Origin: an uncultured Phocaeicola sp.
GTDB lineage: Bacteria > Bacteroidota > Bacteroidia > Bacteroidales > Bacteroidaceae
NCBI GenBank assembly: GCA_947626525.1
Contig: CANQSM010000023.1
Location: forward strand, 1-39,645
Direction of reading: 5' to 3'
Length of the DNA stretch: 39,645 bases
The position numbers and the translations under genes were made by a program. Of the stretch, positions 1-39,645 are shown one piece after another. The notes beneath the pieces were generated by a model that had not been told where the DNA came from, searched no databases, and saw nothing but the letters and a program-made list of their open reading frames with translations. Position 1 is the first letter of the stretch; each line of letters begins with the position of its first letter.

Positions 1-131
1 TTCAGACGTTCCATGCTGGCACGCAATTCCGCTTCGTCGATTGAAAAAAGGATTGTGTTGATGATGCGGAAATAAATGTCCGTTGCTTCATCGCTGTAAC
101 GACAGAAGACATGTTCGATTGTAACTTTCAT
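1..131 (-). CDS. Hypothetical protein, partial (C-terminus outside window)
   Basis: An ATG at 129-131 on the minus strand opens a frame with no stop to the window edge, giving 43 residues beginning MKVTIEHVFCRYSDEATD. It lies 8 bases after the stop of the 109-residue gene upstream, so the two are probably cotranscribed. No domain is recognised. Small, closely packed genes of this type are common in Bacteroides conjugative or mobilizable elements; that link is inference. The protein's full length is unknown because the gene runs off the window. Confidence 0.6.
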   Translation of the reverse strand, partial: MKVTIEHVFCRYSDEATDIYFRIINTILFSIDEAELRASMERL

Positions 132-139
132 GTTCTTGG

Positions 140-469
140 TTATTTAACTTCAACAATATTCTCAATTCTCCCGTAAAGAGAGGAACGCAAGGCTGTTTTG
201 TCGATTGCGTAATATTCAGCAATATGTCCGTACTGTTTGACGTAATATCGCTTGAGAACATCCGAGAAATCGAAGTAATAGCCCATCAATGCGATGCCTT
301 TCTGAAAACGGCAGCATCCTCTTACTTGTTCCGTTATCCAATTTGTGTCATCACGGGTCAATTTGCCTCCATTATTGAGGCTCTCTCGTAACCTGTAAAC
401 CTTGCAGTCTTTCAGTGTCGCCAATTCCGGCACATCCCATTTGACGAATTTGAATGCTATTTGTCCCAT
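140..469 (-). CDS. Conserved hypothetical protein, 109 aa, accessory region
   Basis: A complete frame of 109 residues starting MGQIAFKFVKWDVPELATLK, with no signal peptide and no membrane segment. It is soluble, with aromatic-rich stretches near residues 60-90 (GYYFDFSDVLKRYYVKQYG). It sits between two other small minus-strand genes (gaps of 12 and 8 bases), which supports a short operon. I do not recognise a domain and assign no function. The neighbourhood suggests cargo or housekeeping genes of a mobile element, but no integrase, relaxase or Tra protein is visible in the window to confirm this. Confidence 0.6.
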   Translation of the reverse strand: MGQIAFKFVKWDVPELATLKDCKVYRLRESLNNGGKLTRDDTNWITEQVRGCCRFQKGIALMGYYFDFSDVLKRYYVKQYGHIAEYYAIDKTALRSSLYGRIENIVEVK

Positions 470-481
470 AACTTCACTTTT

Positions 482-706
482 TTAATCATAGATAATTACT
501 TCATCACGGTATTCCACTATCTCCTTGCCATTACTGAGACGGACAACTATCTTGTTGCCGTAATCTCTCACAACCGTTCCCTCTGTATATCCTTTGTATG
601 GAACGAGTAGGCTGCAATGTGCGCCAATAATTTCAGTTACTTCTTCCGATTCGTACATACGATTGCTGTTTTCTGTTGTCATTTGATTTTCTTTTTTATC
701 CCTCAT
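482..706 (-). CDS. Small hypothetical protein, 66-74 aa, possible SH3/KOW-like fold
   Basis: The frame can start at the ATG at 704-706 (74 aa) or at an internal ATG eight codons later (MTTENSNRMYESEEVTEIIG). The second half alternates hydrophobic and charged residues around glycines (GTVVRDYGNKIVVRLSNGKE), the look of a small beta-barrel such as KOW or SH3. That is a fold guess from pattern only. It is the first gene of the minus-strand trio ending beyond position 1. A perfect GTAGTA-TT-TACTAC inverted repeat (707-720) abuts the upstream ATG. It could control transcription or translation of the trio. Confidence 0.55.
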   Translation of the reverse strand: MRDKKENQMTTENSNRMYESEEVTEIIGAHCSLLVPYKGYTEGTVVRDYGNKIVVRLSNGKEIVEYRDEVIIYD

Positions 707-720
707 GTAGTATTTACTAC
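707..720. promoter_or_regulatory. Hexamer palindrome GTAGTA-TT-TACTAC at a start codon
   Basis: Perfect 6-bp arms separated by TT, directly adjacent to the ATG (704-706) of the minus-strand small gene. The position suits either a repressor operator or a small hairpin in the 5' end of the mRNA. No regulator gene is visible nearby, so function is inference. Confidence 0.35.
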
Positions 721-846
721 TTTCGGGATTGATTGAAATTATGTCGCCTCATAAGGTGTCTTGGCTCTTTATGCAGGGTTTCACAAGCAAATACTACCTC
801 TGATTGCAGAGTGTGGAGATTTGGTCGTGAACCGTCAGGCTCCGAC

Positions 847-880
847 CTTGCATAAAAGAAAGACAGGACATATACCTTTG
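847..880 (+). promoter_or_regulatory. Candidate Bacteroides-type promoter
   Basis: TACCTTTG at 873-880 matches the Bacteroidota -7 consensus TAnnTTTG. A CTTG at 847-850, 22 bases upstream, could be a weak -33 element. Transcription would start near 887 and run into a stretch of hairpins with no convincing gene. Confidence 0.4.
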
Positions 881-1029
881 CGACACAATTCTCATCAGAC
901 AGACCGAAAGTCGGTACGCAATGGTGCAACTCCCACAACGGGAGATCCGATAAAAGGGAATAAATAAAATAGGATTGCAGCGAAAAGAGAAAATACAGGC
1001 TGTGGGATTCTCTTCTCTTTTGGCTGCAT
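881..1029 (+). ncRNA. Candidate structured RNA or element leader
   Basis: Three stem-loops follow the candidate promoter. ACCGA/TCGGT (903-907, 911-915) closes a 3-base loop. CTCCC/GGGAG (930-934, 940-944) closes a 5-base loop. The largest pairs TGCAGC with GCTGCA (976-981, 1023-1028) and continues inward, after one mismatch, as AAAAGAGAA with TTCTCTTTT (983-991, 1013-1021), giving a 15-pair stem. Frames exist on both strands (761-967 plus, 717-1043 minus), but both look like chance readings of this structured DNA. I have an impression of similar sequence in other Bacteroides accessory regions but cannot verify it. Confidence 0.35.
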
Positions 1030-1061
1030 AAAATATACCACAAAAAGAACCGAAGAAATAG

Positions 1062-1102
1062 TTTAGTTTAGGATATTAGTCATATATATATGCTAAACTA
1101 AA
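1062..1102. repeat. Perfect 10-bp inverted repeat, AT-rich
   Basis: TTTAGTTTAG at 1062-1071 and its exact complement CTAAACTAAA at 1093-1102 surround a 21-base AT-rich loop. A partial further copy (AAACTAAA) follows at about 1105-1112. It could be a terminator-like hairpin, an operator, or an element end. No target duplication was identified. Confidence 0.5.
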
Positions 1103-1116
1103 TAAAACTAAATATA

Positions 1117-1136
1117 GGCAGGTACATTTACCTGTC
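1117..1136. promoter_or_regulatory. Hairpin/operator-like repeat upstream of the SusC promoter
   Basis: CAGGTA (1119-1124) and TACCTG (1129-1134) pair around a CATT loop; a G-U and a G-C pair extend the stem. The element sits about 30 bases upstream of the candidate SusC promoter, where an activator or repressor site would be expected. Confidence 0.35.
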
Positions 1137-1164
1137 CGTATGTTTATGTCTTTATAAAAAAGCG

Positions 1165-1172
1165 TATCTTTG
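1165..1172 (+). promoter_or_regulatory. Candidate promoter of the SusC/SusD operon
   Basis: TATCTTTG matches TAnnTTTG exactly. A T-rich segment around 1142-1146 could serve as the -33 region. Predicted transcription start is near 1179, leaving a leader of about 260 bases before SusC. It is the best promoter-like match in the otherwise gene-free 1030-1438 stretch. Confidence 0.5.
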
Positions 1173-1180
1173 TAAAACGG

Positions 1181-1216
1181 ATGTTCCTTGAAAGAAAATC
1201 GAGGTTTGCACTTTGA
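1181..1216 (+). CDS. Possible leaderless 11-codon leader peptide
   Basis: An ATG lies about two bases after the predicted transcription start and reads MFLERKSRFAL before TGA. A 9-base direct repeat, GAGGTTTGC, overlaps its end and recurs 14 bases later. Such a short frame may be chance. It is listed because its position right at the start of the SusC leader would suit a regulatory peptide. Confidence 0.15.
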   Translation: MFLERKSRFAL

Positions 1217-1438
1217 GGTTTGCGATGCTTGTCTGAAGACAAAGATTATGCAAGAAGGTTGGAAAAAGGACTTCGAGTGTGAACAACTGAAAGGAATGAA
1301 AAGTAGTGCAAGCAAAAAAAACGGGAAATCGTAAAAAAGATGTTTTTGTTCCTATTTTGTTTCTTTATTTAGAGAAACATTTATATAAAATTCTCATTTA
1401 CAATATGTTATTATATATCAAAATAACATTTTCCAGAT

Positions 1439-4400
1439 TTGTATCGGAAAGCTTTCCGATTGTTGCTGCTCATGATGACACTGTTTGCAGGTAATGTCTA
1501 TGCACAAACCGGAAACCGCAGTATTTCCGGAATGGTAACGGACGCTTCAGGCGAACCGCTTCCCGGTGCCCATGTAGCCATCGTCAAAGTCCACCCTACC
1601 GATGCCGTACAAGCTGTAGCGACCGACATCAACGGGCATTTCCAACTCACATTTCCCAACAATGTGAAACAGATTACCGTCAGCTACATCGGTTTCAAGA
1701 TGAAGACCGTCACGCTTTTACCCCCCCCCAGCAATTCCTATGAGATAAAGCTGGAAACGGATGCCCAGGCCATGGAAGAAGTGGTGGTGAACGGTGCTTT
1801 TACACGTAAGGCCAATACGTTCTCCGGTGCCGTCACCACAGTAAAAGGGGAGGAGTTGCAACGGGTAGGAAATCAAAACGTATTACAAAGCTTAAAGAAC
1901 ATCGACCCCTCTTTCCTACAAATCGAAAATCTGTCTGCCGGGTCCAATCCGAATGCATTGCCTGATTTCCAAATGCGCGGAAGCTCTTCCGTAGGCAGCC
2001 TGCAAGGGGAGTTCTCTTCAAGCGCCAACCAACCGTTATTCATCTTAGACGGTTTTGAAACAGATTTAACCAAGATACTTGATTTGGACATGAATCAAGT
2101 AGAAAGTCTTACTACCTTGAAAGACGCTACCGCCAAAGCCATTTATGGCGCCAAGGCGGCCAACGGCGTTATCGTTATCGAGACCAAACGCCCATCCGCA
2201 GGCCGCTTAAAGGTTTCCTACAACGGCGGTCTGAGCATCGAAGCGCCTGATTTAACCAGTTACGATTTATGCAACGCCATGGAAAAACTGGAAGTGGAGA
2301 AAATGGCGGGATTGTACTCTTCAGACAACGCTTTGACACAAATCAGTCTGGATAAGACCTATGCCAATAAGTTGCGCGAAATCCTGGCGGGAAGCAATAC
2401 GGACTGGAAAGCACAGCCTACCCGCGTCGGAGTGGGACACAAACATTCTCTCCTGTTAGAAGGCGGAGACGACTCCATGTTGTATGGCGTCGACCTGTCT
2501 TATAACAACATTGCCGGTGTCATGAAAGGTTCCGACCGTAACACGTTCAGCGGCGGTATCACTCTTTCCTACCGGGTAAAGGATTTCATTTTCCGCAACA
2601 AACTGACCATCGATTACAACGACAGCAATAATTCACCTTACGGCACATTCGACCAATATTGCAGGATGAACCCTTACAGCCGACTGTACGATGAAAACGG
2701 GAATTTAGTAAAAAGTTATAATTATACGAATGCCTCCGGTGAAATAGGAGACTATTACAACCCTTTATATAACACCACTCTGAACAGTAAAGACAACAGT
2801 ACATACACTACCATCACCAACAACTTCTACGCGGAGTGGCAGGCTGCCCGAAACTTACGTTTAACCGGACGTTTCGGGTATGTACGGCAAAGTTCGACCA
2901 CCGACCTCTTCAAACCGGCCAACCATACGGACTTCGCCCGTGAAAGCGATACCTATTACAAGGGGTCGTACTCAAAAACAAGCGGTACTTACACCAGCCT
3001 CAGCGCGGATTTGGGAGCCAGCTATTCTTTCCAAATAGACAAGCACCTGCTTTTTGTAAACGGACAATTGAACATAAGCGACCAAAGTACGCTGACCAAC
3101 ACATTGACGGCACAAGGTTTCCCTAACGACTTCATGGATGATATCTCGTTCGGTACACATTACGAGAAAGACGGAAGGCCGACCGGAACGGAAAGCATCT
3201 CCCGCAGTGCCGGAGGATTGCTGTCAGTGAACTATTCATACGACGAGAAGTATCTATTCGATGCGAACTACCGCCTGCAAGCCTCCTCGGAAACCAGCAA
3301 AGACAATCGCTGGGGACATTTTTGGTCGGTAGGCGGAGGTTGGAATATACACAATGAAGGATTCTTGAAAGATTCGGAACTGATTAACCGCTTGAAGTTA
3401 CGCGCTTCATTCGGATTCACCGGAAACCAAAACTCCAACTCGTTCGCCGCGACACCTACCTTTTTATATTACGCCAATACGTCATACAACGGTTCCATCG
3501 GTTCCTATTTAGCCGCATTGGCCAATCCGGACCTGCATTGGGAAGAAAAATACGACACGAACATCGGAGTAGACTTCAACCTGTTTAACAACCGACTTGG
3601 CGGACGCTTCGACTATTACCTGAGCACCACCGACGGGCAAGTAACATCTGTCACCGTGCCTTATACCACCGGATTCTCCACCTATACCGCCAATCTGGGT
3701 AAGGTAGAGAACAGAGGTTTCGAAGCATACTTAAATTACAAAGTGTACGATAACAAATGCGATTATGCGAATGTGTATGCCAGCATAGCCCAAAACAAAA
3801 ACACTTTGAAAGAGATTTCAAACGGACTGCGCGCTTGGAACGACAACCAGGATCAAGCGATGCTGAAAGAGAAAATCACCACTCCAATGGTCAAATTTTA
3901 CGAAGGCTGTTCCATGAACGCCATCTGGGCTGTCAAGTCATTGGGCATAGACCCACAGAACGGCAAGGAGATTTTTGTGAAAAAAGACGGAAGCATTACC
4001 TACGAATACGACCCGGACGACCAGATAGTATGCGGTGACAACCAACCTAAATTCAATGGTCTGGTCGGTTTCAACGGAGAAATCAAAGGCTTCGGGTTCT
4101 CCGTGACAGCCAACTACCGTTGGGGAGGCCAAATATACAATTCAACCCTGGTTGACAAAGTGGAAAACGCTCCCATCGAATACAACGTAGACCGCAGAGT
4201 ATTTACCGACCGTTGGCAAAAAGCGGGGGACATCGCCCTATACAAATCCATCAAGGACCAAAGTACAACGTATGCGACTTCCCGTTTTGTAGAGGACTAC
4301 AGCACTTTCACTCTTTCTTCATTGAGCGTCTATTATGATTTTTACAATTGCAGGTTCATGAAAAACTCATTCCTGGAAAGATTGAAAATCTCGGCTTATA

Positions 4401-4498
4401 CCAACGACTTGTTTATCCTTTCTTCCGTGAAGACCGAAAGAGGAACAAGCTATCCTTTCGCACGGACATTCTCTTTCTCGGTTCAAGCAACATTTTAA
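1439..4498 (+). CDS. SusC/RagA-family TonB-dependent outer-membrane transporter
   Basis: A 1019-residue beta-barrel transporter importing a SusD-captured ligand across the outer membrane with TonB energy. Residues 1-22 form a signal peptide ending VYAQ. Residues about 27-112 are a carboxypeptidase-regulatory-like beta-sandwich (GMVTDASGEPLPGAHVAI). Residues about 113-250 are the plug (EEVVVNG, DGFETDLTKI, LKDATAKAIYGAKAANGVI). The rest is barrel, ending in aromatic FSFSVQATF. There is no N-terminal STN signalling domain, so direct sigma/anti-sigma signalling is unlikely. The only in-frame start preserving the signal peptide is TTG at 1439; a TAA lies 15 bases upstream and the first ATG (1472) would truncate the signal. 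A nine-C tract lies at codons 95-97. SusD follows 37 bases later. The substrate is unknown. Confidence 0.93.
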   Translation: MYRKAFRLLLLMMTLFAGNVYAQTGNRSISGMVTDASGEPLPGAHVAIVKVHPTDAVQAVATDINGHFQLTFPNNVKQITVSYIGFKMKTVTLLPPPSNSYEIKLETDAQAMEEVVVNGAFTRKANTFSGAVTTVKGEELQRVGNQNVLQSLKNIDPSFLQIENLSAGSNPNALPDFQMRGSSSVGSLQGEFSSSANQPLFILDGFETDLTKILDLDMNQVESLTTLKDATAKAIYGAKAANGVIVIETKRPSAGRLKVSYNGGLSIEAPDLTSYDLCNAMEKLEVEKMAGLYSSDNALTQISLDKTYANKLREILAGSNTDWKAQPTRVGVGHKHSLLLEGGDDSMLYGVDLSYNNIAGVMKGSDRNTFSGGITLSYRVKDFIFRNKLTIDYNDSNNSPYGTFDQYCRMNPYSRLYDENGNLVKSYNYTNASGEIGDYYNPLYNTTLNSKDNSTYTTITNNFYAEWQAARNLRLTGRFGYVRQSSTTDLFKPANHTDFARESDTYYKGSYSKTSGTYTSLSADLGASYSFQIDKHLLFVNGQLNISDQSTLTNTLTAQGFPNDFMDDISFGTHYEKDGRPTGTESISRSAGGLLSVNYSYDEKYLFDANYRLQASSETSKDNRWGHFWSVGGGWNIHNEGFLKDSELINRLKLRASFGFTGNQNSNSFAATPTFLYYANTSYNGSIGSYLAALANPDLHWEEKYDTNIGVDFNLFNNRLGGRFDYYLSTTDGQVTSVTVPYTTGFSTYTANLGKVENRGFEAYLNYKVYDNKCDYANVYASIAQNKNTLKEISNGLRAWNDNQDQAMLKEKITTPMVKFYEGCSMNAIWAVKSLGIDPQNGKEIFVKKDGSITYEYDPDDQIVCGDNQPKFNGLVGFNGEIKGFGFSVTANYRWGGQIYNSTLVDKVENAPIEYNVDRRVFTDRWQKAGDIALYKSIKDQSTTYATSRFVEDYSTFTLSSLSVYYDFYNCRFMKNSFLERLKISAYTNDLFILSSVKTERGTSYPFARTFSFSVQATF
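1721..1729 (+). repeat. Nine-cytosine homopolymer inside susC
   Basis: Nine consecutive C bases encode three prolines (LLPPPSNS) in the N-terminal domain of the SusC protein. The frame is open at this length. Gain or loss of one C would frameshift the protein after about residue 97, so the tract is a possible on/off switch by slipped-strand replication. Confidence 0.9.
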
Positions 4499-4535
4499 GT
4501 CCCTCGGAATAGAAACATATTAAAATAAGAAAATC

Positions 4536-5993
4536 ATGAAAAGAACAAACATAAAATCCTTTCTATTCGGAATCACCGTCCTATTCACTTTCTCTGCCTG
4601 TGAAAGCTGGTTAGACGCCACTCCGAAGTCACAAATCAAAGAAGAAGACCACTTCAGCCGGGAAATCGGTTACAAAGACCAGCTGACCGGAGTCTATTCA
4701 GCCATGTGCTCAGAATCCATGTATGGCCTGCAAATGGGCATTGGATTTACAGAAATCCTCTCGCAGAACTACAATGTGGACGGCAACAACCAGACATGGC
4801 GCTATGCGGCGGATTATGACTACAAAAATTCCGCGTGTGAATCGATTATAAACAACATCTGGTCGAACACCTATAATTGCATTGCCAACCTGAACGTTTT
4901 GCTGAAGAACATCGAAAAAGCCGACCCGAACATGTTTGAAGAGAACCATTATGCCCTATATAAAGGCGAAGCGCTCGGCTTGCGTGCGTTCCTGCATCTG
5001 GATTTAATGCGCCTTTTCGCCTGTGCGCCGGCTATGGACAACCAGGCAAAGGGAGTTCCTTATGTAACCGAATACAGCACAAATGTGGTGCAGCAGAAAA
5101 CGGTTGGCGAAACCATGCAACTGATTGTAAAAGACCTGTTGGAAGCTCGCGATTATTTATCGGAAGACTCGTTGAAAATCGGATCCAGTCCCTACTATGA
5201 ACGTGCGCAACGCACTTGCTATTTCAACTATTATGCTTGTGTGGCCACTCTGGCACGCGCTTACTTATGGATGCAGGATATACAGAACGCGCAAATTTAC
5301 GCGAAAGAGATCGTGGATATCCTGGAAGATGAAAGTCTGTACAGCACTCCTTTCAGTTGGATACATGAAACCACTATGAGTCAAGCAGAGAAGTTAGCCC
5401 GCGACAGAGCGTTTACCTGCGAGCATCTGTTCAATCTGAAAATAGAAAAATGGGAAGATACCTCAAACAACTATTTAATAACCAAGGCTGGGACACAACT
5501 GTTGGCTCCTTCGGAAGACAAAGCGGAAGAAATCTTCGAAACGAGCAGCGGCTACGGAAATGATTACCGTTATGCCGACGGACAAGGTTTCGAACAGGAT
5601 GGAGAGAGAAGGCTGCCTTACAAATTCCGATACCAAGAGGGAAGCAATTACAACAATATCTATCCGCTTATCCGCATGACGGAGGCGGTCTACATTCTGG
5701 CCGAATGCGTGAAGGACAGCAATCCCAAACGGGCCGTTGAATTACTGAATATGGTACGCGACAACCGCCATCTTTCACTCTATCCGTTAAGCGAGGACCT
5801 GACTCCGGACCAAATACAAAATGAGATATACAAAGAGTACCGGAAAGAGTTTTTACAGGAGGGACAGTTGTTCTACTATTACAAGCGTCTGAATGCCAAT
5901 GAAATAAAAGGAGCTAGTGTCCGTCCCAACAGAAGCATTTACGTATTGCCCATACCATCGGTGGATACCGATTTTGGAGGATACGAAAACTAA
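4536..5993 (+). CDS. SusD/RagB-family surface lipoprotein
   Basis: A 485-residue surface ligand-binding lipoprotein that caps the SusC channel. The signal ends in a lipobox (TFSACESW) with cysteine near residue 22, followed by the WLDATPKSQI opening typical of SusD. The body has alpha-helical TPR-like features (HYALYKGEALGLRAFLHLDL; ARAYLWMQDIQNAQIYAKEI) and ends with the RPNRSIYVLPIP segment common near SusD C-termini. It lies 37 bases after SusC and 18 before the DUF4843 gene. The glycan or other ligand cannot be read from sequence. Confidence 0.93.
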   Translation: MKRTNIKSFLFGITVLFTFSACESWLDATPKSQIKEEDHFSREIGYKDQLTGVYSAMCSESMYGLQMGIGFTEILSQNYNVDGNNQTWRYAADYDYKNSACESIINNIWSNTYNCIANLNVLLKNIEKADPNMFEENHYALYKGEALGLRAFLHLDLMRLFACAPAMDNQAKGVPYVTEYSTNVVQQKTVGETMQLIVKDLLEARDYLSEDSLKIGSSPYYERAQRTCYFNYYACVATLARAYLWMQDIQNAQIYAKEIVDILEDESLYSTPFSWIHETTMSQAEKLARDRAFTCEHLFNLKIEKWEDTSNNYLITKAGTQLLAPSEDKAEEIFETSSGYGNDYRYADGQGFEQDGERRLPYKFRYQEGSNYNNIYPLIRMTEAVYILAECVKDSNPKRAVELLNMVRDNRHLSLYPLSEDLTPDQIQNEIYKEYRKEFLQEGQLFYYYKRLNANEIKGASVRPNRSIYVLPIPSVDTDFGGYEN

Positions 5994-6011
5994 TTTTCAA
6001 ATAACAGTATT

Positions 6012-6713
6012 ATGAAACCATTGAAATATATCATATTAGTATGTTTGATTTCCATATTGGGAACAAGTTGCGAGAATGACGGATTTTACTATCAGGATGA
6101 ACCGCGGGTACGTCTTGTAGGCCCCGAAATATGGACTCTAAAGACCGATTCCCTGGAATTCTCTTTTGTCGTATATCCGGAGGATGTCACCTCGTACCAA
6201 ATGGATGTCGAGGCCTATATCATGGGAACGGTCGCCGAACACGACCGCATACTGAAGTTGACGGTAGATGCAAGCAAGACTACCGCAACAGAAAACCAAT
6301 ATACCGTTCCAACCACCGTGACCATCCCGGCAGGCAGCGACAAAACCGTCTTTCCTGTCATACTGAAACGGGACGCAAGCCTTGCCAACAAAACGGTAAG
6401 ACTTTATATCAAGGTGGACCGTTCAGATGACTTCGAGACAGGCGTAAACGAAGAAAACCACCTGCTATTGAAATGGAACGATCAATTGGCCCAACCCAAA
6501 AACTGGGAGACGGAGCTGAAGACCTATTTCGGCACATATAGTGATGAAAAATACCGTTTTATGCTGAACAATGCCGGAGGCATCTCCGAATTCAGCACAG
6601 AAACCATGAGTTGGGCCCAACTTACCAACTATAAAATCGTATTTACGAATCTATTAGACGAGTACAACGCCGCCCATCCCGAAGCGCCTTACTCTTTCAA
6701 TTTTAACGACTAA
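6012..6713 (+). CDS. DUF4843-family lipoprotein
   Basis: 233 residues. The signal peptide has a lipobox (ISILGTSCENDG) with cysteine near residue 20. The body resembles DUF4843 proteins that accompany certain SusC/SusD pairs: an early YYQDEPRVRLVG segment, a central beta-rich domain and PAGSDKTVFPVILKRD. Its position between SusD and the PKD-like lipoprotein matches other such operons. It is probably an accessory surface lipoprotein that contributes to binding; its biochemical role is not established. The family call rests on pattern and gene order. Confidence 0.75.
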   Translation: MKPLKYIILVCLISILGTSCENDGFYYQDEPRVRLVGPEIWTLKTDSLEFSFVVYPEDVTSYQMDVEAYIMGTVAEHDRILKLTVDASKTTATENQYTVPTTVTIPAGSDKTVFPVILKRDASLANKTVRLYIKVDRSDDFETGVNEENHLLLKWNDQLAQPKNWETELKTYFGTYSDEKYRFMLNNAGGISEFSTETMSWAQLTNYKIVFTNLLDEYNAAHPEAPYSFNFND

Positions 6714-6718
6714 ACCAT

Positions 6719-6725
6719 AAGGAGG
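6719..6725 (+). promoter_or_regulatory. Unusually strong Shine-Dalgarno sequence
   Basis: AAGGAGG lies 8 bases before the ATG at 6734. Bacteroidota genes usually lack such a site and the other starts in this operon have none. It fixes the start of the PKD-like lipoprotein gene. Confidence 0.8.
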
Positions 6726-6733
6726 AAAAACAG

Positions 6734-8377
6734 ATGAAAAGTTTATGCTACCTATTTTCCACATTATTGTTTTTATCCCTGGCTATCACAGCATGTAACG
6801 AGGATGACGGGAACTACACCTATCTTACAGAAGAGGAAGTGGGTGTCATTAAATTCGATACAACGGGCATGACTGCGGAAGAACGTAATGCCTTGACTTA
6901 CGGCATGGATCCCGGAGACATCATATCATTTAATCTAAAAGTAAAATACAAATATGCCGAACGGCTCCGTTACCGTTGGTTTGTCACACCACACCCTTAC
7001 GGAGCGGTACAAGAAGGCAACGCGCTCGTTTACCCCAAGGCGGACACCATCGCCTACACCCTGGCGCTTACGGACTGGGTATGCGATCTGGAGCCTGGCA
7101 TGTGGCGTTTCTATTGTATGGCAGAGGATACCGTAACCGGTATCCGTGAATATTTCCAGGCACAGGAGCAATTTGTCAGTGTCAACCAAGCAGGAACGGC
7201 AAGCGGCCTTTACCTGTTGACGGAAACACCCGACGGGAACACGGATATCGAGGTGATGAGCACCCCCATGCTGATGGGTAGCACCGATGACAACCGCCCC
7301 AAATACTACAGTCAGCTTACCGGAAGCACCTTGCCAGGAAAGCCCCGTTTTATCAAGTGCGGCTCTACGGGAACCGGAAGTAATGCCAGCAAAGACTATT
7401 ACATGGTCTGCACCGAACAGGGATTGTACCGTCTGAACAATGTAGGACTCCAGATGATGGACGACTGGGACGGCATGTTCTATAGCACTCCGGAGGTGTT
7501 CAATCCCCAAGCGTTCATGTTTGTCAACAACTGCAACTTCCTGATCAACAACGGAAAGCTCCACGTGCTTTATGTGAGAGAGGCCAATGACGGCCTGTTC
7601 TCCGCCCCGATCAGCGGAGACTATGAGGCGGACGCCTACCTCATGGCCGAAACCAAGACTACTTGGAGTCCGGCCCCCGATGCCATCGATGCAGACCAGG
7701 TGATATATGACAAGAAGAACAGGAGATTTCGCCCCTACTATCCCAAGGCAACTTCGGTCAGCCTTTTCAAGGCGACAAACGGGGACGCCTACGTCGATGC
7801 CAACCACGTATCCGGTGAAGTGGTGAAAATCCTGTCAGCCAACAATCACCAGACTTACGTCATCAGTAAAGAGGAGAATGGAGAGTATAATCTATACGAC
7901 TTCAATTTCTATAACCGGGCGGACAACGGAGACTTGTCCGGTGGGGGAACCCGTTCACGCCTGACGCTGTCCGCGGCAACGGATATTCGGCAGGCCAAAT
8001 ACTTTACGGCCTGTGCCAGTGCACAATCGGCTTTCTACTATGCCACAGACAACACCGTCTATTCGATTGCCCCTTCACGCGGCTTGGAAGTCACCGACGC
8101 ACGGACGGTATGTCAGGCACCGGCAGGCGAAACCATCACATGCATTTACGCCATCGGGAGTCACTCCGCTGGTTTCCCTTGGGCTACGGCCATGCTTTAC
8201 GTAGCTACCTGGAGCGAGTCCGAGCAACAAGGCAAAGTGTATGAATATGAAGTCGACCATAGCGAAGGAGTACTCACAGTCATGTGGCAATCAATGAACG
8301 GCTATGCGGAGAATCCAACCGAAGTAATCTCCGGTTGGGGAAAAATCAGAAGCATGACTTGGATGACAGCCGAATAA
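6734..8377 (+). CDS. PKD-like family lipoprotein of a SusC/SusD operon
   Basis: 547 residues with a lipoprotein signal (LFLSLAITACNEDD, cysteine near residue 21). Residues about 25-150 resemble a PKD-like/Ig-like beta-sandwich (GDIISFNLKVKYKY, RYRWFVTP, YTLALTDW). Residues about 155-545 contain repeated beta-strand motifs such as GLYLLTETPDGN, GLYRLNN and NTVYSIAP, consistent with a beta-propeller. No catalytic motif is seen. It is most likely a second surface binding lipoprotein working with SusD. The start is fixed by a canonical Shine-Dalgarno. Gene order SusC-SusD-DUF4843-PKD-TlpA recurs in Bacteroidota, which supports the family call. Confidence 0.8.
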   Translation: MKSLCYLFSTLLFLSLAITACNEDDGNYTYLTEEEVGVIKFDTTGMTAEERNALTYGMDPGDIISFNLKVKYKYAERLRYRWFVTPHPYGAVQEGNALVYPKADTIAYTLALTDWVCDLEPGMWRFYCMAEDTVTGIREYFQAQEQFVSVNQAGTASGLYLLTETPDGNTDIEVMSTPMLMGSTDDNRPKYYSQLTGSTLPGKPRFIKCGSTGTGSNASKDYYMVCTEQGLYRLNNVGLQMMDDWDGMFYSTPEVFNPQAFMFVNNCNFLINNGKLHVLYVREANDGLFSAPISGDYEADAYLMAETKTTWSPAPDAIDADQVIYDKKNRRFRPYYPKATSVSLFKATNGDAYVDANHVSGEVVKILSANNHQTYVISKEENGEYNLYDFNFYNRADNGDLSGGGTRSRLTLSAATDIRQAKYFTACASAQSAFYYATDNTVYSIAPSRGLEVTDARTVCQAPAGETITCIYAIGSHSAGFPWATAMLYVATWSESEQQGKVYEYEVDHSEGVLTVMWQSMNGYAENPTEVISGWGKIRSMTWMTAE

Positions 8378-8421
8378 TACGAACATATACATCAATTATA
8401 TCCATTTAAATTAAACACACA

Positions 8422-9603
8422 ATGAAAACCAACCAAAAATGGGGAGTTGTCCTGATAACTTCCATTTGCCTTGCAGCTTGCACGCCCAAGCAACAGACCG
8501 TAACGTCCTATACCATAAGCGGAACCATTAACGGATTGGCGGACAGTACTACGCTCGTGCTTGTCCCGATAACTCACGACAATGAGAAGCCTGTTGCCGA
8601 AACAAAAGCAAGTAACGGCACATTCTCCTTTAACGGTACAGCTGAAGATACGATTTGCGTACGATTGGCCGTGAAAGACACCTATGGAGGTATCAATCTT
8701 ATGCTTGAAAATGCTGAAATCACCGTCAACGGTAATGCGACTTCCGACAAGGCGCATGACGGTACGCCCCTCTACCATTTCGACAACGTAGAAATAAAAG
8801 GTTCGCCCATGACCGATCACTACACACGACTTATGAGTGTGCGCGACTCGATGGACGTACTTTACCAAGCATACCACAACGAATATGCCGCCATTATGGA
8901 GCAAATAGCCCAAGCACGGAAAAAGAAAGACCAAAAAGCTTTGGAGGCTCTCTATAAGTCGGATGAATACAAGGCCTTTTCCGCAGCGGAAGGTAATTTC
9001 TTCAAGACTGTGGCAGAATCGTATAACAAAATCATACTCGAAAATAAAGACTCCTTCTGGGGGCCGTTAATGATGGTTTCACTCTCCAGCTATCTCACTC
9101 CGGATCAGAAGGAAATCTACGAGCAGTTCTCTGAAGCCGCCAAAGAGAGCTACTACGGAAAGAAAGTCAAAGAGGAACTCTATCCGGCAGGCATGGTAGG
9201 ACAACCGGCCCGGGCATTCACCGTCAAAGACGCGGATGGCAAAGAGGTTACATTGGCCTCACTGCTGGAAGGGAAGAAATATGCATTGATTGATTTCTGG
9301 GCTTCATGGTGTGGCCCGTGCCGCAAGGAGATTCCCAATCTGAAGAACCTTTATAAGAAATATGCAGACAAAGGATTCCAGATTATCAGCATCTCCATCG
9401 ATAAAAAGGAGGAAGACTGGCAAAAAGCCTTAAAAGAAGAGGGACTGACCTGGCCCAATTTCTGTGACAGAGAGGTGGCCGATTTGTATAAAGTAAAAGC
9501 AGTGCCGACCATGTATTTAGTTGATGCCAAAGGTATATTGGCAGGTCAGGATTTACGCGGAAAAGCATTAGCCGACAAATTGGAAGAACTATTCGGCAAG
9601 TAA
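8422..9603 (+). CDS. TlpA-like thioredoxin-fold lipoprotein with DUF4369
   Basis: 393 residues. The signal ends with a lipobox (ICLAACTPKQ, cysteine 20). An N-terminal DUF4369-like beta domain covers about residues 28-125 (SYTISGTINGLADSTTLVLV). A helical linker follows (130-250). A thioredoxin/AhpC-TSA domain covers about 255-393, with the redox motif WCGPC at residues 296-300 and the cis-proline segment VPTMYLV. It is predicted to be a membrane-anchored periplasmic thiol-disulfide oxidoreductase. Proteins like this commonly close SusC/SusD operons of this type; whether it reduces the cargo or the transporter is unknown. A terminator follows 27 bases later. Confidence 0.9.
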   Translation: MKTNQKWGVVLITSICLAACTPKQQTVTSYTISGTINGLADSTTLVLVPITHDNEKPVAETKASNGTFSFNGTAEDTICVRLAVKDTYGGINLMLENAEITVNGNATSDKAHDGTPLYHFDNVEIKGSPMTDHYTRLMSVRDSMDVLYQAYHNEYAAIMEQIAQARKKKDQKALEALYKSDEYKAFSAAEGNFFKTVAESYNKIILENKDSFWGPLMMVSLSSYLTPDQKEIYEQFSEAAKESYYGKKVKEELYPAGMVGQPARAFTVKDADGKEVTLASLLEGKKYALIDFWASWCGPCRKEIPNLKNLYKKYADKGFQIISISIDKKEEDWQKALKEEGLTWPNFCDREVADLYKVKAVPTMYLVDAKGILAGQDLRGKALADKLEELFGK

Positions 9604-9630
9604 CAGCTCCGGTCAATTTATGCCCCAAAT

Positions 9631-9677
9631 AATAAGATGTATCATTATGTCATACGGACAAGATGATACATCTTATT
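9631..9677. terminator. Bidirectional terminator between tlpA-like gene and proC
   Basis: AATAAGATGTATCAT (9631-9645) is the exact complement of ATGATACATCTTATT (9663-9677), a perfect 15-bp stem with a 17-base loop. It lies between converging genes ending at 9603 (plus) and 9706 (minus), with T-rich or A-rich flanks on both sides. It should stop transcription from both directions. Confidence 0.85.
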
Positions 9678-9705
9678 CTATTTTATAGCCGTCGTTTCTC
9701 TTTAA

Positions 9706-10485
9706 TCATCGGCAAGCTTTCATCGCCTTGATGACGGCCGAAGCGAATCCTTCGTGTTCCAGCGTATTGATACCTTTGATAGTAATGCCACCGGGAGTCG
9801 TCACTTTATCAATTTCCACCGACGGATGGGTCTCCGGATTGTTCAAAAGAAGTTCCGCTGCGCCTTTCACCGACTGGGCAATCATCTTCCGGGCTTGTTC
9901 CGGATAAACGCCCATCTCCACTCCCGCTTGCATGGCAGCCTGGATATATTTCAGGACGAAAGCGGTCCCGCACGAAGCCAGCGCTGTTGTGGCAGGAATC
10001 TGCGATTCAGGAACCAACAGGGCCATTCCCATTTCATTGAACATATCCACAATCAGTTTTTCCTGTTCAGAGGTAGCATATTGACTGGCTACCAGCGTCA
10101 TGCTTTCCATATAGGCAATCGCCGTATTCGGTACTACCCGGAACATCGGCATCTTCATCCCCGCATAATGTTCCAATTGTTCGAAAGAAATCCCGGCGGC
10201 CACAGATACCAGTATCTGATTTTCTTCCAGATTCATCGAATTTATCACATTCTCCATCAACCACGGCTTGACCGCAACGATGACCATATCCGCATCCTTC
10301 GAAGCTTCCATGTTGCTATGCATCACATGCAACGCCGGATGGGCATTCTGCAAATCCTGCAACTTTCCCCAACTTGGATTCGCCACACAAATATCATCCG
10401 TGTCCACTATACTACTCTTTGCCAGCGCATGGGCTATCGCACCACCCATGTTTCCGGCACCAATAACCGCTACTTTCATATTCAT
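9706..10485 (-). CDS. proC: Pyrroline-5-carboxylate reductase
   Basis: 259 residues; reduces 1-pyrroline-5-carboxylate to L-proline with NAD(P)H in the cytoplasm. The N-terminus shows the Rossmann motif VAVIGAGNMGGAIAHAL. The middle carries VIVAVKPW and the family-typical VRVVPNTAIA-like stretch (here FRVVPNTAIAYMESMT). The C-terminal dimerisation domain has ATTALASCGTAFV and the signature TTPGGITIKGI. A second ATG two codons in (MKVAVIG) is an equally good start. It is the last gene of the arginine cluster, 174 bases after argD, and links the glutamate semialdehyde/ornithine and proline branches. Confidence 0.95.
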   Translation of the reverse strand: MNMKVAVIGAGNMGGAIAHALAKSSIVDTDDICVANPSWGKLQDLQNAHPALHVMHSNMEASKDADMVIVAVKPWLMENVINSMNLEENQILVSVAAGISFEQLEHYAGMKMPMFRVVPNTAIAYMESMTLVASQYATSEQEKLIVDMFNEMGMALLVPESQIPATTALASCGTAFVLKYIQAAMQAGVEMGVYPEQARKMIAQSVKGAAELLLNNPETHPSVEIDKVTTPGGITIKGINTLEHEGFASAVIKAMKACR

Positions 10486-10567
10486 TCAAAATTAAAGTTC
10501 TTTTTGCATGCCTCCTATCACATGATTCTGACCTCAAACGGCAACCGTAAGGAAGCATATAAAGCAT

Positions 10568-10660
10568 CTAAAAAAACGCACCGGTTTCATGATTGTCCCA
10601 AACGATTGAAACGGGACTTCCACAGTATGTGGAACAACAGTTCCAACAAGCCGGAACCAT
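10568..10660 (-). CDS. Possible 30-residue cysteine-rich peptide overlapping argD stop
   Basis: The argD stop TGA (10660-10662) shares its A with an ATG (10658-10660), the TGATG arrangement used for translational coupling. The frame reads 30 residues, with cysteines at positions 5, 8, 9 and 13 (MVPACWNCCSTYCGSPVS) and no known homology. A TGGAAC-AACA-GTTCCA hairpin lies inside it (10630-10645). It occupies most of the 174-base argD-proC gap. It may be chance or a decayed gene. Confidence 0.2.
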   Translation of the reverse strand: MVPACWNCCSTYCGSPVSIVWDNHETGAFF

Positions 10661-11799
10661 CAATTCCAATGCATTAAACTGATTTGCCGTTGCAGGCAAT
10701 CCAAAAACTCATCAGCTTCTTCCCGGGCAAGACACAACGGAGGAAGCAGACGAATCACGTGGGTACCGCTTACTCCGGTAAACACATGCCCGTCATAAAT
10801 CAAACGGGCACGAAGCTCCTTCACGGGTTCCTCAAATTCCAGTCCAATCATCAGCCCACGCCCGCGCACCTCTTTTATCTGAGGAATCTCTTTTAGCTTT
10901 TGCATCAAATAAGCTCCCACTTCGGCCGCATTATCCACCAGATGTTCTTCTTCCATGACATCCAGTACTGCCAAAGCCGCGGCACACGCCAAATGATTAC
11001 CGCCGAACGTAGTGCCCAGCTGCCCGTATACCGGCGTAAACTCAGGACTAATCAACACGCCGCTCATTGGGAAACCGTTGGCTATGCCTTTGGCCACCGT
11101 AATCAAATCCGGACGAATGCCGGCATATTGATGCGCAAAGAATTTGCCGCTACGCCCATATCCCGATTGGATCTCATCCAAGATTAAAACCGTGCCGGTT
11201 TCCGTACAAAGTTCACGAAGCCGCCTCATAAAACAGTCCTCCGGAATCTGTATGCCTCCCACTCCCTGTATGCCTTCGATGATAACCGCGCAAACGTCTT
11301 TCTTACGCAACACCTTTCCGGCAGTCTCGATATCGCCAAGCGGCAAATAGGTTACATGTCCGTTATCATTAATCGGCGCTATAATCTTAGGATTATCCGT
11401 TACCTCCACCACCAAGGAAGTACGGCCATGAAAAGCCTTATTGAAAGAAAGCACCTTCGTGCGTTTGTTGTAAAAAGAGGCCAGCTTCAATGCATTTTCA
11501 TTTGCCTCAGCACCGGAATTCACCAAAAACAAGGCATAATCGTCATAACCACTTATTTTACCCAACCGGTCGGCAAACTGCTGTTGAAGCCTATTGACAA
11601 CAGAATTGGAATAAAAACCCAACCGGGCAACTTGTTTGCCAAGACAATCCACATAGTGCGGATGAGCATGTCCGATAGAAATGACGGCATGCCCTCCGTA
11701 CAAATCCAGATATTCCACTCCTTTTTCGTCCCAGACCCGACAGCCTTTCCCTTTGACGATATTTACATCATATAAAGGATATACATCAAACAATTTCAT
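10660..11799 (-). CDS. argD: N-acetyl/N-succinylornithine aminotransferase
   Basis: 379 residues, a class III PLP-dependent aminotransferase making N-acylated ornithine from the semialdehyde in arginine synthesis. Visible motifs: FLVNSGAEANENALKLA, ILDEIQSGYGRSGKFFAHQ and the PLP lysine segment LITVAKGIANGFPMSG. In Bacteroides fragilis the arginine pathway is known to use succinylated intermediates, so the true substrate here may be N-succinylornithine; that is inference from the genus. It lies 13 bases downstream of argC in the same direction and is clearly operonic. Confidence 0.93.
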   Translation of the reverse strand: MKLFDVYPLYDVNIVKGKGCRVWDEKGVEYLDLYGGHAVISIGHAHPHYVDCLGKQVARLGFYSNSVVNRLQQQFADRLGKISGYDDYALFLVNSGAEANENALKLASFYNKRTKVLSFNKAFHGRTSLVVEVTDNPKIIAPINDNGHVTYLPLGDIETAGKVLRKKDVCAVIIEGIQGVGGIQIPEDCFMRRLRELCTETGTVLILDEIQSGYGRSGKFFAHQYAGIRPDLITVAKGIANGFPMSGVLISPEFTPVYGQLGTTFGGNHLACAAALAVLDVMEEEHLVDNAAEVGAYLMQKLKEIPQIKEVRGRGLMIGLEFEEPVKELRARLIYDGHVFTGVSGTHVIRLLPPLCLAREEADEFLDCLQRQISLMHWN

Positions 11800-11812
11800 A
11801 TTTCCGCTTCGT

Positions 11813-12781
11813 TTAAAAGGCGCTCGGTTTCAACCGCAAGCCTGTTGTTTCTTCCAGATTAAACATCAAATTCATATTATGGACAGCTTGTCCGCTGGCA
11901 CCTTTCAAAAGATTGTCGATACAGGAAACAACCAACAGTTTATCTCCATGCTTTTCCAGATGAAGCAGACATTTGTTCGTATTCACCACCTGCTTCAAGT
12001 CTATGTTCTTTTCCACTATGTGCACAAAAGAATCTTCCGCATAATAGGATTCATACATTTTCACCAACTCCTCCAGCTCCACCTTGCATTTCATTACGAT
12101 GGTCGCGAAGATGCCACGAGGAAAATCTCCCCGGTAAGGAATGAAATTAATCTCCGAGTCAAAACTGTTTTGCAACTGTTTTAACGACTGCTTTATTTCA
12201 GGCACATGCTGATGGGAAAACGGTTTATAAATACTCACATTGTTGTTACGCCAGCTAAAATGGCTGGTTGCGCCCGGTTTCACACCGGCTCCCGTGCTTC
12301 CCGTGATGGCATTGACCATGACATCATCGTTAATCATCAGATGTTTTGCCAAAGGTAACAATCCCAATTGGATGCAAGTGGCGAAGCAACCGGGGTTCGC
12401 CACATACTTGCTATGGCAAATAGCCCGCCGGTTCAATTCAGGGAGCCCGTAAACAAAGTCATGTTCTTCACTCTTTATACGGTAATCCATGGAGAGGTCT
12501 ACAATCTTCAGCTCTTCCGGAAGATTGTGACATTCCATGAATTTCTTCGTTTCACCATGTGCAGTGCAGAAAAAGAGCACGTTTATCTCGTCCAAAGGAA
12601 GCGTGTCGGTGAAGAGCATTTCCGTTTCTCCATACAGCCCTTCATGCACATCTGTCAACCTGTTGCCGGCATTGCTGCCACTGTTTACAAACACCAGCTC
12701 CACTTCAGGATGATGAAGTAGCAGACGAATCAATTCTCCAGCTGTATAGCCGGCTCCTCCAATTATTCCTACTTTTATCAT
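11813..12781 (-). CDS. argC: N-acetyl-gamma-glutamyl-phosphate reductase
   Basis: 322 residues; NADPH-dependent reduction of N-acyl-glutamyl phosphate to the semialdehyde. The N-terminus has the Rossmann motif VGIIGGAGYTAGELIRLL. The catalytic cysteine lies in YVANPGCFATCIQLGL. The substrate-binding segment ITGSTGAGVKPGATSHFSWR is typical. Length fits the short ArgC type. It lies between argG (14 bases) and argD (13 bases). The acyl group may be succinyl rather than acetyl in this genus. Confidence 0.95.
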   Translation of the reverse strand: MIKVGIIGGAGYTAGELIRLLLHHPEVELVFVNSGSNAGNRLTDVHEGLYGETEMLFTDTLPLDEINVLFFCTAHGETKKFMECHNLPEELKIVDLSMDYRIKSEEHDFVYGLPELNRRAICHSKYVANPGCFATCIQLGLLPLAKHLMINDDVMVNAITGSTGAGVKPGATSHFSWRNNNVSIYKPFSHQHVPEIKQSLKQLQNSFDSEINFIPYRGDFPRGIFATIVMKCKVELEELVKMYESYYAEDSFVHIVEKNIDLKQVVNTNKCLLHLEKHGDKLLVVSCIDNLLKGASGQAVHNMNLMFNLEETTGLRLKPSAF

Positions 12782-12795
12782 ACGTCTTTCCTTTT

Positions 12796-14001
12796 TCAGA
12801 TTTCCTCGTCTTTATGGTTGGCATAATATACGCGCAACGGTGTAGAGGTCACTTTAATAAATCCCTTTGCATCTTCGGCAGTCCACCCTTTCTGCATCTC
12901 TCCATATTCACCGAATTTCGTTTTTACCAAATCATCCTCCGATTCTACTCCAACCGTAGAGAAAGAGAGAGGACGAAGCTCCAAGATGGCGGTTCCGTTC
13001 ACATTCCGTTGCGATTCCAGAAGCATGGCCTCGATATCGCGCATCACCGGTTCCAAGTATTGACTTTCGTGCAAAAACATTCCGTACCAGTTAGCCACCT
13101 GATCTTTCCAATACTGCTGCCATTTACTTAACGTATATTTTTCCAAGAAGTGGTGCGCACCGATAATTAACATAGGGGCTGCCGCCTCAAAGCCTACACG
13201 CCCTTTAATACCGATGATTGTATCCCCTACATGCATATCCCGGCCAATGCCATATGCTGCACCGATTTCCTCCACTTTCTGGATAGCCTGAACCGGATCG
13301 GCAAACTCTTCACCATTCACGGCTTTCAGTTCGCCTTTCTCAAAAGTTAGACGCAGCTCCTCGTTACCTTCTTTGGTGACCTGTTTCAAATACGCGCTTT
13401 CCGGCAAGCCCTGCGCCGAATCAAGAATCTCGCCACCACAAATGGAAGTACCCCAAAGTCCTACATTATAAGAATATTTCAATTTAGTGAAATCCGCCTC
13501 AAAACCATGCTCTTTCAGATAATTAATCTCATATTCACGGGTAAGTGCCATATCACGTGTCAGAGTAATAATTTCCATATCCGGGGCCAAGACCAAAAAC
13601 GTCATATCAAAACGAATCTGATCGTTACCGGCTCCTGTAGAACCATGCGCAATGGCTTGCGCACCAATTTCATTGGCATACCGGGCTATGGCCAGAGCCT
13701 GAAAGATGCGCTCCGAGCTTACCGAAATAGGATAAGTACCATTCCGCAGGACATTTCCAAAGACCATGTATTTCAGACTTTTCTCATAATATTCATGCGT
13801 AACATCCAACGTAACATATTTTGCAGCGCCCAACTTATAAGCATTCTCTTCGTTCTTTTTCAACTGTTCGGCACTGAATCCACCCGTATTGGCACAAGCC
13901 GCATACACTTCATAGCCTTTCTCTTTAGCTAAGTACATGACCGTAAACGAAGTATCCAATCCACCGCTAAAGGCTACCACAACTTTCTTTTTCTCTTCCA
14001 T
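12796..14001 (-). CDS. argG: Argininosuccinate synthase
   Basis: 401 residues; joins citrulline and aspartate using ATP. The N-terminal PP-loop VVVAFSGGLDTSFTVMYLAK is intact. GSTGAGNDQIRFD and YNVGLWGTSICGGEILD are typical substrate-binding segments. It ends about where ArgG normally ends. It lies 13 bases after the GNAT gene and 14 before argC. The intact cluster suggests a functional arginine pathway, although argB, argF, argH and the first acyltransferase are not in this window. Confidence 0.96.
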   Translation of the reverse strand: MEEKKKVVVAFSGGLDTSFTVMYLAKEKGYEVYAACANTGGFSAEQLKKNEENAYKLGAAKYVTLDVTHEYYEKSLKYMVFGNVLRNGTYPISVSSERIFQALAIARYANEIGAQAIAHGSTGAGNDQIRFDMTFLVLAPDMEIITLTRDMALTREYEINYLKEHGFEADFTKLKYSYNVGLWGTSICGGEILDSAQGLPESAYLKQVTKEGNEELRLTFEKGELKAVNGEEFADPVQAIQKVEEIGAAYGIGRDMHVGDTIIGIKGRVGFEAAAPMLIIGAHHFLEKYTLSKWQQYWKDQVANWYGMFLHESQYLEPVMRDIEAMLLESQRNVNGTAILELRPLSFSTVGVESEDDLVKTKFGEYGEMQKGWTAEDAKGFIKVTSTPLRVYYANHKDEEI

Positions 14002-14014
14002 AAATATGCTGTTT

Positions 14015-14596
14015 TTATTCCTTATTTATCTCATCTATAAAATTGTTCTTCTCGTCTTCCTTGTGTTTGTCCGGATCATAAAGCATTGCCGTACAGATAC
14101 AATAGCGGCGTTCCGTACGCACCAGCACATCATGGTTGCAACACCCTTCGCACCCTTTCCAGAAAGCATCATCGTCCGTCAGCTCCGCAAAAGGAACCGG
14201 TACATATCCCAACTCCGTATTGATTTTCATCACAGCTCCCCCACTGGTCAAGCCGAACAATTTGGCATGCGGCCAACGTAAACGCGACAAAGTGAAAGCC
14301 GCTTTCTTTATCCTTTTAGCCAACCCTTTTCCCCTAAACTTTTCCACCACAATCAAGCCGGAATTAGCCACATATTGCTTGTTTCCCCAGCTTTCTATGT
14401 AACAAAAGCCGGCAAACTCATTCCCGCATAAAGCAATAATCGCCTTTCCTTCTCTCATCTTCTGTGCCACATACTCATGCGTACGTTTGGCAATGCCCGT
14501 ACCACGTACTTTGGCCGCAGCAGTAATTGTTTCTAGAATAGTGTCAACGTAAACCTCATGTGAGGCGTCGGCTACCATAACATCTATTTGATCCAT
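14015..14596 (-). CDS. GNAT-family N-acetyltransferase of the arginine operon
   Basis: 193 residues with a GNAT fold. The acetyl-CoA-binding segment is about residues 80-95 (VVEKFRGKGLAKRIKKAAF; an RGKGLAKRI version of the Q/RxxGxG/A motif). The family-typical beta strand AIIALCGNEFAGFCYIESWG precedes it. The C-terminal part has several cysteines (CEGCCNHDVLVRTERRYCIC) that could bind metal, which is unusual for simple GNATs. It lies between argR (39 bases) and argG (13 bases), so it may supply an acylglutamate-forming step (ArgA-like). No experiment supports this, and another amine could be the acceptor. Confidence 0.75.
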   Translation of the reverse strand: MDQIDVMVADASHEVYVDTILETITAAAKVRGTGIAKRTHEYVAQKMREGKAIIALCGNEFAGFCYIESWGNKQYVANSGLIVVEKFRGKGLAKRIKKAAFTLSRLRWPHAKLFGLTSGGAVMKINTELGYVPVPFAELTDDDAFWKGCEGCCNHDVLVRTERRYCICTAMLYDPDKHKEDEKNNFIDEINKE

Positions 14597-14635
14597 TCTT
14601 CGTTGTTAAAACTTAAATTTTTATCTATGAATTTT

Positions 14636-15115
14636 CTATCTTATATTAGGGATAATGGATGAAAGCGCTTTCAATACATCCCTCTGCTCCATGTTCTCAC
14701 GAATCACCAACAAAATGGTATCATCTCCGGCTATGGTACCCAGTATTTCATAAAAATCACGGTTATCTATATCATAAGCCAAGCTACTGGCATATCCCGG
14801 ACGAGTTTTGATAACAGCTAAGTTTCCCGAGAATTTAATGGAAACAAAGCCGGTCTGTATCAGCATCTCATTGATTGAATGCATCTCAGTTGTCCGTTTA
14901 TACATGGCATTATTCGGCAGCACATACACATAACGTCCACTCATACTTGCCGCTTTCGCTACTTTCAGGCGTTTTAAATCGCGCGACAAAGTAGCTTGTG
15001 TCAGTGCATATCCGTTACGAGCCAATTCATTCAGCAACTCTTCCTGATTACCCACTTCTTTGCTGGATATAATCAACTTGATAGCGTCAAGACGCCCATT
15101 CTTATCCTGTCTCAT
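14636..15115 (-). CDS. argR: Arginine repressor
   Basis: 159 residues. The N-terminal winged helix-turn-helix (about 1-75) includes SSKEVGNQEELLNELARNGY and ATLSRDLKRLKV. The C-terminal arginine-binding/hexamerisation domain (about 85-155) contains GTIAGDDTILLVIRE. It would be an arginine-responsive DNA-binding repressor, leading the operon with GNAT, argG, argC, argD and proC and divergent from the rhamnose operon. Palindromes upstream of its own start are candidate autoregulatory boxes. Confidence 0.95.
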   Translation of the reverse strand: MRQDKNGRLDAIKLIISSKEVGNQEELLNELARNGYALTQATLSRDLKRLKVAKAASMSGRYVYVLPNNAMYKRTTEMHSINEMLIQTGFVSIKFSGNLAVIKTRPGYASSLAYDIDNRDFYEILGTIAGDDTILLVIRENMEQRDVLKALSSIIPNIR

Positions 15116-15139
15116 TGTATAATTATTCTAAATACGCTG

Positions 15140-15183
15140 CAAAATTATGACATTATTTGAATATTCATGGCATTCAATCGAAT
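15140..15183 (-). promoter_or_regulatory. argR promoter with overlapping ATTC/GAAT palindromes
   Basis: On the minus strand TAATTTTG (15147-15140) matches the TAnnTTTG -7 consensus and lies 25 bases before argR. Just upstream are the perfect palindrome TGAATATTCA (15158-15167) and ATTC-AATC-GAAT (15172-15183). These resemble halves of the known ArgR box (TGAAT...ATTCA) but not its exact spacing. Autorepression is inferred. Confidence 0.5.
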
Positions 15184-15195
15184 ATTTTTCAATTC

Positions 15196-15293
15196 TTATG
15201 CATTTCAGAGGCTGTTTATTGCATAAAACATGCATATTTCGGATAGGCTTTTTGAAATGACATGAAAATCGACTATATGATAAAGTTTTATCA
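15196..15293. promoter_or_regulatory. Operator-like repeats in the argR-rhaK divergent region
   Basis: The gene-free 15116-15414 gap holds TTATGCAT (15196-15203), TTGCATAA (15219-15226) and ATGCATAT (15230-15237). It also holds a strong palindrome TGATAAA-GT-TTTATCA (15278-15293). The last lies about 60-80 bases upstream of the rhaK promoter, fitting a rhamnose activator site. The TGCAT group lies closer to argR. Which protein binds which site is unknown. Confidence 0.4.
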
Positions 15294-15355
15294 AGAAAAA
15301 GCAAAAAAGAATGTAATAAAATCACAAATCACAGTAAATCTTACAAAGTTTTTAC

Positions 15356-15363
15356 TACTTTTG
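15356..15363 (+). promoter_or_regulatory. rhaK operon promoter
   Basis: TACTTTTG matches the TAnnTTTG -7 consensus, 52 bases before the rhaK ATG. No clear -33 TTTG is seen, which fits a promoter that needs an activator. Predicted start is near 15370. Confidence 0.55.
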
Positions 15364-15414
15364 TTACATTATTTGAGAATTTACCAATAACTACCTTAAA
15401 ATAGCATTAACAGT

Positions 15415-16893
15415 ATGAAGAACATGCAATTCTTTGCTGTGGATTTAGGAGCAACCAGCGGCAGAACCATCCTAGGTACCTTATCGGAAGGTAAACTGGA
15501 TTTGAGAGAGTTAACTCGCTTCCCCAATAACATTATCGAAACCGGAGGTCATTTCTATTGGGACATCTATGCCCTATACCTCGAAATCATCAAAGGGCTG
15601 AAAGTTGTAGCCCAAGAAAGCATTGAGATTCAATCCATCGGTATCGACACATGGGGTGTGGATTTTGTCTTTACCGGTAAGGACGGAGCTTTGCTCCGCA
15701 ATCCCTATTGTTACAGAGATCCCCATACGGTAGGGGCTCCGGAAGAATATTTTACCCACATTTCACGTGAAAGAGTATATGAAATCACAGGGATACAAAT
15801 CATGAATTTCAATTCACTGTTCCAACTTTATACCCTACATCGTGATAAATGTTCGGCCCTTGAAGCTGCCGACAAGATACTTTTCATGCCAGATGCGCTA
15901 TCGTATATGCTCACGGGCAATATGGTCACGGAATATACCATTGCATCCACTTCGCAAATATTAAATCCGCGTACAAAACGTTTTGAAAAAGAATTGCTTG
16001 ATGTGGTAGACGTGAAAGAAGAACAATTCGGCCGTTTTGTTTTTCCAGGTGAAAAAATCGGTGTATTAAGTAAAGATGTACAGAAGTTAACCGGATTAGG
16101 TGAAATCCCGGTTATTGCCGTTGCCGGTCACGATACGGCCTCCGCCGTAGCGGCCGTTCCTGCACGGAATGCACAATTCGCTTACCTGAGTTCTGGAACT
16201 TGGTCGCTCATGGGCATTGAAGTAAAAGATGCCATCATTAATAAAGAAAGCTTCGACAAAAACTTCACCAATGAAGGAGGTGTGGAAGGAACCACCCGTT
16301 TCCTTAAAAATATCTGCGGCATGTGGTTACTGGAACGTTGCCGCAAAGAGTGGGAAGCCACTAACAATTATTCATATCCGGAACTGATTGAAGCCGCTCT
16401 GGCTGTCAAGGCTTTCCGAAGCCTTATCAATCCGGACGCTCCCTGCTTTGCCAACCCCGTTTCCATGATTGAAGCCATACGTCACTATTGCAAAGAAACG
16501 GGACAACCCGAACCTGAGACTTACGGAGAAATAACCCGTTGTATCTTTGACAGTCTGGCACTGCGTTACCGTCAAGTATTCGGCTATATGCAGAATATGG
16601 CTCCGTTCAAGATAGAAAAGCTGCATGTTATCGGTGGAGGTTCACGTAATAACTTGCTGAATCAATTTACATGCAACGCTGTAGGAATACCCGTAACAGC
16701 GGGGCCCTCAGAAGGAACAGCCATCGGCAATATCATGTTGCAGGCCAAAACCTCCGGATTGGTTCACAATATCCAGGAGATGAGAAGCCTAATCAGCTCT
16801 TCCATCGAACTTGCCAATTTTGTGCCTGAACATCCGCAAGAATGGGACGACGCATATCAGACTTACTTAAAATATTACAGGGAGGACATTTAA
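15415..16893 (+). CDS. rhaK: L-rhamnulokinase
   Basis: 492 residues, FGGY-family sugar kinase phosphorylating L-rhamnulose to L-rhamnulose 1-phosphate in the cytoplasm. The N-terminus has the ATPase-fold signature FAVDLGATSGRTILGTL. IDTWGVDFVF, PVIAVAGHDTASAVAAVP and the adenosine motif HVIGGGSRNNLLNQF follow in order. Identity as a rhamnulokinase rather than another FGGY kinase is secured by the isomerase, permease and aldolase downstream. It is the first gene of the operon, with rhaA 76 bases later. Confidence 0.95.
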   Translation: MKNMQFFAVDLGATSGRTILGTLSEGKLDLRELTRFPNNIIETGGHFYWDIYALYLEIIKGLKVVAQESIEIQSIGIDTWGVDFVFTGKDGALLRNPYCYRDPHTVGAPEEYFTHISRERVYEITGIQIMNFNSLFQLYTLHRDKCSALEAADKILFMPDALSYMLTGNMVTEYTIASTSQILNPRTKRFEKELLDVVDVKEEQFGRFVFPGEKIGVLSKDVQKLTGLGEIPVIAVAGHDTASAVAAVPARNAQFAYLSSGTWSLMGIEVKDAIINKESFDKNFTNEGGVEGTTRFLKNICGMWLLERCRKEWEATNNYSYPELIEAALAVKAFRSLINPDAPCFANPVSMIEAIRHYCKETGQPEPETYGEITRCIFDSLALRYRQVFGYMQNMAPFKIEKLHVIGGGSRNNLLNQFTCNAVGIPVTAGPSEGTAIGNIMLQAKTSGLVHNIQEMRSLISSSIELANFVPEHPQEWDDAYQTYLKYYREDI

Positions 16894-16969
16894 GCCTTCA
16901 ACGAATGAAAAAATGATTCGCAATTAAGAAGCAAACAAAATAAATACTAACTCAATAAATTGAATTATC

Positions 16970-18223
16970 ATGAAAGAAGAATTGATCAAAAAGGCGTATG
17001 ACATTGCCAAAGAACGCTACGCAGCCCTTGGCGTAAACACAGACAAGGTACTGGATACTCTCCAGAACATTCAAATATCCATGCATTGCTGGCAAACCGA
17101 TGATGTGATTGGTTTCGAACCGAAAGCAGGCGCTTTATCAGGCGGAATACAGACTACCGGAAACTATCCGGGCAAAGCACGGAACATCGATGAAGTGCGC
17201 AAAGATCTGGAATTTGCCATGTCGTTGCTACCAGCCAAACAACGTGTCAACCTCCACGAAATCTACGGTGATTTCCAAGGCAAGTTCGTTGACCGCGACC
17301 AATGCTCCATCGAACTGTTCAAAAGCTGGATGGAGTGGGCCGACGCACAAGGAATCAAGCTGGATTTCAACTCTACGTCTTTCTCTCACCCGAAAAGTGG
17401 GAACCTCTCTCTCTCCAACCCGGACAAAGGTATCCGTGATTTCTGGATTGAGCATACAAAACGCTGCCGCGAAATAGCCGATGAAATCGGCAAGCACCAA
17501 GGCGACACCTGCTATATGAACCTTTGGGTACACGACGGAAGCAAGGATATTACTCTGAACCGTATGAAATACCGTGAACTATTCAACGATTCACTCGATC
17601 AGATATTTGCTGTGAAATACGACCACATGAAGACCGGTCTGGAAAGCAAAGTTTTCGGTATCGGACTGGAGCATTATACAGTAGGTTCCAACGAATTCTG
17701 CATGGGCTATGCTACCAAGCATCAGACTTACTTGACCATCGACACCGGACACTATCATCCGACAGAAGTGGCTGCCGACAAGGTTTCGTCCGCCCTGCTT
17801 TTCGTTCCGGGACTCATCTTGCACGTAAGCCGTCCTATCCGTTGGGATTCCGACCATGTCACCTTGATGGATGACGCTACTACTGAACTGTTCCAGGAAC
17901 TCGTTCGCTGCGACGCACTCGGCCGTACCGCCATTGCACTCGATTATTTCGATGCTTCCATCAACCGTATAGGCGCTTACGTTATCGGTACCCGTGCCGC
18001 ACAGAAGAGCCTGTTACGTGCATTGCTCGAACCGTTGGCTACCTTGCGTAAATATGAAGCTGAAGAAAAAGGATTCCAACGCCTTGCCTTGCTCGAAGAG
18101 GCCAAAGCATTGCCGTGGAACGCTGTATGGGATATGTTCTGCTTGAAGAACAATGTACCTGTAGGCGAAGAGTTCATCCCGGAAATTGAGAAATACGAAG
18201 CGGAAGTTACTTCCAAAAGATAA
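16970..18223 (+). CDS. rhaA: L-rhamnose isomerase
   Basis: 417 residues; interconverts L-rhamnose and L-rhamnulose with divalent metal in a TIM barrel. Early MHCWQTDDVIGFEP, then HEIYGDFQGKFVDRDQ, NLWVHDGSKDI and TIDTGHYHPTEVAADKVS contain the expected acidic and histidine ligands. Length matches the family (about 415-420). It is the second gene of the operon. Confidence 0.97.
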   Translation: MKEELIKKAYDIAKERYAALGVNTDKVLDTLQNIQISMHCWQTDDVIGFEPKAGALSGGIQTTGNYPGKARNIDEVRKDLEFAMSLLPAKQRVNLHEIYGDFQGKFVDRDQCSIELFKSWMEWADAQGIKLDFNSTSFSHPKSGNLSLSNPDKGIRDFWIEHTKRCREIADEIGKHQGDTCYMNLWVHDGSKDITLNRMKYRELFNDSLDQIFAVKYDHMKTGLESKVFGIGLEHYTVGSNEFCMGYATKHQTYLTIDTGHYHPTEVAADKVSSALLFVPGLILHVSRPIRWDSDHVTLMDDATTELFQELVRCDALGRTAIALDYFDASINRIGAYVIGTRAAQKSLLRALLEPLATLRKYEAEEKGFQRLALLEEAKALPWNAVWDMFCLKNNVPVGEEFIPEIEKYEAEVTSKR

Positions 18224-18308
18224 TGATTAGCTTGTCTATAAAAGAAATAGGTGGGAAAAACAGGTTCCCATCCTATTTCCCGGACAACTATTATGAAACA
18301 TAGAAATT

Positions 18309-19340
18309 ATGGAAATCATTATAGGATTATTGATTATTGCCATCGGAAGCTTCGGGCAAAGCAGTTCTTATGTACCCATCAATAAAATAAAACAATGGAG
18401 TTGGGAAAGTTTCTGGTTGATTCAGGGCGCATTCGCATGGATTGTTTTCCCGTTACTCGGTGCCCTGCTGGCCATTCCCGAAGGATATACACTGTTCGAC
18501 TTATGGAGTGAGGGCGGCGCATCCACCTCCATCATATTCGGAGTTTTATGGGGTATTGGCGGACTGACATTCGGATTAGGCATGCGCTACCTGGGAGTAG
18601 CTCTCGGACAAAGTATCGGTATGGGAACCTGTTCCGCTTTCGGAACAATTCTACCTCCTTTAATGGCCGGTAACGATTTATTCCACGGAAAAGGACTGTT
18701 ACTTTTAATCGGTGTCTGCATCACTTTAGCCGGTATTGCCGTGATTGGATATGCGGGAAGCCTCCGCAGCAAGAACATGACGGAAGAAGAAAAGAAAGCC
18801 GCCATTAAAGACTTTGCACTGACTAAGGGTTTGATTGTAGCGTTCTTGGCCGGAGCCATGAGTGCCTGCTTCAATTTAGGATTGGAAGGAGGAAAGGAAA
18901 TACAACAGGTGGCGTTAGCTAATGGAGTAGCTCCACTTTATGCCGGACTTCCGGTAATCTTTCTCGTCACGTTTGGCGGATTCCTGACAAACGCCGCTTA
19001 TTGTATCCAGCAAAATATTAAAAACGGCACAGGTAAAGAGTATTTCAGCGTACCAAGCAATGTGTTCGTGAGCAATATTTTGTTCTGTGCTTTGGCCGGC
19101 GTGTTGTGGTATTCTCAATTCTTCGGACTGGCTATGGGAAAAAGTTTTCTGCCGGAGGACTCTATCCTTTATGCTTTCTCGTGGAGTATACTGATGTCAC
19201 TCAATGTCATCTTCTCCAATGTATGGGGAATCATTCTTAAAGAATGGAAAGGAGTGAAACCAAGTACTATCACTGTATTAATCATCGGATTACTAATCCT
19301 TATATTATCCATCATCATTGTGTCGATTGCGCAACAGTAA
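18309..19340 (+). CDS. rhaT: L-rhamnose/proton symporter
   Basis: 343 residues with about ten hydrophobic segments from the first residues (MEIIIGLLIIAIGSFGQSSS) to the last (VLIIGLLILILSIIIVSIAQ). The fold is the drug/metabolite-transporter type used by RhaT. Signature-like GFGLGMRYLGVALGQSIGMG (here starting TFGLGMRYLG) and the large central charged loop (LRSKNMTEEEKKAAIKD) are consistent. It brings L-rhamnose across the inner membrane. It sits 85 bases after rhaA and 23 before rhaD. Confidence 0.93.
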   Translation: MEIIIGLLIIAIGSFGQSSSYVPINKIKQWSWESFWLIQGAFAWIVFPLLGALLAIPEGYTLFDLWSEGGASTSIIFGVLWGIGGLTFGLGMRYLGVALGQSIGMGTCSAFGTILPPLMAGNDLFHGKGLLLLIGVCITLAGIAVIGYAGSLRSKNMTEEEKKAAIKDFALTKGLIVAFLAGAMSACFNLGLEGGKEIQQVALANGVAPLYAGLPVIFLVTFGGFLTNAAYCIQQNIKNGTGKEYFSVPSNVFVSNILFCALAGVLWYSQFFGLAMGKSFLPEDSILYAFSWSILMSLNVIFSNVWGIILKEWKGVKPSTITVLIIGLLILILSIIIVSIAQQ

Positions 19341-19363
19341 CTTATTAAAAACAACAATAAAAC

Positions 19364-20173
19364 ATGAAATCTATCTTAGATAATCGTCCGGCACTCGCCA
19401 AAGAGGTGAATAAAGTAGCCGAAGTAGCCGGATACTTATGGCAAAAGGGATGGGCCGAACGCAACGGGGGAAACATCACGGTTAACATTACCGAATTTGT
19501 AGATGATGAAATCCGCCAAATGCCCGCTATCAGTGAAGTGAAACCTATCGGTACAACTTTACCGAATTTAAAGGGGTGCTATTTTTATTGCAAAGGGACC
19601 AACATGCGTATGCGCGACTTGGCACGCTGGCCCATGGAAAACGGATCGATTATCCGTATTCTTGATGACTGCGCCCATTATGTCATTATTGCCGACAATC
19701 CGGTACGTCCCACTTCGGAACTCCCGTCACATCTGAGTGTACACAATTACCTCATCGGTAAGGGCTCGCCATACAAAGCATCTGTCCATACACATCCCAT
19801 CGAACTGATTGCTTTGACTCACAGTAAGAAATATCTCGAAAAGGATGTGGCAACCAGAATGCTATGGAGTATGATTCCAGAGACAAAAGCTTTCTGTCCA
19901 CGAGGCTTGGGTATCATACCTTACAAATTGCCAAGTTCTGTGGAACTGGCCGATGCGACCATTAAGGAATTGGAAGACTACGATGTGGTAATGTGGGAAA
20001 AACACGGCGTATTTGCTGTTGACTGCGATGTCATGCAGGCTTTCGACCAGATTGATGTATTGAATAAATCCGCTTTAATCTACATTGCGGCCAAAAACAT
20101 GGGATTCGAGCCGGAAGGTATGAGTGATGAACAAATGAAAGAAATGAGTGTAGCATTCAATTTACCTAAATAA
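19364..20173 (+). CDS. rhaD: L-rhamnulose-1-phosphate aldolase
   Basis: 269 residues, class II zinc aldolase splitting L-rhamnulose 1-phosphate into dihydroxyacetone phosphate and L-lactaldehyde. GWAERNGGNITVNIT forms the phosphate-binding start. The metal ligands are in ASVHTHPIELIAL, with a further histidine in VMWEKHGVFAV. It ends the operon, with a terminator 20 bases later. No lactaldehyde reductase or RhaR regulator follows here. Confidence 0.95.
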   Translation: MKSILDNRPALAKEVNKVAEVAGYLWQKGWAERNGGNITVNITEFVDDEIRQMPAISEVKPIGTTLPNLKGCYFYCKGTNMRMRDLARWPMENGSIIRILDDCAHYVIIADNPVRPTSELPSHLSVHNYLIGKGSPYKASVHTHPIELIALTHSKKYLEKDVATRMLWSMIPETKAFCPRGLGIIPYKLPSSVELADATIKELEDYDVVMWEKHGVFAVDCDVMQAFDQIDVLNKSALIYIAAKNMGFEPEGMSDEQMKEMSVAFNLPK

Positions 20174-20192
20174 CATTATTCTTTCTAAGGAA

Positions 20193-20225
20193 AAGCGGGA
20201 AGCTGAAGTGATTCATTTCCCGCTT
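20193..20225 (+). terminator. rhaD intrinsic terminator
   Basis: AAGCGGGAA (20193-20201) pairs perfectly with TTCCCGCTT (20217-20225), and ATTTTTGTTTG follows. It is a classical terminator 20 bases after the rhaD stop. Confidence 0.85.
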
Positions 20226-20243
20226 ATTTTTGTTTGATTATAT

Positions 20244-20447
20244 TCAAGAGAGTCTGTCGAAGAAATTAAGTCCCCCCCTCTGTACATTATCGAAACAACC
20301 GTTCGTCACATGAATATTCTCAATATTTGTCTGCTCATCATAGCCGGTAATCACCACTCCATACAAGCTTTTTCCGACTAGTCGCGTTATATTATGAAGG
20401 TGGATAGAAATCGCTTCTGTTGAAGTGGCAGGATTACCTTGGCTTGT
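20244..20447 (-). pseudogene. 3' remnant of a GH28-like parallel beta-helix pectinase
   Basis: An open minus-strand frame of 67 codons lacks a start and is bounded by TAG at 20448-20450. It contains ISIHLHNITRLVGKSLYGVV, then ITGYDEQTNIENIHVTNGCF and DNVQRGG. These repeats (NI.. HNIT.., NIENIHVTN.. F.NV) are typical of the last turns of GH28 polygalacturonases or related right-handed beta-helix enzymes. A C7 tract (20272-20278) sits in the last codons and may have changed the original ending. It lies downstream of the enzyme operon and in its direction, so it was probably an eighth gene. About 400 bases of unrelated GC-rich DNA now replace its 5' part. Confidence 0.7.
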
Positions 20448-20501
20448 CTAATGAAATCACTTGGGTATAAATGACGGAATTGCTTAGGTTTGGCTGGCGG
20501 T

Positions 20502-20583
20502 AAGCCGCAGGCTTGTCCAAGGTCGAGCCGTAGGCGTATCACTTCGGGTAGCCGCAGGCCTACGGCTCGGGAAGTGGTACGCC
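20502..20583. repeat. GC-rich block of overlapping, mutually exclusive inverted repeats
   Basis: CGAGCCGTAGGC (20524-20535) pairs perfectly with GCCTACGGCTCG (20558-20569). GGCGTATCACTTC (20533-20545) pairs, with one G-U, with GAAGTGGTACGCC (20571-20583). The two stems share bases 533-535 and interlock in pseudoknot order. A smaller AAGCC/GGCTT hairpin lies at 20502-20514. The rest of 20450-20820 is GC-rich, with no convincing gene on either strand. It looks foreign to its neighbours and may belong to a dispersed repeat family. Confidence 0.7.
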
Positions 20584-20821
20584 TGTCACTTGTCATCGCT
20601 CGACACGTCCGTTGTCTTTACTCGTCCTGCCGGTCGTTTTTCTTTGTACATGCGGCGCGCTCATCGCCAAAAGTCGCCTGTTTCATCGGGGGAATACCTC
20701 TTCCCGGCCTTTCGACCCCTACCTGATTTCTTTTCCGCCTATTCTGATGAGATGCATCTGTTGGGAAACTCCGGCAAATCGTCTTGTATGTCTGAGGGTT
20801 TATCGGAGAGATTATAAGATT

Positions 20822-20860
20822 ACCCGGATAGCTATCGGCAAAGTGGATAGCCATCCGGGT
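20822..20860. terminator. Terminator-like hairpin at the end of the enzyme operon
   Basis: ACCCGGATAGCTATC (20822-20836) pairs with GATAGCCATCCGGGT (20846-20860), 14 of 15 positions, around a 9-base loop. It begins 7 bases past the stop of the last minus-strand enzyme gene. The T-run after it is weak in the minus direction. Confidence 0.6.
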
Positions 20861-20866
20861 GTTTCT

Positions 20867-23800
20867 TTATTTCAGGTCAATCAGCATGTATTTTATTCGC
20901 TGACGACGCCAGGTGTATACTACATGTATCTTTCCGTCCTTGCCTTGTATGATACTCGGATAAGAGTATTGGCTTATCGGACTTTCTTCCAGTGTCAGTT
21001 TGTGTGTCCAGTGGATGCCGTCGTCTGATACGGCGAGGCTCAATGGGGTGCGGGAACCTTTCGGGGTGCCGGGCAGGGTTTCAAAATTGTTATATACCAA
21101 TGCATGCCGTCCGTCTTGCAAGGTCACTGCGTCCGTGCCGGAATTATTGTTCTCGATATCCAGCAAGGTCACTTTGCTCCAAGTGTCACCGTTGTCACTG
21201 CTCCAGCTTGTGGCGATTTTTGCGTTGCGTGTACGGCAAAGCACTTGCAGGCGTCCGTCCTTGTGGCGTAGGATGCTCGGTTGGATGGCATAGATGGGTT
21301 GAGCTCCTTCTCCTTGAATGGCTTCTCCGCCTTCCATGTCATCTTCTGCTTTCGTTCCGGCTTTTCTTAATTGGGTGGGAATATTCCATTCCGCTTCTAC
21401 CGGACCTACTTTGCGCCATGTCTTTCCGTTGTCGTCCGAGATTTCGAAATGGATACGCCAGCCTTCTTTTCCTTCTGTACTGCTGGGACAGATAATACGT
21501 CCGTTGATGTATTCCGGTTTATTCTTTATGGGTCCCAGGAAGCCTTTTGGAAGAGCTTCGCGTTTGCTCCATGTTTTGCCTCCGTCATTAGAGCGTACAA
21601 GCCAACCGCTCCAGTCGCCTACACTCAGTCCTATTTTATAGAAGAGTAAGATTTCATTCTTGCCGGGAATCTGGAACAATACGGGGTTCCAGCACGCTTT
21701 GCGGTGTGCCTGGGCTACATTTCCTTTGAAGGTGGAAGCCACCGGACCTGCGCTGGCCGGAGTGGTTTCCGCAGTGATTCCTGCAAGTGCCGCATCCGGG
21801 TCGTTGAGGCTGAATACACCGTCGCCCGCCAGATAAGGCGCACTCCATTCCGTGGCTCCTTTCGGCTTGCGGCATACCCAAATGCAGCAGTTCGGGTTGC
21901 GCTCTTTGGTGCCACCGAAAAAAGCGGCTACCAAATCTCCGTTTTTCAGCTCCACAATGGTCGCGCCGTGGCATTCCGGGAACGAAGCTTTTTCGTATAG
22001 AAACTCGTCTGTGAGGATTCCTTCACGTTCCTTTCCAATGGATGGGTCGAATGGGATGTCGATATGGTAAGTGCCTGAAACGGCTTTCCATATAGTGCCT
22101 TTTGCGTCACGGCGGACAAAGGTGAAGTCCGGGTCGTTTACAGCTTTTTCGTCAGACGTGGGCAGGTATACCAAAGCTGTGGTGTTGCAAGGTATCGTGA
22201 TGTCCCAGACAAGCCGGTTTCCTTTCCGTTTCCAGTAGCTTGCCATTTCACCGTATAAAGTTTGGTGTGTGGCATTTACGTGGCCCAGTTCTTGGATGGA
22301 GAAATCCGGTTTCAGCATGATTTCTTTGTAACCGGGTTGTGCCGGATTGAATCCTGCTAAATCTCTGAAATACCATGTCAACAAATCGCCGAGAATCATT
22401 ACGTGGTTCAAACTGTTCATTTTGCGGCTGGCCGTGTCTCCGTTCCATAGTTCCCATATAGCTGTGGCTCCCTTTTCAATCATGTAGCCATAGCTTGGGT
22501 AGGTTTTCTGGCTTGCCAGCAGGAGGGCGATGTCGCCCCGTCCGATGCGAGTCAGTTCGCTCATAAGCCAGTTCATACCAATCACACCACAGCTGATATG
22601 TCCTTTATAACGATCAATGATGGTGGTGATGAGATTTTTCTCCACTTCGGCGCAGTAAGCTTCAGGTACCATGTCGAATGCCAAAGGCAACAGATTTGCG
22701 GTAACGGTATTATTTCCGTAGAAGATGCTGTCCGGATAGAGATAATGGGGTGTCTTAACCTGTGAAGTTCCTTTTTTCACGGTCAGGAAGTACTTATTGA
22801 AACATTCCTTTATCTGTTCCGCATCTTTGTCATACGCGAGGGCTTCACTCTCCAATCCCAGCAGACGGGCAAACTTCACCAATAGTTTGGACATTTTGTA
22901 GTAGTAAGCCGTAGCAATCAGTTGTCCATCCGTTTTGCGGGCGGGATCTTGACTGTGAATCAGTTCCGGAGACTCAGGCGGCATGCACCAGTCGCCAAAC
23001 TTGTCGGCGGTGATGATTCCTTCTTTCGAAGTATATTCGCTGCGTATGTGGTACAGCCATTTCTTGATGGCTTCATAATTTTTGCGGATGGGTTCTATGT
23101 TGCCAAACTGTTCGTATAGCATGTTGCATACTACGGGTAGTGTGGACGACCAGGTCATTTCCGAAGTGTAATAGTTGTAATAGGCTGGACAGATGTCGGG
23201 GATGCAACCGTCTTCGCGTTGCGCTTCGCGCATGTCATCGGTCCATTTGGCATACATGTTTCCGTTGTTGAACATAAAGCTCTCGCCCCAAGTGCCCATG
23301 GCATGGTCGCCCGTCCAAGGTTGCCGTTCGTCACGCTGCGGACAGTCGAGCGGAACACCTTTGTAGTTGCTGGAGATACCCCACCAGGCATTTCGGAAGA
23401 TATGATTCATGATATCGTTAGAGCATTCGAACGTACCATTGTTCTCGAAGTTATCGTAAATGACTTCGGCCACGAGGTCTTCCGCTTTCAGGTCTTTGTA
23501 ACCGGTCACTTCGGCATATTGGAATCCGTGGTAAGAGAAGCGTGAACTCCATGAGGTATTGTTCTCTTTGCCGTTGCAAATGTAGTAATCGGTACTTTGG
23601 CTGTGGCGCAGGTTCTCCACGTCAAGCTCTGTACCATCGTTCATGACCCGCTCGGCATAGCGAATGCGGATGGTGTCGCCTGCTGCCGTATTGCGTATGT
23701 TGAGGCGAATCCAGCCGGCCGTGTTTTGTCCGAAGTCAATCATATATCGGTCACCGTATTGTTTGAACGTGATTGGTTTCAAAGTCTGCATCACTTTCAT

Positions 23801-24826
23801 GTTGGGGGCGGTATTTCCACGGAGTGTACCGTAAGGCAGTGACACGCGTTGAGCATGCAACCATTTGGAGTCGTTGTAACCGGGTTTTGTCCAGTCGCCG
23901 AGTTCCATGCGCGCATCGTAAATTTCTCCATCGTATTCGTTGTTGCTACGGATAGGGCCTTGTGCGGTAAGACGCCATTTTTCATCGCTGCTAATACGCT
24001 GTATGCTTCCATCAGTGTATTCGATAATCAGATTCAACCGTAATTTGGGATAACCGAATGTGGGGATTTTATAGGGTTTGTAGTTCTGGCGCATAGTATA
24101 AAAACGCCCGTTGCCCAATGTTACTCCGATGGCATTGTTCGCATTGTTTCCGGTTAACTGTTCGGTCACATCAAATGAATTGTAGAGAACCGTACGTCGG
24201 TAATCGCTTGGAGCAGGAGCCAGCACTTGGTCACCTATACGTTGCCCGTTGATAAAAAGTTCGTACATACCCAGACCACTGAGGTGTACTGTAGCTCGTT
24301 TTATTTCTTTGGGTTGGGTTTTGAATTCCGTACGTAGATAGCGTGAACTCATTCGGCTGTGCGAGTCTTCCCGATCCCATTCAAAAGGAGCATCCCAGCC
24401 AATCCAGCGTCCACCCCAATGGATTTCGCCTAAAATTCCCATGCCCCATTCGGCAGGTTCGCTCCAGTTGCTTTCTCCTTTGGTCGTATATACTTTGACT
24501 TTCCAGTAACAACGTTGGTTGCTTTTTAATTTTTTACCTTGATAAGGTACCCAGACGGATTGCTCGGAATCCACTTTTCCCGAATTCCATAAATCTCCTT
24601 CACCGGCAGCCAGTTTTTCCGGAGAAGAAGCTACCAGAATCTGATAGGCTGTCTGCATTACTCCTCGGTCTGTCGACTGAATTATCCAGCTTAGACGCGG
24701 ATGTTGATTCTCCACGCTGAGCGGACGTTCCATCTGCTCCGTGCGAAGCAGTGTTACGTTCACGGTTGCATGGAGAGTGAATGAGAGGAATAAGACACTT
24801 AAAAATAAACTTATTCTTTGTTTCAT
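20867..24826 (-). CDS. GH78 alpha-L-rhamnosidase fused to a sialidase-like (BNR) domain
   Basis: 1319 residues with a signal peptide (LFLSVLFLSFTLHATV). Residues about 25-900 are GH78: N-terminal sandwich domains, the (alpha/alpha)6 barrel with general-acid region DCPQRDERQPWTGDHAMGTW (Glu500), and the probable base Glu792 in ATAIWELWNGD. Residues about 935-1319 form a sialidase-like beta-propeller. It starts ECHGATIVELKNGDLVAAFF and has four Asp-box-like motifs: SNDGGKTW (1079), SDDNGKTW (1130), SSDNGDTW (1209) and SDDGIHW (1267). No FRIP motif of true GH33 sialidases is seen. One protein may therefore remove L-rhamnose and then the acid sugar beneath it, for example Kdo, to which RG-II side chain C links rhamnose. 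That reading is inference. It is the last gene of the operon, 182 bases after the GH140 gene. Confidence 0.9.
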   Translation of the reverse strand: MKQRISLFLSVLFLSFTLHATVNVTLLRTEQMERPLSVENQHPRLSWIIQSTDRGVMQTAYQILVASSPEKLAAGEGDLWNSGKVDSEQSVWVPYQGKKLKSNQRCYWKVKVYTTKGESNWSEPAEWGMGILGEIHWGGRWIGWDAPFEWDREDSHSRMSSRYLRTEFKTQPKEIKRATVHLSGLGMYELFINGQRIGDQVLAPAPSDYRRTVLYNSFDVTEQLTGNNANNAIGVTLGNGRFYTMRQNYKPYKIPTFGYPKLRLNLIIEYTDGSIQRISSDEKWRLTAQGPIRSNNEYDGEIYDARMELGDWTKPGYNDSKWLHAQRVSLPYGTLRGNTAPNMKVMQTLKPITFKQYGDRYMIDFGQNTAGWIRLNIRNTAAGDTIRIRYAERVMNDGTELDVENLRHSQSTDYYICNGKENNTSWSSRFSYHGFQYAEVTGYKDLKAEDLVAEVIYDNFENNGTFECSNDIMNHIFRNAWWGISSNYKGVPLDCPQRDERQPWTGDHAMGTWGESFMFNNGNMYAKWTDDMREAQREDGCIPDICPAYYNYYTSEMTWSSTLPVVCNMLYEQFGNIEPIRKNYEAIKKWLYHIRSEYTSKEGIITADKFGDWCMPPESPELIHSQDPARKTDGQLIATAYYYKMSKLLVKFARLLGLESEALAYDKDAEQIKECFNKYFLTVKKGTSQVKTPHYLYPDSIFYGNNTVTANLLPLAFDMVPEAYCAEVEKNLITTIIDRYKGHISCGVIGMNWLMSELTRIGRGDIALLLASQKTYPSYGYMIEKGATAIWELWNGDTASRKMNSLNHVMILGDLLTWYFRDLAGFNPAQPGYKEIMLKPDFSIQELGHVNATHQTLYGEMASYWKRKGNRLVWDITIPCNTTALVYLPTSDEKAVNDPDFTFVRRDAKGTIWKAVSGTYHIDIPFDPSIGKEREGILTDEFLYEKASFPECHGATIVELKNGDLVAAFFGGTKERNPNCCIWVCRKPKGATEWSAPYLAGDGVFSLNDPDAALAGITAETTPASAGPVASTFKGNVAQAHRKACWNPVLFQIPGKNEILLFYKIGLSVGDWSGWLVRSNDGGKTWSKREALPKGFLGPIKNKPEYINGRIICPSSTEGKEGWRIHFEISDDNGKTWRKVGPVEAEWNIPTQLRKAGTKAEDDMEGGEAIQGEGAQPIYAIQPSILRHKDGRLQVLCRTRNAKIATSWSSDNGDTWSKVTLLDIENNNSGTDAVTLQDGRHALVYNNFETLPGTPKGSRTPLSLAVSDDGIHWTHKLTLEESPISQYSYPSIIQGKDGKIHVVYTWRRQRIKYMLIDLK

Positions 24827-24985
24827 GATAAAGGGTTGTTTTTCTTTTTTATATCGTTTCGTGATTGGAGGGAACTGTTATTCCGAAGCGTACAGTTTGT
24901 ATCCCAATATGGAGATAGCTATGCGGTGTAAAGTTCCCTAAGTATGGAAAGAAAGGGGACCGAAAATTGATGTCTTTTTCAGTTT

Positions 24986-24995
24986 CCCCCCCCCC
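24986..24995. repeat. Ten-cytosine homopolymer between two enzyme genes
   Basis: A run of ten C (ten G on the coding strand) lies 14-23 bases past the GH140 stop, in the leader of the GH78-sialidase-like gene. It is non-coding. Length changes could alter mRNA processing or coupling but would not shift a reading frame. The remaining gap (24827-25008) holds no gene. Confidence 0.9.
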
Positions 24996-25008
24996 TCGTT
25001 TATACCAA

Positions 25009-26451
25009 TTAATATTTAGTAGGAATACTTTTCTGATCCTTCGTGATGTAATTCTTAGACGCATCCACTGCAATCAGTACTCGGTCGTTACCGGATCCAA
25101 AGGCTCCATCGTAATGGAACGGCAGAACTTTGCTGTCGAATTCTCCAGCATATTCCAGTGCTCCGTCGGTGACATTGTACCACCATACATTCTTCTTGGC
25201 TCCGCTGATTTTACTCAAGTCAAGTTTCATAGGACGATTGGTGTAGTTGTAAACCAACAAATAGTCGTTCCCTCTTGTGGCGATTACTCGGTCGTATCGG
25301 ATACCGTTTTCATCAGCAATGATACTTTGGTCGGGGATGCGTTCAAAGAATGGGAAAGTAAGCATCAGATTCTTTAAATATTGCATTTGATTGAAACCTG
25401 GGTCTTTCATTGCTTCAATCCATGTCTTGACAGCTCCGTAACCGCCATCGTTGGCTTCTTTTTTCATTTGCATGATAGAGTTGTGTCCGTAAGTGTGTCC
25501 GAATGCTCCGGCAAATACTGACCAGTAAGCATAGCGGCGCACATCGGGAGCTTTCCACCACGGTTCGCTGGGGTCGTGAAGCCCTTGTGGAATTTCCTCA
25601 TAACTTGGCTCTGCATCCAAGATGGGTTTCATCGGTTTCATGGCGAGACCGGCTTCCACATAACGCCAGTTATCTTCCGCTACAGCAGCTTCGGCAGTGT
25701 TGTCTCCATCGCCGCGAGTTTGGTCGTAACGGCGGTGACCGCTTTGGAACATATTGAAATCAAGCCATTCCGCATTATGAAACCAGTAAATGGAAGAGGT
25801 TCTTCCGAATGGGTGGTAAGTCATCAAGTGGTTTTTGTCGATGGATTTGATGGTGCGTGCCATGGTATTCCATTGGTCAGGGTTGATGTCTCCTTTTACG
25901 TCTCCACCCATAATCCAGATAATGTTGGGAGAGTCTTTGTAGCGTTCGGCCAGGAACTTTCCGTAAGCTTCAGCTTCTTTTACACTCATCAGTCCGGATT
26001 TTACCAAGTTACCCCATATACATACCATACCGATGTAGATGCCATTCTGTTCGGCTTTCTTAACGATATAGTCCATGTGATCCCAATACCCGTAGACACC
26101 TTTTTTATTGATATCCTTGAAGTTGAATCCATCGGGGTGGGAATATTGTCCGTAGAAGTTGATAGCCGGAACTCCGTTGACGGTTTGAACCTGCACTACA
26201 TTATATCCAGCTTTGCGACAGTTGTTCAAGTAGTAGCTGGCTTCATCGCGGTTTAGTTTCTCAGGAAGTAACCATCCGGTTTCGCCCATCCAGAAGAACG
26301 GGGTACCGTTTTCATGTTGTAAATAGCGTCCGTTCTCGGAAACTTTCAAATTACCGTTTTCCCAAGGTTGGTAGATTTGAGGCTTCGGATCGGCTACTAA
26401 GTTTCCTGCGAGAAACAGGAAAAACATAGAAAATAGTGCAAATTTTTTCAT
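25009..26451 (-). CDS. GH140-like (DUF4038) apiosidase-type glycoside hydrolase
   Basis: 480 residues with a signal peptide (LFSMFFLFLAGNLVADP). Residues about 30-370 form a TIM barrel of the DUF4038/GH140 type, opening with NGRYLQHENGTPFFWMGETG. Likely catalytic residues are Asp184 in IIWIMGGDVKGD and Glu281 in PILDAEPSYEEIP. A C-terminal beta domain follows (about 385-475; ATRGNDYLLVYNYTNRPM), as in DUF4038 proteins. The characterised GH140 enzyme in Bacteroides thetaiotaomicron cleaves apiose from rhamnogalacturonan II, which fits the neighbouring genes. Exact specificity is not proven. It lies 32 bases after the GH95 gene. Confidence 0.85.
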   Translation of the reverse strand: MKKFALFSMFFLFLAGNLVADPKPQIYQPWENGNLKVSENGRYLQHENGTPFFWMGETGWLLPEKLNRDEASYYLNNCRKAGYNVVQVQTVNGVPAINFYGQYSHPDGFNFKDINKKGVYGYWDHMDYIVKKAEQNGIYIGMVCIWGNLVKSGLMSVKEAEAYGKFLAERYKDSPNIIWIMGGDVKGDINPDQWNTMARTIKSIDKNHLMTYHPFGRTSSIYWFHNAEWLDFNMFQSGHRRYDQTRGDGDNTAEAAVAEDNWRYVEAGLAMKPMKPILDAEPSYEEIPQGLHDPSEPWWKAPDVRRYAYWSVFAGAFGHTYGHNSIMQMKKEANDGGYGAVKTWIEAMKDPGFNQMQYLKNLMLTFPFFERIPDQSIIADENGIRYDRVIATRGNDYLLVYNYTNRPMKLDLSKISGAKKNVWWYNVTDGALEYAGEFDSKVLPFHYDGAFGSGNDRVLIAVDASKNYITKDQKSIPTKY

Positions 26452-26483
26452 ATCTGTAAGATGTTTTAATTTTAAGTTTCTGT

Positions 26484-28985
26484 TTATTTTCCGATGATTG
26501 TGTAGGTTTGTCCGGCTTGGGTCGGCAAATCGTACAAATATGTCTTTTTCAATTCCACTTTGTTGAGTTTGGCTTCTTTGTTGATAAGCGGTTTGGCTAC
26601 TTGCGGTACTTCATAAAGCGGATTCGGGTTCGTTCCTTTTGCTGACTTCAATCCTTTTCCCGATAAACGGTTCAGGGAGCGCAACCGGCAATTTCCGCCT
26701 TTGTGTGAAGTGATCGCTAACTTAGATACTTTTCCGTTTTTCCAACTCATATCTATTTCAAATCCTCCGCGTGCCATCAGACCTTTTATTTCTCCTTCTT
26801 TCCAGATAGTCGGCAGGGCTGGGAGCAGATAGATAAATCCGTCGTAGCTTTGCATCAACATTTCAGCAATGCCGGCAGTACAACCGAAGTTGCCGTCGAT
26901 TTGGAAAGGTGGGTGTGCATCGAACAGGTTTGGATAAGTTCCTCCTTTTTTCTTCTCGTTGCGTACCAGTGAAAGTTGGTCAGTTATGAGTTTATAGGCG
27001 TGGTCTCCATCGAGGAGGCGTGCCCAAAGGCACACTTTCCATCCCATACTCCAGCCTGTTGAAGGATCGCCCCGGTGAATCAGGGAGGTGCGTGCGGCAT
27101 CGAACAGTTCCGGTGTACGGTACGGAGAGATCTGATTGCTTGGAAACAGACCATAAAGATGTGACACGTGGCGGTGTATATCCTTGGGGTTGTCCCAGTC
27201 GTACATCCATTCTTGTAACTGCCCCCAGCGCCCGATTTGCATCGGTGCCATTTCTTTTAGACGATCTTTCAAGTGTCCGGCATATTTCTGGTCGGTATTC
27301 AGTATTTGGGAAGCTGTGATAATCTGATTCCATAAATCAAAAATCAACTGGTTGTCCATCGTACAACCGGCAGCCGTACTGGCTTTATTGTTACTTCCCG
27401 CATGAGTGTTTTCAGGAGAGTTGCTCGGGCAGGCTACCAGCCAGCCATGTTCCGGATCTTTCACCATTGTTTCGTCAAAGAATAGTCCGGCGCCTCTCAT
27501 AATCGGATAAATTTCCCGTAGGAATTCCTTGTCACCGGTATAAAGATAATGTTCCCACAGATGGCGGCACAACCAGGCACCTCCCGAAGCCCACATGCCC
27601 GATGGAGCATTGTCGATAGCTCCGGTAACACGCCATATATCGGTATTGTGGTGTAATACCCATCCATTGGAGCCATACATTACCTTGGCACTTTCCTTTC
27701 CTGTTTCGCTTACTTCTTTGATGAGGCGGAACAGTGGTTCATTTAAGACACTCAGATTTGTTACTTCCGAAGGCCAGTAGTTCATTTCAAGATTGATGTT
27801 GCAGGTGTACTTGCAGTCCCACGATGGAAAGAGCTTGTCATTCCAGATACCTTGCAAGTTGGCAGCCTGTCCGCTCGGTTGAGAGCAGGAAATGAGCAAA
27901 TAGCGTCCGAACTTGAAATAAATTGCTACCAAAAAAGCATCGTTGGTTTCCTTGAAACGCTCTATCCGTTTGTCTGTGGTAATATCCGGATATGGGTCTT
28001 TTCCCAAATAGAGAGAGGCTGTATTGATTTGTTTCTGATAAAAATCCGTATGTGATTTTTTGGCTTCAACATAAGGATGGAGAAGTGCCTTCTCCAGATA
28101 TCCTTTCGCCCGTGCGATAAAATCACCGGTTATATCCTGATAATTATTGAAGTTTGTTCCAATAGAAGTGTACACAATGGCTTCATCGGCTCCTTCTACT
28201 GACAACACTCCATCTCGGCACGTTGTTGTGCCACCTTGTGTTTTGGCCGTCACACGTCCCTGAAATTCCACTTTACCTTTCAGACCTTCGTGAAGAGATG
28301 AAATGCCGGAGAGGGTAATGTCACTCCCTTCGGAGGTAATGACTACATCTTGGTGAGGAGAGGTCAGCGTTACATTAAAAGTAATCTTTCCCGGTTGGTC
28401 GGCTGTGATGCGTGTAATTATCACTTGGTCGGTAAAAGAGGTGAACGTTTCACGTTGATAGGTGACACCGTCTACTTGGTAACGTACGATGGCCCGGGCT
28501 GAATCGAGGTTCAGTTCTCTGTAATAATGCTCATAACGAGCATGTCCGGGGAAATTCAGGCGCAGTTCCCCAAAAGTTTGATAAGGCATTCCCGAATTCG
28601 TACTGGCTTTTACATGCTTCGTCGCCATTGTTTGGGCTTCGAGGTATTTGCCGGCAAATACCAGTTCCCGTATTTTCGGAATCCATTCCAAGGCTTCCGG
28701 GTTCGGATTGTTGTTGGGACGTCCGGCCCAGATTGTTTCTTCATTTAATTGAATCTGTTCGGCAGCCGGATTACCATAGAGCATGGCACCTAAACGGCCG
28801 TTGCCCAAAGGCAAGGCTTCCGTCCATACATGGGCGGGCTGGTCGTACCATAACTTATATTCTTGTGCTTTGGTTTGCAAAGGAAACAGAATTAAAGCCA
28901 TGCAACCTGTTAGAAATAGTTTTTTGATAATCATATGGAGTTGGGTATTAAAGTTTTCAGTTATTGGTTTTAGCTGGTCGTTCAT
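26484..28985 (-). CDS. GH95 alpha-L-fucosidase/alpha-L-galactosidase
   Basis: 833 residues as drawn, but the signal peptide (MIIKKLFLTGCMALILFPLQ) begins at Met18, ATG 28932-28934, which is the more likely start. The N-terminal beta domain starts LWYDQPAHVWTEALPLGNGR, typical of GH95. The (alpha/alpha)6 barrel has CNINLEMNYWPSEV (Asn396, Asn398), LQEWMYDWD (Glu592) and PPFQIDGNFG (Asp697). These match the paired asparagines, acid and base of characterised GH95 fucosidases. L-fucose and L-galactose differ little, and GH95 enzymes handle both. In an RG-II setting the L-galactose of side chain A is plausible. The esterase gene upstream stops 2 bases before Met1. Confidence 0.92.
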   Translation of the reverse strand: MNDQLKPITENFNTQLHMIIKKLFLTGCMALILFPLQTKAQEYKLWYDQPAHVWTEALPLGNGRLGAMLYGNPAAEQIQLNEETIWAGRPNNNPNPEALEWIPKIRELVFAGKYLEAQTMATKHVKASTNSGMPYQTFGELRLNFPGHARYEHYYRELNLDSARAIVRYQVDGVTYQRETFTSFTDQVIITRITADQPGKITFNVTLTSPHQDVVITSEGSDITLSGISSLHEGLKGKVEFQGRVTAKTQGGTTTCRDGVLSVEGADEAIVYTSIGTNFNNYQDITGDFIARAKGYLEKALLHPYVEAKKSHTDFYQKQINTASLYLGKDPYPDITTDKRIERFKETNDAFLVAIYFKFGRYLLISCSQPSGQAANLQGIWNDKLFPSWDCKYTCNINLEMNYWPSEVTNLSVLNEPLFRLIKEVSETGKESAKVMYGSNGWVLHHNTDIWRVTGAIDNAPSGMWASGGAWLCRHLWEHYLYTGDKEFLREIYPIMRGAGLFFDETMVKDPEHGWLVACPSNSPENTHAGSNNKASTAAGCTMDNQLIFDLWNQIITASQILNTDQKYAGHLKDRLKEMAPMQIGRWGQLQEWMYDWDNPKDIHRHVSHLYGLFPSNQISPYRTPELFDAARTSLIHRGDPSTGWSMGWKVCLWARLLDGDHAYKLITDQLSLVRNEKKKGGTYPNLFDAHPPFQIDGNFGCTAGIAEMLMQSYDGFIYLLPALPTIWKEGEIKGLMARGGFEIDMSWKNGKVSKLAITSHKGGNCRLRSLNRLSGKGLKSAKGTNPNPLYEVPQVAKPLINKEAKLNKVELKKTYLYDLPTQAGQTYTIIGK

Positions 28986-28987
28986 AT

Positions 28988-30943
28988 CTATTTTTGTTTT
29001 GGCTTTTCAGCTTTACGTTTGTCCGTATAGGCCTTGAATAATTGTTTCCAGTTGCGACCGTTATTATTCAGGTATTGTTCACACTTAGTTTTGTATATTT
29101 CGAAAACCTGTGAGATTGCTTTCATACTTTTACATTCCAAAGCTTCTTCGCGTGCTTGTTTCAGGTATCCCTCCAATATTTTGGCCTCCGCGTCGGTCAA
29201 ATCGGGTACAATGGCGTAATATCCTTTCATGGTGAAAGCCACTTTTCCTACGGTATAAGCGTCGTATACGGCTTCTACCTGTTCGGGAGTCAATACACGA
29301 TTCAAGTCTTTCAGCAAACGTTGATGTACAGAAGCCGGAATACTCTTGTCCGCCATCATTTCCCGTTCTACTTTGTTTAGTGTTTTTCCAGTAACTTTGT
29401 CTTTTTCTGGAATGATAATATACGGATGCGTGTTGTGCCAGTCACGTACGGCGCGACGGTGGTTGTATACAGCTGTTGTGGCGATGTTGGCTACTTTTTC
29501 ATCGGTCAGATTCAGGGTGGCGATGATTTCCTGTGCTTTTTTCAATACCGATTCATCTGCAGCAGCGTTACGAATCATTGCTTTTCCGAAATATTGTTCA
29601 AGCTTGTTGACAGAGCGGATAGCGTTCTCGGGCATTTTCTCACCTTTTTTGCCAAAGCTGTACAGGTTTTCGTAAGGCTCTATGGTTACTTTTTCTTCAT
29701 CCAATTTACTTTTGTCAAGATGAAATTCCTTAATAAAGAAATCGTAAACGGCATTACGTTTGTTCGGGCCGAAATCGTGTCCTTCTTTGGGTAAATGTAC
29801 GTTTGTTACTTTATCCTGAGCGTTGTAGAAACCATAAACGTTTTGCAAATATGGGTATTCAAGGGTCGGAACACTAGCGGTCCAGTCTTTCCCATCCGAG
29901 ATAACGCATAGGGGTTTGGGAGCGAACAGAGCTGCCAGTTCTGCATTGCACGTGCCGCCTCCAGCCAGTGTAATGGGCATTCCGCTTTCGCAGGGACATC
30001 CTCCGTCAAAATGAGAGGCCAGACTTACTGTAGGGCAGGCAGCTGTGTAACGGTCATCAAGAACGGTGAGCAATACGGTTTGTGTACCCCCTCCGGAACC
30101 CCCATTTACACCGATACGGCTGGTATCTACGTCTTTACGTTTGATCATGTAGTCAAGAATGGAGATACCGTTCATCGCTTGGATGATTTGGGCAAAGCTG
30201 GTGTTGTGGCTGATGGAACTTACTTGAAGTGCTGATTCTCCCCAGCCAAACAGATCGTAATCCACGCAGATAGCTCCCATGCGTGCCAAAGTAGCCATGC
30301 GCTGTTGTTGATCTTTACGGTAGCGTCCGTCACCGAAGTGTCCGTTCGGACAGATAATCAGTGCATGTTGCCCTTTTGACTTCGGTATATAGATGGAACC
30401 GCATACGTAGAGTCCGGGTAGTGTTTCCATGGCAAAATTTTGTATGGTGTATCCATCGTATTTGCGTATTTTGGAAAGAATAGGTTCAGAGTTGACACGT
30501 TGTGCCAAAATCGGGTCGATATGCAGGCGTTCGCGTACTTCTTTTTTGAGTACGGCTTTGCGTTGTTCGAAAGAACTTTGGTCATGATAAAGGCTCTTCA
30601 AATAGGTTATCAGTTTCTCACCATCGGCTTCCGTACGGCGAGGATATTCGTAATTTTTTAGTTTGTACAGTTTATCGTTCTGTTTCACAAACTTAAAATC
30701 GAACGGAGCCAACACGTTTGTGAGCGATTCTTCCACGGAATAGGGGCGTATGCGAAAGTCAGCATACGGCAACACTTTTCCTACGGTGTCAATGTCATAT
30801 TTCAGTTTTACCTGAAACCGGTCGGCAATTTCATTTAATACTTCGCCCAGCGGGCGTGAAAATTGATTTTCATACGTGTTCTGTGCTTGTGTGGCAGCAG
30901 CAGCTGTCATGAACAAGAGTGTAAAAGTAAGTTTTTTCATCAT
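28988..30943 (-). CDS. STN domain-alpha/beta-hydrolase (esterase)-DUF3826 fusion
   Basis: 651 residues with a signal peptide (LTFTLLFMTAAAATQAQ). Residues about 22-97 resemble an STN (secretin/TonB N-terminal) domain: FSRPLGEVLNEIADRFQVKL, a YSVEESLTNVL repeat and KLYKLKNY. Residues about 130-410 are an alpha/beta-hydrolase of the acetylxylan-esterase/dienelactone type, with nucleophile Ser283 in GVNGGSGGGTQ, a probable acid Asp350 in VISDGKDW and His389 in KEGHDFG. Residues about 477-640 match DUF3826 (LTDEKVANIATTAVYNHRRA; LTPEQVEAVYDAYTVGKVAF). The hydrolase probably removes an acetyl or methyl ester from pectin; the ester is not known. STN on an enzyme is unusual. It lies between the GH78 gene (22 bases) and GH95. 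Confidence 0.82.
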   Translation of the reverse strand: MMKKLTFTLLFMTAAAATQAQNTYENQFSRPLGEVLNEIADRFQVKLKYDIDTVGKVLPYADFRIRPYSVEESLTNVLAPFDFKFVKQNDKLYKLKNYEYPRRTEADGEKLITYLKSLYHDQSSFEQRKAVLKKEVRERLHIDPILAQRVNSEPILSKIRKYDGYTIQNFAMETLPGLYVCGSIYIPKSKGQHALIICPNGHFGDGRYRKDQQQRMATLARMGAICVDYDLFGWGESALQVSSISHNTSFAQIIQAMNGISILDYMIKRKDVDTSRIGVNGGSGGGTQTVLLTVLDDRYTAACPTVSLASHFDGGCPCESGMPITLAGGGTCNAELAALFAPKPLCVISDGKDWTASVPTLEYPYLQNVYGFYNAQDKVTNVHLPKEGHDFGPNKRNAVYDFFIKEFHLDKSKLDEEKVTIEPYENLYSFGKKGEKMPENAIRSVNKLEQYFGKAMIRNAAADESVLKKAQEIIATLNLTDEKVANIATTAVYNHRRAVRDWHNTHPYIIIPEKDKVTGKTLNKVEREMMADKSIPASVHQRLLKDLNRVLTPEQVEAVYDAYTVGKVAFTMKGYYAIVPDLTDAEAKILEGYLKQAREEALECKSMKAISQVFEIYKTKCEQYLNNNGRNWKQLFKAYTDKRKAEKPKQK

Positions 30944-30965
30944 ATGTTAAGAGTTAACTGATCAT

Positions 30966-33737
30966 TTAAAAATTCTTGTTAAAGGTATAACTACCACTTT
31001 GTATTCGATGAGGCTCTTTGTCCCCCGGCAGATACACATTTGCCGTACAGTTTGTCGGTATGGTTACCTTTAAGGTGAACAAGCCGTTTTTGCGTGTCCA
31101 TGCCACAGCTATTTTACCGTATAGCGTTTCGTAAGAAGCCGTCAGGTTTTTCAGGTCACCTACCGTTTGTGGGCGGATTGTCAGGTGTTGATAACCTTTT
31201 TCCTGTTCGTTCGACTGGATACCGGCTAAGGAGTTGAAGAACCATTCGTCTATCTGTCCCATCATGAAGTGATTCCAAGAAGAGCCTTGTCGCGGGTCCC
31301 ATTGCTCAGTAAGCGTCGTGGCTCCGAATTTCAACTGGAAACCGTATCCTGGTGCTTCTTCATGATTGTGCATGGTGTACATCAGTTCGTTCAATCCGTT
31401 GCGTGCTAAAGTTTGGAACAGATAGCGGTTACCTACATCACCGGTAGTGAGCCGTGTTCCATGTTGCTTAATGTCTTTTACCAAATTATCGAGTACAGCC
31501 TGACGTTTACCTTCCGGTACCATGCCCAGAAACAGAGGTAGAGCATTGCTGCATTGGCTTCCCGTACTATATTGATTGGTTTCCGCATTGAAATATTTTT
31601 GATTGAAAGCCTCTTTTACTTCTTTTCCCAAGTGGGTGAAATAAGCTACATCGTATTGATTGCCTACCATTTTGGCCGCTTGACTAATGTAGCAAATGTC
31701 CATATAATAGTGAGCGGAAGCTACCAGTCCTACTGGAGTGTTCCGAGAGAATCCGGCTCTGAAATTTCCGTAATCGTACCAGTCACCTAACCCGAAATCA
31801 ATCAGATGGTCTTTGGCACGGCCTGACAGGTAATCTACGTACGAACGCATGTTTTGGTAGTATTGGTGAATCAGCGAATCATCTCCATACGTTTCGTAAT
31901 ACATGAACGGTACGATGATGAACGTGCTTCCCCATTCAGGTGATTCAGCAAATACGTCCATACCCGGCCCTTCGAAAATGACGTATTGGGGAGCCGTGGT
32001 CGGAATCATGCCGTCGGCACGTTGTGAATCGGCTATGTCCTGCATCATCTTTGGGTAATAAGAGGTGAGGTCGTAATTATAAAGCAGTCCCGGGCCATTC
32101 AGATGATCCTGTTCCAGCCATCCCAGCTTTTCGCGGTGCGGACAATCGGTAAACACTGCTTGCATATTGCTTCGTACTGCATTGTGGATCAGATTGTGTG
32201 CGCTGGTAAAAATGGCGTTTGAACATTCGAACGAGCTGACGTCTGCTGTCGAGTTGTGCACGAAACAGGATTGAATCTGTTGGATAACAGGTAATTTGTC
32301 AGGATTCTTCTGGCCTTTTAATACAGCTCCTTCCACTTGTATGTACCGGAATCCGTAATAGGAAAAACGTGGATGCCAGGTTTCATTTTTGTTTCCTTTC
32401 AGCGTATAGGTATAGTAATGTTGGCGTCCGGTTTGCTGTTGGTTGACTGCGTTGCAACTGTCCACGACAGATTCTGCCACCACCAGAGTGATTTGTTGTC
32501 CTCGTTTGCCCCGTACTGTAATTTCCGGAAATCCGGCCAAGTTCTGTCCCATATCCAATAAGATGGCCGATGGGTCAACCTTGCGTTTGGTCGCTTTAGT
32601 TGCTTTCTCCACCTCTTCTGGTATGAGTTTGTGCGAACTTTTTATACCGTAGCGTTTCATGATTTTTACCGGAGGAGCAAGTTGCGGGCGAAGTTTACCT
32701 TTAGGTTTTTCTTGGATAACTACCGGTTTCCAGTGACTGTCATCGAATCCTGCCTTATTCCATCCTTCCTGTTCCATTCGGGCGTCATAGTCTTCTCCTC
32801 CGTAGAGCGTATTGAATGTCACGGGACTCAGGTCGTATTTCCAGCTCCTGTCCGACACAATCTCTTTAGTAGTGCCGTCCGTATAGCGTATCAGCATTTT
32901 GAAGAATAGGGTTTCCGGGCCGAAGCCTATTTTCAGCTTGCTGTATCTTCCACCGCCTACTACGTTGTAGAATCCGTTACCCAGCAGAACACCGATAGCG
33001 TTTTCGCCGTTTTTCAGCTTTTGAGTGACATCGAATGTATTATAATACACTGTCTTGTCGTAATCGCTCCATAAAGGAGTGAATTCTCCGTCGCCTACTT
33101 TTTCTCCATTCAAAGATAGCTCATAATGTCCCAGTCCGCAGACATAGACTGTCGCATCGGCAATTTGTCTGCAGACGTTGAATTCTTTTCTTAAGCAGAT
33201 GCTTCTCCAAGCTAAGGAGTCCACCTTGTCCCATGCCGCTTTCACTTCCGGTTTTTTGAATACACCGATGTGATAGTTGCGTCCGGTGGGGAGCTGGGCA
33301 GATTTCTGTGTAATGGCTCCGATCCATGACGCATTCAGGAATATCGCATCGGGTGCCAGACGGAATTCAGCTTCTTCGCTCCATTCGGAAGGGCGGTCTT
33401 GTTCATCCCACACCTTTACACGCCAGAAATAGCGGGTGAGAGGTTCCAAGGGTTGGCCTTGATACGGAACATGCTGGCTTTGAGAAGAGACTTCCTTTCC
33501 GCTTTCCCAGCGTAAAGTCTTTATTCCTTTTTCGAGGGTATACACCTCAATTTCATAGGCCGATTGCATGCAACCGTTTTCGCCTTGTAGTTGCCAGCCG
33601 AAGCGGGGGTGTCTGGTTACCAGTGCCAAGGGGTTTTGTATCATTTCACAAGTGCTTTTCGTCACGTTGATGCCTTGTGCTGTAAAGATCACCGCCCATG
33701 AAAAGAGTCCTATGGAAAAGAACTTTCTGAGATTCAT
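30966..33737 (-). CDS. GH78 alpha-L-rhamnosidase
   Basis: 923 residues with a signal peptide (IGLFSWAVIFTAQGI). N-terminal Ig-like and rhamnosidase-N domains (about 25-340; YFWRVKVWDEQDRPSEWSEE, VCGLGHYELSLNGEKVGDGE) precede a further beta-sandwich (about 350-490). The (alpha/alpha)6 barrel (about 500-830) has the general acid region DCPHREKLGWLEQDH (Glu536) and probable base Glu811 in GATTLTEQWDP. A C-terminal beta domain follows. It is a secreted inverting alpha-L-rhamnosidase, distinct from the fusion at 20867. Two GH78 enzymes in one operon imply rhamnose in two linkages. The gaps to its neighbours are 36 and 22 bases. Confidence 0.94.
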   Translation of the reverse strand: MNLRKFFSIGLFSWAVIFTAQGINVTKSTCEMIQNPLALVTRHPRFGWQLQGENGCMQSAYEIEVYTLEKGIKTLRWESGKEVSSQSQHVPYQGQPLEPLTRYFWRVKVWDEQDRPSEWSEEAEFRLAPDAIFLNASWIGAITQKSAQLPTGRNYHIGVFKKPEVKAAWDKVDSLAWRSICLRKEFNVCRQIADATVYVCGLGHYELSLNGEKVGDGEFTPLWSDYDKTVYYNTFDVTQKLKNGENAIGVLLGNGFYNVVGGGRYSKLKIGFGPETLFFKMLIRYTDGTTKEIVSDRSWKYDLSPVTFNTLYGGEDYDARMEQEGWNKAGFDDSHWKPVVIQEKPKGKLRPQLAPPVKIMKRYGIKSSHKLIPEEVEKATKATKRKVDPSAILLDMGQNLAGFPEITVRGKRGQQITLVVAESVVDSCNAVNQQQTGRQHYYTYTLKGNKNETWHPRFSYYGFRYIQVEGAVLKGQKNPDKLPVIQQIQSCFVHNSTADVSSFECSNAIFTSAHNLIHNAVRSNMQAVFTDCPHREKLGWLEQDHLNGPGLLYNYDLTSYYPKMMQDIADSQRADGMIPTTAPQYVIFEGPGMDVFAESPEWGSTFIIVPFMYYETYGDDSLIHQYYQNMRSYVDYLSGRAKDHLIDFGLGDWYDYGNFRAGFSRNTPVGLVASAHYYMDICYISQAAKMVGNQYDVAYFTHLGKEVKEAFNQKYFNAETNQYSTGSQCSNALPLFLGMVPEGKRQAVLDNLVKDIKQHGTRLTTGDVGNRYLFQTLARNGLNELMYTMHNHEEAPGYGFQLKFGATTLTEQWDPRQGSSWNHFMMGQIDEWFFNSLAGIQSNEQEKGYQHLTIRPQTVGDLKNLTASYETLYGKIAVAWTRKNGLFTLKVTIPTNCTANVYLPGDKEPHRIQSGSYTFNKNF

Positions 33738-33773
33738 AATCGTTTAAACTAAGTTAAATGCTTTTTGTTGTCT

Positions 33774-36700
33774 CTATAATACATTCGGGCAAATCAGTTT
33801 GCTTAATGTTTCGGAATGCCCTACCTCTTTTCCGTCCACTAATATATGGAGGCCTTTTCCCTGATGGTAACGGTCACCGTTCTTATCCCACAAGATAGTC
33901 AGGTTATGTCCATGATAAAGTACGTTGTCGAGGCAGAACCAGTCCCATTTGTTGTCCGGAATCAACGGGTTGATTTCGATGGTATTGTCCGCACGGGGGC
34001 GCAGACCTACCAGCCCGGTAATCATCAGGTCGTTAAATGTGGAGTGGTTGTAATAGCGACTGCGTTCTTGGTCACCTTTCAACCAGTATCCGGTCACTTC
34101 GTCCAAGTATTCGCCGATGTACGGACGTCCGCGGTGATGTTGTGACTCTACATACAACTCCATTTGGCGGAAGTAAGTGCTATCGGTTACAATTGGATTC
34201 TCTGTGTGATTCAGGTAATTAGCCAGTGCAGTCAGGGTCTGTGCAGTAGCAAAAGGCCAAATGGCGCCATCCCATTCGCATTTTCCCACTCCGTGAGAGC
34301 GGAATTCCGGATGGCGGCGTTCAGCCGTGGTCAGACCGTAAGGTGCTGAAAATCCTTTTTCATCGTTCAACTGTTTCCATGCCTCGTCATATTTTCCGGC
34401 AGAGGGAAGATTGAAATACCAAGGAATATATCCGATGGCTTCCCGTACCTGTGCGCAAGTATCTCCTCTCATTGTTTCGAAGAATTGATGTTTCTCATTC
34501 CATAATCTGCTTTCTACCAAATTTTTGATAGAGGCAGCCTTTTCGGCATACAGTTTGGCATCTTCCGTTTTTCCCAGCATGGTAGCCACGGTCGACAATG
34601 CCATAGCATTACCGTACATATAGCTGTTGATGGTGGGACGGGCATATTGTTTACGGCGTCCGCCGCTGATACTTTCCTCCATACCGTCCTGTACATCTTC
34701 CTGCCAATAAAGTCCGTTTTCCAAGCGGTGACTCTCTTCCCAGCGTTTGTATTCTTCGCACAAGTCATTATACATGTTCGTTAAGAATTCCTTGTCGAGA
34801 TTCACCAAGTAGCGGTTGTATAGGGCATCCGGATTCCACGAACTGAATTTCATCATCTTGTTCATCGGTTTTCCCTCATTGCCCCGATACCAGGTATGGA
34901 TGATGTCATTGAGGTATTTAGGGTCACGTAACCAACGGCTTTCATAGATATGGTGTCCAATGGCACAAGCTATCAGGTTATATTTGTCCGCATACGAACG
35001 GTCTACCAGAAACTCCGTCATGCTGTAGCCTACTGGCGTCTTTTTGATGTGTTTGCGCAAGCTCCACCAGCGATAATAATACATCTCTTCGAAATTCTTT
35101 TGCGGACATTCGAACAGAGGAATGTTTTCTTTCATCCATTCCGACGCCTGTGCATTGGGAATGGCTTGAATGATATTCTCGTCCTCCATGTTGTTGAACT
35201 GCTCGGCATAATGGCTGAAGTCTTTGTATTTCAGTACAGCCGCTTGACCATCGATGTCTGCTGAGCTACTTCTCACATTGGCAATACGGTATACAGCCAA
35301 TGGGTCTTCGCGGTTTGGATTCTGCATATCGCTGTATTGGTCGGCCCAAGTGTCTATGGTGGGAAAGTGGCGGCGTTCTCCTGTGCGGAATACAATGCGT
35401 TCAATCGATTCAACTGGGGCGAACAACATACGGGTTGCCGCTTTTTTACCGTCCACATAGACCGTTGAGTTGCGGTTGGCAACCGATACTTCTACTTTTA
35501 CGTGGTATGTTTTGCCCGGTTCGTAAAGGTTGATACGGCCGTAGCGTGCACCGCCTTTCGAACGAAATTCTCCTTCCGGAGTCAGATCTAAACGTGCGCA
35601 GGCTGTTCCGTCTTCATCAACGAATTCAATTTGTAAGGTACCGTGGTCGTTTTGTTCGGCCATTAAGTCAAACTCCACGCTCAGTTCTTTGGTATTGGGG
35701 ATTTTGCGTTCTACCTTGGCATCGAAGAACGGGTCTTTGTCACTTAAAGTCAGCCAAGTTTTTCCGTCTTTCTGCTCTAAAGTGACAGGTGCCCATACTC
35801 CCGACATGAGGTTCCACATGGTGAGGTCGCTCAGTTGCTTGAAGTCGGCAAAATTTTCGTTGGCGTGGTCCGAGGCTTTTTGCCGTACCGGAACTTTGAT
35901 ACGTGCGACCCACATGTCTTCTTTGTTTACGCTATAAGTCACCCAAAGGTCACCGTCGGGAGGCGTTCCGTTACCTTCCTGTATGCCTCGTACATATTGC
36001 GGACCGTACGATTTGTACTGTCCTGCATAACGCATGGGTGGCACATCGCCATGTACTAGGTTCAGGGTGGTGTATTCCAGTCCGTCTTTACTGAGGGAAA
36101 TGCCTAACGGCCAACGGAATTCCGAAGGGTTGTACACGGTAGCGTATGTACCATCGCTCAGACGTTGTCCCCATATTTTGGCGTTGCTGTTAACAAACCC
36201 TTTAGCGCGTTCCACCGGTTCCGCCCAAGTGTTGCCACCGTTGGAACTGATGGAAGTCAGCGCATGTTTCCACAGGCAGGCAATGCGTCCATCGGGGAGT
36301 GTGTACCAGCAGAAAGCTTTGTATTCTTTGTTCAACGGAATAAGCGGGTCTTCCCGGTCGGCCTCCTCAACCCATTGCATACGTTGTAGCGGGTCGGCTA
36401 GAATTTCCTCACAAGCTTGGCGGAATGCCTTGTCTTTCGAGCTTTTATAGTAAGGGAAAGAAGTGTTCTTTTCGTTGAACGCATGGTTGTAGTAGATGAA
36501 ATAAATGGGGCCGAATGTACCGTCTCCCTTGATTTCGCGTACGACACGTCCGATACCGTTACCGTCGTTCGGATCGTCTTTTGGATACAGGGCGATACCG
36601 TAGTTACCGATGGCTAACAGTTTGCCCGATTTAGATACATGGAATCCTACTCGCTGGTGCATGACGGCATTGATGTTTTTGGCAAAGATTTTTCCGTCTT

Positions 36701-37187
36701 TGGTAAATCCGTCGGGCACACGGTAGATGGGGAACAGCACTTCCGGATTGCTCCATGTATAACCGTCGGCAGAGGTCTGTAAGAAAGTGCAGGATGGCGG
36801 AATATGCTCGTCTACAGGATCGGAGAGGTAATGCATGTAGAACTTACCGTTCCAATAGGCCATCATCGGCTGGTGGTTGTAAGTCCATCCGTTTCCGTTG
36901 CTGGTATATGTTTTTTCTTTGTTTGAAAAGTCGCCTTTCCAATAATGCTGGGCAAGCGGGTAGCTTTTTTCATCCCATCCGTTTCCGTTGGTGGCATCGG
37001 GTTTGGCTCGATTGGCCCGCATAGTTTGGATGTTGTGTACCCCGACAACTGGTGAGAGTTGTCCGTCGTGTGCGTTAGGGTTCGAAAGTTTAGTTCCCGT
37101 ATAGTGGATTCTCTCCTGAGCGTTCAGGCCTGTCGCACCCATCCATCCGGCAGCTAGTAAAAGAAAGAATTTAGAGTAATAGTTCAT
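33774..37187 (-). CDS. Large two-catalytic-domain enzyme, GH142/GH143-like
   Basis: 1137 residues with a signal peptide (FFLLLAAGWMGATGLNAQ). Residues about 60-430 form a sialidase-like beta-propeller with Asp-box-like motifs (SADGYTW 139, SNGGNTW 315) and RWPLGISLSKDGLEY. Residues about 495-640 are a concanavalin/LamG-like sandwich (ELSVEFDLMAEQNDHGTLQI). Residues about 690-1085 are an (alpha/alpha)6 barrel (FSSWNPDALYNRYLVNLDKE, CEWDGAIWPFATAQTLTALA). This architecture and length resemble the RG-II enzyme of B. thetaiotaomicron that cleaves DHA (GH143) and beta-L-arabinofuranose (GH142) of side chain D. I recall this from the literature and did not check by alignment. If it is wrong, it remains a sialidase-like plus six-hairpin glycosidase fusion. 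Confidence 0.72.
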   Translation of the reverse strand: MNYYSKFFLLLAAGWMGATGLNAQERIHYTGTKLSNPNAHDGQLSPVVGVHNIQTMRANRAKPDATNGNGWDEKSYPLAQHYWKGDFSNKEKTYTSNGNGWTYNHQPMMAYWNGKFYMHYLSDPVDEHIPPSCTFLQTSADGYTWSNPEVLFPIYRVPDGFTKDGKIFAKNINAVMHQRVGFHVSKSGKLLAIGNYGIALYPKDDPNDGNGIGRVVREIKGDGTFGPIYFIYYNHAFNEKNTSFPYYKSSKDKAFRQACEEILADPLQRMQWVEEADREDPLIPLNKEYKAFCWYTLPDGRIACLWKHALTSISSNGGNTWAEPVERAKGFVNSNAKIWGQRLSDGTYATVYNPSEFRWPLGISLSKDGLEYTTLNLVHGDVPPMRYAGQYKSYGPQYVRGIQEGNGTPPDGDLWVTYSVNKEDMWVARIKVPVRQKASDHANENFADFKQLSDLTMWNLMSGVWAPVTLEQKDGKTWLTLSDKDPFFDAKVERKIPNTKELSVEFDLMAEQNDHGTLQIEFVDEDGTACARLDLTPEGEFRSKGGARYGRINLYEPGKTYHVKVEVSVANRNSTVYVDGKKAATRMLFAPVESIERIVFRTGERRHFPTIDTWADQYSDMQNPNREDPLAVYRIANVRSSSADIDGQAAVLKYKDFSHYAEQFNNMEDENIIQAIPNAQASEWMKENIPLFECPQKNFEEMYYYRWWSLRKHIKKTPVGYSMTEFLVDRSYADKYNLIACAIGHHIYESRWLRDPKYLNDIIHTWYRGNEGKPMNKMMKFSSWNPDALYNRYLVNLDKEFLTNMYNDLCEEYKRWEESHRLENGLYWQEDVQDGMEESISGGRRKQYARPTINSYMYGNAMALSTVATMLGKTEDAKLYAEKAASIKNLVESRLWNEKHQFFETMRGDTCAQVREAIGYIPWYFNLPSAGKYDEAWKQLNDEKGFSAPYGLTTAERRHPEFRSHGVGKCEWDGAIWPFATAQTLTALANYLNHTENPIVTDSTYFRQMELYVESQHHRGRPYIGEYLDEVTGYWLKGDQERSRYYNHSTFNDLMITGLVGLRPRADNTIEINPLIPDNKWDWFCLDNVLYHGHNLTILWDKNGDRYHQGKGLHILVDGKEVGHSETLSKLICPNVL

Positions 37188-37199
37188 AATGGTATATTA

Positions 37200-38129
37200 T
37201 TAGTTCTGGTTGGCGATCATATTCTTTATTACAGTTTCGGATGCTTTGAAGATGGTTCCGTGCTTATGGCCTGCAGGAACCTGCACACTGCCGGTTACAT
37301 CAGTGAAATGGATGAAATCACGTGTTTTCATGGCCCCGTAGATTTTTTTGGCATACACATCGAAATAGATATAATAATCTTCCCCGACTTTTTCTACGGC
37401 AGGGCCTTCTACAAAGGTTTCGGTAAAGGCTTCCGAGGGTGGGGTATAAGGACCTTCCGCATCGCTGGCGAAGGCGATTTTCAGATTCCGGTTAGGACGT
37501 GTATTGTCTTTCAGCACCATCACATAATCTTCCGCTCCGCGTTTCACTAAAATCGCATCAATGCAACTGAATCCTGGTTCGTAGAGTAGTTTCGGTTCTG
37601 AGAACGTTTCGAAATCCTTGGTTGTGACGTAGTAAAGACGATGGTTGTTGGTCTCCTCTTCAATGCCTACGTCGAAATGTTTGTTCACTACGCACGAGGC
37701 ATACACGATCATGTACTGGTCTTTTACGTCATCGTAGAACAGCTCTGGCGCCCATACGTTTTGGGTGGAGGCAATGCTGTCCATGACTGGAATGCGTTTT
37801 TGCTCCGACCAGTGAATCAGGTCTTTGGAGTGCGCATATCCGAATCCGGTGTCTCCCTTCCAGGCAATGGTCCATACCAGATGGAAAGTACCGTCTTTTC
37901 CGCATACGATGGACGGGTCGCGCATGATGTGTTGTCCTAATTCGGGTCTTAGCCAACTTCCGGCAAGGCTGTCCCAATGAATGCCGTCTTCACTGTAAAG
38001 AAAACGCAACCCCTCGTCTGCCGGTTCGTGGAAAGAAGTGAATACGTACCATTCCTTTTTCGGCTGGCTGCAAGCGCCCGCTAGCATTACGATGCATAAT
38101 GCTATCAATACGTTAATGAGTGCTTTCAT
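37200..38129 (-). CDS. GH43-like five-bladed beta-propeller lipoprotein
   Basis: A longer frame starts at 38213, but the ATG at 38127-38129 begins a clean lipoprotein signal (MKALINVLIALCIVMLAGAC), giving 309 residues. In that numbering, Asp71 in IMRDPSIV, Asp191 in FSCIDAILVK and Glu241 in FVEGPAVEKV match the base, pKa-modulating and acid residues of GH43-type propellers. WAPELFYDD is also typical. It is a probable surface or periplasmic hydrolase of arabinose- or related furanose-containing chains; the exact substrate is not predictable. It is the first gene of the operon, 12 bases before the next. Confidence 0.8.
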   Translation of the reverse strand: MKALINVLIALCIVMLAGACSQPKKEWYVFTSFHEPADEGLRFLYSEDGIHWDSLAGSWLRPELGQHIMRDPSIVCGKDGTFHLVWTIAWKGDTGFGYAHSKDLIHWSEQKRIPVMDSIASTQNVWAPELFYDDVKDQYMIVYASCVVNKHFDVGIEEETNNHRLYYVTTKDFETFSEPKLLYEPGFSCIDAILVKRGAEDYVMVLKDNTRPNRNLKIAFASDAEGPYTPPSEAFTETFVEGPAVEKVGEDYYIYFDVYAKKIYGAMKTRDFIHFTDVTGSVQVPAGHKHGTIFKASETVIKNMIANQN

Positions 38130-38191
38130 TGTAGATTTAAAAATTAAATTGTTTCGCTCCAATAATCTTTGTCCCATCATAGTTCTCTTGA

Positions 38192-38199
38192 CAAAAATA
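38192..38199 (-). promoter_or_regulatory. Probable promoter of the enzyme operon
   Basis: On the minus strand TATTTTTG matches TAnnTTTG and lies about 63 bases before the GH43-like start. No clear -33 box is seen, which would fit activation by a regulator outside the window. Confidence 0.5.
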
Positions 38200-38404
38200 G
38201 TAAATAATTTCATATTTGACTCAGACTTGAACGCATTAACCTGTTATATGTGTTCTTTTAACGTAAATTATTGCTTCCAATCGGACTTATGATTATTTTT
38301 TTGACACTTTTGGCGTTGAAAGGTTTAAAGGGGATGGCAGTACCAGCCAACCTATATGAATCGCCATGGTTACGGACGTGTTTTGTCTGTTTCTTGTATC
38401 TCCG

Positions 38405-38501
38405 TTCACCGTCCAGCGGTCGCTGGACGGTCCATGCAGATAGGTGCATCGGCTTTCGCAGCTATCTGACTTCACCGTCCAGCGTACTGTTGGACGGTGA
38501 A
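38405..38501. repeat. Cluster of three adjacent stem-loops with repeated arm sequence
   Basis: Stem 1: ACCGTCCAGCG/CGCTGGACGGT (38408-38418, 38421-38431), 11 bp and a 2-base spacer. Stem 2: CAGATAG/CTATCTG (38437-38443, 38462-38468). Stem 3: TTCACCGTCCA/TGGACGGTGAA (38471-38481, 38491-38501). The 14-base TTCACCGTCCAGCG occurs in direct orientation at 38405 and 38471. The cluster resembles a repetitive extragenic element or a structured RNA. No gene is seen in 38200-38540. Confidence 0.8.
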
Positions 38502-38540
38502 CGGTGCTTACTGTTATGACTGTGTAACTTCTCTATGTCT

Positions 38541-38684
38541 TTAATATGACGTGGGTTCAATGAATTCAGAATAAAGCAAGTTATGCCATCCACAAACAGC
38601 CGCAGGAAGAGATTTCAACGTGTAATTTCCCATCATGGTGTCAAAAAACTTGCAGAAGTCGTCTGCCATACAAAATAATTCCGT
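38541..38684 (-). pseudogene. IS982-like transposase N-terminal fragment
   Basis: The minus-strand frame TELFC-MADDFCKFFD is followed by TMMGNYTLK. It resembles the N-terminus of IS982-family transposases as I remember them. After YTLK the reading departs from that pattern and stops at 38541, so nearly all of the transposase is missing. The stop just upstream (38685-38687) removes the normal start. It is a relic, not an active element. Confidence 0.55.
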
Positions 38685-38735
38685 TTATAGTTACGAAAAT
38701 GAATGAAGCATATTATCCATTTCAAACATTATTTG

Positions 38736-38743
38736 TATTTTTG
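38736..38743 (+). promoter_or_regulatory. Candidate promoter of the AAA ATPase gene
   Basis: TATTTTTG fits the -7 consensus TAnnTTTG and is 35 bases before the ATG at 38779. The -33 region is unclear. Confidence 0.45.
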
Positions 38744-38778
38744 TAGTAAAATTACGATAATAGATAAAATATTGCGGT

Positions 38779-39192
38779 ATGATACGAGATTTTTGGGTAA
38801 AGAACTATCTTTCCATTTGCGACAAGCAGGAATTAAGCTTCGTGTCAAAAGGACCATCTTCGGAACTTGTCACCGAAGTTGCTGATGGTGTATTCTTGTA
38901 CAAGTTAGGTATCCTCTATGGTTCAAACGCTTCTGGTAAGTCAAACATGCTGATTGCCATGAAACGAGGTGTTCCGTCTGCTGGTTATGCCAAAATCGGA
39001 TGCGACGGTTGAAATTGGCGGTTGTATTCCCTTTGTGCTCACCAAAGATGAGCCAACGGAGATGCACGGGTCATTCTATGTCAATGGTACCCGATATGAC
39101 TACGATGTCAAGTTCAACGGCAAGCACATCCTGAGTGAAACCTTGTATTATTACCCAAACAAATCAAAATCGCTGTTCTACGAGCGCGGTTT
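38779..39192 (+). pseudogene. AAA-type ATPase (COG1106-like), frameshifted and truncated
   Basis: The first frame (38779-39012) reads MIRDFWVKNYLSICDKQELS and a Walker A, LGILYGSNASGKSNMLIAM, then runs into a wrong frame. In the next frame the expected continuation (NEVFRLLVMPKSDATVEIGG) begins at once and stays open through DVKFNGKHILSETLYYYPNK to about 39190. A single extra A in the run at 38962-38964 explains the shift. Such ATPases often accompany restriction or abortive-infection systems. The Walker B and downstream domains are missing, so the gene is dead whatever the frameshift. A one-base sequencing error is possible for the frameshift but not for the truncation. Confidence 0.85.
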
Positions 39193-39447
39193 TGTTACAC
39201 CTCACGTCCATACAATGATCAAGAGCCATTGCTCAAAGACCTCAACCAATGCGTCGAGTATCGGAAAACGATAGAGTTCTTCATCAAGACCAAAGGATTT
39301 CATGGTTACTTTGAACGCAATGGCGGCAGTCTTGAAAATGCTATGGCCAATGCCAATCGGTCCATGGATGAGAAGTTGAAAAGTGGCAGAGATTATACTT
39401 ACTCGGAGCTCGGAAGGTTAATGAAGGAACTGAAAGAGTTGGAATGA
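39193..39447 (+). pseudogene. 3' part of an unidentified gene joined to the ATPase remnant
   Basis: From about 39193 a frame different from the end of the ATPase reads YNDQEPLLKDLNQCVEYRKT, IEFFIKTKGFHGYFERNGG and a lysine/glutamate-rich helical tail (GRDYTYSELGRLMKELKELE). It ends at 39447. No ATG precedes it in frame; only a TTG (39229) could start it. It does not look like the missing ATPase C-terminus, so it appears to be the tail of another gene brought there by recombination. An intact short protein from the TTG (72 aa) is possible. I do not recognise the family. Confidence 0.5.
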
Positions 39448-39486
39448 TAACATGTTAGAAGGTATATTAAAGAAAAGTTGTAGAAT

Positions 39487-39645
39487 ATGAAATCAATACT
39501 CGAATTTTCAGAAGTTAAGGTTAAAAAACAAACAAAACCGGTAAAGGAAGAAACACTTGAAACGATACTGTTCAACTGTCGCAATAGTCTGCGTGGACGA
39601 GCAGCCATGACCGACAAACGCGACTTGCTTCTGACGCTTGTATTT
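39487..39645 (+). CDS. hsdM: Type I restriction-modification DNA methylase, N-terminus (partial)
   Basis: 53 codons to the window edge, beginning MKSILEFSEVKVKKQTKPVK. The stretch LETILFNCRNSLRGRAAMTD followed by KRDLLLTLVF matches the N-terminal helical domain of N6-adenine methylases of type I systems (HsdM N-terminal domain). It starts 40 bases after the preceding gene tail. The catalytic NPPF/Y and SAM-binding motifs would lie beyond the window. It suggests a defence locus downstream. Confidence 0.8.
   Translation, partial: MKSILEFSEVKVKKQTKPVKEETLETILFNCRNSLRGRAAMTDKRDLLLTLVF

Follow-up and report, generated by a model that had tools for sequence, protein, structure and literature searches.

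A GH78 rhamnosidase fused to a sialidase-like propeller with an altered active site: a probable two-module exo-enzyme for RG-II side chain C

The window analysed here is a stretch of 39,645 nucleotides from contig CANQSM010000023.1 of an uncultured Phocaeicola sp. On its minus strand, one open reading frame, intact from ATG to stop, encodes two enzymes in a single polypeptide of 1319 residues. The features of the locus are as follows.

20867..24826, minus strand: fusion of a GH78 rhamnosidase and a GH33-like BNR_2 propeller, 1319 aa (open reading frame and Pfam)
22022..24826, minus strand: GH78 part and linker, residues 1-935, including Glu500 and Glu792 (Pfam and HMMER alignment)
20870..21994, minus strand: sialidase-like propeller, residues 945-1319, carrying the canonical-site positions
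21890..21892, minus strand: Asn979, codon AAC (alignment of 111 domains)
25009..26451, minus strand: apiosidase-like gene (GH140)
26484..28985, minus strand: GH95 gene
28988..30943, minus strand: DUF3826 protein that also matches S9 weakly
30966..33737, minus strand: second GH78, without a propeller fusion
33774..37187, minus strand: BT1020-like GH142/GH143 protein (PDB 5mqr, 1893 bits)
37200..38213, minus strand: GH43 gene
15415..20173, plus strand: rhamnose catabolism genes (FGGY kinase, RhaA, the permease RhaT and a class II aldolase)

The rhamnose catabolism genes flank the fusion gene on the side opposite to the genes from GH140 to GH43, and lie on the other strand; adjoining them, at 9706-15115, are matches to arginine biosynthesis families and an ArgR repressor. 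GH140, GH142 and GH143 are markers of RG-II breakdown. An excerpt of PMC7922503 also describes GH142 and GH143 as occurring together with further families for RG-II. When set against PDB 5mqr, the BT1020-like protein has approximately 30 extra residues (about 72-101) ending in a second NGNGW, and no tandem DNA repeat was reported at this part of its gene. Among the 233 contigs of the window's genome, PF13088 was found only in the propeller of the fusion and in part of the BT1020-like protein, and the only other matches to the full-length fusion protein were to the second GH78.

Pfam identified a complete set of rhamnosidase domains followed by the propeller:

Residues 25-132: Ig_Rha78A_N
Residues 173-346: Bac_rhamnosid_N
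Residues 359-457: Bac_rhamnosid
Residues 462-821: Bac_rhamnosid6H
Residues 825-897: Bac_rhamnosid_C
Residues 963-1302: BNR_2 (profile positions 1-277 of 277, E 1e-82)

An N-terminal signal peptide is likely, as judged by eye. By hand count in the HMMER alignment, Glu500 and Glu792 correspond to chain positions 636 and 895 of 3w5m, which we take to be the catalytic acid and base; both catalytic glutamates of GH78 are present on this assignment of roles. The fusion protein resembles the GH78 rhamnosidases 6i60 and 3w5m in its GH78 domains and in both glutamates, and the matches to these two structures were confined to its GH78 part. The open reading frame, Pfam and the 3w5m alignment agree with the first-pass annotation, which had described a complete GH78 (Glu500, Glu792) and a C-terminal propeller in one polypeptide. 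It had also described the propeller as lacking a FRIP motif, and a motif scan found nothing FRIP-like anywhere in the 1319 residues. Its count of four Asp boxes holds for three strict boxes (at 1079, 1130 and 1209); the fourth, SDDGIHW near 1267, is degenerate, being by eye one residue short of the pattern. Three boxes were observed with a loose pattern, as compared with a mean of 0.028 and a maximum of 2 in 2000 shuffles of the domain. These boxes are a GH33 feature, as is the sialidase beta-propeller fold seen in the predicted model, and PDB sequence searches with the propeller returned distant sialidases as the only matches. A comparison with PL27 and GH145 had been advised; neither name was among the 50 matches listed, which does not imply that either is excluded.

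The canonical active-site positions in the propeller are occupied by His953, Glu975, Gln1182, Arg1198, Arg1259 and Tyr1289 (or Tyr1287). The assignment was made with a corrected profile alignment between the propeller and ten domains carrying FRIP or RVP (local E-values 1.3e-17 to 3.3e-21); the ten reference rows share one alignment and so are not independent, and all are genome sequences without known activity, of which one (L149) has matches to sialidases of solved structure, 1eur among them. Arg1198 aligned with Arg2 and Tyr1289 with the catalytic Tyr in all ten rows, as did Gln1182 with the canonical Glu in all ten rows of this one alignment, and Arg1259 aligned with Arg3 in seven of ten. 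Glu975 was opposite the acid Asp in seven rows and one residue off in three, the loop being gapped. In the corrected alignment, the three rows that missed were the FRIP domains from L011, L012 and L090. His953 was opposite the FRIP Arg in ten of ten rows only when the alignment was made to extend, as this end was unaligned in default profile runs. Single-sequence runs were weaker, placing the catalytic Tyr at Tyr1287 in five of ten, at Tyr1289 in two and at neither in three. An alignment with NanB was concordant for Arg2 and Tyr1289, where the residue roles in NanB, and likewise those in 1eur, are presumed.

Conservation was determined in 111 domains, those of the window and of 110 relatives (of 119 loci entered, nine were left out because they duplicated another exactly or were too short). 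His953, Glu975, Gln1182, Arg1198, Arg1259, Tyr1287 and Tyr1289 were invariant in all of them. The arginine triad and the Tyr/Glu pair that the first-pass annotation had proposed to look for were thus only partly recovered: Arg2, Arg3 and Tyr are kept, but the first Arg, that of FRIP, is His and the Glu partner of the Tyr is Gln, in the window and in all 110 relatives. Three of the six canonical positions differ from GH33 in every domain. In comparison with the GH33 exo-sialidases (1w8o, and NanI 2bf6), the propeller shares the fold, the Asp boxes, Arg2, Arg3 and Tyr, whereas His stands for the FRIP Arg and Gln for the Glu, a Glu aligns with the acid Asp, and identity is about 20%. Residue 979, four residues past the putative acid Glu975, is Asp in 110 of the 111 domains and Asn only in the window; this Asn may be genuine or may reflect an error in the assembly. 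Loss of the acid at Asn979 in the window copy was considered and rejected, since the corrected ten-domain set puts the acid Asp position at Glu975. The earlier placement came from an alignment (E 8.6e-54) whose reference set contained the propeller family itself, with L012 miscut; in that superseded set the L160 and L154 entries were one identical domain pick.

One could envision that the propeller has no catalytic activity and serves in recognition, keeping the GH78 bound to the side chains of RG-II. We consider this rather unlikely: the replacement of the FRIP Arg by His and of Glu by Gln in all 111 domains, together with Asn979 in the window copy, would fit such a loss of function, but Tyr, Arg2, Arg3 and a Glu at the acid position are equally invariant, which seems to exceed the needs of binding, and there are standalone copies (L061, L072 and L128).

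With regard to distribution, most of the propeller was matched in 16 of 61 genomes from the window's family, in two of them weakly. A scan of named genomes yielded at least 578 relatives, of which the best 80 were kept, so that the sample is biased toward near relatives. GH78 lay in the same open frame in 77 of these best 80 (76 by tblastn, L106 by Pfam), some frames being cut by contig ends; the other three are the standalone copies L061 and L072, and L090, in which a second sialidase-like propeller is the fusion partner. GH140 or GH142/143 was present at 62 of the best 80 loci and absent from 18 in the available DNA of each; where at least 20.5 kb of sequence was available (49 of the best 80), the figures were 42 and 7. 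Of 158 Bacteroides genomes, 50 contain the propeller (E up to 1e-20) and 43 the GH143 propeller; 42 have both, eight the propeller only, one GH143 only (G156, a 51% match) and 107 neither. The Fisher p for these counts carries no correction for shared descent, and presence in the same genome does not prove that the two share a cluster. Of the eight propeller-only genomes, six have only a distant paralogue, G114 has a standalone copy, and in G072 a copy of the RG-II type lies next to GH95 and GH140. G099 was counted among those with both, but its propeller is the distant paralogue alone, some 329 kb away from GH143. The best open frame was 835-1418 aa in 49 of the 50 propeller genomes and 372 aa in G114.

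The closest known system is the Bacteroides RG-II Kdo hydrolase assigned to GH33, which by gene order is probably BT1013 of B. thetaiotaomicron. The corresponding propeller in two genomes (G128 and G218) is 76-79% identical to that of the window, and their BT1020-like propeller shows about 100% identity to 5mqr over 202 residues. Their genes are ordered GH43, GH142/143, GH78, a gene of 445-460 aa and the DUF3826 protein, with the GH78-propeller fusion, GH140, a 400 aa gene and GH95 on the other strand; in contrast, the window cluster is all on one strand, and its propeller has Asn979. In all likelihood, the window protein is orthologous to a bifunctional enzyme that is already known, because the B. 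theta RG-II set of Ndeh (2017) reportedly includes a GH78-GH33 protein at BT1013. BT1019, which we take to be the number of the gene beside BT1020, was rejected as the orthologue, as the neighbour of the BT1020-like gene is an unfused GH78. The pairing of GH78 with a probable Kdo hydrolase seems to be known in outline, but the active site is unusual.

For RG-II, a passage of PMC11214529 names rhamnosidases of GH78 together with a Kdo hydrolase of GH33, and a Kdo hydrolase is included in a GH33 listing excerpted from PMC9120202. For B. xylanisolvens XB1A, a PUL directed at pectin that contains GH28, GH33, GH43 and GH78 appears in a passage of PMC4769552, and KDO or DHA is suggested as substrate of plant GH33 in a passage of PMC6852159. 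The portion of PMC12282258 that describes RG-II chains C and D does not make plain the acid sugar of each. A limited literature search found no primary paper on the RG-II Kdo enzyme.

The propeller also occurs in other settings. A distant GH78-propeller paralogue (55-63% identity, or 51-53% by tblastn) is present in ten Bacteroides genomes, and no GH140 or GH142/143 lay within 20 kb in the four paralogue clusters that were read (L167-L170), three of which contain GH95. In L168 the paralogue is accompanied by a TonB receptor, GH95, HAD, GH43, DUF4861, GH28 and SDR, a pectin-like cluster, and in L170, scanned over part of the region, by a TonB receptor, HAD, GH43 and DUF4861. A weakly matched melibiase-like domain is fused to the propeller in L013, adjoining GH92, and the propeller precedes a FRIP-type sialidase domain in L011, L012 (near an SSF symporter) and L090. 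The two genes upstream of the standalone propeller at L061:9857-11098 match Glycos_transf_1 and Glycos_transf_2, and those upstream of the standalone propeller at L072:2126-3349 are similar to them in size. In a tree of the 111 domains, whose sampling favours near relatives, the GH78 fusions are not one clade: three copies that stand alone and three fused to GH33 are placed among them. Because of these varied fusion partners and contexts, we do not claim Kdo specificity for the whole propeller family.

The same variety, the paralogue in the pectin cluster L168 (GH28, GH43, DUF4861, GH95) and the altered active site could mean that the propeller acts on another sugar, which might be a different ulosonic acid or else a uronic acid, cleaved hydrolytically or by a lyase reaction. 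We think that this is improbable in view of the co-occurrence with GH143 at the genome level and the BT1020-like protein of the same cluster, which would already deal with Dha, the sugar cleaved by GH143 according to an excerpt of PMC6811678. BT1020 likewise joins a sialidase-like propeller to another glycosidase, but its propeller is mainly PF24067, with a partial match to PF13088, and it acts on chain D (same excerpt of PMC6811678), unlike the chain C role proposed here. It is hardly credible that a rhamnosidase has here been joined to a conventional sialidase, since the fold and Tyr of the propeller match those of sialidases but its triad is incomplete, FRIP is absent, Gln replaces Glu, and the neighbouring genes are those of plant pectin breakdown.

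We propose that the protein is probably a two-module exo-enzyme for RG-II side chain C that removes Rha and then Kdo, as the first-pass annotation had suggested. This reading is favoured because of the RG-II neighbourhood, the predicted sialidase fold with Tyr, Arg2 and Arg3, and the naming of a GH33 Kdo hydrolase in the literature; the domain make-up, the GH78 glutamates and the genome-level co-occurrence with GH143 were likewise observed. Counted against it are the His/Gln site in all 111 domains, Asn979 in the window, the paralogue and other loci without RG-II markers, and the other fusions. By homology, the GH78 module, through its two glutamates, would first remove the terminal alpha-1,5-linked rhamnose, and the GH33-like module would then take the exposed Kdo off the galacturonic acid backbone. 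Tyr1289 (or Tyr1287) may serve as nucleophile and Glu975 as acid/base, with Arg1198 and Arg1259 holding the carboxylate. Because the Glu that activates the Tyr is replaced by Gln1182, the general base may be another residue; a candidate is His953, which stands where GH33 has the FRIP Arg. More tentatively, the propeller could represent a ketosidase family of its own that has the sialidase fold, a site modified to His/Glu/Gln and another base for the Tyr. Such a family would be adapted to Kdo-type sugars and would have been put to use in RG-II clusters, in other pectin clusters, beside glycosyltransferases and joined to a FRIP sialidase. If the proposed two-step removal is correct, it would account for the successive cleavage of two linkages in RG-II side chain C by a single protein, and the altered site, provided that it is real and active, would show how the sialidase fold has been re-tooled for Kdo.
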